Positions 1-64,000 of a stretch of 64,000 nucleotides of DNA are shown here, in pieces. Source of the DNA: Henricia sp. BOLD:AAB3569 (lineage: Eukaryota > Echinodermata > Asteroidea > Spinulosida > Echinasteridae); the NCBI GenBank assembly GCA_037783545.1, contig JBBELK010001083.1, positions 310,001 to 374,000 of the forward strand, given 5' to 3'. Both the position numbers and the translations under genes were made by a program. The notes under the pieces are model-generated. The model was not told the origin of the DNA, did no database searches, and saw only the letters and a list, made by a program, of their open reading frames with translations. Each line of letters begins with the position of its first letter. The first letter of the stretch is position 1.

Positions 1-113
1 GCCGATTTCACGAAACTTTACTCAATTGCGCAAGTCCACTTACGCCATTACTTGCGCAATAACTTATGGCGTAGGTGGACTTGCGCAATTGCGTAAAGTT
101 TCGTGAAATCGGC
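1..113. repeat. 113-bp near-perfect palindrome at the window edge
   Basis: The first 113 bases read almost the same on both strands: arms of about 48 bp beginning GCCGATTTCACGAAAC and ending GTTTCGTGAAATCGGC, with a short centre around 50-64. Only a few mismatches separate the arms. It could be a fold-back MITE, or an end of the Helentron-like sequence that fills the next 3.4 kb. The left flank is outside the window. Confidence 0.8.
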
Positions 114-914
114 TGCTGTATACAGTAATCCGGTAACTAATATCTCCTCCCTGCATATCCGCCATAGCTGGGGGTTGATAGCTTGCACCGTTTTGAGATA
201 TGAATTGTTGAAATAATAATCTTTGAAATCTTGTAATGTGACACCTGTGACGACATCATGACGTCACAATTTTGTGCACAAATTGTTGAACAATATGTTG
301 AACATCAAGTTCTTAAATGTGGCGAAGGAATCATACCAATATCTGTTGTAGTTTTCAAGATACAGCATTTTAAAACATCTCGGCTCCAAATTTGCGTAAT
401 TTGACACCACATTACGTAACCACCGTCCATGTCATGACGTCACCAATGGTATAGTCAAAAGGTCCACATGTGTGGAAACATTTCTTTAGGCAGTTTCAAC
501 CCTTTTATTTTAAAGCCCACATCGATTTAAAATCAGTGTCAATTGAAAGAGTGGTTATTGACTAGAAGAAATCTGTTTATTTTTTTCAAATCGGATTTTG
601 CATTGCGAAGCTACAGTCGGTTTGGATAATTGAAAACAGGGTAAAAATTCATCGGCAGGTCAAAGGTTATCCTATGTTTTTCTTTATTTCTAATTTGGCA
701 CCGACAATGGTCACTGTGGCTTATACTTTTGGTTATATATCTTTGCTCAACTCTATCCTGGATGGCCCAAAGTTGGTACAAACAACAGTTATTAATATAT
801 GTACAAGGACAGATAATTAATTTATATTTTAAATACCTCATTTGCATAATAAATTAATAATTTATGCAAAAACGGTCAATTTTCAAGGGAAAACTCATTT
901 TTCTCAAATTTATC
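114..914. other. Helentron-like repeat sequence, no gene seen
   Basis: No coding region. Bases 150-280 share a phrase with 2390-2480 (GTTGATAGCTTG, GAGATATGAATT, and a TGACGTCA-rich stretch after GTAAT(T/G)TGACACCTG), so this belongs to the same dispersed family as the tandem units at 2447-3160. The rest is AT-rich and I recognise nothing in it. Confidence 0.5.
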
Positions 915-1014
915 TTAAGCAGGTTTGATTATTACAATGCATCTTGCATCATTTAATTAAAGTATTTACTTTAATTAAATGATGCAAGACATTGTAATAA
1001 TCAAACCTGCTTAA
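915..1014. repeat. 100-bp hairpin inside a direct duplication
   Basis: Arms of about 47 bp starting TTAAGCAGGTTTGATTATT pair almost perfectly around a TATTTA centre. The two flanks resemble each other as direct copies: about 790-905 and 1018-1110 both carry AGATAATTA..TTTATATT, AATTTATGCAAAAA and AAGGGAA..C(T)TATTTTTC. The hairpin therefore sits between two diverged copies of one AT-rich sequence. Confidence 0.8.
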
Positions 1015-2446
1015 CTACAGATAATTAGTTTATATTGAAATCCCATAATTTGCATAATTTATGCAAAAATGTTGATTGTTAAGGGAACCTTATTTTTCCC
1101 CAATTAATGTTGAAAAATAGATTGATAAGAGATACTGATATAATCAAATCTGTCTATAGTCAAGATTGGGACTTGCATCAATAATTTAATTGACATAATC
1201 AATCACTGTATGTGTTAATTACCAAGCCAATACTATTTTGGAGAGGTGTGGATTGAGGGCAGCAAAAAAGAATGACAGGTAGCGCATCCACACACAAACT
1301 GTACAACTTTCCAAATTGCTTACAAAGTTACATTAAATACAAAACAGAGAAGAGAATGACGTATTATTCTTCAGAGATAAATAATTTATGTTTTGATCAA
1401 AACAAACGGATGTGGAGCCTAGAGGTTATATTTAAATCTTTACAAATAATAGTAATTACAGATGTTACTACGGGCAGGAGGCTCAACTATGGATGACGAT
1501 TCTGCATCATCAAGGGACTCGTACTACCCTTTTTCATCTTCAGGCTCACTGGTGGTATGTCACAGGACGAGGACCACAAAAAAGCTGCAAAAATAATTGA
1601 CAAAGAATAATATTACTCAACAAATTATTTGCCTTCATTTGTTAAGTAACAACTAAATATCTTTAATTGGTGTATCTGATATCACGTATTGTCTTTGAAT
1701 GTTAATAAATTCAATATCAGTTACAAAATTGGCACACAATTTTGCACAGATTGACGTAAAACGCAGGTTTTCTAACGCTGCATCATTGCTTGTTTCACGG
1801 GAATTACGAGATCATCGCGTATGCAGTGGGCACACCACCGCCGTACGTCCCGGCCCTACACACGGCGTGGAACTCGGTCGTACGTCGGTGTGGACATTGC
1901 ACGCGAGCGAAGTCTCGGATTCCTGCTCAACATGCCCTCCTAAAAGTACATTTTTGCGACAAATGGTAGGCCTTACGGACTTTTTGTCAGTATGGTAGGA
2001 TTGTTTAATGTCTACTTTTGTATACATACCTTGTCGCTTGGTGATTCACGTTGATTATGGATCGCTTTATGGACGAGAAAAAATGTTTTTGATCGCAAAA
2101 GTTGCAACCCGCGGTCGATTTTGTACGCGAATGGACCCCAGGCTAGCTGGAAACATACTCTTTTCCGATGATGACGTTTCTAAGCCAACCGGCCAATCAG
2201 AACGCGCAAATCTTTACCCGAAGTGTTCCGATCTTATTTAGCCCGATTCGTTTTAGCGTTGAAGTGTGTACCACTGACACGAACTCGCCGGAAGTTGTGT
2301 GTGCCCATAGGAATGTGCAGTAACCACGGGCGCTGTGTGTGGAGTATATGGGGCTCTCTGTTTACGATAACAGAAGTAGTCCGTCTGTGGAACAGTATTA
2401 CGGTTCTTGAGATATGAATTTTGAAAATAATAACCTTTGAATTTTT
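1015..2446. other. stretch without recognised gene
   Basis: Short open frames occur on both strands, but none exceeds about 100 codons or shows a recognisable domain. The 1800-2300 part is more GC-rich than its surroundings. From about 2390 the text becomes the same dispersed repeat as 150-280. Nothing here can be supported as a gene. Confidence 0.5.
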
Positions 2447-3160
2447 GTAATTTGACACCTGATGACGTCATGATACTATACATGCTGGTGAAAGTCTGCC
2501 GTAGGGCCTATGTCTGTATCTAATTTACTAACGATTCAGCTTGGTTTGATGGGCATTGTTACTGGTAAGTGTAAAAACTGAGATTTCCGTTTTCGTTGAA
2601 CTTTGACCTCCAATTGACCCCAGAAGGAAGGGTCAGATGAAAATGCCCACACAAAGAAAGTTGTAGCACAGAATGTCATCTATAAACCTGCCAAATACGA
2701 AGATCCTGGGTCACGTGGTTTTCGAGACGGAAGCATTTTAAAATATGCATATTTTGGTTTTTTGGGAGGTGTAATTTGATACTTGATGACGTCACGATGA
2801 CGTCACGCTTGATGCCATCATAATATTAAACACGCTGGTGAAAGTCTGCTATAGGACCTATGCCTGTACTTAGTTTCTTAAAGATTCAGCTTGGTTTGAT
2901 GGGCATTGTTGCTCAATAAGTGCAAAAATTGAGATTTTCGTTTTCGTTGAACTTTGACCTCAGATTGACCCCAGAAGGAAGGGTCAGATGAAAATGCCCA
3001 CACGAAGAAAATTGTAGGCCATGATCTGATATATAAGCCTGTCAAATACGAAGATCATGGGTCACGTGGTTTTCTAGACGGAAGCATTTTAAAACATGCA
3101 TATTTTGGTCATTTTTGGTTTGTAATTTGATACCTAATGACGTCACAATGACGTCACACT
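2447..3160. repeat. tandem array of about 2.1 units (324 and 351 bp) with TGACGTCA motifs
   Basis: Two units start at 2447 and 2771, and a third stub at 3122. Each opens with GTAATTTGA(C/T)AC followed by one or two TGACGTCA octamers. Shared phrases include GCTGGTGAAAGTCTGC, GATTCAGCTTGGTTTGATG and GAAGGAAGGGTCAGATG. Long units of this kind next to a microsatellite and a terminal hairpin are typical inner parts of Helentron-associated elements. Confidence 0.75.
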
Positions 3161-3290
3161 TGTATGCACATCTTCACATTGGGGTTGATGTTCCTACCAA
3201 GTTTTAAGTTGATAGCTTGAACCGTTTTGAAGAAAACCTCTGGAAACGTTTGAGTGGAAAAAGAAAAAAAAAAAAAAAAAAAAAAAAAAT

Positions 3291-3581
3291 AAAGAAATCG
3301 TACGAGAGCAATAGGTGATCGGGCTGTTGGCCCGATCACCTAAAAAGAAATCGTACGAGAGTAATAGGTGATCGGGCTGTTGGCCCGATCACCTAAAAAA
3401 AAAAAGACAAAGAAATCGTACGAGAGTAATAGGTGATCGGGCTGTTGGCCCGATCACCTAAAAAAGACAAAGAAATCGTACGAGAGTAATAGGTGATCGG
3501 GCTGTTGGCCCGATCACCTAAAAAATAAAGAAATCGTACGAGAGCAATAGGTGATCGGGCTGTTGGCCCGATCACCTAAAA
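3291..3581. repeat. five tandem Helentron-like terminal hairpins
   Basis: The phrase AAAGAAATCGTACGAGAG then AATAGGTGATCGGGC-TGTTG-GCCCGATCACCTA is repeated five times at about 56-60-bp spacing (hairpins near 3311, 3364, 3427, 3487 and 3546). Each hairpin has a 13-bp perfect stem and a 5-base loop. An A-rich tract of about 25 bases precedes the array. The last copy ends exactly where block A begins, so this is the right edge of an insertion. Related hairpins end many marine-invertebrate Helentron-like elements (family knowledge); multiplied ends suggest repeated 3' termini. Confidence 0.75.
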
Positions 3582-4459
3582 AACATCAGACTGCTTATAT
3601 TTTGCTGATGGTTTGTGATTTTAGTTTGAATGATGGTAACCAAATATGTATTTAGACAGTAACCAAAATGTATAGCTTATAATAAGTGATATTATATGAT
3701 AAAATGAACCTCGATTTTATGACTGGAAAAACTACTGTAACAATCAAACCTTGAAAATAGCATTGTTACATACTTTTTCTTTAACAAGCAATTAGATTCG
3801 ATCCAAATTTACGTTTAAATAATATGGGAACCAACTGAAACCCAAGACCCAAACCCAATACATGCATAGTTAAGATATGAGCATTTTACAATTTAAACCC
3901 ATTTGTTTTATTTTGTATGCATGCAGATATTTAACATACACGTTTCTAAAACTTTCTACCACATAAGTGCCTAAATTGCCAATGTATTTAGATCTACAAT
4001 GTATGTAAACTGTGTCAAACAATTATTTCGAAAACATGACACAGACTATCAAAAGATGATAAATCCAGAAATTTACTTTTAATCTGCAAGTGTAAACAAA
4101 AAGACTAGAAGCAATTTTGAAAGAAGACCACCTTGAATCAATCCAGTCATTTCAAATAATTAATATTTTTATTCTGGCAATCACATAGATGAAAATCTAA
4201 ACTCCAAAGCAGATTTTGGTGAAGATGAATAAATTTGTTCTTAATGATTGTGTTTTGGAAGAGTAGGGTGGAGCAAGTTGATCACCCTCTAGGTAATGAA
4301 CGCAAGCTCAGGCCAATTTCTGTGTAGCTGCAGAGTGCTATTTTTACAGATGTCCTGTGAAATGGCTTGATCTTGATCTTGATGCAGTAACTGAAGCATT
4401 TTGGAAAACCTGAGCATGAAAATAAATATGTACATCTCAATGATAATGCTGATAATTTA

Positions 4460-4783
4460 AAGAACGCTGAATGCCGCAATGGGGCGACATTTCGGGAAGA
4501 CTCTCGCCGGGGACCACCGAAATTTCGGCAAGAATTACTCAAAATGACACCTTATTTTTTTACCCAAAGCTTCCGGAGATGGTCGCAGACCTAGAAGAGA
4601 GACAGTTCCAGACCTAATAAAAATGGTTCTCGATTTAAAAAAATGGTTTTTGACCTAAACAAAATAATTTTAAACTCAAAAATATTAGGGCGACACCAAA
4701 ATGTCGCCCTATTGAGCACGTCGCCCTAATATACCTTTTTTACACACGATTTGTCGCCCTATCCTACAATTCATAGTTTTTTA
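4460..4783. mobile_element. small insertion absent from the sister A blocks
   Basis: Both other A copies read GATAATTTACTAAACG here without interruption (about 17320 and 33935). In this copy about 324 bp intervenes, flanked by TTTA at 4456-4459 and 4780-4783, which is a plausible 4-bp target duplication. It carries several inverted GGGCGACA/TGTCGCCC words. No coding capacity; probably a non-autonomous DNA element of unknown family. Confidence 0.65.
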
Positions 4784-5175
4784 CTAAACGAAAAATTATC
4801 AGCAGTTGACCATTACTGAATTTGTGTGTACAAAACTGCCAGCGAAATTTTGTTCTCGTATAATTTTCACCTTTTCCATCTTTTTTATTGCGGTTATAAA
4901 CTTGTAACATTTGCCCAAAATTAGTAATGGTCAACTTCTGAATTCGTAAAATAGGTTTGCTATAAATTTATCATTCGCCAAAACACATTTCAGACCGACG
5001 TGACATGCACATTAACTATAGAGACAGTCCAGCTGCACACTTTTCTTCTCACATTTTCCAGTCTGTTTTCTCGTCTTGAGACGCATCCCAGGATTCATGA
5101 TTGGTATTTTAAAAATCAGAAATGTTCACAGATAAGTTAAACTTGGATCAGTCAACTTTGCCGACTGTCTGCGTT

Positions 5176-5328
5176 AAGCGGGACTCCCACTGTACGATGT
5201 TTGCCACGAATTTCCAACGATTAGGTACGATTTGTTACGATTGTGTATAGACTCTATACACAATCGTACCAAATCGTAGCTAATGGTTGGAAATTCGTGG
5301 CAAAAATCGCACAGTCGGAGGCCCGCTT
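5176..5328. mobile_element. fold-back MITE, copy M1
   Basis: About 150-bp inverted repeat with arms of about 70 bp. The outer sequence is AAGCGGG(C)CTCCCACTGTGC, then ATTTTTGCCACGAATTTCC. The centre TATAGACTCTATA joins ACGATTGTG to CACAATCGT. At least nine copies occur in the window, most flanked by TTA or TAA, which would suit a PIF/Harbinger-type target, but no transposase is present to confirm the family. Confidence 0.85.
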
Positions 5329-6165
5329 GACATGAATCTAGGTCACAACATTTGAAAAATCTAACTGTTTCTTTTGAGTGAAAAGATGTTTTTAAAGCAG
5401 TTTTTGAAGACAAAATTTAAGAATTAATAGTTGGTCTGGTAACGTTTCTCAGTCTGTATGTTTCGTAATAGTGGATGCGTAGTAATACGACCACTTGCAA
5501 GCAGACACGGCGTCTCAGAAACTAGTCTGGTAACGTACTTCAACCTACATGTTTTGAAATAGTAGGTGCATGGTAATCACGACTAATTGCGAGCACACGG
5601 CAGTGTCTAAATCAGGTGCTCGCTTAAGGAAAACGCTCTTATTTCTATGAGGATGGTCGAATTTTGGGATTTCTTTTTGTAATAAGCACATTGACAATAC
5701 AAGAAGTAAAATAAAAATAAAAATAGAAAAAGTGGAAAAATCTAAGATATTTTGTCCTTTGTTGTTTTTGGCATGGACCTTATTACCATCTCCATATTAT
5801 ATACTTTATTTATCAACACAAGCAAAAAATATAAATTATTACAAACCAATTTACAAGAAGGAAAAACAGTAGGGCAGTTGTTTGACCACTAACTATAACC
5901 AAATCCCCGAAATGTGCAAACAAACATTTCTGTTTCGTTTGTAATGCCTCATTTTTAGCAGACGACGAGAAATATTTCGTCTGCTACGAGTAGTCGTGTT
6001 TCCCGAAGATTATAACATAATATGCACGGATTCCTGATAGGTAACAGACGAAATAACGCCCTCAATGTAATGATTAAAAAACTTTTCATTCGAAAATATT
6101 AGATTATTAGTATGTTAATGAGTGATTTTGTATACACCAGCCAGTGTTGGAATGCATTATATTGC

Positions 6166-6264
6166 TGTTCTGCAGCGTCTGTGCGGTTTGCCGCCCTCTG
6201 TCGGCTGTTTGTGTACAGTCTTATTCCACACACAAGTAGTCGATTTGTTAATACAATCACGTTC
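6166..6264 (+). repeat. BEL LTR stub
   Basis: First 99 bases of the LTR found at 18959 and 42768 (TGTTCTGCA..GTCTGTGCGG), at the same point after block A. It marks a third, truncated copy of the BEL-bearing block. The sequence after 6264 is unrelated. Confidence 0.85.
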
Positions 6265-7252
6265 ATGCCTGACAAGGTTTGGGTGAGTTCCAGGGGGGAA
6301 TTAGTGTGTCATGGTGAGAAAATGACACATTTGTTTTGTCCTCTTTTGTGGTAACCTGTTCATGTTCTTAAACATTCTCAGCTCTACTGGTGAAAAGACC
6401 ACATCCCAATGAAAAATGATAAAGCAAGAGCTGAGATTATCTTAGCTAGTTCAGTGAAGCCTTGCCATCATGATCTCTCTTGAGCTTTATTCCTTTGAGG
6501 GATATGTTCAGCTAAAATTTGGATATATTATTTTCCTACATTAAATCCAATTTAAAGGTTTTGTGAGGTGGAAATTATCACCCAGCTGTTTTATACAGAA
6601 ATCAAAAGATCAAAGTGTTGCAGACAAAGGGGCAAACTCAAATTTGTTTTCATTTCAGAAAGAAGTGACATTTTCTCTACTTCAAAAATGTCTTGTCAGG
6701 CGAGGGCGCTGTTTGTTGCTGGTCATGGAGGGAACCCACAGTGGAAAAACAAAGAAAGAACATTACATTTCAAACAGTAGCAGTAGCCCACTGATCCATT
6801 TTTGACCCAAACAAACTTGTTAGGGTTGTTGCAAATGACATACTAAACAAACTCAGTAAACTTATATAGTTCATGATATCAAGAAGCCACTGAAAATGAC
6901 ATTAACTTTTGTACACAAGTCTATGGAGAATTCCTCTGTTTTTCCTGAGATGACATCACGGCTTTGCTCATGAATATGGAAATTCTCATTAACATAAAAA
7001 TAGAAAACGTGCAATTACACCAAAACGCAACTATCAAATTCTCTGAAATTGACCGAAATGTGTAAAACACATCCTCTACTAATATTTTACGTAATAAAAA
7101 CCCTATTTCACACGTCCTTTAATAATAAATATCTATAAATGTCTTTAATTTAATACTGGTGACAGAACTTTTTAGGTCGAGTGTATTTCATGATGATATA
7201 TGACATCCCTGTATAGGTTACTGGCCCTTTACTCAGTGTGTTCTAAGATAAC
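6265..7252. other. non-duplicated stretch, no gene supported
   Basis: Single-copy within the window. A frame at 6565-6780 carries a possible acceptor (TTTTCATTTCAG near 6655) and would encode about 30 residues beginning MSCQARALFVAGHGG. No partner exon or family is recognisable, so I do not call a gene. Confidence 0.4.
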
Positions 7253-7460
7253 GGTTGACCTAGACTTGGTTCCAAGTCCGAGATCCTGTTTTGTTTTCCG
7301 TATGCGTAGCGCCCTCTGTTGATTTGTGAAAATTATGGACAGGGAACTAGTCTATTTAGGTTCAGACAGAAATAGACTAGTTCCCTGTCCATACATTTCA
7401 CAAATCGGAAACGGAAAACAAACCAGGATCTCGGACTTGGAACCAAGTCTACGGTTAACC
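7253..7460. mobile_element. 208-bp fold-back element
   Basis: Long inverted repeat. The outer words are GGTTGACC..TAGACTTGG and the complementary CCAAGTC..GGTTAACC, and the arms meet near TTTAGGTTCAGAC. Arms are about 100 bp and well matched, except for an extra stretch in the left arm (around 7304-7320). Non-coding. Probably a MITE; no clear target duplication. Confidence 0.8.
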
Positions 7461-7623
7461 CTGAAACATGAATACCTTTGAGTTTTCTCCAATGAATCTG
7501 TGTTTTCCGTTGAAAGTCCCATTGGTTTGTGCAGTGTGTGGACATTTTGAGGGATAGCGTGTGATAGCATAGCAACAATATTCAAGGGGGCGGAGTTATT
7601 TCGGCAAACTCGGAACAAAGCAT

Positions 7624-7869
7624 TAGCCTTTTTGAAGTATGGCGGACACAATAGGAGGGCGCACTTTGCAGTGGGTATAAAATCGACTAAAATGCAAAAT
7701 AACTCAGTTTTTCACTTTACACTTATTAAATTTATTTATAATTCTGTCTATGTATTATAATTACAACATGTAAATCAAGTTTTTGGAAAGAAATACAATT
7801 GATAAAAAAATTCATACCCAAATGAAATTTCGCCCTTTCCTTTTGTTCCGCCATACTTCTAAAAGGCTA
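7624..7869. mobile_element. MITE with TAGCCTTTT ends, copy 1
   Basis: Ends TAGCCTTTTTGAAGTATGGC and its complement, about 246 bp. AT-rich, non-coding interior. The same element is at 29050-29294. The right end abuts a 5'-truncated SINE. Confidence 0.8.
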
Positions 7870-8025
7870 ATTGGGTTTGCAGTCTCTACTTGACAACGTG
7901 GGGATCGCCCCTTTAGATTTCTCCGTGGGTTTTCAACTCACTTTTAAAATTGCATCTCCTTCTTCGTCACCTCAAGTTGATAATAAAGTACAGTTTGCTA
8001 ATATCATGATGACATAAAAGATGTC
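7870..8025 (+). mobile_element. 5'-truncated tRNA-type SINE
   Basis: Shares TTGGGTTTGCAGT(C)(T/C)CTACTTGAC, CGTGGGTTTTC and CTCCTTCTTCGTCA(C/T)CTC with the full SINE at 26686-26975, but lacks the tRNA-like head with the B box. It is more diverged than that copy, hence older. Confidence 0.7.
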
Positions 8026-8350
8026 AAAAAATAACAATAGCAATGGAACTAACCAATGACTATGTTGCACAAAATCTGTGGGTTGTAGAACTACCCAGGA
8101 CAGCTAGTAGGCAACGAGTCGCAGACGATGTGCGAATCGTCACATCTGCATGGCCAACACAAATCTTCTAATAAACTCAACAACCATGTAGATCCGTCGG
8201 GGTGGAATTGGAGATACCCTGATTCGTTTTTCACTTGGCATGACCGTCCGGCGGCGCGTCCGGGATCAAATGAGCCGCTGCTGAAAGAGGCTGTTGGAAA
8301 CAACAGGGCTGCGTTTAGACTGGTTCCCGTCCACATATAAGCGAACCAAT

Positions 8351-8408
8351 CTATAGGGATCGGGAACCAATCTAGGCTGCGTTTAGATTAGTTCCCGATC
8401 CCTATAAG
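8351..8408. repeat. 24-bp-arm hairpin
   Basis: CTATAGGGATCGGGAACC..TCTA pairs with TAGATTAGTTCCCGATCCC..TAG around a 9-base loop. The word TGCGTTTAGA(C/T)T(G/A)GTTCCCG occurs twice in this neighbourhood (8310 and 8379). No known family recognised. Confidence 0.75.
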
Positions 8409-8492
8409 GAGCGTTCGAGATGCTGACACCGGGTAACATCAACTTACACCGGAGCGTTCTTTTAGCCATCACGTGTTACACGAGTCTGCCCC

Positions 8493-8560
8493 TAGTCCGG
8501 CAGCCACCAGGCTCAACCTTGTTTTGGGGTCTATAGTTTTTTTAAATAATGGATTATGGT
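8493..8560 (+). repeat. left arm of a 2.5-kb inverted pair
   Basis: TAGTCCGGCAGCCA, AACCTTGTTTTGGGGTCTATAG, a T-run and GGATTATG reappear in reverse complement at 10925-11002. The two arms may be the ends of one non-autonomous element of about 2.5 kb, or two independent copies facing each other. Confidence 0.65.
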
Positions 8561-9302
8561 TCCTGAGATACCCAAATTTACCAAACATAAAACTGTTACT
8601 CTGTTGGTATTGAGCAATTTTAGATATAGGCAAAAAACAAAATGGCCGCCAAAAACCTGGTTTTTGACAGAAAATAATAATTTTAAGAGTACATTTGCGT
8701 ATGATAGCCAAATAATTTGCATTTATTTCTCAAAGGCAAATGTCTAAAACAAACCTGCATAATGTATACGGCGGCCAAATGTAAATTTATGAACTGGAGG
8801 CATTAATAGTCATTTATTAGAGGGATTTATCAGAAGTGCCATAAATATAATTTTCTAACCATTGTAGTGCAATACTCTCTTCTCTATAAAGAATAATAAA
8901 AATAATATCTCTGAGTCCCACAGGCAAGGATGAAAGTTTTTCAGTAAAGTAGGTTATATTGCTAGTGCCTTGGTTCTTAAATAATGAATACAATCTTATT
9001 GTTATGTTATTAATGGTAAATTAGTCTCTTTACCGGTTTTCTTTTAACTCATTTCGTTATTATTTCCCTCAATGTGTTAGTTTCCAGGATTTTTTCTAAT
9101 GTATATATTTTCATAGAACAAATAGGTTTTTATTCACTTGATAATGTGTGATACTTCATATCACATGCTAACGACGCACTTTGGCTTTACAACATGAAAT
9201 GTTAACGATATTACTTGAAAACTTAAATGGATGAAACTAAAAAAAATATCTGCTGATACCATTTGTAATTGACACTGCGACAGTTCTTTATGTTTGGTGA
9301 TA
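8561..9302. other. AT-rich spacer, nothing recognised
   Basis: No ORF with a recognisable domain, no repeat shared with the rest of the window, and no strong hairpin. It lies between the left outer arm and the TIR element at 9303. Confidence 0.5.
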
Positions 9303-10171
9303 TGTGACCCGCTCTGCGAAAAAGGGTATCAAGTCGCGCTGGCTATAGTATTGTTTTTGCGACCATAATACCACAGTCACAATTAGCTTGCGATATGTTT
9401 GCGAGTAGTTTGCGACGGATTTCTAGGTATTTTCGGCCGGGGCCCCACGGGACTCCTTGCGGCTGCCGGGTAATTTTTGGGCATCGGGCGGGCATCGAGT
9501 TACTTTTAACTCGGACTTAAAACCTGGTGCGGCGTTTCGCATCGCAAACTGATCGCCAATAAATCGGTCGATGCCTGGCCAATGTCCGGCAGGGCATCGC
9601 ACACATCGGGCGGGCTCCGGGCCAAATTTTTGACAACTCAGACAATCCATATATCGGCCAGGCGCCGCCCAGACGCTGCTCGCCGCACTTTTAATTGTGA
9701 CTCCCAATCGCGCGATCGTTCGCCGACCTCTACACGCCGGCCGATGCCTATAAATCGCACACGCCGCCCGGCCTCCGCTTTAATTGTGACTTAGGCATAA
9801 GAATAAATCTGTGGCATTTCAACGCTCATTACACTATGAGCAAGAACATGTACATGTTCATTGTAACCCCATTGTTAGTAACAATGGTGTGTGCCCAATT
9901 TCCATTGTTAGATGTTCATAGTGTTAACACAAAAGAAATTCCAGGGGGAACACAGCCATTCCAGGGGGAACACAGCCATTCCAGGGGGAACACAGACATT
10001 CCAGGGCCGGGGGGAACACAGACATTCCAGGCGGTATCTGGGCAACGCCAGGAATTTCCATTGTGTTTTGGTATTTTATTGAGCGTGGATTTGCCGCGGA
10101 TTTCTTTTTGTGGTCGTAAAAAGAATTCTAGCCAGCGTGACTTAATACCCTTTTTCGCAGAGCGGGTCACA
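9303..10171. mobile_element. 869-bp TIR element with TA target
   Basis: Ends TGTGACCCGCTCTGCGAAAAAGGGTAT and its complement, with similarity continuing through CGCTGGCTA, and TA on both outsides. TIR of roughly 45-60 bp. The interior is unlike its surroundings: a GC-rich part at 9430-9790 containing repeated GGGC and CGCC words, then a 20-bp minisatellite at 9938-10031. No transposase is seen, so it is non-autonomous. The TA flank would fit Tc1/mariner-like elements, but the family is not certain. Confidence 0.7.
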
Positions 10172-10228
10172 TATGGGATCACGCATCCACGTCTTCCTGA
10201 GACTGATTTACATTGTTTGCTTCTCTAG
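9836..10228 (+). CDS. doubtful 130-residue ORF with signal-peptide-like start
   Basis: The frame starts with a basic-hydrophobic run (MSKNMYMFIVTPLLVTMVC AQ), which resembles a secretory signal peptide. It then runs through the minisatellite (GGTQ repeats) and out past the right TIR into flanking DNA. A TATA-like CTATAAAT stands at about 9749. The read-through over the element's end and the repeat-coded middle argue for a chance frame. No homolog is recognised. Listed only because the start is suggestive. Confidence 0.15.
   Translation: MSKNMYMFIVTPLLVTMVCAQFPLLDVHSVNTKEIPGGTQPFQGEHSHSRGNTDIPGPGGTQTFQAVSGQRQEFPLCFGILLSVDLPRISFCGRKKNSSQRDLIPFFAERVTYGITHPRLPETDLHCLLL
9938..10031. repeat. 20-bp minisatellite, about 4.5 units
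   Basis: ATTCCAGGGGGAACACAGCC is repeated four times, the fourth unit longer (GGGCCGGGGGG), followed by a stub ATTCCAGG. It lies inside the TIR element at 9303-10171. Confidence 0.9.
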
Positions 10229-11621
10229 TTTGGTCGTTCAGGCATTTCATAGATGCATTACAGGCACAAAACATTGTGTATGATGAGAGTTTGGCCTTGT
10301 TGCACTCACAATACTAACTCGGGCAAAACACAGGAACATAATTTATTGGACTCATAGGATAGGCTATTGTATTACATCTACTGTAACTACTTGACATTTA
10401 TAACATTGAAAAGAAAACTTACATCCTTACAATATTGAAGGGTTAGCATATGGCTTAGATGTACATTGTGCCTCAACATTGAATAATGTTAGACTTTTTT
10501 GAAGAGTATTTTTCTTTGTTGTTTTAGATGTAGGATTAACATAAACCATGGAAAAGGCAGCCATTCTGAAATGAACAGAGTGGATGTTCCTCTAGATTTT
10601 GAAGTAGATGACTCTACAACTATTCTTATACCTATCTTGTAAATTTGATCTCAATACAGGCCACTTTGTTATTATTTCAATGGGATGGGTGGCCATTTTG
10701 ACAAATGGTTGCCATGTCAACTGTATTAAAATTTGATATTGGTATAATCCATATTTCTTGTGAGGCTATTGGATACCTCTGTATGAAATGTTGTCATTCT
10801 GTGACCTTTTGAACAATTATAAAGCATTACAGCCACACTATAACAGAGCAATTGGTGCAATAAAAATTGCTCAATGCTGACAGAGTAACAGTTTTCAGAT
10901 TTTTCAAACCGAGGGTCTAGACTATCATAATCCGTTGAAAAAAAAACACTATAGACCCCAAAACAAGGTTAGGCCCAAAATCTGGGTTTGGCTGCCGGAC
11001 TACCCGGTGGCAGCCACCACTACCCGAGCTCGCGGGCGGGTCTGTGGTGTAGAGCAAGGTGTAATGACGTCACCTAGTAACCGCGATTATACTTTTGTGC
11101 ACTCGTCTGTGGAAAGCCGGGTACCAGTTGTTGGCGAACGATGCACACGTTTGCAATGTTTGCGTGTTTGGAATGCAAATGTAGTCTAGGGCATTTAATG
11201 TGTTACTTTCATACCAGAGTATTTATTACATAGGGCCTATTATGTACAGGAAAAAAAGGAAAAGTCGCCGACGAAAATTAATTTTGCAGAACAAAATTAT
11301 AATATTGTCAACAAATTAAACTTCACAAGGCGGCGATCTGTGGCTACTGAAGATATAATATAATAGCAAGCGTGTTTTATAATTCAATATTACTTACCCA
11401 AAGCGACAAGCAGCAAAACGATTGCATACATGGTTGTTGATCACAATGTGTTAAACAGTGCGTAAATGTGAGGATTCTGTCGCGTTCTGAACGACTCTTC
11501 AAGCGGCGATCTACAGATGACAATGACAACCAAGCTAACTCTTGAGCGATTTTTATTCGTTCATGGTGGATAGTTTATATGCCAACTATCGAGGAAGGTG
11601 GAGATAAGCAGACATTAGCTA
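10172..11621. other. spacer with right outer arm, no gene
   Basis: Contains the inverted counterpart (10925-11002) of the arm at 8493-8560. The rest is unassigned. Short frames occur, none over 100 codons with a domain. 11000-11060 is GC-richer. Confidence 0.5.
10925..11002 (-). repeat. right arm of the 2.5-kb inverted pair
   Basis: Reverse complement of 8493-8560, with an additional short stretch (GGCCCAAAATCTGGGTTT) between the two conserved parts. See that entry. Confidence 0.65.
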
Positions 11622-11960
11622 TGGAGCGTCAAAAGTTGACAACCCAAATTTCTCATTTTCTGTAAGTAGATTTTCAGGTTTTTTGGTTTCGCAAGGAGTA
11701 TTTTCAAAAAACAAAATTTTACGACTCTCGCGGCGCCCCAAAAGTGAACGACTAATAAATTAGCTCGCGGCGCCCCAAAGAGTAAACAACGCCCCAAAGA
11801 GTAAACAACACCCCTATATTCAAAATAGAATGGTCTTTTTTGAAGCCGCCCTACATGCCGTTCCATTTGTTTGTTTTGAAAGTACTGTTTGCGAAACCAA
11901 AAAACCTGAAAATCTACTAGCATAAAATAAGAAATTTGGGTTGTCACTTTTGACGCTCCA
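11622..11960. mobile_element. 339-bp TIR element with TA target
   Basis: TGGAGCGTCAAAAGT(T)GACAACCC with about 85 bp of paired terminal sequence on both ends (including CAGGTTTTTTGGTTTCGCAA), flanked by TA at 11620-11621 and 11961-11962. The short inside repeats CGCCCCAAAGAGTAAACAAC. The TA target and long TIRs suit a mariner-type MITE. Truncated relatives at about 29370-29569 and 51310-51520 keep mainly one end. Confidence 0.8.
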
Positions 11961-12228
11961 TACATTGGTGCGACATAGTTAGCAAGGTTTGACAACTCGT
12001 GTCTTCTGTTACATTCTAGATATATATAGGAGGTAACATGACTACAACCTACTCCATATTGCCACGTGGCAACATGATTTATATGTTACTGTCTCGCAAA
12101 CTTGGGGTAGGGAGAGGCGGAGTGGTGGGGGACATCTACCGTGTGGGCTCGATCCTCAAGCGTTGGTAACTGACTGCGCGCATATATATAACTCGCCACG
12201 GCAGCCTTGACTAAAGGCTACACAGTGG

Positions 12229-13099
12229 GAGGCCCGCTTAACATGAATCTAGGTCACAACATATGAAAAATCTAACTGTTTCTTTTGAGTGAAAAGATGT
12301 ATTTAAATCATTTTCTGAAGATAAAAATTACGAAATAATAGTTGGTCTGGTAACGTTCCTCAGTTTGTATGTTTCGTAATAGTGGATGCGTAGTAATACG
12401 ACCACTTGCAAGCAGACACGGCGTCTTAGAAACTAGTCTGGTAACCTACATGTTTCGAAATAGTAGGTGCATGGTAATCACGACTAATTGCGAGCACACG
12501 GCAGTGTCTACATCAGGTGCTCGCTTGAGGAAAACGCTCTTATTTCTATGAGGATTTTGTAATAAGCACATTGACAATACAAGAAGTAGGCCGTTATACA
12601 TGTGTAAAAAAATAATTTAAAAAGTGGAAAAATTTAAGATATTTTTTCATTTGTTGTTTTTGGCATAGACCTTATCATCTCCATATTATATAATTTATTT
12701 ATCAACACAAGCAAAAAATAACAATTATTACAAACCAATTTACAAGAAGGAATAACAGGTAGGGCAGTTGTTTGACCACTAACTATAAACAAAATCCCCG
12801 AAATGTGAAAAAAACTATTTCGTCTGCTATACGAGTAGTCGTGTTTCCCGAAGATTATAACATAATATGCACGGATTCCTGATAGGTATATACAGACGAA
12901 ATAACGCCCTCAATGTAATGATTAAAAAACGTTTAATTCGAAAATATTAGATTTTCAGTATGTTAATGAGTGATTTTGTATACACCAGCCAGTGTTGGAA
13001 TGCATTATATATTGCAATTAGTTCTAGTTAGGCACATTTAGCGGTAAATTGACCGGACTATCTCTGCGTCTGTTACGTCTATATGGAGACCGGGCTTAA
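12229..13099. repeat. block C, copy a
   Basis: Begins with the outer remnant of a fold-back element (GTGGGAGGCCCGCTTAAC), followed by AATCTAGGTCACAAC and ending ACCGGGCTTAAC. Non-coding and shared with 13527, 30298, 41810 and 51670. It has no BEL insertion at the A/B-type join: TATATTGCAATTAGTTCTAG is continuous. Confidence 0.8.
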
Positions 13100-13140
13100 C
13101 TAAATTTGTATGTTTTCGGAATAAATTGCACATTGTAACC

Positions 13141-13144
13141 ATAT
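13141..13144. other. paralogous empty site for the LTR element at 37498
   Basis: GTAACC-ATAT-CATAAGCG is uninterrupted here. At 37494-37497 and 41446-41449 the same ATAT flanks the inserted LTR element. This fixes the element's ends and its 4-bp target duplication directly from the sequence. Confidence 0.9.
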
Positions 13145-13394
13145 CATAAGCGTTAGAATTTGCAAATTATAAAATATGTCGTGAAGTGGCTGAGAATCCT
13201 TACGAAACCATACAACTAATTCCTACTATTGCACATGTCGCAGTCGCAACAAATTGTGGCAAATCATGCAGTGGGCGACGAAAAACTATACAAAAGTCTT
13301 GTGACAACCTGCGAGACGCTACGAAATTGTACCTACGTATCATACCTTATCAATTTACGTTTTACATAGAACTAATTGCAATAGAAATCATTCC

Positions 13395-13530
13395 AAGGCG
13401 GGCCTCCTACGTGCGATTTTTGCCACGAATTTTCTACGATTAGCTACGATTGTGTGTAGAGTCTATAGACAGTCTCTGGTAATCGTACCAAATCGTACAA
13501 TTCGTAGGAAATTCGTGGGAGGCCCGCTTT
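13395..13530. mobile_element. fold-back MITE, copy M2
   Basis: Variant whose centre reads GTAGAGTCTATAGACAGTCTCTGGTAATC. It shares this centre with M5, M6 and M8, so it forms a subfamily distinct from M1, M3 and M7. Confidence 0.8.
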
Positions 13531-14464
13531 AACATTAATCTAGGTCACAACATATGAACAATCTAACTGTTTCTTTTAAGTGGAAAGGTGTTTTTGAAGC
13601 AGTTTTTGAAGACACAAATTAAGAAATAATAGTTGGTCTGGTAACGTTTCTCAGTCTGTATGTTTCGTAATAGTGGATGCGTAGTAATACGACCACTTGC
13701 GAGCAGACGACGGCGTCTCAGAAACTAGTCTGGTAACGTACTTTAACCTATATGTTTCGAAATAGTAGGTGCATGGTAATCACGACTGATTGCGAGCACA
13801 CGGCAGTGTCTAAAAAACGCTCTTATTTCTATGCGGATGTTCGAATTTTGGGAATTCTTTTTGTAATAAACACATTGACAATACAAAAAGTATACATGTG
13901 TAAAAACAAATTTGAAAAAGTGGAAAAATCTAAGATATTTTTTACTTTGTTGTTTTTGGCATGGACCTTATTACCATCTCCATATTATATAATTGTTTTT
14001 ATCCACACAAGCAAAAATAACAATTATTACAAACCAATCTACAAGAAGGAATAACAGGTAGTGCAGTTGTTTGACCACTAACTATCAACAAGATCCCCGA
14101 AATGTTAAAAAAACATGTCTGTTTCGTTTATAATGCCTCATTTTTAGCAGACGACGAGAAATATTTCGTCTGCTACGAGTAGTCGTGGTTCCCGAAGATT
14201 ATAACATAATATGCACGGATTCCTGATAGGTAACGGACGAAATAACGCCCTCAATGTAATGATTAAAGTTACCGCGATAAAAAAATCACATTTTCACTCA
14301 TTCGAAAATAATAGATTTTCAGTATGTTAATGAGTGATTTTGTTATACACCAGCCAGTGTTGGAATGCAATATATTGCAATTAGTTCTAGTTCAGGCACA
14401 ATTTACCCGTGAATTTACCGGACTATCTCTGCGTTTGTTACGTCTATATGGAAACCGGGCTTAA
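13527..14464. repeat. block C, copy b
   Basis: Collinear with 30298-31251. It includes the hairpin AGCAGACGA..TCGTCTGCT (near 14147) and CGGATTCCTGATAGGTAAC. Non-coding. Confidence 0.8.
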
Positions 14465-14562
14465 CTAAATTTGCTCCGTTCATCGGATAGGATTTAAGGC
14501 TGTAGTTCCACTATGTTGTGCATAACACACTTAAAAATCACAGAGCACGTTTTCGCAAGGTT

Positions 14563-15164
14563 CGTCCATAAAGTACGTACGCATGAAATGCCGACTTTTT
14601 AGACCCTCCCCTCCCCCTGTACGCATGGCGTACGCAGTGGCTCCAACCCCCCCCCCCCCCCCCCCCCCCCCCACCCCCTGTACGCATACGCATTCCATAT
14701 ATACCTCAGCATTGGTAAAAATGGTTCAGTACTACATGTATAGTGCTATATACTACTACGTGTAGTACGATTCGCATGTCGCCACCTGAAATAAATGACA
14801 AAATGTATAGATTTCTTTTGTTTACTTAAAATGACACATCAAGCATCATTCAACTGTGGATTTAATGGGAAAACCTAATTTGAGGAGTGAGAAAAATGTG
14901 AGATGTGTGTGAAAAATGTGTGGCCCATCTAATATATTTCGTACATAAGGTCTGAAGCCATGGTCAACTTGTCCATCCTTTCCCGATTTACTAAAAAGAC
15001 ATTTTCGCTTGGACCCCCATCCCCCCTGTACGCATGGTGTACGCAATGTCAACACCCCTCTCCCTCCTCCCCCCCTCCCTCCCTCCCTCCCTCCCTCCCC
15101 CCTCCCCCTCCCCTCCCCCTCCCTCCCTCCCTCCTCCGTGCGTACGTACTTTATGGACGGCCCC
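14563..15164. mobile_element. polyC-rich TIR element, copy 1
   Basis: Ends CGTCCATAAAGTACGTACGCA and its complement just before GGCCCC. The interior has two C-rich tracts, a C-run (14649-14672) and a CCCT-type tract (about 15050-15136), each beside a GTACGCATGG(C/T)GTACGCA palindromic word. Block B copies at 27080, 36512 and 49167 read GCAAGGTAAAGAAGC without it, giving an empty site. Non-autonomous; family unassigned. Confidence 0.8.
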
Positions 15165-16426
15165 AAGAAGCTATAAGCACTTTACACAAAATATTACATG
15201 CGTATATGTGTGCTCGGAAACGGCCTCTGATGTTTTTAGCTGTGACAGACAGCACTACACAGTTTCATCAGGCCAACTTTGTTTAATTATATTTATTGCA
15301 GACAGAAAGAAAATGCCGTAACATATGGACCGATGACTTGTATTCCAGTGTCTTGTCAAAATACGATCTATCTCGCGCCTCAACAATGTTTTCACTTTAT
15401 CTGAAACTGAAATCATACACAGATGTTTGAGTAGTTGTCAGATATGATTACCTCGGCACTTTACTGCAGGCCAAATGGCATGTTTACAACAGGATCATTG
15501 TGCTCGTTTGAACCAATGGGCATGGTAATCGAAACTCCCGAGTAGAACGGCGTTCTCGGGGTGACAGTTACGTGAAAGAGCATACGTGAGAGAGTGCATG
15601 GGTTGAATCTTTTTTCTTCTTCAACATACTGGACTTGTCTACAGCTTTAAATCCCATCCGAAGAACGGAACAAGTTTAGTTACGCACTTTGCGCAATAGC
15701 GCAGGTACTAGCAGGAGTCTGAAGACCACAGCCGAAGACGCCCACCCCCTCAAAGTTTGCGAGACAGCCCATAAACTACATACAGTAACTCGATCGTTGC
15801 CACGTGGCAATAATGGAGTGGGTTGCAATCAATATCATGTAATAAGACTACGCATACCCTATATCTGGAATGTAACAGAAGACATGAGCTGTCAAACCTT
15901 GTCAACCATGTCGCGGCAATGTCTCCATCCATTATCTTCACGTTCCTCAACAGTTTGTTATGTACACAAAGAATAAGCGAGATTATTCTAGTAATTTCCA
16001 TAGTGACTAAAATTTGTTTACTTCTCTGCTCTAGAGTTTGCCGAAATTTTCCATGACATTCCATAAACTAGTAACTTTGGCAAGTTATAAAGACATTTTT
16101 CTTTAATACAGCCGAGTACTGATAGTATAATTAAACCACCAGTAATAACAATGCTTTAACAAGGAAAGGTTTATCTCGAGCCTTTATTTTACTTTATTTC
16201 CAAAATAGACGACTGCTGTTAAATTTTCCAATGCCAAGTCACAATATTAACAATACATTTATCTAACTGTGGTTTTGTCAAATAGAGGACTTTTGTCACA
16301 ATTAAATGCAAACTGTGGCTTCAAAAACTTTGGTATTTTTAATGCCTTTAAAGTTCAAGCTACATGGATGACAAAAATCAAGAGATTTTCGAAATGCGTG
16401 TTTCTAGTAAAATTGCACTTATAAAA
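15165..16426. repeat. block E, copy 1
   Basis: Collinear with 31765-33052 at high identity. It contains GTTGCCACGTGGCAA (a palindromic CACGTG core) at about 15798. Non-coding; no gene seen in it. Confidence 0.8.
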
Positions 16427-17717
16427 AAACATCAGACTGCTTATATTTTGCTGATGGTTTGTGATTTTAGTTTGAATGATGGTAACCAAATATGTATTTA
16501 GACAGTAACCAAAATGTATAGCTTATAATAATTGATATATGATAAAGTGAACCTCGATTTTATGACTGGAAAAGCTACTGTATAGCCTAACAATCAAACC
16601 TAATGATACAATCAAACCTTGAAAATAGCATTGTTACATACTTTTTTTTTAACAAGCAATTAGTTTCGATCAAAATTTTCGTTTAAATAATATAGGAACC
16701 AACTGAAGCTCTAGACCCAAACCATATAGTTAAGATATGAGCATTTTACAATACTCATTTGTTATATTTTGTATGCATGCAGATATTTAACATACATATG
16801 TTTCTAAAACTTTCTACCACATAAGTGCCTAAATTGCCAATGTATTTAGATCTACAATGTATGTAAACTGTGTCAAACGATTATTTCGAAAACATGACAC
16901 AGACTATCAAAAGATGATAAATCCAGAAATTTACTTTAAAGCTGCAAGTGTAAACAAAAAGGATGGAAGCAATTTTTAAAGAAGACCACCTTGAATCAAT
17001 CCAGTCATATCAAAATGATTAATATTTTTATTTTGGCAATCCCATAGATGAAATTCTAAACTCCAAAGCAGATTTTGGTGAAGATGAATACAATTCTTCT
17101 ACATATAAATGATTTTGTGTTTTGGAAGAGTAGGGTGGAGCAAGTTGATCACCCTCTAGGCAATGAACGCAAGCTCAGGCCAATTTCTGTGTAGCTGCAG
17201 AGTGCTATTTTTACAGATGTCCTGTGAAATGGCTTGATCTTGATCTTGATGCAGTAACTGAAGCATTTTGGAAAACCTGAGCATGAGAATAAATATGTAC
17301 ATCTCAATGATAATGCTGATAATTTACTAAACGAAAAATTATCAGCAGTTGACCATTACTGAATTTGTGTGTACAAAACTGCCAGCGAAATTTTGTTCTA
17401 GTATAGTTTTCACCTTTTCACTCCTTTTTATTGCGGTTATAAACTTGTAACATTCGCCCAAAATTAGTAATGGTCAACTTCTGAATTCGTAAAATAGGTT
17501 TGCTATAAATTTATCATTCGCCAAAACACATTTCAGACCGACGTGACATGCACATTAACTATAGAGACAGTCCAGCTGCACACTTTTCTTCTCACATTTC
17601 CAGTCTGTTTTCTCGTCTTGAGACGCATCCCAGGGTTCATGATTGGTATTTTGAAAATCAGAAATGTTCACAGATAAGTTAAACTTGGATCAGTCAACTT
17701 TGCCGACTGTCTGCGTT

Positions 17718-17868
17718 AAGCGGGCCTCCCACTGTACGATTTTTGCCACGAATTTCCAACGATTACGTACGATTTGTTACGATTGTGTATAGACTATACA
17801 CAATCGTACCAAATCGTAGCTAATGGTTGGAAATTCGTGGCAAAAATCGCAGAGTGGGAGGCCCGCTT
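17718..17868. mobile_element. fold-back MITE, copy M3
   Basis: Nearly the same as M1; the centre GTGTATAGACTATACAC is slightly shorter. Confidence 0.85.
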
Positions 17869-18372
17869 GACATGAATCTAGGTCACAACATTTGAAAAAT
17901 CTAACTGTTTCTTTTGAGTGAAAAGATGTTTTTAAAGCAGTTTTTGAAGACAAAATTTAAGAATTAATAGTTGGTCTGGTAATGTTTCTCAGTCTGTATG
18001 TTTCGTAATAGTGGATGCGTAGTAATACGACCACTTGCAAGCAGACACGGCGTCTTAGAAACTAGTCTGGTAACGTACTTCAATCTACATGTTTCGAAAT
18101 AGTAGGTGCATGGTAATCACGACATGAATCTAGGTCATAACATATGAAAAATCTAACTGTTTCTTTTGAGTGAAAATATGTTTTTAAGCAGTTTTTGAAG
18201 ACAAAATTTAAGAATTAATCGTTGGTCTGGTAATGTTTCTCAGTCTGTATGTTTCGTAATAGTGGATGCGTAGTAATACGACCACTTGCAAGCAGACACG
18301 GCGTCTCAGAAACCAGTCTGGTAACGTACTTCAACCTACATGTTTCGAAATAGTAGGTGCATGGTAATCACG
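17869..18372. repeat. two tandem copies of a ~253-bp unit
   Basis: Units start GACATGAATCTAGGTCA(C/T)AAC and end GTGCATGGTAATCAC. Single in block C and in block A copy 0, doubled here, and five-fold at 34486-35747. Confidence 0.85.
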
Positions 18373-18958
18373 ACTAATTGCGAGCACACGGCAGTGTCTA
18401 AATCAGGTGCTCGCTTAAGGAAAACGCTCTTATTTCTATGAGGATGGTCGAATTTTGGGATTTCTTTTTGTAATAAGCACATTGACAATACAAGAAGTAC
18501 ATGTGTAAAAAAAAAATAGAAAAAGTGGAAAAATCTAAGATATTTTGTCCTTTGTTGTTTTTGGCATGGACCTTATTACCATCTCCATATTATATACTTT
18601 ATTTATCAACACAAGCAAAAAATTTTTTTTATTACAAACCAATTTACAAGAAGGAATAACAGTAGGGCAGTTGTTTGACCACTAACTATAACCAAATCCC
18701 CGAAATGTGCAAAAAAAAATGTCTGTTTCGTTTGTAATGCCTCATTTTTAGCAGACGACGAGAAATATTTCGGCTGCTACGAGTAGTCGTGTTTCCCGAA
18801 GATTATAACATAATATGCACGGATTCCTGATAGGTAACAGACGAAATAACGCCCTCAATGTAATGATTAAAAAACTTTTCATTCGAAAATATTAGATTAT
18901 TAGTATGTTAATGAGTGATTTTTTATACACCAGCCAGTGTTGGAATGCATTATATTGC

Positions 18959-19285
18959 TGTTCTGCACCGTCTGTGCGGTTTGCCGCCCTCTGTCGGCTG
19001 TTTGTGTACAGTTTTATTCCACACACAAGTAGTCGATTTGTTTACAATCACGTTCGTTTTTCCTCACACTTTGCAATACAACCTTTTTATGACGAAATTA
19101 GGAACTGCCAACTTTGTTTAGCGCCTGTGTACGCATTGTCTTTTCACACCATTTCATTGACGGAGTGCCCACGAGTCTATTTGAATTAAAACGGAGCTTA
19201 GACGCTAATTCCTGACTCCAAAGTCGTTCTTGAAAGGAGTTTGGCTGGTTGTCAATTTACAGTTAGACACACTGTAAAGAGGACA
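18959..19285 (+). repeat. 5' LTR of BEL copy 1
   Basis: TGTTCTGCACCG to AAAGAGGACA (TG..CA). It shares the states GCAATACAACC and GGCTGGTTGTC with the 5' LTR of copy 2, against the 3' LTRs of both. Confidence 0.85.
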
Positions 19286-19389
19286 GTACAGTGAAAAGAC
19301 AGGAATGAACTGGTGTTACAACAGCTACGGCAGTCAGTTTTGGCGATTGTGAAGTCATCAGTCACATGCTGTAACATTACAACATACTG

Positions 19390-21270
19390 CATCATGGAAG
19401 CCGACAGATCATCGCAGACGTATTCTAAGGTCACGAGGAGTGACGAGGTCATCTGCAGCACTGAGTGAAGCTGCCAGGGCACGAGGACGGGCTGAAGCAG
19501 CACGCGTCCGTGCAGAATTTTCAGGGCAAGAGGCAAAACTGGCATTAGAGAAGGCTAAATTGGATGCAGAGATTTGTATACTCACTCATCAGAAAGAGGC
19601 AGCAGCAGCAGTTGCCGAAGCTGATGCATTGGAGGTGGCTCTAGAGGGAGACAATATACTTGGTGGCATTAAGTCAAGTTTGGCGCTATCGCAGAAAGAC
19701 GTCATGCAGCGTACTGAAGAGTATGTTGAACGACACATGCCAGTTTTGCAGCCGATAATCAACTTCCCGCCCACCTTTTACAGTTCGCAAGTTATGCAAC
19801 CAGTTTCATCGGTTTTTCCATCAACCAATCAAAACCTGCAACAGGACTCAAAACCGGTAGTGTTGCCATCACTTTTCCCCATCAAGACACAAATGGTGTC
19901 AACGCCTAGCAACCAACGACCTGCATACACCAATGCACCGCCCCGAGACCAAGACAGCACTCAAAAACCAGAGGATATGAACAACTTGCGAAATACCTCG
20001 CAAAACGCGAACTTATTACCACAGGTTTGTCACATTTTGACGACCAACCTGAAAGTTTCAGGGCATGGCAGTCATCATTCCGCAGTGCTACCAATGATCT
20101 AGGGCTCACGGCGAAGGAGGAATTGGATCTGCTACTAAAATGGCTGGGAAAAGAATCATCTGAACATGTCAGGAGAATCCGTGCTGTACATGTTTACGAT
20201 CCAGAAACGGCTCTCAGAAAAATCATGGGAAAGACTGAAAGAACACTATGCAGCACCAGAGGTCATAGAAAGCATTCTTTTCCACAAGTTGGACTCTTTT
20301 CCTCGAACAGCAAGCAGGGATCATCTCAAGCTAAGACAACTTGGCGACGTGCTGAGAGAAGTAGAAAGTGCCAAGGAAGATGGGTATTTGCCCGGTCTGG
20401 CATATCTTGACACCGCACGTGGAATCAACCCCATCGTGGAAAAACTGCCACATGGTCTGCAAGAAAAATGGATCAGCAAGGGCTCCAGGTACAAAAACCA
20501 AAATGATGCACACTTTCCTCCATTCTCCTTTCCTCCATTCTCTCATAGATGAACGCAAGACCTTTCTACGGGAAAAGGGAATCTGCTTCAAGTGCTGCGC
20601 ATCATCATCTCACCTCGCCAAAGATTGCGGAATTGCTACAAAATGCAACGAAAGTGAGAGTGATCGCCACATCGCAGTAATGCACCCAGGCCCTGCTCCT
20701 TGGACACTAAATGCCCCTGTCCCTGCTCCACATCATGGCGGGGAGGAGGAATCTGGGTCTACCATCCCTTCTGCAGTCACATCCAAGTACACTGAAGTTT
20801 GTGGCGAAGGCCTACCAGCACGATCATGCTCCAAAATATGCTTGGTGAAAGTGTATCCCCAAAATAAGTCCGAAAGTGCAATCAAAATGTACGCCATAAT
20901 CGACGATCAGAGTAACAAGTCTTTGGCAAGGTCGGAGTTTTTCGATCTCTTCAACATACAGTCCAGTTCATCGCTCTATTCCCTCAGAACATGTGCCGGA
21001 GTTACTGAGATGACTGGAAGGAAAGCAGATGGCTTCCAGATTGAAGCAGCAAATGGAGGAGTTAGTCTAATCCTACCTCCACTCATCGAATGCAATGAGA
21101 TCCCCAACAACAGAGCTGAAATACCGACGCCAGAAGCAGCTCTTCATCACTCTCACCTGAAGCCTGTGGCGTCTCTCGTCCCAGAATTGGATCAGAACGC
21201 TGAAAATTCTTCTGTTACTTGGAAGAGACATTCTGAGAGCTCACAAAGTAACAGAGCAAGTCAATAGCTC
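19390..21270 (+). pseudogene. BEL copy 1 gag and protease-like region
   Basis: Visible signatures are an Ala/Glu/Lys-rich helical stretch (ARARGRAEAARVRAEF, HQKEAAAAVAEADALE), the gag-family phrase AYLDTARGINPIVEKLPHG, a Cys-rich knuckle (CFKC..HLAKDC) and a protease-like part with IIDDQSNKS. All match BEL/Pao polyproteins. Broken remnant. Confidence 0.8.
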
Positions 21271-21639
21271 GCATGACGCTCCCTTTGCTCAACGACTTGA
21301 CTTGGGCTGGGTTTTAGTCGGCGACGTTTGCATAGGAAATGCACACAAGCCTACCATCAACAGCTTCAAAACCCACATCTTAGAAAATGGACGTCCGTCA
21401 CTTTTCACTCCGTGCCCAAGCCGGATCCATCTGACAGAAATGATGAGTTACAGCAGGGAGCCTCACGAAATCGCACCCCAAGCAGGTCCCGTAAAGAAAT
21501 CTGCAGATAAACTCGGGAGTGACGTATTCCAAGGAACACCAGATGACAACGAGCCAGCTTTGTCCATTGAAGATACGATCTTCCTCAAGACTATGAAAAA
21601 GGAATTCTATAAAGACGAAGTTGGGTAGCTCCTTTTCCA

Positions 21640-22990
21640 ATTAGAGTGCCAAGACGTCCTCTTCCTAACAATCGTGAACAAGCCGAGCTTGCCGCTCTCA
21701 ACCAGAAGAGAGACGTACCCCAAACAAGTTCGATCCTCAAGCTGAATCCCAATGTGGAAAATGAGCTCCTGATAGTAGGCGGTCGTCTGAAGCATGCCCA
21801 ATTGGAAAGCCACGAAAATCATCCCATCTTCATTCCAAAGCACAGTCACATTGCCACGCTTCTGATACGACACTACCATGAGCAGGTGGAACATCAAGGT
21901 CGCCATTTTACCGAAGGAGCCATTAGATCAGCAGGCTTTTGGATTGTTGGCGCCAAGAGGCTCATCAGCTCCGCTATACACAAGTGTGTAACCTGCAGAA
22001 AGCTACGTGGAAAAATGGAAAACCAACAGATGGCGGATCTACCACCTGAGCGACTCAGTACGACCCCATCCTTCTCGTATGTGGGTCTAGATGTCTTTGG
22101 TCCATGGACAGTTGCCGCACGTCGAACCAGAGAAGGCCACGCACAGAGCAAGCGTTGAGCTGTACTGTTAACTTGCATGAGCACCAGGGCAGTGCACTTT
22201 GAAGTTCTAGAGTCCATGGACGCTTCCAGCTGTATCAACGCGCTGAGAAGATTCTTTGCAATCCGAGGACCAGCAATACAACTGAGGTCATATTGTGGAA
22301 CTAATTTCATTGGAGCCTGCAACGAACTCCAGTTTGGTAAGAAGCACCCAGAAGACACCGACGTCCACCGCTACCTCGGCAGTCACAGATGCACTTGGGT
22401 ATTCAACCCACCTCACTCATCACACATGGGAGGTTCCTGGGAACGCATGATTGGAGTGACGCGTAGGATCCTAGACTCTATGCTGTTCCACAACAAATCC
22501 CCTCTGACGCACGAGACCCTGTGCACCTTCTTAGCCGAAGCAGCAGCTATCATCAATGCAAGACCCCTTGTTCCAGTCTCAACGGATCCAGAGTCACCAT
22601 TCATTCTGACACCCGCAATGCTGCTCACCCAGAAGTCCGGCACCCCACCACCTCCAGGGAATTTCACCGAGAAGAACCTCTTCCAGAGTCAATGGAGACA
22701 AGTGCAGAGTCTCGCTACCAAGTTCTGGTCTCGTTGGAGTCGGGTGTACCTAGCAACCCTACAAAGCAGACGAAAGTGGACGCAAACACAGCGCAACCTC
22801 TAGGAGGGAGATCTTGTCCTCTTGAAAGATAAACAAGTCGTCCGTAATGAGTGGCCCTTAGCGCTGGTTTCTTCAGTCCTTCCAGGTGATGACGAGAAGG
22901 TCCGCATCGTAGAAGTCAAGGTTGCTGCTCGGGGAGGCGTCAAGAAATTTGTGAGGCCAGTCACCGAGCTTGTTCTCCTGCTACCCAACG
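21640..22990 (+). pseudogene. BEL copy 1 integrase region
   Basis: The zinc-binding N-terminal half (HYHEQVEHQGRHFTEGAIR, then CVTCRKLRGK), the core (SYVGLDVFGPW) and NPPHSSHMGGSWERMIG are typical of BEL/Pao integrase. Broken remnant; its sister at 46812-48617 is better kept. Confidence 0.85.
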
Positions 22991-23057
22991 AGGACTGAAC
23001 GCTATGTGTATATGATTTTTAAGAGTTAGTGCCATCTTAAAGATGCCAGACGGGGAG

Positions 23058-23376
23058 TGTTCTGCACCGTCTGTGCGGTTTGCCGCCCTCTGTCGGCTGT
23101 TTGTGTATAGCTTTATTCCACACACAAGTAGTCGATTTGTTTACAATCACGTTCGTTTTTCCTCACACTTTGCAACATTTTTATGACGAAATTAGGAACT
23201 GCCAACTTTGTTTAGCGCCTGTGTACGCATTGTCTTTTCACACCATTTCATTGACGGAGTGCCCACGAGTCTATTTGAATTAAAACGGAGCTTAGACGCT
23301 AATTCCTGACTCCCAAGTCGTTCTTGAAAGGAGTTTGGCTGGCTGTCAATTTACAGTTAGACACACAAAGAGGACA
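23058..23376 (+). repeat. 3' LTR of BEL copy 1
   Basis: Same boundaries as the 5' LTR. Diagnostic states GCAACATTTTTATG, GACTCCCAAGTCG and GGCTGGCTGTC are shared with the 3' LTR of copy 2. Confidence 0.85.
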
Positions 23377-23667
23377 GAAGTTCAGGCACATTTAGCGTTA
23401 AATTGACCGGACTATCTCTGCGTTTGTTACGTCTATATGGAAACCGGGCTTAACCCTTTCATTCCCGGAGGCGCCAAAAGGAGCCCTTTGTTTTTTTCGC
23501 TTTAATCCCAAAGGCACCAAATGGTGCCCGAGATTGTCTTTCAGTTGAGACCCAAGGCGACTTTTGTCACCACCTGCAATTGCTTTCAGAGTTTTCTGTT
23601 TGGCGCCCTCTATTGGCATGAATGAAGACGGTTCAAGTTTACACCAGTGGCGCGCGCGCGCGCGCCC

Positions 23668-23675
23668 TATATAAA
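23668..23675 (+). promoter_or_regulatory. TATA box of the piggyBac transposase
   Basis: TATATAAA directly after an alternating CG run (23651-23664). It lies about 100 bp upstream of the ATG pair at 23775/23778. This favours that start over the in-frame ATG at 23622, which lies upstream of the TATA box. Confidence 0.6.
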
Positions 23676-23774
23676 TTCACAAAACTAAAAAGGGACAACA
23701 ATATAGCGTGGGTTTGCCGTGAATACATAAAAGGGGAGGACGCACAGTACAGACGCCATTTGCATCCTGAAACT

Positions 23775-26032
23775 ATGATGGCAACAGACGTCGATGGCAT
23801 GTTGGCCGAAATTTTGGCAGACAGTGGCTCAGAATCAGAGGAAGGTTCCATTCAAGATGAGTCTTCTGACGACGATCCAGAAACGGCAGAAGACGGCATT
23901 ACTGCAGCATTTCGTGAGGTAATAATGGAATTCGGTAATAATTAATACTAATTCTTTGGTGAACATTATCAGCAGCATGATCGGTGTTATGTTAATGAAT
24001 CAATTAGGCTAATGTAATTCACCAGGCCCAGTATTTTTGTAGGCCCACCCCTAACGTCGGCCTATATAGGTCTATGGGGTTACAAATGCTGAAATTGAGA
24101 AATGTACATCATTACATGTAGTAAAAAAATCGCTCAAATGGCTCAATCAGTCTTGGTGACCAAATCCCCCTCCCCTCCCCCCCCCCCCTAAAAATCTGAA
24201 AGTAATTCCCAACATTCCTACAACACAAAAGAAGGGGGGTGTCCCGCTTGCCAAATATCTTGCAAATGCTATAAGCTGCTTTGAAAGAAATGAGGAAATT
24301 TGCATCTTCAAAATTTCTCATTAAATTGAACAGTTATTGGCAACGACCTTAAGATACTAGAGGGTGCCATTTTTTTCTTGTTTCCTTGTTTGCAACTACA
24401 AAGATTATACTCTAATGTTATAGTTTGTTTTTGTTGCAGCTTACCGACCAACCTGACCACCTGCCAAAATCGAGCAAGACTGCGAAGGTAGATTTCCGAT
24501 CCGGTTGGGAGCAACGAGACCATTTCCAGTGTCCGACTGTGCCCTTCACGGGGAATCCTGGCCCGACCGGCGACTTTGCTACGCTCTCAGCAGTGGAGAT
24601 CTTCAAGCTGTATTTCTGTGACCTTGTGTGGCAGATGCTGGTGAACGAGACGAATCGCTATGCGCAACAAACAATAGACTCTAACCCTGATAAACAAGTT
24701 TCCTGGCACCCGACCAATATTCCAGAAATGATGGCATTTGTGGCACTTATCGTTGCTATGGGCATGAACAAATCATCTCAATATAGAATGTACTGGTCGA
24801 CATCTGAAGTGTTTAACTTGCCATTCTATCCGTCGATCATGTCACGCAATCGGTTCCTTTCAATTCTGAGATTCTTTCACATATCCAATAACCAAATTGC
24901 TCATACAGCCTCGGCTAAACGTGATAAACTTTCCAAAGTTCGACCTTTGATAGAAGTACTCGTCCCGAAGTTTCTAAACCTGTATAACCCTGCGCAGAAT
25001 TTGTCTCCAGACGAGAGCATGTTAAAATTCAAGGGACGATTAAGTTTTGTTCAGTACATGCCGAAAAAAACAATCAAACGGGGTATGAAAGCCTTCTCCC
25101 TGAATGAATCAAAAACAGGGTACACATGTAATTGGAAACTATACACGGGAAGTGAGAACACCCAAACTGTTTATGTTGCACACATAAGTTCAGACTGCCC
25201 GCATCCAAAAATACTGACCATGCCCGCAAAAGTAGTCATTGATCTGGTCCAGGGACTTGAGAATAAGGGTCATATACTATATTGTGACAATTACTTCAAT
25301 AGCCCAGCTCTTGTAGCTGAACTGTCTGAACTAGGATTTGGGTGTTGTGGTACTGTTCGGTACATGACCCAGGGGATTCCCCATGTTGCCAACCCCAAAA
25401 AACACAAAATGAAGAGAGAAGATGTCCCCCTTTTTTTGGTAAAAGGTGGGCAGTTGTGTATCGTTTGGCAAGACAAAAAATCGGTAACACTTTTAACAAA
25501 TATCGGGAACTCTGATGTGTCAACAAAGCAAATTCGGTGCAAGAAGAGCACAAGTGGATTTCGTGACGTTCTGAAGCCAAATTGTGTTGACCTGTATAAT
25601 TTGAATATGGGAGGTACTGATGTTGCAGATCAATGTTTTCAGTACTACAATCATACGCACAGGAGTTTAAAATGGTGGAAACGAATTTTTTTCCGTATGC
25701 TCGATATTTGTATCGTCAATAGCCGAGTAATTTTTAACGGCATAGAGGGCAACAGACATGTCAGTAACCTAGATTTTCGTGTAGGTATTGTACAAGGCTT
25801 GCTGTTAGGTTGGGAACGTACTAATGCAACAAGTCGGCCGAGATACCACATTCCTATTGATTTGGCAAGACAACAACACTATCCTGGCAAAAACCGCAAT
25901 GGAAAGAAACGCGACTGCATTGTTTGTAGCAACCGCACATTAAACAGGCGAAAACAGACCCGGATGATCTGTAAAGAATGTAATAAACCAATGTGCACAG
26001 TTCCTTGTTTTGAAAAATATCATACCAAATGA
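23775..26032 (+). CDS. piggyBac transposase, two exons
   Basis: Exon 1 is 23775-23918, exon 2 24440-26032, about 578 residues in all; family members are usually 550-600. Exon 1 gives the acidic N-terminus usual for the family (DSGSESEEGSIQDESSDDD). The intron of 521 bp has GAG|GTAATA and TTTTTGTTGCAG|CTT, phase 0, and joins ..AAFRE to LTDQPDH... The DDD core is visible: first Asp in NLSPDESMLKFKG, second in HILYCDNYFNSP, third in LNMGGTDVADQ. The C-terminus is a Cys-rich domain (CIVC, CKEC, CTVPCFEKYH), which in this family binds the terminal repeats. It cuts and pastes the element at TTAA. No stop or frameshift is seen. The intron is inferred from signals and frame, not from transcripts. Confidence 0.85.
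23919..24439 (+). other. intron of the piggyBac transposase
   Basis: GT..AG boundaries keep the frame (phase 0). A pyrimidine-rich stretch TTTGTTTTTGTTGCAG precedes the acceptor. It contains a C-run near 24178. Confidence 0.7.
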
Positions 26033-26082
26033 TTGTAAGTATGTATAAGTACAATCTGCTCGCCTTCAAATCTGCTCCCCAT

Positions 26083-26230
26083 GCCCCCTCCCCCTCCCCC
26101 CCCCCGCCCCCGCCCCCCACCCCCCACCCCCCACCCCGCCCCCCACCCCATTCAATGTTGAAGACTGGTTCGACAAGCCACGGATTCAAACCAACATTGA
26201 ATGGGGTGGGGGGCGGGGAGGGGGAGGGGC
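26083..26230. repeat. GC-rich hairpin in the piggyBac 3' region
   Basis: CACCCCATTCAATGTTG (ending 26160) faces CAACATTGAATGGGGTG (from 26192) across a 31-base loop. The stem is extended by C-rich against G-rich tracts. The C arm is longer than the G arm, probably from slippage. Possibly a small fold-back element inside the transposon. Confidence 0.85.
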
Positions 26231-26461
26231 GAGAGAAAATACAAGTACATGCAGAAGTAGGGTTGAAGACACATCTTTTTAGACAAGCATTTTTAATTTC
26301 TTAGATTTTTAACTTTTGAGTGCTTAATTTTCTTTTGTATTGTATACTTTTTAGGTATTTTCATTAGGTTTTTCTTTTTTATATTGATGTACGAGTACAG
26401 GGCCTTGTATTGCCAGTTTGTATTACTTTTGTTGTGTAAAAACTAGCTTGAAATTACACTT

Positions 26462-26471
26462 AATAAATAAA
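26462..26471 (+). terminator. polyadenylation signals near the piggyBac right end
   Basis: Overlapping AATAAATAAA about 430 bp after the transposase stop and about 210 bp before the right terminal repeat. Position fits a 3' end signal; unproven. Confidence 0.4.
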
Positions 26472-26685
26472 AAGATGCACACTAAATTTCTCTCCTTTTT
26501 GTATGATTTGTGTCATCAGGTGTACACAAAATCATCAGAGCTATTTAGTGCATGTAAACCACAGAGGGCTCACTTCAATGAAATGTCTCCCAAACCAGTG
26601 GGTCTCTAGTGACACTGGGCTCGTAATTGCTGTGGTAAACAAGGGTACTGTCTTATATGAGTGGGTGGTATTGAAAGGGTTAACT

Positions 26686-26975
26686 GGGCGGTCGGGTTGG
26701 CGTACGGGTTCTTTCCTCGCCTTTCACCTCTGGGGTCCCGGGTTCGAATCCGGGGCGTCTATGTGGATTGGGTTTGCAGTCCCTACTTGACCGCGTGGGT
26801 TTTCCTCTGGGGCATTTCTCTGGGGGTTTTCCTCCCACTTCTAAAACTGCAACTCCTTCTTCGTCATCTCAAGTTGATAATATAGTGTAGTTAAAGCTAA
26901 AACCGTATAGTTGATGGCATAAAGGGCCTTAGTTGCCGAAGATGCCATAAAATATACAACAACAACAACAACAAC
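26686..26975 (+). mobile_element. tRNA-derived SINE with (CAA)n tail
   Basis: The head contains GGGTTCGAATCCGGGGCG (a Pol III B box), then the conserved body CAGTCCCTACTTGACCGCGTGGG, then the (CAA)n tail at about 26957. It is flanked by the 12-bp duplication AAAGGGTTAACT at 26674-26685 and 26976-26987. That duplication spans the piggyBac right end plus its TTAA, so the SINE landed exactly on the transposon/host junction afterwards. Confidence 0.9.
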
Positions 26976-27811
26976 AAAGGGTTAACTAAATTTGCTCCGT
27001 TCATCGGATAGGATTTAAGGCTGTAGTTCCACTATGTTGTGCATAACACACTTAAAAATCACAGAGCACGTTTTCGCAAGGTAAAGAAGCTATAAGCACT
27101 TTACACAAAATATTAGATGCGTATATGTGAGCTCAGAAACAGCCTCTGATGTTCTTAGCTGTGACAGACAACACTATACAGTTTCATCAGGCCAACTTTG
27201 TTTAATTATATTTATTGCAGACAGAAAGAAAAACCTGTAACATATGGTACGATGGCTTGTATTCCAGTGTCTTGTCAAAATACGATCTATCTCGCGCCTC
27301 AAAATTTTTTCACTTTATCTGAAACTGAAATGGTCATACACAGATGTTTGAGTAGCTTGACTCCTTGAAAGTTGTCAGATATGATTACCTCGGCACTTTA
27401 CTGCAGGCCAAATGGCATGTTTACAACAGGATCATTGTGCCCGTTTGAACCATTGGGCGTAATCGAAACTCCCGAGTAGAACTGCGTTCTCGGGGTGACA
27501 GTTACGTGAAAGAGCATACGAGTGTATGGGTTGAATCTTTGTTTTTCTTTAAAATAGTTGGAAGTTGGCGTAGCTCTGGCTGTTGAGGAAATATTGCCTC
27601 ATAATTTCAGTGAAAATGAGCTCCAGCATATAGTAATCCTATCATGTTCTCCGGTACTGTCAAAAACATGCAGTTAACTTACTAAAGTTGCGAGTAAATT
27701 ACTGGTAGCCAGCTAAATCACGTCCAACTGGAGCCATCCATTCTTTGCCAGCCATCTTTGTTCACGAGTGTTCTTCATCCACCCCCCACTAAACGGGGAG
27801 ATAGAATCTTA

Positions 27812-27883
27812 AGTCCAGGTCGGACGAGAAGCCGTTCAGCTGCCGTCCTCTCTCGTGAGGTCTGAACGGGACCACTCTGGACT
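27812..27883. ncRNA. candidate structured element, copy 1
   Basis: Three nested perfect stems in 72 nt: AGTCCAG with CTGGACT outside, CCGTTCAG with CTGAACGG in the middle, and CCTC with GAGG around a 6-base loop; GGTC/GACC can extend the outer stem. The same 72 nt occur at 49901-49972 without change by eye, but as part of a recent duplication, so conservation says little. No known RNA family or ribozyme core recognised. Confidence 0.35.
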
Positions 27884-27938
27884 ACGCTGGATCAGCTCGT
27901 AAGCAACTCTGCCGTGTTCTGGAAAGGACGGATGGGAG

Positions 27939-27969
27939 CCGAGTGTTTTGAACTGTTCAAAACACTCGG
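27939..27969. repeat. 31-bp palindrome
   Basis: CCGAGTGTTTTGAAC-T-GTTCAAAACACTCGG is perfect apart from the central base. Also at 50028-50058. Confidence 0.9.
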
Positions 27970-28239
27970 GAGGAAGGCCGAAAAACGTGAATCAAAGATG
28001 CTTAGAACGATAAGAAGTCAGTAGTCCAACACGAAATGGAAAACAGTTTGATAGATCGTGAGATAGATCGTAGTTTAACAAGACAAAAATATCCACCCTG
28101 AAAGAAACGTATGAAATGCATTTTACAAGAAATACAAGCTGTCGGTCCATTGGGCAAAGTTTTCCTGATAAAACTATACAGTCAGTTAGAAACAATCAGT
28201 GAGGAACAACTGCACTACCGTGATTCGAGACCACCAGTT

Positions 28240-28315
28240 GGCTTCATAGCTCAATAATTTGGTAGGGCGTCTGTACGTTAAGCAGAAGGTCCGCGGTTCG
28301 AATCCCGGTGGAGCC
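28240..28315 (+). tRNA. tRNA-like sequence (pseudogene or SINE head), copy 1
   Basis: A 76-nt cloverleaf is possible: acceptor GGCTTCA/TGGAGCC, D arm GCTC/GGGC, anticodon stem TCTGT/GCAGA with loop ACGTTAA (GTT, Asn-like), T loop TTCGAAT with CGCGG/CCCGG. Two T-stem mismatches and C instead of T before the anticodon argue against a working tRNA. Both Pol III boxes (TAGCTCAATAATTTGG, GGTTCGAATCC) are kept. Confidence 0.5.
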
Positions 28316-28849
28316 AATTTGCTTTTCACCGCATCCAGATTTCCCAAACGCGATCATGGACATTTGTTCACATTTGTATCGAATTAATTCACCTTGGCGG
28401 GTTATAATCACTTATTTAAAATTGTATTTTCACAGTTTAAAAAATCCCTGTGACTAAAATTTAAGGGCGCTCACACGCTCACCAGCACGTACCAGCACGC
28501 CCCCACCTCATTCAAAATGGTCGGGTTTTGTTTGGGTAACTGCAATGTATTGGGCTTTAAGAACAACATAATAGGCCGTTTTTAGGTACATGTAGGCCTA
28601 CTTAGGCCTATCTAAGATACTTATCCAACATCTGTGTGTAACATTTTGTATGCGCTCATATTTACACAGCAACAGGCAACAGCGAGTTGAGTTCCTTTCT
28701 CTTTCGAATAAGTGCTCAGTGATTTTTAAGTGCCCTGCACAACATACTGGACCTACAGCTTTAAATCCCATCCGAAGAACAGAGCAAGTTTAGTTACGCA
28801 CTTTGCGCAATAGCGCAAGCACTAGCAGCAGTCTGAAGACCACAGCCGA

Positions 28850-28984
28850 ATTTTTGCCACGAATTAGGTGCGATTAGGTACTATTTGTTACGACTGTGTA
28901 TAGACTCTGTACACAATCGTACCAAATCGTAGCTATAATCGTTGGAAATTCGTGGCAAAAATCGCACAGTGGGAGGCCCGCTTT
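28850..28984. mobile_element. fold-back MITE, copy M4
   Basis: The left arm starts inside the element (ATTTTTGCCACG); the right arm is full length to AGGCCCGCTT. The centre is TAGACTCTGTACAC. Confidence 0.75.
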
Positions 28985-29049
28985 ATACATCAAACATGCT
29001 TCTGGTCGTGCTTGCGAAAACGATCGGTCCGACATGACACTCACTCCAT

Positions 29050-29294
29050 TAGCCTTTTTGAAGTATGGCGGACACAATAGGAGGGCGCACTTTGCAGTGC
29101 GTATCAAATCGACTAAAATGAAAATAACTCAGTTTTTCACTTTACACTTATTAATTTTATTTATAATTCTTTCTATGTATTATAATTATAACATGTAAAT
29201 CAAGTTTTTGGAAAGAAATACAATTGATAAAAAAATTCATACCCAAATGAAATTGCGCCCTCTCCTTTTGTTCCGCCATACTTCTAAAAGGCTA
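29050..29294. mobile_element. MITE with TAGCCTTTT ends, copy 2
   Basis: Same element as 7624-7869. The sister block reads CACTCCATTGGGTGG without it (51216-51230); here the target is CACTCCAT|TAGCC..GGCTA|ATTGGG. The target duplication is therefore AT or ATT, depending on how the end is drawn. Confidence 0.9.
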
Positions 29295-29369
29295 ATTGGG
29301 TGGTCCTTTGATGTGCGGCTCACTTCCGACTCTCTGGCGCAGCCAACCTGGTGGCGCGGAATGTAGGGC

Positions 29370-29569
29370 GGGTCCACAAAAGACCATTCCATTTTGAATA
29401 TAGGGGCGTTGTTTACTCTTTGGCGCGCCGCGAAAGTCATCAAGGTAAAATTAAAATTTCTGCTATAGCAGAAAATTTGTTTGTTTTGAAAATACTCATT
29501 GCGAAACCAAAAAACCTGAAAATCTACTAGCATCAAATGAGAAATTTGGGTTGTCACTTTGACGCTCCA
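29370..29569. mobile_element. truncated relative of the 11622-11960 TIR element
   Basis: Keeps the inner GAATATAGGGGCGTTGTTTAC and the right end (GCGAAACCAAAAAACCTG to GACGCTCCA). The opposite terminal arm is absent. Same state at about 51310-51520. Confidence 0.7.
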
Positions 29570-29920
29570 TACATTGGCGCGACATGGTTAGCAAGGTTTG
29601 ACAACTCGTGTCCTCTGTTACATTCCAGATAGGAGGTAACATGACTACAACCCACTCCATATTGCCACGTGGCAACATGATTTATATGTTACTGTCTCGC
29701 AAACGTGGGGGTAGGGATAGAGGCGGAGTGGTGCATGGAGGGCATCTACAGTGTGGGCTCGATCCAAATGGTACTTGTGCTATTGCGCAAAGTGCGTAAA
29801 GCCTAGTTTCCATATAATCGTCACACGCAGACGAGACGCAAACAACTGCAAGGCAAACACTGACAGAAACAATCGGAAAAGTTAAACTTGGTTCAGTCAA
29901 CTTTGCCGACTGTCTGCGTT

Positions 29921-30085
29921 AAGCGGGCCTCCCACTGTGCGATTTTTGACACGAATTTCCCACGAATTGGTACGATTTGGTTCGATTACCAGAGACTGTC
30001 TATAGACTCTATACACACAATCGTACCAAATCGTACCCAATCGTAGGAATTTAGTGTCAAAAATCGCACAGTAGGAGGCCCGCTT
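29921..30085. mobile_element. fold-back MITE, copy M5
   Basis: Long-centre subfamily (ACCAGAGACTGTCTATAGACTC). Flanked by GTT and TTAC. Confidence 0.8.
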
Positions 30086-30169
30086 TACTGTTTGCGTTGC
30101 TAGTTTGCGGTACTCCTTGTCCAGTCAATTTACGTTTTACCTAGAACTAATTGCAATAGAAATCATTCT

Positions 30170-30312
30170 AAGGCGGGCCTCCCACTGTGCGATTTTTGGG
30201 ATTTTTACGAATTTTCTACGATTAGCTACGATTGTGTGTAGAGTCTATAGACAGTCTCTGGTAATCGTACCAAATCGTACAATTCGTAGGAAATTCGTGG
30301 GAGGCCCGCTTT
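30170..30312. mobile_element. fold-back MITE, copy M6
   Basis: Lies only 85 bp from M5, same subfamily. The right end runs into block C copy c. Confidence 0.8.
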
Positions 30313-31251
30313 AACATTAATCTAGGTCACAACATATGAACAATCTAACTGTTTCTTTTAAGTGGAAAGGTGTTTTTGAAGCAGTTTTTGAAGACACAAA
30401 TTAAGAAATAATAGTTGGTCTGGTAACGTTCCTCAGTCTGTATGTTTCGTAATAGTGGATGCGTAGTAATACGACCACTTGCGAGCAGACGACGGCGTTT
30501 CAGAAACTTGTCTGGTAACGTACTTCAACCTGCATGTTTCGAAATAGTATAGGTGCATGTTAATCACGACTAATTGCGAGCACACGGCAGTGTCTAAAAA
30601 ACGCTCTTATTTCTATGCGGATGGTCGAATTTTGAGATTTCTTTTTGTAATAAACACATTGACAATACAAAAAGTACATGTGTAAAAACAAATTTGAAAA
30701 AGTGGAAAATCTAAGATATTTCTTCCTTTGTTGTTTTTGGCATGGACCTTATTACCATCTCCATATTATATAATTGTTTTTATCCACACAAGCAAAAATA
30801 ACAATTATTACAAACCAATTTACAAGAAGGAATAACAGGTAGTGCAGTTGTTTGACCACTAACTATAAACAAGATCCCCGAAATGTGAAAAAAAACATGT
30901 CTGTTTCGTTTATAATGCCTCATTTTTAGCAGACGACGAGAAATATTTCGTCTGCTACGAGTAGTCGTGTTTCCCGAAGATTATAACATAATATGCACGG
31001 ATTCCTGATAGATAACAGACGAAATAACGCCCTCAATGTAATAATTAAAGTTACCTCGAAAAAAAAAATCACATTTTCACTCATTCGAAAATATTAGATT
31101 TTCAGTATGTTAATGAGTGATTTTGTATCCACCAGCCAGTGTTGGAATGCAATATATTGGAATTAGTTCTAGTTCAGGCACAATTTACCCGTGAATTTAT
31201 CGGACTATCTCTGCGTTTGTTACGTCTATATGGAAACCGGGCTTAACTAAA
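30298..31251. repeat. block C, copy c
   Basis: Nearly collinear with 13527-14464 in duplication unit 1. Non-coding. Confidence 0.8.
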
Positions 31252-31344
31252 TTTGCTCTGTTCATCGGATAGGATTTAAGGCTGTAGTTCCACTATGTTG
31301 TGCATAACACACTTAAAAATCACAGAGCACGTTTTCGCAAGGTT

Positions 31345-31764
31345 CGTCCATAAAGTACGTACGCATGAAATGCCGACTTTTTAGACCCTCCCCTCCCCCT
31401 GTACGCATGGCGTACGCAGTGGCTCCAAACCCCCCCCCCCTGAAATAAATGACAAAATGTATAGATTTCTTTTGTTTACCTAAAATGACACATCAAGCAT
31501 CATTCAACTGGGGATTTAATGGGAAAACCTAATTTGAGGAGTGAGAAAAATGTGAGATGTGTGAGAAAAATGTGTGGCCTATCTAATATAATTCGTACAT
31601 AAGGTCTGAAGCCATGGTCAACTTGTCCATCCTTTCCCGATTTACTAAAAAGACATTTTCGTTTGGACCCCCCTCCCCCCTGTACGCATGGTGTACGCAA
31701 TGTCAACCCCCCCCCCCCCCCCCCCCCCGCCCCCTCCGTGCGTACGTACTTTATGGACGGCCCC
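31345..31764. mobile_element. polyC-rich TIR element, copy 2
   Basis: Same ends as 14563-15164 but shorter: the segment after the first C-run is missing, and the second C-rich tract is a plain C-run (31707-31728) instead of CCCT repeats. Confidence 0.8.
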
Positions 31765-33052
31765 AAGAAGCTATAAGCACTTTACACAAAATATTACATG
31801 CGTATATGTGTGCTCGGAAACAGCCTCTGATGTTTTTAGCTGTGACAGACAACACTACACAGTTTCATCAGGCCAACTTTGTTTAATTATATTTATTGCA
31901 GACAGAAAGAAAAACCTGTGACATATGGTACGACGGCTTGTATTCCAGTGTCTTGTCAAAATACGATCTATCTCGCGCCTCAACAATGTTTTCACTTTAT
32001 CTGAAACTGAAATTGTCAAACACAGATGTTTGAGTAGTTGTCAGATATGATTACCTCGGCACTTTACTGCAGGCCAAATGGCATGTTTACAACAGGATCA
32101 TTGTGCTCGTTTGAACCATTGGGCATGGTAATCGAAACTCCCGAGTAGAACGGCGTTCTCGGGGTGACAGTTACGTGAAAGAGCATACGTGAGAGAGTGC
32201 ATGGGTTGAATCTTTTTTTCTTCTTCAACATACTGGACTACAGCTTTAAATCCCATCCGAAGAACGGAACAAGTTTAGTTACGCACTTTGTGCAATAGCG
32301 CAGGTACTAGCAGGAGTCTGAAGACCACAGCCGAAGACGCCCACCCCCTCAAAGTTTGCGAGACAGCCCATAAACTACATACAGTAACTCGATCGTTGCC
32401 ACGTGGCAATAATGGAGTGGGTTGCAATCAATATCATGTATAATAAGACTACGCATACCCTATATCTGGAATGTAACAGAAGACATGAGCTGTCAAACAT
32501 TGTCAACCATGTCGCGGCAATGTCTCCATCCATTATCTTCACGTTCCTCAACAGTTTGTTATGTACACAAAGAATAAGCGAGATTATTCTATTAATTTCC
32601 ATAGTGACTAAAATTTGTTTACTTCTTTGCTCAAGAGTTTGCCGAAATTTTCCATGACATTCCATAAACTAGTAACTTTGGCAAGTTATAAAGACATTTT
32701 TCTTTAATACAGCAGAGTACTGATAGTATAATTAAACCACCAGTAATAACAATGCTTATAACAAGGAAAGGTTTATCTCGAGCCTTTATTTTACTTTATT
32801 TCCAAGACTGATAATCGACAAAATAGACGACTGCTGTTAGATTTTCCAATGCCAAGTCACAATATTAACAATACATTTATCTAACTGTGGTTTTGTCAAA
32901 TAGAGGACTTTTGTCACAATTAAATGCACACTGAGGCTTTACAAACATTGGTATTTTTAATGCCTTTAAAGTTCAAGCTATGGATGACAAAAATCAAGAG
33001 ATTTCCGAAATGCGTGTTTCTAGTAAAATTGCACTTAAAAAAAAAAAAAAAA
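31765..33052. repeat. block E, copy 2
   Basis: Collinear with 15165-16426. Ends in an A-run (33038-33052) at the border to block A where copy 1 has a short ATAAAAAAA. Confidence 0.8.
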
Positions 33053-34331
33053 AGACTGCTTATATTTTGCTGATGGTTTGTGATTTTAGTTTGAATGATG
33101 GTAACCAAATATGTATTTAGACAGTAACCAAAATGTATAGCTTATAATAATTGATATATGATAAAGTGAACCTCGATTTTATGACTGGAAAAGCTACTGT
33201 ATAGCCTAACAATCAAACCTAATGGTACAATCAAACCTTGAAAATAGCATTGTTACATACTTTTTTTTTAACAAGCAATTAGTTTCGATCAAAATTTTCG
33301 TTTAAATAATATAGGAACCAACTGAAGCTCAAGACCCAAACCATATAGTTAAGATATGAGCATTTTACAATACTCATTTGTTATATTTTGTATGCATGCA
33401 GATATTTAACATACATATGTTTCTAAAACTTTCTACCACATAAGTGCCTAAATTGCCAATGTATTTAGATCTACAATGTATGTAAACTGTGTCAAACGAT
33501 TATTTCGAAAACATGACACAGACTATCAAAATATGATAAATCCAGAAATTTACTTTAAAGCTGCAAGTGTAAACAAAAAGGAAGGAAGGAAGCAATTTTG
33601 AAAGAAGACCACCTTGAATCAATCCAGTCATTTCAAATAATTAATATTTTTATTCTGGCAATCACATAGATGAAAATCTAAACTCCAAAGCAGATTTTGG
33701 TGAAGATGAATAAATTTGTTCTTATTGATTGTGTTTTGGAAGAGTAGGGTGGAGCAAGTTGACCACCCTCTAGGTAATGAACGCAAGCTCAGGCCAATTT
33801 CTGTGTAGCTGCAGAGTGCTATTTTTACAGATGTCCTGTGAAATGGCTTGATCTTGATCTTGATGCAGTAACTGAAGCATTTTGGAAAACCTGAGCATGA
33901 GAATAAATATGTACATCTCAATGATAATGCTGATAATTTACTAAACGAAAAATTATCAGCAGTTGACCATTACTGAATTTGTGTGTACAAAACTGCCAGC
34001 CAAATTTTGTTCTAGTATAATTTTCACCTTTTCACTCCTTTTTATTGCGGTTATAAACTTGTAACATTTGCCCAAAATTAGTAATGGTCAACTTCTGAAT
34101 TCGTAAAATAGGTTTGCTATAAATTTATCATTCGCCAAAACACATTTCAGACCGACGTGACATGCACATTAACTATATAGACAGTCCAGCTGCACACTTT
34201 TCTTCTCACATTTCCAGTCTGTTTTCTCGTCTTGAGACGCATCCCAGGGTTCGTGATTGGTATTTTGAAAATCAAAAATGTTCACAGATAAGTTAAACTT
34301 GGATCAGTCAATTTTGCCGACTGTCTGCGTT

Positions 34332-34484
34332 AAGCAGGCCTCCCACTGTACGATGTTTGCCACGAATTTCCAACGATTAGGTACGATTTGTTACGATTAT
34401 GTATAGGCTCTATACACAATCGTACCAAATCGTAGCTAATGGTTGTAAATTCGTGGCAAAAATCGCAGAGTGGGAGGCCCGCTT
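34332..34484. mobile_element. fold-back MITE, copy M7
   Basis: Same insertion as M1 and M3, in block A copy 2. Confidence 0.8.
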
Positions 34485-34485
34485 G

Positions 34486-35747
34486 ACATGAATCTAGGTC
34501 ACAACATTTGAAAAATCTAACTGTTTTATTTGAGTGAAAAGATGTTTTTAAAGCAGTTTTTGAAGACAAAATTTAAGAATTAATAGTTGGTCTGGTAATG
34601 TTTCTCAGTCTGTATGTTTCGTAATAGTAGATGCGTAGTAATACGACCACTTGCAAGCAGACACGGCGTCTCAGAAACTAGTCTGGTAACGTACTTCAAC
34701 CTACATGTTTCGAAATAGTAGGTGCATCATGGTAATCACGACATGAATCTAGGTCATAACATTTGAAAAATCTAACTGTTTCTTTTGAGTGAAAAGATGT
34801 TTTTCAAGCAGTTTTTGAAGACAAAATTTAAGAATTAATAGTTGGTCTGGTAACGTTTCTCAGTCTGTATGTTTCGTAATAGTGGATGCGTAGTAATACG
34901 ACCACTTGCAAGCAGACACGGCGTCTCAGAAACTAGTCTGGTAACGTAATTCAACCTACATGTTTCGAAATAGTAGGTGCATGGTAATCACGACATGAAT
35001 CTAGGTCATAACATATGAACAATCTAACTGTTTTATTTGAGTGAAAAGATGTTTTTAAAGCAGTTTTTGAAGACAAAATTTAAGAATTAATAGTTGGTCT
35101 GGTAATGTTTCTCAGTCTGTATGTTTCGTAATAGTAGATGCGTAGTAATACGACCACTTGCAAGCAGACACGGCGTCTCAGAAACTAGTCTGGTAACGTA
35201 CTTCAACCTACATGTTTCGAAATAGTAGGTGCATGGTAATCACGACATGAATCTAGGTCATAACATTTGAAAAATCTAACTGTTTCTTTTGAGTGAAAAG
35301 ATGTTTTTCAAGCAGTTTTTGAAGACAAAATTTAAGAATTAATAGTTGGTCTGGTAACGTTTCTCAGTCTGTATGTTTCGTAATAGTGGATGCGTAGTAA
35401 TACGACCACTTGCAAGCAGACACGGCGTCTCAGAAACTAGTCTGGTAACGTAATTCAACCTACATGTTTCGAAATAGTAGGTGCATGGTAATCACGACAT
35501 GAATCTAGGTCATAACATATGAACAATCTAACTGTTTCTTTTGAGTGAAAATATGTTTTTAAGCAGTTTTTGAAGACCAAATTTAAGAATTAATAGTTGG
35601 TCTGGTAATGTTTCTCAGTCTGTATGTTTCGTAATAGTGGATGCGTAGTAATACGACCACTTGCAAGCAGACACGGCGTCTCAGAAACCAGTCTGGTAAC
35701 GTACTTCAACCTACATGTTTCGAAATAGTAGGTGCATGGTAATCACG
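34486..35747. repeat. five tandem ~253-bp units with dimer order
   Basis: Units start near 34486, 34740, 34993, 35246 and 35498. Units 1 and 3 share TTTTATTTGAG, GGTAATGTTTC and AGTAGATGCG. Units 2 and 4 share TTTTTCAAGCAG, GGTAACGTTTC and GTAATTCAACC. The array therefore grew by copying a two-unit block of about 506 bp. The fifth unit matches the last unit of the two-unit array at 18120. Confidence 0.85.
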
Positions 35748-36411
35748 ACTAATTGCGAGCACACGGCAGTGTCTAAATCAGGTGCTCGCTTAAGGAAAAC
35801 GCTCTTATTTCTATGAGGATGGTCGAATTTTGGGATTTCTTTTTGTAATAAGCACATTGACAATACAAGAAGTACATGTGTAAAAAAAAAAATAGAAAAA
35901 GTGGAAAAATCTAAGATATTTTGTCCTTTGTTGTTTTTGGCATGGACCTTATTACCATCTCCATATTATATAATTGTTTTTATCCACACAAGCAAAAATA
36001 ACAATTATTACAAACCAATTTACAAGAAGGAATAACAGGTAGTGCAGTTGTTTGACCACTAACTATAAACAAGATCCCCGAAATGTGAAAAAAAAACATG
36101 TCTGTTTCGTTTATAATGCCTCATTTTTAGCAGACGACGAGAAATATTTCGTCTGCTACGAGTAGTCGTGTTTCCCGAAGATTATAACATAATATGCACG
36201 GATTCCTGATAGGTAACAGACGAAATAACGCCCTCAATGTAATGATTAAAGTTACCGCGAAAAAAAATTCACATTTTCACTCATTCGAAAATATTAGATT
36301 TTCAGTATGTTAATGAGTGATTTTGTTATACACCAGCCAGTGTTGGAATGCAATATATTGCAATTAGTTCTAGTTAGGCACATTTAGCGGTAAATTGACC
36401 GGACTATCTCG

Positions 36412-36787
36412 GGCTTAACTAAATTTGCTCCGTTCATCGGATTGGATGTAAGGCTGTAGTTCCACTATGTTGTGCATAACACACTTAAAAATCACAGAGC
36501 ACGTTTTCGCAAGGTAAAGAAGCTATAAGCACTTTACACAAAATATTAGATGCGTATATGTGAGCTCAGAAACAGCCTCTGATGTTCTTAGCTGTGACAG
36601 ACAACACTATACAGTTTCATCAGGCCAACTTTGTTTAATTATATTTATTGCAGACAGAAAGAAAAACCCGTAACATATGGTACGATGGCTTGTATTCCAG
36701 TGTCTTGTCAAAATACGATCTATCTCGCGCCTCAAATTTTTTTCATTTTATCTGAAACTGAAATGGTCATACACAGATGTTTGAGTA
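36412..36787. repeat. block B, partial copy
   Basis: Follows 26990-27355 and 49075-49441 (CTCCGTTCATCGGAT to GATGTTTGAGTAGC), then breaks off into unrelated sequence. Confidence 0.75.
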
Positions 36788-37497
36788 GCCTTTAGTCAAG
36801 GCGTCCGTGGCGAGGTTTGTTTTGTGCACTGTTTTGCTAGCGCTTGAGGAAAGACTAACATTCGTACAGCAGATTGTTCGACAGACATTTGCACTTGTTT
36901 ATCGTAACAAATAGTAAAAAACTGTTTATTCAGAGTAGGCCTAGGCCCCTATATAAGATTTGTAACAACGGCCCGCAGATGTCGTCACAGTAGATTTGTA
37001 CAGTAGGTATTGTAATGAATCGCACAAAGTGTGATCATGATCGCAGACATTTGTATGTGTCTGCACAAGTCGCAGATGTCGTATATTAGTACTGTGTTAT
37101 CGTAAGGAATCGTAGGGAATCACACAATGCGTGATCATGATCACAGACATTCGTGTGTGTCTGAACAAGTCGCAGATGTCGTAGATTTGTACTGTCATCG
37201 TGAGGGAATCGTAAAGAATCTCAAACATTCGTATGTATTTATTTTAAAAAAATCCAAATAGCAACAATACAATAAACGCTTAGCATTACGATTTTCTAAG
37301 ATTTATTGAAGTGCAATCGTGTCTAATTGTAGAGTTTCGTAAGTTGTGGCTTGTCATTGACATTTGAACAGGATCAAAAAATGTCCTGATTGTACATGTC
37401 ATATCTTAAGGAACTGTTAATTGGGAGATCACTAGTATAAGAAAATAAATGCATACATTTGTATGTTTTCGGAATAAATTGCACATTGTAACCATAT
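36788..37497. other. unit-2-specific spacer with a ~115-bp tandem repeat
   Basis: No gene. About 36975-37200 contains two repeat units and a stub with GCAGATGTCGT, AATCGCACAA, GTGATCATGATC(G/A)CAGACATT and TGTGTCTG. The start (GCCTTTAGTCAAGGC..CCGTGGCGAG) is the reverse complement of 12187-12214. Confidence 0.6.
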
Positions 37498-38180
37498 TGT
37501 GACGGAACAATAATTACATGTATATAGCCCTAGGCACCAACTGTATGTTTTAAGCACAAAACCAACTGTATGTTTTAAACACATGTATTGAGTCACTCGC
37601 ACATTACAAGTCGGGAATCCTGTTGTCTGATTGGTCGATCAAGTTTAGGCACTGTTGTATGGTAAAGAGAAATGTGCTCAGTCTATAGGGCCTGGAAGTT
37701 TATATAGTGGCGTTCAGGCTAGCCACGAGTAGAGTTGAGTGGCGCCGGCCGCCGTGCCGGGCGCTGACGTCCTAGAGAGAGTTTCCCTTCGATTGTTTGA
37801 TTGGCTAAATTAGGGGGCTCGTGATTGTGAAGGAGAGACATGGCGGATAAAGATGAATGATTAAAGATATGATCACTGTTGTTTCTGATTCCTTGTCTCC
37901 GTCCACCAATTATTAGTCTATAGTTTGGCTCCACCTAGGAATAAGCAAATTAGGAGCAAGGTTCCTTAAGTTGATCCGCCCTTAAGTTGCTCCACCCATA
38001 TTCCGAGCTCCGACTCCACAGTCCGATTCCGATTACTCCGACTCCACAGTCTCACTCCGATTCCTAGCTCCGTCTCACAAACCACTGGTGCTGCGGCCCA
38101 CCACTGCAGGGGTTCCACAGAGCAGAGGCGGCACGCTACCAACCGGACCAGCTTGACGGAAGCTGGTACGGACCGCCACA
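37498..38180 (+). repeat. 5' LTR of the zinc-finger LTR element
   Basis: TGTGACGG to CCGCCACA. No difference from the 3' LTR was found by eye. Contains repeated ACCAACTGTATGTTTTAA (twice), a TTTATATAG TATA-like word at about 37690, and several TCCGACTCCACAGTC-type repeats near its end. Confidence 0.9.
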
Positions 38181-38181
38181 C

Positions 38182-38201
38182 TGGTGGCAGCGGTGGGATT
38201 C
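38182..38201 (+). promoter_or_regulatory. primer binding site, tRNA-Leu type
   Basis: TGGTGGCAGCGGTGGGATTC, one base after the LTR, is the complement of the 3' end of animal tRNA-Leu (AAG/TAG type, ..GAATCCCACCGCTGCCA plus CCA). All twenty bases match from memory of that tRNA. Confidence 0.75.
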
Positions 38202-38238
38202 ACCAGTACTCTGGATAACTGAAGCGGAGGACAACGGA

Positions 38239-39611
38239 ATGGAGCAGAGGGAGCAAGTCGTACTTACACCGGGGAGACACCAGGTGAAAGAGGTGGATTC
38301 TGGAGTGGAATTCCGGTACCGAGGGAGCGACTCCTTTCAAGCGGCTGTGGGGAGTACAGCAACAAGTGGAGCAGCCAACGTGCTTCAGCTAGTCAAGGAA
38401 GCAACCCAGCACCTGTTGTCTCCAATGACATCTAGAGTGAATCGTGGAGCGGCTCCAGGAGGATTGTCGGGATGGACAACTGATGGGGAAAAGTGGATGA
38501 AGCAACCATTGGCAAACAACACTACACATTTCAAGGTGGCACATGCACAATGGAGAGTTGGAAGCGAGTATGTGTGGACTGCAGTTGAACGATTCAGCAC
38601 AAGGGGTCCAGTTTTTACTACCAAGATGGAGTTGAGTCAACCACAGCTACCAAAGGTTTCCCCATCAACGATAATGGGAGGACTGGAGCAAGGATTGACG
38701 GGAGCGACAATTGGAAGCAGAAACCCAGAGAGACCCACGGCAGAACCAGAAGAGAAGACGGGTGCAGGGGATGAGAAGATCCACAGAGCACAACGAAAGC
38801 CGAGTTTTATTCCGGACAGATTTTCAGGGGACCTTTCTTGGAGGGATTACAAGGCTCATTTTGAGGCTTGTGCCACCATTAACGTGTGGACTTCGGCAGA
38901 AAAAGCATTCTTCTTGGCAGCAAGTCTAAAAAGGCAGGCCCAGCAGGTGCTTGGAGACGGGGCACACGGCGAACAAGTGAACTACGACGACCTTGCTACA
39001 AGGCTGGAAAGGAGATTTGGTCCCGGAGAACGGGCCGAGAGATTCCTATCGGAACTACCGAGTTGGCATACCCAGACCTCCGTAGTGGTTCGAGGGAAAG
39101 ACTCGCCCAGGGGCATTTCTTGGATGCTATCCAAGATGCAGAAGTGCGAGCGGGTATCTTCAGAGCGCACCCAAAGTCCTTGGATGAAGCGATACGGGCA
39201 GCTCTGGAGATATCGTTCACCAACTCCGAAAGGCAGAGGCAGCAGGGCCAAGGTAGTCGCCAGGACAGAAATCCAAGGGTCCACCGGTACGTGGAAGCTG
39301 TCTCAAGAGAGGAATTCAACCGGCAGACGCAGGCTATGTCGGAACAACTTGCCGTATTACATAGAATGATGATTGATCTAGAGAAAGCGATGCGAACCAC
39401 AACTCTGAGGAGCGAAGAAAGTGTTGCAAACAAGAAATGGGGTCAACAGGAGGGAGGCAGGAAACCACGAGAAGATGAGGCCTGCCACAACTACGGAGGG
39501 TTAGGACACTTTAGGAGGGATTGTCCATCACCTATAAACCGTGGATGGCTTTCGGGAAGACCACCCGTATTCAGCCATTCAAGAAACATTTCGACAATTA
39601 TTCCACCATGA
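38239..39611 (+). pseudogene. gag-like region of the zinc-finger LTR element
   Basis: Recognisable Ty3/Gypsy-type gag signatures are F(S/K)GD..W.DYKAHFEACA, AFFLAASLKRQAQQVLG, and a CCHC-like knuckle near 39480 (CHNYGGLGHFRRDC, with Tyr at the usual second Cys). The N-terminal part is Gly/Thr-rich without a known domain. The region appears broken, so it is treated as a fossil. Confidence 0.65.
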
Positions 39612-39735
39612 ATCCGACAATTATTCCACCGTGATTCCTGCCAGTGTTCCACCGCGATTCCCATAGTTATTCCATCCGATTTCGACTGTTCCACTGTGAT
39701 TACGACCGTTAATCGGCCGTGATTCCTACAGTGCA
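39590..39735. repeat. degenerate ~24-bp repeats between gag and zinc-finger ORF
   Basis: About six diverged units around (T)ATTCCACCGTGATTCC with a variable GACAATT or GCCAGTG joint. The last unit overlaps the likely start of the zinc-finger ORF. Confidence 0.65.
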
Positions 39736-40054
39736 GGCGAAGATGGGAGTGGACAAAGAAAAGCGGGGAGCCGACAGCAAGGACCGGCATCGGGATTCCA
39801 GAACCCAGCCCATTGAACCCAGATACCAGTGTCCCCAGCCGGGGTGCGGAACGACAACGACAAAAAGGTCGAATCTTGTCAGGCACCTCAGAGAATGCCA
39901 CATGGAGAACTCTCGGTTCCGATGTGACATCTGCGGGGAGCGTTTCACCACGAGAGACTCAAGGGACCGGCACCTCAAAAATCACCGGAGAGGCAGCAAG
40001 AACCCTGAGACATGGCGCGGTGAAGTCATGCCTTCCGTATCACGCCATGGCTAA
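39719..40054 (+). CDS. two-finger C2H2 protein inside the LTR element
   Basis: 111 residues. Finger 1 is C-X4-C-X12-H-X4-H (YQCPQPGCG..RSNLVRHLRECH). Finger 2 is C-X2-C-X12-H-X3-H (FRCDICGERF..SRDRHLKNH). The fingers are separated by a short linker and followed by a basic tail (RRGSKN). The N-terminus is Lys/Asp/Arg-rich. Nothing of this type belongs to the normal LTR-element set: gag knuckles are CCHC. It may bind DNA or RNA, steer integration, or be a captured host exon. The ORF lies downstream of gag in the place where pol would be. The start at 39719 is uncertain; another ATG at 39743 is equally possible. Confidence 0.65.
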   Translation: MIPTVQAKMGVDKEKRGADSKDRHRDSRTQPIEPRYQCPQPGCGTTTTKRSNLVRHLRECHMENSRFRCDICGERFTTRDSRDRHLKNHRRGSKNPETWRGEVMPSVSRHG

Positions 40055-40762
40055 GCATCGGGCAACCCACCCCGATCCACACTTTACTTCTCCTATGCCA
40101 CCTCCCCCTCCTCAGGGACGACCGACACAACTACCACAGGGGAGCCAGCAGGACCACATCCACGGACGGGGGAAAGTGCCTTCGTGAATACAGCGCCCTG
40201 TGGATTCGTCCACGTCGGACAGCGGCGGAGAGGTTGAGAGTCATCCGACGGATCCCATCCCCGCCAATTCTCGCGTCCGGCCAATCGCACTGAAATGACA
40301 ATCACTACCACGTTTTTCCGCGATGATGCCATCTGCCACCAAGGAAGATCAAGAGGACCTTTCACATGCCTTGAACAATAAACTGCCCCGGCTGGGTTAT
40401 ATCGTAACAGTATTCCGATGAGACTGTTTTTGTAAACATTTTCGTAAACATTTTCGTAAACATTTTCGTAATGTTAAAGAGTTGCGAAGTTCTAAAAGTG
40501 TGTAAGTTAAGTTTATATTTTCTAAATATAGTTATGTTTTCATGTTAAAGAGTTCCAGAGGTAAAGTTCAAGTTATCTTGTACAGATGTTTTTCTTTTCA
40601 TGTTAAAGAATTCAGATTTAAAATGAAATTTGTAAATTGTTTTAACCTTCAAGTTACGTTTCCAAAAAGTATTGGAATTAGCCAAAGATATTCCTATAAC
40701 TTATCTTTTGTGTAAAGCGATTATTTAGTTTTCAGGGACTGAAAATGTTGGGAGGGGTGCTA

Positions 40763-41445
40763 TGTGACGGAACAATAATTACATGTATATAGCCCTAGGC
40801 ACCAACTGTATGTTTTAAGCACAAAACCAACTGTATGTTTTAAACACATGTATTGAGTCACTCGCACATTACAAGTCGGGAATCCTGTTGTCTGATTGGT
40901 CGATCAAGTTTAGGCACTGTTGTATGGTAAAGAGAAATGTGCTCAGTCTATAGGGCCTGGAAGTTTATATAGTGGCGTTCAGGCTAGCCACGAGTAGAGT
41001 TGAGTGGCGCCGGCCGCCGTGCCGGGCGCTGACGTCCTAGAGAGAGTTTCCCTTCGATTGTTTGATTGGCTAAATTAGGGGGCTCGTGATTGTGAAGGAG
41101 AGACATGGCGGATAAAGATGAATGATTAAAGATATGATCACTGTTGTTTCTGATTCCTTGTCTCCGTCCACCAATTATTAGTCTATAGTTTGGCTCCACC
41201 TAGGAATAAGCAAATTAGGAGCAAGGTTCCTTAAGTTGATCCGCCCTTAAGTTGCTCCACCCATATTCCGAGCTCCGACTCCACAGTCCGATTCCGATTA
41301 CTCCGACTCCACAGTCTCACTCCGATTCCTAGCTCCGTCTCACAAACCACTGGTGCTGCGGCCCACCACTGCAGGGGTTCCACAGAGCAGAGGCGGCACG
41401 CTACCAACCGGACCAGCTTGACGGAAGCTGGTACGGACCGCCACA
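40763..41445 (+). repeat. 3' LTR of the zinc-finger LTR element
   Basis: Same 683 bp as the 5' LTR. Preceded by the purine tract GGGAGGGGTGCTA, a plausible plus-strand primer. Confidence 0.9.
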
Positions 41446-41699
41446 ATATCATAAGCGTTAGAATTTGCAAATTATAAAATATGTCGTGAAGTGGCTGAGA
41501 ATCCTTACGAAACCATACAACTAATTCCTACTATTGCACATGTCGCAGTCGCAACAAATTGTGGCAAATCATGCAGTGGGCGACGAAAAACTGTACAAAA
41601 GTCTTGTGACAACCTGCGAGACGCTACGAAATTGTACCTACGTATCATACCTTATCAATTTACGTTTTACATAGAACTAATTGCAATAGAAATCATTCT

Positions 41700-41824
41700 A
41701 AGGCGGGCCTCCCACGTGCGATTTTTGCCACGAATTTTCTACGATTAGCTACGATTGTGTGTAGAGTCTATAGACAGTCTCTGGTAATCGTACAATTCGT
41801 AGGAAATTCGTGGGAGGCCCGCTT
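41700..41824. mobile_element. fold-back MITE, copy M8
   Basis: Same insertion as M2, slightly shorter in the centre-right part (ACCAAATCGT missing). Confidence 0.8.
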
Positions 41825-42465
41825 TAACATTAATCTAGGTCACAACATATGAACAATCTAACTGTTTCTTTTAAGTGGAAAGGTGTTTTTGAAGCAGTTT
41901 TTGAAGACACAAATTAAGAAATAATAGTTGGTCTGGTAACTTTCCTCAGTCTGTATGTTTCGTAATAGTGGATGCGTAGTAATACGACCACTTGCGAGCA
42001 GACGACGGCGTCTCAGAAACTAGTCTGGTAACGTACTTCAACCTACATGTTTCGAAATAGTAGGTGCATGGTAATCACGACTGATTGCGAGCACACGGCA
42101 GTGTCTAAAAAACGCTCTTATTTCTATGCGGATGTTCGAATTTTGGGAATTCTTTTTGTAATAAACACATTGACAATACAAAAAGTATACATTTGTAAAA
42201 ACAAATTTGAAAAAGTGGAAAAATCTAAGATATTTTTTACTTTGTTGTTTTTGGCATGGACCTTATTACCATCTCCATATTATATAATTGTTTTTATCCA
42301 CACAAGCAAAAATAACAATTATTACAAACCAATTTACAAGAAGGAATAACAGGTAGTGCAGTTGTTTGACCACTAACTATCAACAAGATCCCCGAAATGT
42401 AAAAAAAAACATGTCTGTTTCGTTTATAATGCCTCATTTTTAGCAGACGACGAGAAATATTATTA
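41810..42465. repeat. block C, copy d, joined to block-A-type sequence
   Basis: C-type up to AGACGACGAGAAATAT (42465), then restarts at TATTACAAACCAATTTACAAG with A-type variants (GTAGGGTAG, AACCAAATCC, TTTGTAATGCC). About 150 bp is present twice, in two different versions. This is a recombination junction. Confidence 0.85.
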
Positions 42466-42767
42466 CAAACCAATTTACAAGAAGGAATAACAGTAGGGTA
42501 GTGGTTTGACCACTAACTATAACCAAATCCCCGAAATGTGCACAAAAAATGTCTGTTTCGTTTGTAATGCCTCATTTTTCGTCTGCTACGAGTAGTCGTG
42601 TTTCCCGAAGATTATAACATAATATGCACGGATTCCTGATAGGTAACAGACGAAATAACGCCCTCAATGTAATGATTAAAAAACTTTTCATTCGAAAATA
42701 TTAGATTATTAGTATGTTAATGAGTGATTTTTTATACACCAGCCAGTGTTGGAATGCATTATATTGC

Positions 42768-43098
42768 TGTTCTGCACCGTCTGTGCGGTTTGCCGCCCTC
42801 TGTCGGCTGTTTGTGTACAGTTTTATTCCACACACAACTTTAGTCGATTTGTTAACAATCACGTTCGTTTTTCCTCACACTTTGCAATACAACCTTTTTA
42901 TGACGAAATTAGGAACTGCCAACTTTGTTTAGCGCCTGTGTACGCATTGTCTTTTCACACCATTTCATTGACGGAGTGCCCACGAGTCTATTTGAATTAA
43001 AACGGAGCTTAGACGCTAATTCCTGACTCAAGTCGTTCTTGAAAGGAGTTTGGCTGGTTGTCAATTTACAGTTAGACACACTGCATGTAAAGAGGACA
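42768..43098 (+). repeat. 5' LTR of BEL copy 2
   Basis: TGTTCTGCACCG to AAAGAGGACA. Contains GCAATACAACC as in the 5' LTR of copy 1. Confidence 0.85.
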
Positions 43099-43209
43099 GT
43101 ACAGTGAAAAGACAGGAATGAACTGGTGTTACAACAGCTACGGCAGTCAGTTTTGGCGATTGTGAAGTCATCAGTCACATGCTGTAACATTACAACATAC
43201 TGCATCATG

Positions 43210-45500
43210 GAAGCCGACAGATCATCGCAGACGTATTCTAAGGTCACGAGGAGTGACGAGGTCATCTGCAGCACTGAGTGAAGCTGCCAGGGCACGAGGA
43301 CGGGCTGAAGCAGCACGCGTTCGTGCAGTATTTGCAGAGCAAGAGGCAAAACTGGCATTAGAGAAGGCTAAATTGGATGCAGAGATTTGTATACTCACTC
43401 ATCAGAAAGAGGCAGCAGCAGCAGTTGCCGAAGCTGATGCATTGGAGGTGGCTCTAGAGGGAGACAATATACTTGGTGGCATTAAGTCAAGTTTGCCGCT
43501 ATCGCAGAAAGACGTCATGCAGCGTACTGAAGAGTATGTTGAACGACACATGCCAGTTTTGCAGCCGATAATCAACTTCCCGCCCACCTTTTACAGCTCG
43601 CAAGTTATGCAACCAGTTTCATCGGTTTTTCCATCAACCAATCAAAACCTGCAACAGGACTAAAAACCGGTAGTGTTGCCATCACTTTTCCCCATCAAGA
43701 CACAAATGGTGTCAACGCCTAGCAACCAACGACCTGCATACACCAATGCACCGCCCGAGACCAAGACAGCACTAACAAACCAGAGGATATGAACAACTTT
43801 GCGAAATACCTCGCAAAACGCGAACTTATTACCACAGGTTTGTCACATTTTGACGACCAACCTGAAAGTTTCAGGGCATGGCAGTCATCATTCCGCAGTG
43901 CTACCAATGATCTAGGGCTCACGGCGAAGGAGGAATTGGATCTGCTACTAAAATGGTTGGGGAAAGAATCATCTGAACATGTCAGGAGAATCCGTGCTGT
44001 ACATGTTTACGATCCAGAAACGGCTCTCAGAAAATTATGGGAAAGACTGAAAGAACACCATGCAGCACTAGAGGTCATAGAAAGCATTCTTTTCCACAAG
44101 TTGGACTCTTTTCCTCGAACAGCAAGCAGGGATCATCTCAAGCTAAGACAACTTGGCGACGTTCTGAGAGAAGTAGAAAGTGCCAAGGAAGATGGGTATT
44201 TGCCCGGTCTGGCATATCTTGACACCGCACGTGGAATCAACCCCATCGTGGAAAAACTGCCACATGGTCTGCAAGAAAAATGGATCAGCAAGGTACAAAA
44301 ACCAAAATGATGAACACTTTCCTCCATTCTCCTTTCCTCCATTCTCTCATAGATGAACGCAAGACCTTTCTACGGCAAAAGGGAATCTGCTTCAAGTGCT
44401 GCGCATCATCATCTCACCTCGCCAAAGATTGCGGAATTGCTACAAAATGCAACGAAAGTGAGAGCGATCGCCACATCGCAGTAATGCACCCAGGCCCTGC
44501 TCCTTGGACACTAAATGCCCCTGTCCCTGCTCCACATCATGGCGGGGAGGAGGAATCTGGGTCTACCATCCCTTCTGCAGTCACATCCAAGTGCACTGAA
44601 GTTTGTGGCGAAGGCCTACCAGCACGATCATGCTCCAAAATATGCTTGGTGAAAGTGTATCCCCAAAATAAGTCCGAAAGTGCAGCCAAAATGTACGCCA
44701 TAATCGACGATCAGAGTAACAAGTCTTTGGCAAGGTCGGAGTTTTTCGATCTCTTCAACATACAGTCCAGTTCATCGCTCTATTCCCTCAGAACATGTGC
44801 CGGAGTTACTGAGATGACTGGAAGGAAAGCAGATGGCTTCCAGATTGAAGCAGCAAATGGAGGAGTTAGTCTAATCCTACCTCCACTCATCGAATGCAAT
44901 GAGATCCCCAACAACAGAGCTGAAATACCGACGCCAGAAGCAGCTCTTCATCACTCTCACCTGAAGCCTGTGGCGTCTCTCGTCCCAGAATTGGATCAGA
45001 ATGCTGAAATTCTTCTGTTACTTGGAAGAGACATTCTGAGAGCTCACAAAGTAAGAGAGCAAGTCAATGGCCCGCATGACGCTCCCTTTGCCCAACGACT
45101 TGACTTGGGCTGGGTTTTAGTCGGCGACGTTTGCATAGGAAATGCACACAAGCCTACCATCAACAGCTTCAAAACCCACATCTTAGAAAATGGACGTCCG
45201 TCACTTTTCACTCCGTGCCCAAGCCGGATCCATCTGACAGAAATGATGAGTTACAGCAGGGAGCCTCACGAAATCGCACCCCAAGCGTTCAACGCAGGTC
45301 CCGTAAAAAAATCTGCAGATAAACTCGGGAGTGACGTATTCCAAGGAACACCCGATGACAACAAGCCAGCTTTGTCCATTGAAGATACGATCTTCCTCAA
45401 GACTATGGAAAAGGAATTCTATAAAGACGAGGCCAACAGTTGGGTAGCTCCTTTTCCATTTAGAGTGCCAAGACGTCCTCTTCCTAACAATCGTGAATAA
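43210..45500 (+). pseudogene. BEL copy 2 gag and protease-like region
   Basis: Carries KHVAFSD-free BEL signatures: RARGRAEAARVRAVFAEQ coiled coil, LKWLGKESSEHVRRIRAV, SILFHKLDSFPRTASRDHL, the knuckle CFKCCASSSHLAKDC, and the protease-like IIDDQSNKSLARSEFF. Interrupted remnant. Confidence 0.8.
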
Positions 45501-45548
45501 GCCGTTAGCCGACTCACCTCACTGCGACGCAGTCTAGACACGAAACCT

Positions 45549-46810
45549 GTGATGAAAGAGCAGTACTTGGCTTTCATGAATAAGCTGTTGGAAAACGATC
45601 ACGCAGAGGTAGCGCCCCAACTTCAAGCGGGAGAAGAGTGCTGGTACCTGCCAACATTTGGTGTGTATCATCCGCAGAAGCCAGACCAAATCAGGGTAGT
45701 ATTTGACTCGAGTGCCAAGCATGATGGCATCTCCCTCAACGATGTCCTACTCTCCAGCCCTGATCTTAATAACAGTCTCATGGGAGTTCTAATTCGTTTC
45801 AGGAAGGAACCAGTCGCAGTGATCGCAGACATCCAACAGATGTTCTACTGTTTTGCCGTACGAGAGGATCACATAAATTACCTGAGATTCCTGTGGTACA
45901 GAGATAACAACTTGACAAAGGACGTCATCGAGTACAGAATGAAGGTCCATGTCTTTGGAAACAGCCCATCCCCCGCAGTAGCCATATATGGTCTGAGAAG
46001 AGCCGCCCAAGAAGGTGAACCTGCCCATGGCTCAGACACCCGAGAATTTGTTGAGAGGCATTTTTACGTCGATGATGGACTCACTTCAGTCCCCACAGAT
46101 GAGCAAGCTATAGACCTCCTGCAGAGAACCCAATCATCATTGTCAGAGTCAAATTTGCGGCTGCACAAGGTTGCTTCAAACAGCATATCTGTGATGCAAG
46201 CATTCCCCCAAGAAGACCATGCCAAAGGTATGAAAGACTTTGGTCTTGGAGATGAGACAGGACCGGTCCAGCGCAGTTTGGGATTATGCTGGGAGACGGC
46301 ACCTGACACATTCACATTCAAGGTTTCAACAAAGGATAAGCCATTCACACGCCGAGGTATCCTGTCAACATTGAACAGCCTTTTCGGGTGGGACACGCCA
46401 CTCCCTGAAGTTCGGATGAATGAATGGGAGGCATGGAAAGATTCCCTTCAGTGTTTGGAACAGCTCCATATCCCTCGCACCTATGCCTCAAAATCCCTCA
46501 CAATTAAGAGTACAGAAGACCGACTTGTGTCTATTCTCAGATGCATCGACTCGAGCCATCGGCGCAGTGGCCTATCACAGAACCATAGACGAATCTGGGA
46601 AGGTTGAAATGGGATTTGTTTTAAGAAAATCCAAGCTGGCTCCCTTGCTACAACCAACAATACCACGTCTAGAACTGTGTGCTGCAGTGCTGGCCATGGA
46701 GATGGCAGACTTCATCCTGGACGAGATTGACTTCAAACCAGAAGCAGTGAAGTTCTATTGTGACAGCAAGGTTGTTCTCGGGTACATTTGCAATGAAACA
46801 AGCGTTTCTA
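45549..46810 (+). pseudogene. BEL copy 2 reverse transcriptase and RNase H-like region
   Basis: RT signatures of the BEL/Pao type: LPTFGVYHPQKPDQIRVVFD, SLNDVLLSSPDLNNSLMGVL, AVIADIQQMFYCFAVRED (motif A) and HFYVDDGLTSVPT (YVDD, motif C). A following part with ALGAV-like ASTRAIGAVAYHR and RLELCAAVLAME is RNase H-like. Copy 1 has no counterpart that I could recognise. Confidence 0.85.
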
Positions 46811-46811
46811 C

Positions 46812-48617
46812 GTGTACGTACACAACAGAGTTCAGCGGATCAGGCAGTCAACCAACCCAGAACAATGGCACTACGTACCAACAGAGCACAACCCGGCCGA
46901 CCACGCTTCTAGAGCAGTCTCGGCATCTCAGCTCACGGATACATCATGGTTCACAGGACCGACCTTCTTGCTCAAAGCAGACGATGCCAAGAAGGAAGAG
47001 AATCCTTTCGACTTGATCAGTCCAGAGATGGATGCAGATATTCGGCCAGAAGTGAGAAGTTTTGTCACCCAGACTGACAAGAGACGGCTTACGTCGGAGC
47101 GATTTGAGCACTTCTCGACATGGAACTCTCTCTTAAGGGGTGTTGCATTCCTCATCCATGTCGCTCGTTCCTACCAGAACTCAGAAAATAAGTCTACCGA
47201 ATGCAGAGGTTGGCACGTATGCCATAAGCCACGCACTCCAGATGAGTTGGACCAGGCCAAACAAGTCATTCTCAAGACAATTCAAGGAGAAGCCTACTCT
47301 GACGAGCTTGCCGCTCTCGACCAGAAGAGAGACGTACCCCAAACAAGTTCGATCCTCAAGCTGAATCCCAATGTGGAAAATGAGCTCCTGATAGTAGGCG
47401 GTCGTCTGAAGCATGCCCAATTGGAAAGCCACGAAAATCATCCCATCTTCATTCCAAAGCACAGTCACATTGCCACGCTTCTGATACGACACTACCATGA
47501 GCAGGTGGAACATCAAGGTCGCCATTTTACCGAAGGAGCCATTAGATCAGCAGGCTTTTGGATTGTTGGCGCCAAGAGGCTCATCAGCTCCGCTATACAC
47601 AAGTGTGTAACCTGCAGAAAGCTACGTGGAAAAATGGAAAACCAACAGATGGCGGATCTACCACCTGAGCGACTCAGTACGACCCCATCCTTCTCGTATG
47701 TGGGTCTAGATGTCTTTGGTCCATGGACAGTTGCCGCACGTCGAACCAGAGGAGGCCACGCACAGAGCAAGCGTTGGGCTGTACTGTTAACCTGCATGAG
47801 CACCAGGGCAGTGCACTTTGAAGTTCTAGAGTCCATGGACGCTTCCAGCTGTATCAACGCGCTGAGAAGATTCTTTGCAATCCGAGGACCAGCAATACAA
47901 CTGAGGTCAGATTGTGGAACTAATTTCATTGGAGCCTGCAACGAACTCCAGTTTGGTAAGAAGCACCCAGAAGACACCGACGTCCACCGCTACCTCGGCA
48001 GTCACGGATGCACTTGGGTATTCAACCCACCTCACTCATCACACATGGGAGGTTCCTGGGAACGCATGATTGGAGTGACGCGTAGGATCCTAGACTCTAT
48101 GCTGTTCCACAACAAATCCCCTCTGACGCACGAGACCCTGTGCACCTTCTTAGCCGAAGCACCAGCTATCATCAATGCAAGACCCCTTGTTCCAGTCTCA
48201 ACGGATCCAGAGTCACCATTCATTCTGACACCCGCAATGCTGCTCACCCAGAAGTCCGGCACCCCACCACCTCCAGGGAATTTCACCGAGAAGAACCTCT
48301 TCAAGAGTCAATGGAGACAAGTGCAGAGTCTCGCTACCAAGTTCTGGTCTCGTTGGAGTCGGGAGTACCTAGCAACCCTACAAAGCAGACGAAAGTGGAC
48401 GCAAACACAGCGCAACCTCCAGGAGGGAGATCTTGTCCTCTTGAAAGATAAACAAGTCGTCCGTAATGAGTGGCCCTTAGCGCTGGTTTCTTCAGTCCTT
48501 CCAGGTGATGACGAGAAGGTCCGCATCGTAGAAGTCAAGGTTGCTGCTCAGGGAGGCGTCAAGAAATTTGTGAGGCCAGTCACCGAGCTTATTCTCCTGC
48601 TACCCAACGAGGACTGA
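46812..48617 (+). pseudogene. BEL copy 2 integrase region
   Basis: A long open stretch with the BEL H2C2 zinc-binding part (HYHEQVEHQGRHF..CVTCRKL), the DDE core (GLDVFGPW, RSDCGTNFIGA, GGSWERMIGVTRR) and the C-terminal basic part (NLQEGDLVLLKDKQVVRNEWPLALV). The typical order for the family. Confidence 0.85.
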
Positions 48618-48676
48618 ACGCTATGTATATATGTTTTTTAAGAGTTAGTGCCATCTTAAAGATGCCAGATGGGGAG

Positions 48677-48996
48677 TGTTCTGCACCGTCTGTGCGGTTT
48701 ACCGCCCTCTGTCGGCTATTTGTGTACAGTTTTATTCCACACACAAGTAGTCGATTTGTTTACAATCACGTTCGTTTTTCCTCACACTTTGCAACATTTT
48801 TATGACGAAATTAGGAACTGCCAACTTTGTTTAGCGCCTGTGTACGCATTGTCTTTTCACACCATTTCGTTGACGGAGTGCCCACGAGTCTATTTGAATT
48901 AAAACGGAGCTTAGACGCTAATTCCTGACTCCCAAGTCGTTCTTGAAAGGAGTTTGGCTGGCTGTCAATTTATAGTTAGACATTGTAAAGAGGACA
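48677..48996 (+). repeat. 3' LTR of BEL copy 2
   Basis: Shares GCAACATTTTTATG, GACTCCCAAGTCG and GGCTGGCTGTC with the 3' LTR of copy 1. Confidence 0.85.
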
Positions 48997-49900
48997 CAAG
49001 TTCAGGCACATTTAGCGTTAAATTGACCGGACTATCTCTGCGTTTGTTACGTCTATATGGAAACCGGGCTTAACTAAATTTGCTCCGTTCATCGGATAGG
49101 ATTTAAGGCTGTAGTTCCACTATGTTGTGCATAACACACTTAAAAATCACAGAGGACGTTTTCGCAAGGTAAAGAAGCTATAAGCACTTTACACAAAATA
49201 TTAGATGCGTATATGTGAGCTCAGAAACGGCCTCTGATGTTCTTAGCTGTGACAGACAACACTATACAGTTTCATCAGGCCAACTTTGTTTAATTATATT
49301 TATTGCAGACAGAAAGAAAAACCTGTAACATATGGTACGATGGCTTGTATTCCAGTGTCTTGTCAAAATACGATCTATCTCGCGCCTCAAATTTTTTTCA
49401 CTTTATCTGAAACTGAAATGGTCATACACAGATGTTTGAGTAGCTTGACTCCTTAACAGTTGTCAGATATGGTTACCTCGGCACTTTACTGCAGGCCAAA
49501 TGGCATGTTTACAACAGGATCATTGTGGCAGTTTGAACCATTGGGCGTAATCGAAACTCCCGAGTAGAACTGCGTTCTCGGGGTGACAGTTACGTGTATG
49601 GGTTGAATCTTTGTTTTTCTTTAAAATAGTTGGAAGTTGGCGTAGCTCTGGCTGTTGAGAAAATATTGCCTCAAAATTTCAGTGAAAATGAGCTCCAGCA
49701 TATAGAAGATCCTATAATGTTTTAGGCCGTTGTTTTTCTCCGGTACTGTCAAAAACATGCAGTTAACTTACTAAAGTTGCGAGTAAATTACTGGTAGCCA
49801 GCTAAATCACGTCCAACTGAGGCCATCCATTCTTTGCCAGCCGTCTTTGTTCACGAGTGTTCTTCATCCACCCCCCACTAAACGGGGAGATAGAATCTTA

Positions 49901-49972
49901 AGTCCAGGTCGGACGAGAAGCCGTTCAGCTGCCGTCCTCTCTCGTGAGGTCTGAACGGGACCACTCTGGACT
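49901..49972. ncRNA. candidate structured element, copy 2
   Basis: Same nested three-stem arrangement as 27812-27883; no base change seen between the copies. Confidence 0.35.
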
Positions 49973-50027
49973 ACGCTGGATCAGCTCGTAAGCAACTCTG
50001 CCGTGTTCTGGAAAGGACGGATGGGAG

Positions 50028-50058
50028 CCGAGTGTTTTGAACTGTTCAAAACACTCGG
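50028..50058. repeat. 31-bp palindrome, second copy
   Basis: Same as 27939-27969. Confidence 0.9.
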
Positions 50059-50328
50059 GAGGAAGGCCGAAAAACGTGAATCAAAGATGCTCATAACGAT
50101 AAGAAGTCAGTAGTCCAACACGAAATGGAAAACAGTTTGATAGATCGTGAGATAGATCGTAGTTTAACAAGACAAAAATATCCACCCTGAAAGAAACGTA
50201 TGAAATGCATTTTACAAGAAATACAAGCTGTCGGTCCATTGGGCAAAGTTTTCCTGATAAAACTATACAGTCAGTTAGGAACAATCAGTGAGGAACAACT
50301 GCACTACCGTGATTCGAGACCACCAGTT

Positions 50329-50404
50329 GGCTTCATAGCTCAATAATTTGGTAGGGCGTCTGTACGTGAAGCAGAAGGTCCGCGGTTCGAATCCCGGTGG
50401 AGCC
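50329..50404 (+). tRNA. tRNA-like sequence, copy 2
   Basis: Same as 28240-28315, except that the anticodon loop reads ACGTGAA (GTG, His-like) instead of ACGTTAA. The one change between duplicates falls on the anticodon, but the defects in T stem and position 33 are shared. Confidence 0.45.
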
Positions 50405-51003
50405 AATTTGCTTTTCACCTCATCCAGATTTCCCAAACTCGATCATGTACATTTGTTCACATTTGTATCAAATTAATTCACCTCGGCGGGTTATAATCAC
50501 TTATTTAAAATTTTATTTTCACAGTTAAAAAAAATCACTGTGACTAAAATTTAAGGGCGCTCACACGCACACCATGTAACAGCACGCCCCCACTTCATTC
50601 AAAATGGTCGGGTTTTGTTTGGGTAACTGCAATGTATTGGGCTTTAAGAACAACATAATAGGCCGTTTTTAAGTACACGTAGGCCTACTTAGGTCTATAT
50701 AAGATACTTATCCAACATCTGTGTGTAACATTTTGTATGCGCTCATATTTACACAGCAACAGGCAACAGCGAGTTGAGTTCCTTTCTCTTTCGAATAAGT
50801 GCTCTGTAATTTTTAAGTGCGCTGCACAACAAACTGGACCTACAGCTTTAAATCCCATCGGAAGAACGGAGCAAGTTTAGTTACGCACTTTGCGCAATAG
50901 CGCAAGCACTAGCAGCAGTCTGAAGACCACAGCCGAAGACGCCGCCCGCCCCCCGAACCCCCACCCCCTCAATCATACAGATGGCCATTGCTTGAGTCAA
51001 TGT

Positions 51004-51159
51004 TAAGCGGGCCTCCCACTGTGCGATTTTTGCCACGAATTAGGTGCGATTAGGTACTATTTGTTACGATTGTGTATAGACTCTGTACACAATCGTACCA
51101 AATCGTAGCTAATCGTTAGAAATTCGTGACAAAAAATCGCACAGTGGGAGGCCCGATTT
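51004..51159. mobile_element. fold-back MITE, copy M9
   Basis: Full length (AAGCGGGCC to GGCCCGATT); corresponds to M4, which lacks the left end in unit 1. Confidence 0.8.
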
Positions 51160-51309
51160 ATACATCAAACATGCTTCTGGTCGTGCTTGCGAAAACGATC
51201 GGTCCGACATGACACTCACTCCATTGGGTGGTCCTTTGATGTGCGGCTCACTTCCGACTCTCTCGCGCAGCCAACCTGGTGGCGCGGAATGTAGGGCGGG
51301 TCCACAAAA

Positions 51310-51520
51310 GACCATTCCATTTTGAATATAGGGGCGTTGTTTACTCTTTGGGGCGCCGCGAGATAAGTTAATTTAGTTGTCCACTTTTGGCGCGCCGCGT
51401 GTCGTCAAAGTAAATTCCAAATTTCTGCTAGCATTTTGAAAATACTCTTTGCGATACCAACAAACCTGAGAATCTACTAGCATAAAATGAGAAATTAGGG
51501 TTGTCACTTTGACGCTCCAT
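51310..51520. mobile_element. truncated relative of the 11622-11960 TIR element, second copy
   Basis: Corresponds to 29370-29569; contains CTTTGGGGCGCCGCGAGA and ends GACGCTCCATACATTGG. Confidence 0.65.
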
Positions 51521-51669
51521 ACATTGGCGCGACATGGTTAGCAAGGTTTGACAACTCGTGTCTTCTGTTAAGCCTGGTTTCCATATGATCGTAACGCGGG
51601 CACGCAGACTAGACGCAAACAACCGCAACGCAAACACTGACGGAAACAATCGGAAAGGTTAAACTTGTC

Positions 51670-52531
51670 TACGTTAAGCGGGCCTCCTACTGTTTCTTTT
51701 AAGTGGAAAGGTGTTTTTGAAACGTTCCTCAGTCTGTATGTTTCGTAACAGTGGATGCGTAGTAATACGACCACTTCCGAGCAGACGATGGCGTCTCAGA
51801 AACTACATGTTTCGAAATAGGCCTAGTAGGTGCATGGTAATCACGACTAATTGCGTGCACACGGCAGTGTCTAAATCAGGTGCTCGCTTAACAAAAACGC
51901 TCTTGTTTCAATGAGGATGGTCGAATTTTGAGATTTCTTTTTGTAATAAGTACATTGACAATACAAGAAGTGTAAGAAAAAAATGGAAAAAGTGGAAAAA
52001 TCTAAGATATTTTTCCCTTTGTTGATTTTGGCATGGACCTTATTACCATCTCCATATTATATAATTTTTGTATCCACACAAGCAAAAAATAACAATTATT
52101 ACAAACCAATTTACAAGAAGGAATAACAGTAGGGCAGTTGTTTGACCACTAACTATAAACAAGATCCCCGAAATGTGAAAAAACATGTCTGTTTCGTTTA
52201 TAATGCCTCAATTTTAGCAGACGACGAGAAATATTTCGTCTGCTACGAGTAGTCGTGTTTCCCGAAGATTATAACATAATATGTACGGATTCCTGATAGG
52301 TAACGGACGAAATAACACCCTCAATGTAATAATTAAAGTTACCGCGAAAACAAAATCACATTTTAACTCATTCGAAAATATTAGATTTTCAGTATGTTAA
52401 TGAGTGATTTTTTATACACCAGCCAGTGTTGGAATGCAATATATTGCAATTAGTTCTAGTTCAGGCACAATTTCCCCGTGAATTTACCGGACTATCTTTG
52501 CGTTTGTTACGTCTATATGGAAACCGGGCTT
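51670..52531. repeat. block C, copy e
   Basis: The start is abbreviated (only GTTAAGCGGGCCTCCTACTG of the fold-back remains, and the unit skips part of the usual text). It then follows the C type to ACCGGGCTTAAC. Confidence 0.75.
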
Positions 52532-52617
52532 AACTAAATTTGCTCCGTTCATCGGATAGGATTTAAGGCTGTAGTTATATCAGCCGTGCACAGCACGCTG
52601 GTATATTGTGATCGTCC

Positions 52618-52680
52618 GATTTCTTTCTTTCTAAATTCTTTCTTTCTTTCTTTCTTTCTAAATTCTTTCTTTCTTTCTTC
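52618..52680. repeat. TTTC microsatellite
   Basis: Three runs of TTTC separated by TAAA; in the typical microsatellite position near one end of Helentron-associated elements. Confidence 0.85.
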
Positions 52681-52729
52681 GGGCAAACGGTCACGTGACA
52701 TCACATATCTGCTAATAACTGCCAAACGC

Positions 52730-53120
52730 CGTGGCCGATTTCAACCAGATTTGGACAGAGTCTTCCTTGACCGGAGTCCTATCTTGGGTGACCACCACGT
52801 GATGTCAATGGTCAACTACTGGTCGCTACTGGTCATTTTCTTCAAAATTTTAAAATGCTTCTTCTTCCACAGTCTTGACCCAATTAATGTCAAATGTGGT
52901 CAGTAACATCTTTGGACCAAGCTACATATGGGTTGTTCACAGAATTTGGCCATCGGCTACCTAATGGTCAGTACGGGTCATTTTCTTTGGAATGACCCAA
53001 ATGCTATATGTGCCAATATTTGCCAATATTTGCCAAAATCCTTTGTCGTTTTCAGCCAAATTTGGACAGTATCTTCGTTGATCCGAGTCCCATCTTATAC
53101 AAAATGCTTCTTAAGAGTTC
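52730..53120. repeat. diverged internal duplication of the Helentron-like element
   Basis: GATTTCAACCAGATTTGGACAG..CCGGAGTCCTATCTTG and TTTTCAGCCAAATTTGGACAG..CCGAGTCCCATCTTA are two versions of one unit about 310 bp apart. Confidence 0.65.
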
Positions 53121-53142
53121 TATAGGTCATTGGTCAGTCATC

Positions 53143-55719
53143 ATCATCATCGTCGTACGCCAGAGGCGCCTTGGCGGCTATGACTTCTTAGCACCATTGA
53201 AGTTGATCTGGTTCCATGTTCCTTCTGTGGCATGGGGGCACGAGCTGCTGCGTCGTCGGCGAGAGCTGCTGCCGGCTTTCCGGACCATCGTCGCAGTCCA
53301 TCCATCCATCGCAGACGCGGCCTGCCTGGAGTGGAGCGTGCGTCAGTCGGCAGACCAGTGATCAGGGCTGGGTGGTTTGTGTTACGCTGGAAATGCCCCA
53401 GCCACGTCCATTGCTGGTTCATCAGAGTGGCCTCAGTGAGTTGCCAGCGATCGCCTATACGTTGTCCAAGTTCAGTGTTTGAGACGAAGTCGCTCCAAAC
53501 GACACCAAGCAGCTTCCTCCACATGGTTCTGCCAAACGCGTCTATTGAATTTGCGCTTGTGGTGCTGACTGTCCAGGTCGATGCCCCATACATCATTTTT
53601 GAGAGAATGAGCGCTCTGGCGAGGTGGAGCTTTGTTTCGATGCGTATACGTGATTTCTGGAGGTAGATGCATGAGTTCAAGGCACTCTTTGCGATGGCGA
53701 TGCGGGAGAGAATCTCGGTGGAGTCATCTAGGGTGTTGTTGATGCTGCAGCCCAGGTATCGGAAATTGGTAGTCGACTTGATGGGGTTGCCATGGAGAGT
53801 GACTGGAACGTCTGGAGCGTTCAGTGCTAGGTGTTCGGTTTTTCCTGGATGAAGTTTCAAACCATAGGAGTTGGCAATGAGGTCGAGCTTATCCAGCATA
53901 AAAGTGGCATCTTCTGCAGAGCGCGCAAGTAGCACCAGGTCGTCGGCGTATCTCAGTTCCCAGTACTTGTCACCACTGACATCTGGAGGGAGTAGATGTG
54001 ACACCTCTTCTTTCCACTCTCGCATCATCGCTTCTGTGTATAAGTTGAAAAGCACAGGAGACAGGGGGCAGCCCTGGCGTACACCAACTGGCGTCTCAAA
54101 GCATTCAGTGGTTAGGCCTTTCCAGGAGAGCGAACCGTGTGCGCCGTTGTAGAGATTGGCGATGAGACGGGAGGTTTCCGGCATAACTCCATACGAGTCG
54201 ATGATTTCCAGCATTTTGCGGTGGATCACAGAATCGAACGCTTTACGAAAGTCAACGAAGACCATGTGAAGCTGTCTGCGAGCTGCCATGTGAGCTTGGC
54301 CGATAAGCTTGAGTGTGAATATCGCATCGGTGGTGGACTTGCCGGCGCTGAACCCACACTGAGTTTCGCTGACGGCGACTTTGGCGACACGGTTGAGATC
54401 CTCCAACATGATGTTCAGCATGATCTTGCTTGCGTGTGTAATCAAAGCTAGAGTCCGATAGTTGCCGCAGTCGCCGTTGTCACCTTTCTTGTACAGTGCG
54501 ATGTAATTAGACATCAGCGCAGAGGGTGGCCAGTTGCCCGTGGTCCAGATGCGGTTGATGGCGCGTTGGATTGCAGAAAACACGAGTGGGTCATCAAGCA
54601 TAGCCTTCAGAAACTCCGCTTGAACTCCGTCCGAGCCAGCAGCTCTTCCATTCTTAAGGCGGGAGATGGCGCGTCTGACGACATCGGCGGGTAGAGGTGC
54701 AGCTGCAAATTGGTGTGGCGAGTACGGTGCGCGTTGTAGGTTAGACTGGAATAGGCCCTGAGCATATTCATGCCATCTTTTGATTTCATCCTCGGGGGAG
54801 TCGCAGAGATTGCCGTTGCTGAGCTTAATGGTGGCTTCCGGCTTACGTGGATCTCCTACCAGGCTCTTCGTGGTTTTGAACAGAAGGGCAGAATCGTTGC
54901 GGTGGAATGCGTCGTTGATTTCATCCGCCTTTTTGAGAAGCCATGTGTCGAGGTTCTTGTCGCACGCTGCCCTCACTTGATTCTTGAGCAGACGGTATTG
55001 AGGGGTACCCGTCGCCTTCCGCTTCTTTTCAATCAGATCGATCGTTTCAAGTGTAATGTGCGGTTTCGACTTGTTTCGTCTGGTGGGACCACAGAATTTG
55101 AGTGCGGCATCATGGATAGCAGAGGTGATATCCTCCAAATCATCTGATGTGGCGATGCGGTTTTTCACTTCCGTCTGCAGGTTTCTTTTGATTGTGTCAC
55201 CGTTGGCGGAGGTGAGCTGTTGTGCACATGGTTTAGGTGGCAGTTTGGGTGGCTTCGGTACGCGTTTGATCTGCAGCTTCATATTGCATAGGACTAGTCG
55301 GTGGTCCGTGTCGAAGGCTGCCGAGTACGAGCGGCAATCGACCAGCTGCTGGAGGTGCTTCTGTCTGACTAGAACGTGGTCAATCGCGTTCCTGGCGTTC
55401 CCTGCGCGGCTTATCCACGTGACTTTGCGCAGCATCCGCTTTCGAAACCAGGTGTTTGCTGAGGTCAGTTGGTGGGCACGGCAGAAATCAAGCAGTCTCA
55501 GGCCGCGGTCGTTAACGGTGCCGATGCTATGAGGGCCAATGACCGCCGGGTCAATTCTCTCTGTGCCAAGTTTTGCGTTCAGGTCACCAGCAACTATCAA
55601 TGTATCGGATGGTTTCACTCTCTGAATCACGTCTTCGAGTTGGTCATAGAAGGCGTCCATTACAGCAACAGTGGCGGTAATTGGGGTGTACCCCTCGCTG
55701 CGGTGTAAATAAAAAACAC
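53143..55719 (-). mobile_element. 5'-truncated non-LTR retrotransposon (LINE)
   Basis: A single long open frame on the minus strand ends in a short (GAT)n tail (plus-strand TCATCATCATCATCG at 53142-53155), the usual 3' end of several LINE clades. At its 5' side the endonuclease is incomplete, so the copy is 5'-truncated, the normal result of incomplete reverse transcription. It lies inside the Helentron-like element and is therefore younger than that insertion. No clear target duplication. Confidence 0.85.
53147..55660 (-). CDS. LINE endonuclease-reverse transcriptase, N-terminus cut
   Basis: 837 residues from the first ATG; the same frame is open upstream to about 55719 (GYTPITATVAVMDAFYDQ). 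The endonuclease part keeps LIVAGDLNAKLG and the C-terminal DTDHRLV. RT motifs in order: VFVDFRKAFDSVIH (A), GVRQGCPLSPVLFNLY (B), ELRYADDLVLLA (C, YADD) and GLKLHPGKTEHL (D). The C-terminus has the LGHFQR..TPGRPRLRWMDGL type found in RTE/Ingi-like and related animal LINEs. No RNase H seen. Clade not assigned. The frame is free of stops, so the insertion is young, though it cannot be complete without the missing start. Confidence 0.85.
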   Translation of the reverse strand: MDAFYDQLEDVIQRVKPSDTLIVAGDLNAKLGTERIDPAVIGPHSIGTVNDRGLRLLDFCRAHQLTSANTWFRKRMLRKVTWISRAGNARNAIDHVLVRQKHLQQLVDCRSYSAAFDTDHRLVLCNMKLQIKRVPKPPKLPPKPCAQQLTSANGDTIKRNLQTEVKNRIATSDDLEDITSAIHDAALKFCGPTRRNKSKPHITLETIDLIEKKRKATGTPQYRLLKNQVRAACDKNLDTWLLKKADEINDAFHRNDSALLFKTTKSLVGDPRKPEATIKLSNGNLCDSPEDEIKRWHEYAQGLFQSNLQRAPYSPHQFAAAPLPADVVRRAISRLKNGRAAGSDGVQAEFLKAMLDDPLVFSAIQRAINRIWTTGNWPPSALMSNYIALYKKGDNGDCGNYRTLALITHASKIMLNIMLEDLNRVAKVAVSETQCGFSAGKSTTDAIFTLKLIGQAHMAARRQLHMVFVDFRKAFDSVIHRKMLEIIDSYGVMPETSRLIANLYNGAHGSLSWKGLTTECFETPVGVRQGCPLSPVLFNLYTEAMMREWKEEVSHLLPPDVSGDKYWELRYADDLVLLARSAEDATFMLDKLDLIANSYGLKLHPGKTEHLALNAPDVPVTLHGNPIKSTTNFRYLGCSINNTLDDSTEILSRIAIAKSALNSCIYLQKSRIRIETKLHLARALILSKMMYGASTWTVSTTSANSIDAFGRTMWRKLLGVVWSDFVSNTELGQRIGDRWQLTEATLMNQQWTWLGHFQRNTNHPALITGLPTDARSTPGRPRLRWMDGLRRWSGKPAAALADDAAARAPMPQKEHGTRSTSMVLRSHSRQGASGVRR

Positions 55720-56111
55720 GCTAACCGGAACGTATAGAAGAAGGAAGTGTTTAGAAAACAGCCACACTCGCGTCTAGCTACGCATACAGCTACAGAGGCA
55801 TATCGGTACATTCTTGGCAATGCTGTACGTACGTATATGCTGGTCGATCGATCATGCGTTGCGTGCACAACAAATCCGGTGCGCGCGTTGTGACACTGGA
55901 GTAGTGCCAGTTCAAAAAAACTATATATGGATCAGCATCTTGATTTCCAGTCAAATGTTTCCCCAACATTCTACATTGTTCAAAGGTCAGAAAAACCTTT
56001 CATAAAAGCTATTTGAGGCTGATATCCGTGCTTCGTGAAGCACATGAGCTCTAGTTCCACTATGTTGTGCATAACACACTTAAAAATCACAGAGCACGTT
56101 TTCGCAAGGTT

Positions 56112-56294
56112 CGTCCATAAGGTACGTACGCATGAAATGTCGACTTTTTAGAAACCCCCCCCCTCCCCCTGTACGCATAGCGTACGCAGTGGCTCCAACC
56201 CCCCCCCCCCCCCCCCGCCCCCCACCCCCACCACCCCCCCCCCCCCCCCCAACCCGCCCCCCCCCGTACGCATACGCATTCCATATATACCTCG
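56112..56294. mobile_element. polyC-rich TIR element, copy 3, split by the Gypsy element
   Basis: Starts CGTCCATAAGGTACGTACGCA. C-rich tracts (56199-56267) are much longer than in the sisters. The text follows 14563-14694 up to CATATATACCTC, where the Gypsy LTR begins. Confidence 0.8.
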
Positions 56295-58486
56295 TGTCAC
56301 AGGTCTTCCCTAGAGTGGGGACCAGTGCCGAATCGGTTCTCGACTCCAGAATTTAAACAAATACAAAAATTGGATAATAAGGCCGTTATGACAGTCGTTG
56401 AGATCAATATTATTGTGGATGCAAGATAAAAGCAAATCAATTAGACAAATCAATACACTGTATTGTCAAGATCTTTAGTTACGAAATAGAAGCAAAGAGA
56501 AACAATAAATTCAAACACAATTAATACAATGATTTAACAATTCAAAATAATATAAGTAACTTATCAACAAGACGACTTGAGATGGCATCCGTCCTTCCAA
56601 ACGCGACATGTAACACCCGGGAGAGGTGAGACAAAACGAACGCGCGTTCACGGAAAGTCCACGAAATCGGTCCACGGCGAACGCGAACAGTTCACGCGGG
56701 CGAAACGGTAACGGAAACAGTCCAAGATGACGAAGAACGAGCCGGAAACAGGGGTAGAACTTCTCACAGGGCAATCTTCTCAAAACGAAATGGAAATCTT
56801 CTTCAAGTAGAGTCGGCCGATGGTCATCACGACAACAACATTCAGTGGGCCGCCAGTGGTCTTCTCCCAGTCACTTTCCTCCGTAGTGAAGTGGAACTCA
56901 CAAGGCTTAAAGGGCCAGCATAGACATCATCTAATAAAATACAATGAATGTTGTTCTGGTGATGGTCTTAGGCGTCTTAACTCAGTAACGGCAAGAGTTG
57001 GAATGTAAATTAATACCATAAACTTATTAAAACTAATTATCGAAAATAACATAAAACAAATGAACTTAAACTTAAGTAAAAGTCTGACACAGTAAATGCC
57101 TCTTTAAACTTTGATTGGTATACGTGTACCTTTAAGTGGAAATTCGCTCAATTGACTTTCCAAAACAATTGAGAAAAGGTCAAACAGCCGAAAATGATAT
57201 AAACATGTCAACACAGTCCATTACCCAGCCAGTGGTCTTAGCTAGCAGCTAAACCGCAAACACAGTGGCTCGAAGCATGGTCGAAGTAAGCACACTGGCA
57301 TGTGCGAAGGTCATGTACATGTATGCCAATCTGAAACCTGTTCCTTATAGCACAGTGTGAACGAGTATTATTTTAAACTATGAATGGGCTTACAACGTAT
57401 TTCGAAACATTCAACTTGAAGATTAACCGAATTATCGGTAACAATTACAGTATGTGATCTTATAAGAAAACTAAGTTTCATCTTTGGAATTCTTCAAGTT
57501 TAAAGGCACGTTATTTCCTTAAATTCAATCCACGAATTAAATGACTTTCCAATTAATGTATGTCTAAAGAACTAAATGTCTATCTAATTAAAAGTGACAC
57601 TCAACTTATTTAAATGTAAACATTATGTGTGTTTCAGCATAAAGAAACTGTTCACTTGCGACGAACATAATGTTGCCTTATTATTAAACACTCAACTGAT
57701 TTCCATTAAATGCTTATTAAATAAAATCAGCAATATCACCTATAATCAGTGGTTAAAGCGATACGGTACGTATGTAGCCTAACTGCAATCTAATTCGTGA
57801 TCATCGAGAATTCTAAATTATCATTATTAATATTAAAGGTGCACAAGATTCTTAATGAGAAATCACAAATCCATTCTCTGCAATGCTCACTATTGGTTTA
57901 GCTCATCTTAAAGTATTCAAGAATAATTTGTGTAACAATTCCTAAATGTTGCGTGTACGTCCGATTAACACAAATTACTTGCAAATTATATCTCATGTAT
58001 CGCACCATTAGTTCCAACGATTGTTGATGGAATAGACAGAATTTATCAACCACAAGGGCCATAATGCTTCAATAATTTGATTGAACTGATTATACCTTGT
58101 CAAACCAATAAAACACTAAATAAGTAAACTAACGATTCTACAATTAATGTATAAGGGTAAGATTCAGAAATTGTGAACTTACCTAATAAAATACAATGAA
58201 TGTTGTTCTGGTGATGGTCTTAGGCGTCTTAACTCAGTAACGGCAAGAGTTGGAATGGCCTCACCCTCACCAGAACAAACACCAGCTACCAAACATCTTG
58301 AATATCCATTACGGTCATTCGGGGTGCCAAGAAACAAGGGGAGTTTGCGGTTAGCCGTGAAGGCTGGTCCAGTGGGTTATCGACCCATTTCAGAAGTTTC
58401 CTTGAGAAGGGCAAACTTTGAGAAAATAGACATGACTTAGTCTCATCATGTCACTGCCCCAAAGGCGAATGTTGGGGGTGGTGACA
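56295..58486 (-). repeat. 3' LTR of the Gypsy element (about 2.2 kb)
   Basis: On the minus strand it starts TGTCACCACCCC right after the purine tract AGAAGGGGAGAG and ends CCTGTGACA, where the polyC element resumes. Only one LTR is in the window, so the length rests on end motifs and the junction. Includes a duplicated 76-bp segment (56932-57008 and 58184-58259). Confidence 0.6.
56932..58259. repeat. 76-bp direct repeat inside the LTR
   Basis: CTAATAAAATACAATGAATG..GCAAGAGTTGGAATG occurs at 56932-57008 and again at 58184-58259 with no visible change, about 1.25 kb apart. Confidence 0.85.
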
Positions 58487-58599
58487 CTCTCCCCTTCTAG
58501 AATCATGGCGTCCCGACATGACATTACAATGAAAATTTCAAACAACAATTTACAAATTACAAAAATTAAACTACAATATAACAAAAAATCAGAACGAAT

Positions 58600-59931
58600 T
58601 TAAGCAGGTAACAGGCATGATTGTAACAGAGCCAGGCTTTGCTTTTGAATAGCAAAATGCTCTTCCAGTAACTTAGTTTCTGATTTCCCAAGACGACCAT
58701 ACCCTAGGCGATCTGGGGGCTGCCTCTGGCGGGACGGCCATCGACGGCGTGCAGGTGAAGGTGGCCCACTAGATGAAGATTCTTCGGGGGAGGAACTGGA
58801 GACGTCGGAGTCGTCATTCGTCTCAGGGAGTGAGACATTAACAGGGCCGATCGCCGGGCTAGAACCAGTGGTGGCTTGGGAGTCGGCTATTTCTTCCACG
58901 TCTGTGGCCTCTTCCTCAGGGGTGGGACTTGATGCAGTTGTCGCCGATGGATGGAATTCTGGTGCTTCCGGATCCAGGGCCAGTTTGTTCACATCGTCGT
59001 CTGTCCCCGTTGCAGAAAGTGACTTCCTCGGTGCAGGTATGGGCCGGGTTTTCTGCTGGATGACTGGTACAGGCAGGGAGGATTCAGAGTCTGTCGTTGC
59101 GTGAAGGGGCTCTGGGTTAGGCGAACATTTCTGGGTTTGTCGCCTAGGTGACCGTCGAGGTGGGGCTACTGGCTTCGGAGGGTCTGGCTGGTGTTCCTTG
59201 GAGACGGTGGGGAGGAACCCGCAGGGGAGGAGCATATTCCTGTGCAGCGTCTTCTGCGGTCCAGCGCCATCTTCGGGTTCCACAACGTAAACTGGCATGT
59301 TCTCGCCGACGCGACAAACTACCTTATATGTCTTAGCCGACCACTTATCTGCCAGTTTGTGCTTCCCTCTTATTCCAACGTTGCGCACCAACACTTGGTC
59401 CCCTACATCAAGTGTGTGCTCTCTAACTTTTCGGTCATATCTCTCTTTGCTGTACCTGGCAGCCTTTTCAATTCGGGCAGTAGCGAGCTTGTGGGCCTGT
59501 TGTAACCGGTCACGGAGGTCTCGCACGTACTGGTGAGCGGACGGGGCTCCTCCAGTGGGTGGATTGACTATCCCAAACTGCAGGTCGATGGGTAGACGTG
59601 GTTCCCTGCCGAACATCAGGGCATATGGAGAAAGTCCTGTGGTGTTGTTCCTTGTGCAGTTGTATGCGTGGACAAGGGGTTTCACGTACAGACGCCAGCG
59701 TTGCTTCTTCTCCTCGTCCAGTGTGCCAAGCATGCTGATCAAGGTCTGATTGAATCTCTCCACCTGGCCATTCCCTTGGGGGTGATATGGTGTCGTGCGC
59801 GATTTTCGTATGCCGGCTAACTGACACAGCTCTTTGATGAGGTTGGCCTCGAAATCGCGTCCTTGGTCCGAGTGAAGTCTCTCTGGGAAGCCGTAGTGGA
59901 TGAAGAATTCTTCCCAGAGCACCTTGGCCAC
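58600..59931 (-). pseudogene. Gypsy integrase core and C-terminal region
   Basis: LHSDQGRDFEANLIKELC and TTPYHPQGNGQVERFNQTL are the second half of the DDE integrase core. VGDQVLVRNVGIRGKHKLADKW and VYVVEPEDG are the GPY/F-like C-terminal module. A Ser/Pro-rich acidic tail follows. Part of the fossil element. Confidence 0.85.
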
Positions 59932-59964
59932 GGTTTTTGCTTTCTGGTCTTTCGTAGGAAACGC

Positions 59965-62649
59965 CTAGGCATATCGCGTAAAATGATCGGTGATCACCAG
60001 GATGTTTCGTGTATCCTTGTCGTCTGGTTCAAGCGAGAGGAAGTCCACGCAGACGAGCTCCATTGGATGAGTCGTCACCACAGATACCATTGGGGCGGTC
60101 TTCTGCATCCTTTTCTTCCGTCGAATGCACCGGGGACAAGTGCGGCACCATTCCTCGATGTCCAGCGCCATTTTCGGCCAGTAGAAACGCGCTCGGGCCA
60201 AATCTAAGGTCCGTTCATAGCCCAAATGCCCAACCTGGTCATGGACACCCTCGAAGGCTATGCGCCGATAGCTCTTTGGTAGCACCAGCTGAAGTTGGCA
60301 GGACTCTCCAGGGCCACCACTTCCACGACGCAGTACTCCGTCTTTAATGCTCAAACGTCCCCACTGCCTAAGTAGAATCTTCGTCTCGTCAGGGAGATCC
60401 TTTCGCTCTTTGGGCTTCGGTGGGGCTCCTTTCTTGAGGCACCACGTCACGTAACGTATGTCTCTGTCAGCCTGCTGTAGTTCTACCCAGTCGTGTTGCG
60501 TTAGGCCTGGGAGGGAGTCTTGACCAGGCCACTGTATTCCTTCAAACTCGTCTGGTACAGCGCTAGTTGAATCGGTAATGGTTTCCAACAAGGTACATAC
60601 TTGTTGATGTTCATCGTCAACGCGTACTTGCTGGCACATCGCGGTCACCGTAGGTCTGTCAATTCCTTTAGTCAGGCGATTGCAGAATTGTTGGAGCCTT
60701 TCGTCAGCGGTATTGTACTCATCGGTAACCGGGGCTACCTTGGGTCGCCTGGACAGGCCATCCGCATCAGCGTTCGCTCTGCCGGGTCGGTACTGGATGT
60801 TAAAGTTGTAATTTGCCAGCGCAGCTAACCACCGCTGCCCAGTTGCATCGAGTCTGGCGGATGTCAGGACGTAGGTCAAGGGATTATTGTCCGTCATGAC
60901 CTGGAACTGACCTCCATACAGATAATCATGAAACTTCTCAGTCACTGCCCACTTCAAAGCCAGGAACTCAAGCTTGTGGGCAGGGTAGTTAGCTTCGCTG
61001 CGGGAAAGGCCTCGGCTAGCATAACCAATGACCCTCATCTTTCCATCTTGCTTTTGGTAGAGTGCAGCCCCTAAGCCAATTATACTTGCATCGGTGTGGA
61101 GGATGAAGGGAGAGTTGTAATCAACAAAACCAAGGACTGGTGCTGTCGTCAACATCTCAATCAACTCATCAAACGCCTTCTGACATGCCGGTGTCCACAG
61201 GTGGCCAAATGGTTCTGTCGCACTCCTCACGAGGGGCTTGGGTTTTCTCCCCTTCTTAGATCCTTTCCTCCTCAGGTCACACCCAGCTGTCAGCTGGTTA
61301 AGTGGACGGGCGATGGCAGAGTATCCTTGCACGAACCTCCGATAGTACCCAGTGAAGCCCAGGAAAGACTTCAACTCTCGTACATTTGTTGGGACTGGCC
61401 AAGACCTCACTACGGTGATTTTGCCAGGGTCTGTTTTGACCCCATCCCTGGAGACAACATGTCCCAGGCACTTCACCGACGACTGAAAGAATTGACATTT
61501 CTCAGGACTCAGCTTCAGGCCGAAACTGTGGAGGCGGTCTAAGACTTGCATCAACTTAACTTCGTGCTCCTCCAGGGTCCGTGAGAAAATCAGAAGATCA
61601 TCTAAGTATACCATGACGTCTTGCAAATTAAGATCTCCCATACATCTCTCCATCAGCCGCTGGAAGGTAGCGGGTGCGTTCGTGATACCCTGCGGCATTC
61701 TATTAAACTCATAGAACCCCAGAGGGCACCAGAACGCCGTCTTGTGCTTGTCGCTTTCTTCTAGCTCAACCTGGTAGTATCCAGACTTGAGGTCTAGACA
61801 CGTGAACCACTGAGAGCCGTTTAACGCATGAAGGGTCTCTTCTATTCTGGGGATGGAGTACTGGTCTCGGATGGTGCGGGAATTTAACTTCCTGTAATCT
61901 ATGCACAGTCTGACATCTCCGTTCTTCTTTCGGACAACCACGATGGGAGATGCAAACTGGCTCTCGGAGGCCCTGATGATATGTTTATCCAGCAGCTGCT
62001 GCAGGTGCTTCCTGACATCAAGATAATCTGCGGGAGCAATGTTCCGAGACCTCACTCTGAATGGGGAGTCGTCCGTCAGGTTAATATGGTGCTTAACCGA
62101 TGCAGTTCTCCCAATATCCAAATCACCTCTCGAAAACACAAAAGCCCTTTGTCGTAGCATCTGGGTGACCCGTTCCCTTTGATCATCAGAAAGAGGAGAA
62201 CCCTCAAAATTTAACACAAGGTCTGGGACTTCAGATGCCTCCATCTTCTGACATTGAGCCTGTTGCTGCGGGGATGTGCCTGTCTTTAGCGGGTAATCGC
62301 TGTTTAAAGTGTGTACCACGTCAACAGCATACGCATGGGCGATGATGGACCCTTCTGGTAGAACGATGTCGTGCTGTGTCTGGTTTGAAACCATCACATC
62401 TACAGTGGTTGACTCAGCAGGCGCTAGGATGTCTACTGCTCGCTTCACTATCAGCCCACCAGGAGCGATGCAACTATCCGCTGCTTCGATCATGTAGAGG
62501 ACCTCTACCTGCGTCGGGTTTGTAACGCTCGCGTTCAGGTCGACCTGGCTGCCACTTTCAACCGTAACTGCGCTCAAGAGTCGGACCTCAGCTAGCTTCT
62601 CTGATATATTCTCGGTTGAGGCAGATTCAAACTGGTGATAGGCAGTCAT
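59965..62649 (-). pseudogene. Gypsy reverse transcriptase, RNase H and integrase N-terminus
   Basis: RT: VRLCIDYRKLNSRTIRDQY, FTCLDLKSGYYQVEL, FNRMPQGITNAPATFQRLM, VMVYLDDLLIFS (YLDD). RNase H: FILHTDASIIGLGAAL, YPAHKLEFLALKWAV, FQVMTDNNPLTYVL. Integrase zinc part: HDQVGHLGYERTLDLARARFYW..CRTCPRCIRRK, then VCVDFLSLEPDD..VITDHFTRYA. Belongs to the fossil. Confidence 0.9.
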
Positions 62650-62726
62650 CCAAGCATGGTCGGCCTTCAGCTCTTTGAGGAAGTTGGGGCCATCTTGTTC
62701 CCGACAGGCACTAAATAGTCGCTCTA

Positions 62727-63269
62727 TCAGATTAGTGTTGGTCCCAAGAAGGAGTGGGGGCGATCATCACCATCCCTGGCACTCGTGACCAAGGCCAGGG
62801 TTTCAGTGGACAAATTCACACCAACTTTCTCTTTGTCGAAGCCAACACGGACCTCCACATATCCCAAGTAAGGGACACTCTGGCCACTGGCTCCCACCAC
62901 CAAGAGGTTAGTGAGGGGTTCCAGGGGCCGATGATGAAGTTTCCTTCTGTAGAACGACTCCGAAATACAGGTGACTTGGGACCCTGTGTCCAAAAGGCAC
63001 GGTACCTCATGTCCATCTACCGTAGCAGTGACAACTGATGGTTTTCCCACCAGTTTATCTGGCATACCTTGGAGAGGTTGCTGACCAATGCTATGGCAGT
63101 TGGCAGAACGCACTTCGGACTTTCGCCTAATGGGACGCTTCAACTTGTTGGCCGCTAGGGGTCCCCCTACTGGCGGCCGCTGCCGTTTCCCGAAGACGGC
63201 GTCGCTGGGGGCTTGCACCGAGCCATCATTTGCTCCTGAACACGCGTGGCATTCCTGGGGTTGGTGCAA
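62727..63269 (-). pseudogene. Gypsy protease region
   Basis: VDGHEVPCLLDTGSQVTCIS has the retroviral-type DTGS active site, followed by VVGASGQSVPYLGYVEV. Fossil part. Confidence 0.8.
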
Positions 63270-63445
63270 CTGCCCATCATGTGGCCAACTTGCCCGCAGT
63301 TGAAACAGATGGCTGGTCGTCTCGGCATTTGCTGTCTCGGCTGGCGTGGCACGTTGGTGTACGGTGTGGTGGGTGGTGCCGGGGCTTTTGCCAGTGACGT
63401 CACGGATGTGAGCTGCTCTTGCAGCCGGACGATCATCTCTTCCAT
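63167..63445 (-). pseudogene. Gypsy gag C-terminal part with zinc knuckle
   Basis: CFNCGQVGHMMGSC is a canonical CCHC knuckle preceded by Pro-rich sequence. Only the C-terminal end of gag is present. Confidence 0.75.
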
Positions 63446-63447
63446 TT

Positions 63448-64000
63448 ATTATTATTATTGTAGTAACACGCGGGGGCGTGCCTACTAGTTTGTCCCTGCG
63501 TTAGCGTGGACGGGGAGTGGGAGATGATCCCTAGGACCCGGTGTAATAGTAAATTGGTCGGAGACTACTCAGTGCTTGGTGGTGTGGTCGTTTGTCTTTA
63601 TTTTACACCTCCTCCGAAGAACAGAAAAAGAAGAAGAACCCCTGCAATCACAAGTGATTGTGAACAAAAATAAATCTAACAGTCCATAAAAATCTAGTCA
63701 ACATACATGTAACTAACATTTACATGTATACAATCTTAATAAACGTAATAAAACCTGACAGGCGAAATAATCTATTAAATATTATATGTGCCTGCACGAG
63801 GCCTTATGAGACGGCTTAATCTCATACATACCCAGCGGTATTCCTTGGACTAGACTAGACAGTATGCATGGTAGAACCTACATCTACATCAGTACATGAC
63901 TTCAACTTCAAGTGGTCGACCCTCTTGTTATGGCTACAAGGGAATCATAAACCCACACATCGATGTACAGTAATGTCAACGAAATAAATTACAACTTACA
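63448..64000. other. unassigned sequence after a (TTA)n joint
   Basis: The Gypsy text stops at a short TTATTATTATTATT run. What follows (TGTAGTAACACGCGGGGGCG..) has no similarity to other parts of the window and no domain-bearing ORF. It may be another element cut by the window end. Confidence 0.5.

Follow-up and report, generated by a model that had tools for sequence, protein, structure and literature searches.

Ty3/gypsy (Metaviridae) retrotransposons combine TG...CA long terminal repeats (LTRs) with a primer binding site, a gag with a zinc knuckle, a polypurine tract and a short target site duplication. Non-autonomous LTR elements of the TR-GAG and LARD types keep the LTRs, the primer site and gag, have lost pol and are moved in trans. 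Genes located after pol in animal LTR elements have mostly been interpreted as envelope-like, and trans-acting regulators encoded by the element itself are exemplified by Tas of spumaviruses and VANC of plant VANDAL elements. The element described here, which lies in a 64,000-nt stretch of the genome of Henricia sp. (the window), shares all of the listed features with Ty3/gypsy elements and, among its gag relatives in that group, L064 has protease, reverse transcriptase (RT), RNase H and integrase; the window element differs in having no pol and in carrying an open reading frame (ORF) with two C2H2 zinc fingers. It resembles TR-GAG and LARD elements in the retained LTRs and primer site, the loss of pol and very probable movement in trans; gag is still present, as one continuous frame in some copies and broken in the subfamily of the window element, and the C2H2 ORF is additional. 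Extra ORFs between pol and the 3′ LTR have been described as aORFs of plant LTR elements (PMC7264820) and as non-envelope ORF3s of bdelloid rotifer elements (PMC5408684). The rotifer work names ORF3 types env, GDSL, DEDDy, coiled-coil and transmembrane; the text of neither paper contains ‘C2H2’ or ‘zinc finger’.

The LTR element is 3,948 bp long and, together with its target duplication, spans positions 37494–41449 of the window. Comparison of the flanks places the duplication, ATAT, at 37494–37497 and 41446–41449. The 5′ LTR (TGTGACGG...CCGCCACA; 37498–38180) and the 3′ LTR (40763–41445), like all features below on the forward strand, show zero differences across their 683 bp. Adjoining the paired TG..CA LTRs are the primer binding site TGGTGGCAGCGGTGGGATT (38182–38200), which we take to match the 3′ end of a tRNA-Leu, and the polypurine tract GGGAGGGGT (40750–40758). 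An ORF that lies past the coding part and before the 3′ LTR, at 39713–40054 (stop to stop; first ATG at 39743), encodes finger 1 (39830–39901) and finger 2 (39923–39985) and matches Pfam zf-C2H2 in two stretches (E = 2.5e-10). The original prediction of a 111-residue two-finger ORF was right as to the fingers, the length being 113 residues stop to stop or 103 from the first ATG. The ORF is preceded by an imperfect 23-nt tandem array (39588–39735) in the interval after gag and followed by a 3′ untranslated stretch (40055–40749) that is common to other copies. Thus sequence, Pfam and LTR comparison bore out the predicted LTRs, primer site, gag-like region, purine tract, two-finger ORF and absence of pol.

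Gag is split over two frames (38068–39369 and 38883–39611). Its conserved capsid-like part, in the first frame (38797–39062), is 52% identical to the gag of L064 over 88 residues, and the gag of a sister copy matches gypsy gags at 39–49% identity, which relates the window gag to gypsy gag. The C-terminal half, in the second frame (39064–39611), ends past the zinc knuckle (39480–39530), in which the window copy has a Tyr in place of one Cys and which Pfam recovers weakly (E = 0.021, below the curated cut-off). The frames part at an 8-nt junction (39056–39063, from match coordinates), where 64 nt of other copies are absent; in those copies (for example, C1667) the 8 nt, query positions 818–825, are repeated with 57 nt between. 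The same 64 nt are missing from C43, C194, C822 and C290, and gag is split in the window copy, L039, L040, L041 and L042; some family copies, such as L044 (535 aa), have an unbroken frame. Pfam detected no pol in the seven window frames scanned, and the internal regions of ten copies gave no match at E ≤ 1 to the pols of two gypsy elements. The window element therefore has no pol of its own in the order protease, RT, RNase H, integrase, and is a non-autonomous derivative rather than a complete Ty3/gypsy member.

Finger DNA was recovered in at least 32 rows from at least 31 places in the genome, a lower bound on copy number. The LTR pairs of the window element, L039 and L040 are identical, and a 4-bp target duplication flanks 9 of the 11 single copies that could be tested, with an RTAY-like core common to 8 of the 9. 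Identical LTRs and target duplications indicate that the family moved recently, and recent insertions without pol imply mobilization in trans by a partner; the window element is thus very probably a pol-less element mobilized in trans. Because copies are many and several are young, the finger-bearing element is not a one-off, and the predicted existence of a non-autonomous, gag-bearing LTR element with a two-finger C2H2 ORF holds. One family member, C611, apparently has no finger, with 216 bp between its gag and 3′ matches.

The junction of LTR and primer site occurs at 55 places (≤3 mismatches) and that of polypurine tract and LTR at 30, each with 0 in the control. Judged by the LTR end, 42 of the 55 are family-like, the DNA having been read at part of these and C127 sitting at a contig end, and ten junctions of TAACC type belong to another family. 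Nine inward-facing junction pairs are spaced about 2.7–4.5 kb apart, which leaves no room for pol. An autonomous partner with the same LTR ends, which the original prediction proposed to look for, was not found in searches that took in the LTR–primer-site and polypurine tract–LTR junctions, one of the searches scoring 40 of 113 candidates. Three loci were set aside. At C936 the LTRs stand 9.3 kb apart, with gag near one of them and the finger near the other. The extra DNA contains an RT ORF (RVT_1, 1.3e-12) and a second ORF that weakly matches a tyrosine recombinase (E = 0.0086, below the cut-off), so we interpret it as a DIRS-like element inserted into a pol-less copy. At C899:458681, locus L065 consists of an LTR and roughly the first 360 bp of the internal part. 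The palindromic copy at C570 was rejected as an insertion form: its 4,379-bp inverted repeat takes in the flanks and is therefore an assembly or genomic fold-back.

The finger had been predicted to stand where pol should be, and the relatives contradict this placement. In 56 of 101 related gag rows a C2H2 ORF lies 4.35–5.41 kb downstream of gag (control placements, 0), with no C2H2 row at that distance in the other 45. In L064, the one relative read through, LTR, gag, protease, RT, RNase H, integrase, ORF3 and LTR follow in that order, which puts the C2H2 ORF after pol and at the same place as the extra ORFs of plants and rotifers. The L064 LTR (214–1078, 865 bp, one mismatch seen) has ends TGTAACG...CGCCACA similar to those of the window element; a polypurine tract precedes TGTAACG and the primer site is presumably tRNA-Leu-like. 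In one related family with a TAACC-type junction (L075), the 470 bp read after pol contained no finger ORF. Ten aligned ORF3 finger domains share 13 invariant columns and are strongly conserved, synonymous sites being saturated in 44 of 45 pairs and non-synonymous distances 0.16–0.92. That many larger relatives have a zinc-finger gene of this general kind suggests an accessory gene that has drawn little notice, not a single capture event. We did not find such a gypsy clade in the literature searched on C2H2 or zinc-finger ORFs of LTR elements (including available portions of PMC6338049, PMC13228809, PMC2836005 and PMC3286476; Repbase and subscription papers lay outside the search), and of 88 pattern matches to ORF3 in viral contigs, 0 were confirmed.

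The window gag belongs with the gags of this C2H2-ORF3 clade. On balance, we favour the view that the element is pol-less and trans-mobilized and belongs to a Ty3/gypsy clade in which the larger elements have a two-finger C2H2 ORF3 after pol. Pol would have been removed by deletion, leaving gag and a shortened ORF3, and Gag and Pol would be supplied by another family of the clade. That the window finger is such a shortened ORF3, which outlived the pol deletion, is probable, and we read it so because of clade and position. Sequence does not set it apart from ordinary C2H2 proteins, however, and independent capture is a less probable alternative. In that case the element would have picked up the ORF, perhaps from a C2H2 gene of the host, while pol was being lost or afterwards, and the ORF3 of the relatives would be a parallel case. 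Beyond the family itself, the window finger is matched best (35–44% identity) by rows that are not in the ORF3 set: tblastn, with 150 of 1037 candidates scored, gave 16 non-family rows with no ORF3 row among them. The L064 ORF3 has no match in the pol-less family at E ≤ 1. An ORF3 profile scores family copies at 13.0–30.2 bits (window copy, 22.4), no higher than ordinary C2H2 chains from the PDB (up to 70.4). In these comparisons the window finger is not specifically ORF3-like beyond any C2H2 protein. Its finger 1 has four residues between the cysteines versus two in nine or more ORF3s. Against capture, the ORF occupies the ORF3 position near the 3′ end, in an element with a gag from an ORF3-bearing clade; its hhalign alignment with the ORF3 profile covers 56 columns (probability 94.9) and leaves the finger framework ungapped, as may hold for any C2H2 pair; and TRRDS in finger 2 of the deeper subfamilies resembles TRRDN of the ORF3s. 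We consider separate capture rather unlikely. A host exon, raised in the original prediction, is not an obvious source, no host match being prominent among the same 150 of 1037 candidates.

The original prediction also called for a dN/dS-type check on the finger. Variants shared by at least two copies of the pol-less family comprise 8 silent and 8 changing, versus 8 and 35 among private ones (Fisher p = 0.023), the two wrong frames show no comparable excess of silent shared variants, and the three single-base changes of a zinc ligand are all private. No other of the 12 frame tests gave a lower value, and this one would not withstand multiple-test correction, so constraint on the finger within the family is only suggestive. 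The finger ORF might instead be a passenger, formerly coding and now functionless, retained since it is flanked by needed signals. Private changes at a neutral proportion fit this reading, as does a tail after the fingers that varies among subfamilies. In 11 of 27 aligned rows a zinc ligand, a stop-free frame or both are missing (L063 among them is only cut short in the match). In L059–L062 a deletion of 21 nt, in frame, has removed the final His of finger 2, four further copies have frame-shifting indels and two have stops. The silent excess among shared variants speaks against a passenger, as do the shared indels of 3 and 21 nt, which are in frame, apart from a single inserted nucleotide in L060 and L061. 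In the window's subfamily, moreover, the finger frame is open in 5 of 5 copies and gag broken in 5 of 5. We consider a mere passenger likewise rather unlikely.

For the retained ORF3 descendant, a putative job is regulation of the LTR or chromatin, which we propose tentatively. The protein may be a small accessory factor of the nucleus that binds nucleic acid and might act on the element's own LTR or chromatin, by activation or escape from silencing, and such a role would explain why the finger was kept despite the loss of pol and, in the window's subfamily, of an unbroken gag. As a possible nuclear factor acting on the element's own DNA it would be likened to Tas and VANC in role only, the protein classes being different. 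Aid in packaging or integration, as a nucleocapsid helper or target-site tether and not in transcription, would suit the cysteine missing from the window copy's own zinc knuckle and the RTAY-like core in 8 of 9 target duplications, but we regard it as improbable, because gypsy integrases commonly show a core of this kind, which is explicable without a tether, and ORF3 of L064 is separate from gag and pol.

A conserved C2H2 ORF3 shared by many gypsy families within a single genome would differ in kind from the envelope-like accessory genes, would probably act in the nucleus, and allows the idea of an element-coded regulator to be put to the test. The pol-less family is a natural experiment on what a parasite element keeps for itself when others supply replication. 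A bolder and distinctly doubtful reading is that ORF3 of the clade codes for a conserved two-finger C2H2 regulator, and that the clade's pol-less parasites keep this regulator under selection while losing pol and then gag; if true, these parasites would bring their own activator or anti-silencer in place of their own replication machinery.

The element originally predicted at 37494–41449 contained all of the proposed parts (LTRs, primer site, gag, polypurine tract and finger ORF). It is 3,948 bp long (in C1083:310001–374000 of the 740.7-Mb genome), its two LTRs of 683 bp each show 0 differences, and it is flanked by the 4-bp target duplication ATAT. Its gag is split: it lacks 64 nt that are flanked in other copies by 8-nt repeats, and this absence is common to the window element and the copies on contigs C43, C194, C822 and C290. 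The finger ORF encodes 103 residues counted from the first ATG, with the fingers CX4CX12HX4H and CX2CX12HX3H. The claim that no pol is recognizable was borne out: a Pfam scan of seven frames revealed no pol domain in the element, and the internal regions of ten copies, compared with pol from two gypsy elements, gave no match at E ≤ 1. Elsewhere in the window lie two related elements (19353–22803 and 43166–48617), which we take to be BEL/Pao, with integrase core, H2C2 and DUF5641 domains in the second, the one scanned; gypsy-type protease, RT, RNase H and integrase ORFs on the minus strand (58600–63500); and arrays of a roughly 251-bp unit (34485–35749 and 17869–18374).

Finger DNA was found in at least 32 matches at no fewer than 31 places in the genome. 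In the genome search for the LTR 40 of the 113 candidates were scored; the junction of LTR and primer site occurred at 55 places and that of polypurine tract and LTR at 30, with 0 for the reversed control. Within a sample of 25 loci (L039–L063), LTR pairs had 0 differences in L039 and L040, as in the window, two mismatches each in L044 and L047, and one plus gaps in L052. Perfect 4-bp target duplications flanked 9 of the 11 single copies that have both ends and outer flanks (exceptions, L041 and L046), a count that excludes L043 (tandem), L048 (incomplete sequence) and L050 (inverted). Gene conversion could be part of the cause of the identical LTRs. Together with the target duplications, these LTRs indicate that the pol-less element moved recently, and because it did so without its own pol, we infer that its enzymes must have come in trans, seeing no other way.

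C409:76500–86900 (L059) and C903:454700–463500 (L043) are tandem LTR-internal-LTR-internal arrays with a spacing of about 3.3 kb. At nine places (C9, C40, C62 (two), C266, C364, C376, C553 and C870) two LTR–primer-site junctions stand face to face with gag in inverted halves, several with identical break points (query 797 and 1213), which we read as an amplified palindromic form that has gag only. L050:1–4379 is a 99.6% inverted repeat, flanking DNA included, read as an assembly or genomic fold-back. At C936:540229–550163 (L057, L058), RT and tyrosine-recombinase-like ORFs, read as DIRS-like, are nested inside a pol-less copy.

Besides the family, the L044 gag retrieved at least 101 matches under 60% identity (142 of 956 candidates scored). 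One related gypsy element, L064, has LTRs at 214–1078 and about 8257–9121 (one mismatch seen), gag at 940–2436, protease and part of RT at 2319–3659, and RT, RNase H and integrase at 3593–6364, with RT in two frames in this copy. After pol follows ORF3 (6459–7721), of 420 aa with two C2H2 fingers at its start (zf-C2H2, 25.1 bits, just below the cut-off of 25.2). The start of ORF3 as a query gave at least 143 matches (150 of 472 candidates scored), and 56 of the 101 related gag matches, counted as copies rather than families, had a C2H2 match 4,353–5,413 bp downstream on the same strand, whereas the control (upstream or opposite strand) gave 0. The intervening pol was read directly in L064 and deduced from distance elsewhere. 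The other 45 gag matches had no C2H2 partner, a second ORF3 query adding no pair by eye, and in another related family the 470 bp read downstream of pol (L075) held no finger. At C899:266333–268443, a related gag has an ORF3-like finger match, with one stop, just 1.9 kb downstream, perhaps another pol-less derivative.

Across ten ORF3 finger domains (L064, L066–L074), 13 columns were invariant, among them all of the eight ligands but one, which is kept at 90% or more. Synonymous sites were saturated in 44 of the 45 pairs (1.78 in the remaining one) at non-synonymous distances of 0.16–0.92, which shows purifying selection on the ORF3 fingers. A crude hydrophobicity measure picked out, in L064 ORF3, a single 19-residue window of mild hydrophobicity (1.79) and no strong membrane segment, so the protein does not appear envelope-like. 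L064 shares an additional ORF after pol with LTR elements of plants (PMC7264820) and rotifers (PMC5408684); neither 'C2H2' nor 'zinc finger' occurs in these two texts. Our search of the open-access literature, Repbase lying outside it, found no description of a gypsy clade with a C2H2 ORF3.

The window finger probably, but by no means surely, descends from ORF3. Both belong to the same clade and occupy the same place, with two fingers and a 7-residue linker, and the window finger fits ORF3 without gaps (hhalign, 94.9; 21% identity over 56 columns). Linkers of 7 residues are usual in C2H2 arrays. Against descent counts that no specific sequence link was found: the 16 non-family matches among those listed for the window finger included no ORF3, L064 ORF3 gave no match at E ≤ 1 to family copies, and the ORF3 profile scored 16 family sequences at 13.0–30.2 bits and the best 60 of 284 PDB chains at 32.4–70.4.

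Within the pol-less family, 20 of 27 aligned finger sequences (the window and 26 from 24 loci) keep all eight ligands and no stop; frame-shifting indels in four of these (L044, L045, L054 and L058) leave 16. The last His is missing through an in-frame deletion in L059–L062, stops and ligand changes occur in L049 and L053, and L063 is incomplete in the alignment. With three duplicates dropped (24 sequences), finger variants present in at least two copies were 8 silent to 8 changing and private ones 8 to 35, two of the 35 being stops (p = 0.023). The two other frames went in the opposite direction (p = 0.353 and 0.192), and gag pieces and the 3′ stretch gave p from 0.089 to 1. The purifying selection on which the original prediction turned is thus favoured by the silent excess among shared variants, but with 12 tests in all the support is suggestive and falls short of proof. 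One 79% relative (C611:649063–649901) apparently lacks the finger: the genome search for finger DNA gave no match there, and the 216 bp between its gag match and its 3′ match leave no room for it.

All five copies of the window's subfamily have a broken gag and an open finger frame, a weak point since they are close relatives. Binding to DNA or RNA is usual for C2H2 pairs, and the finger ORF encodes a small, basic protein (pI 10.1). From these points we propose, at a little under an even chance, that this protein is a nuclear accessory factor that would act on the element's own LTR or chromatin.
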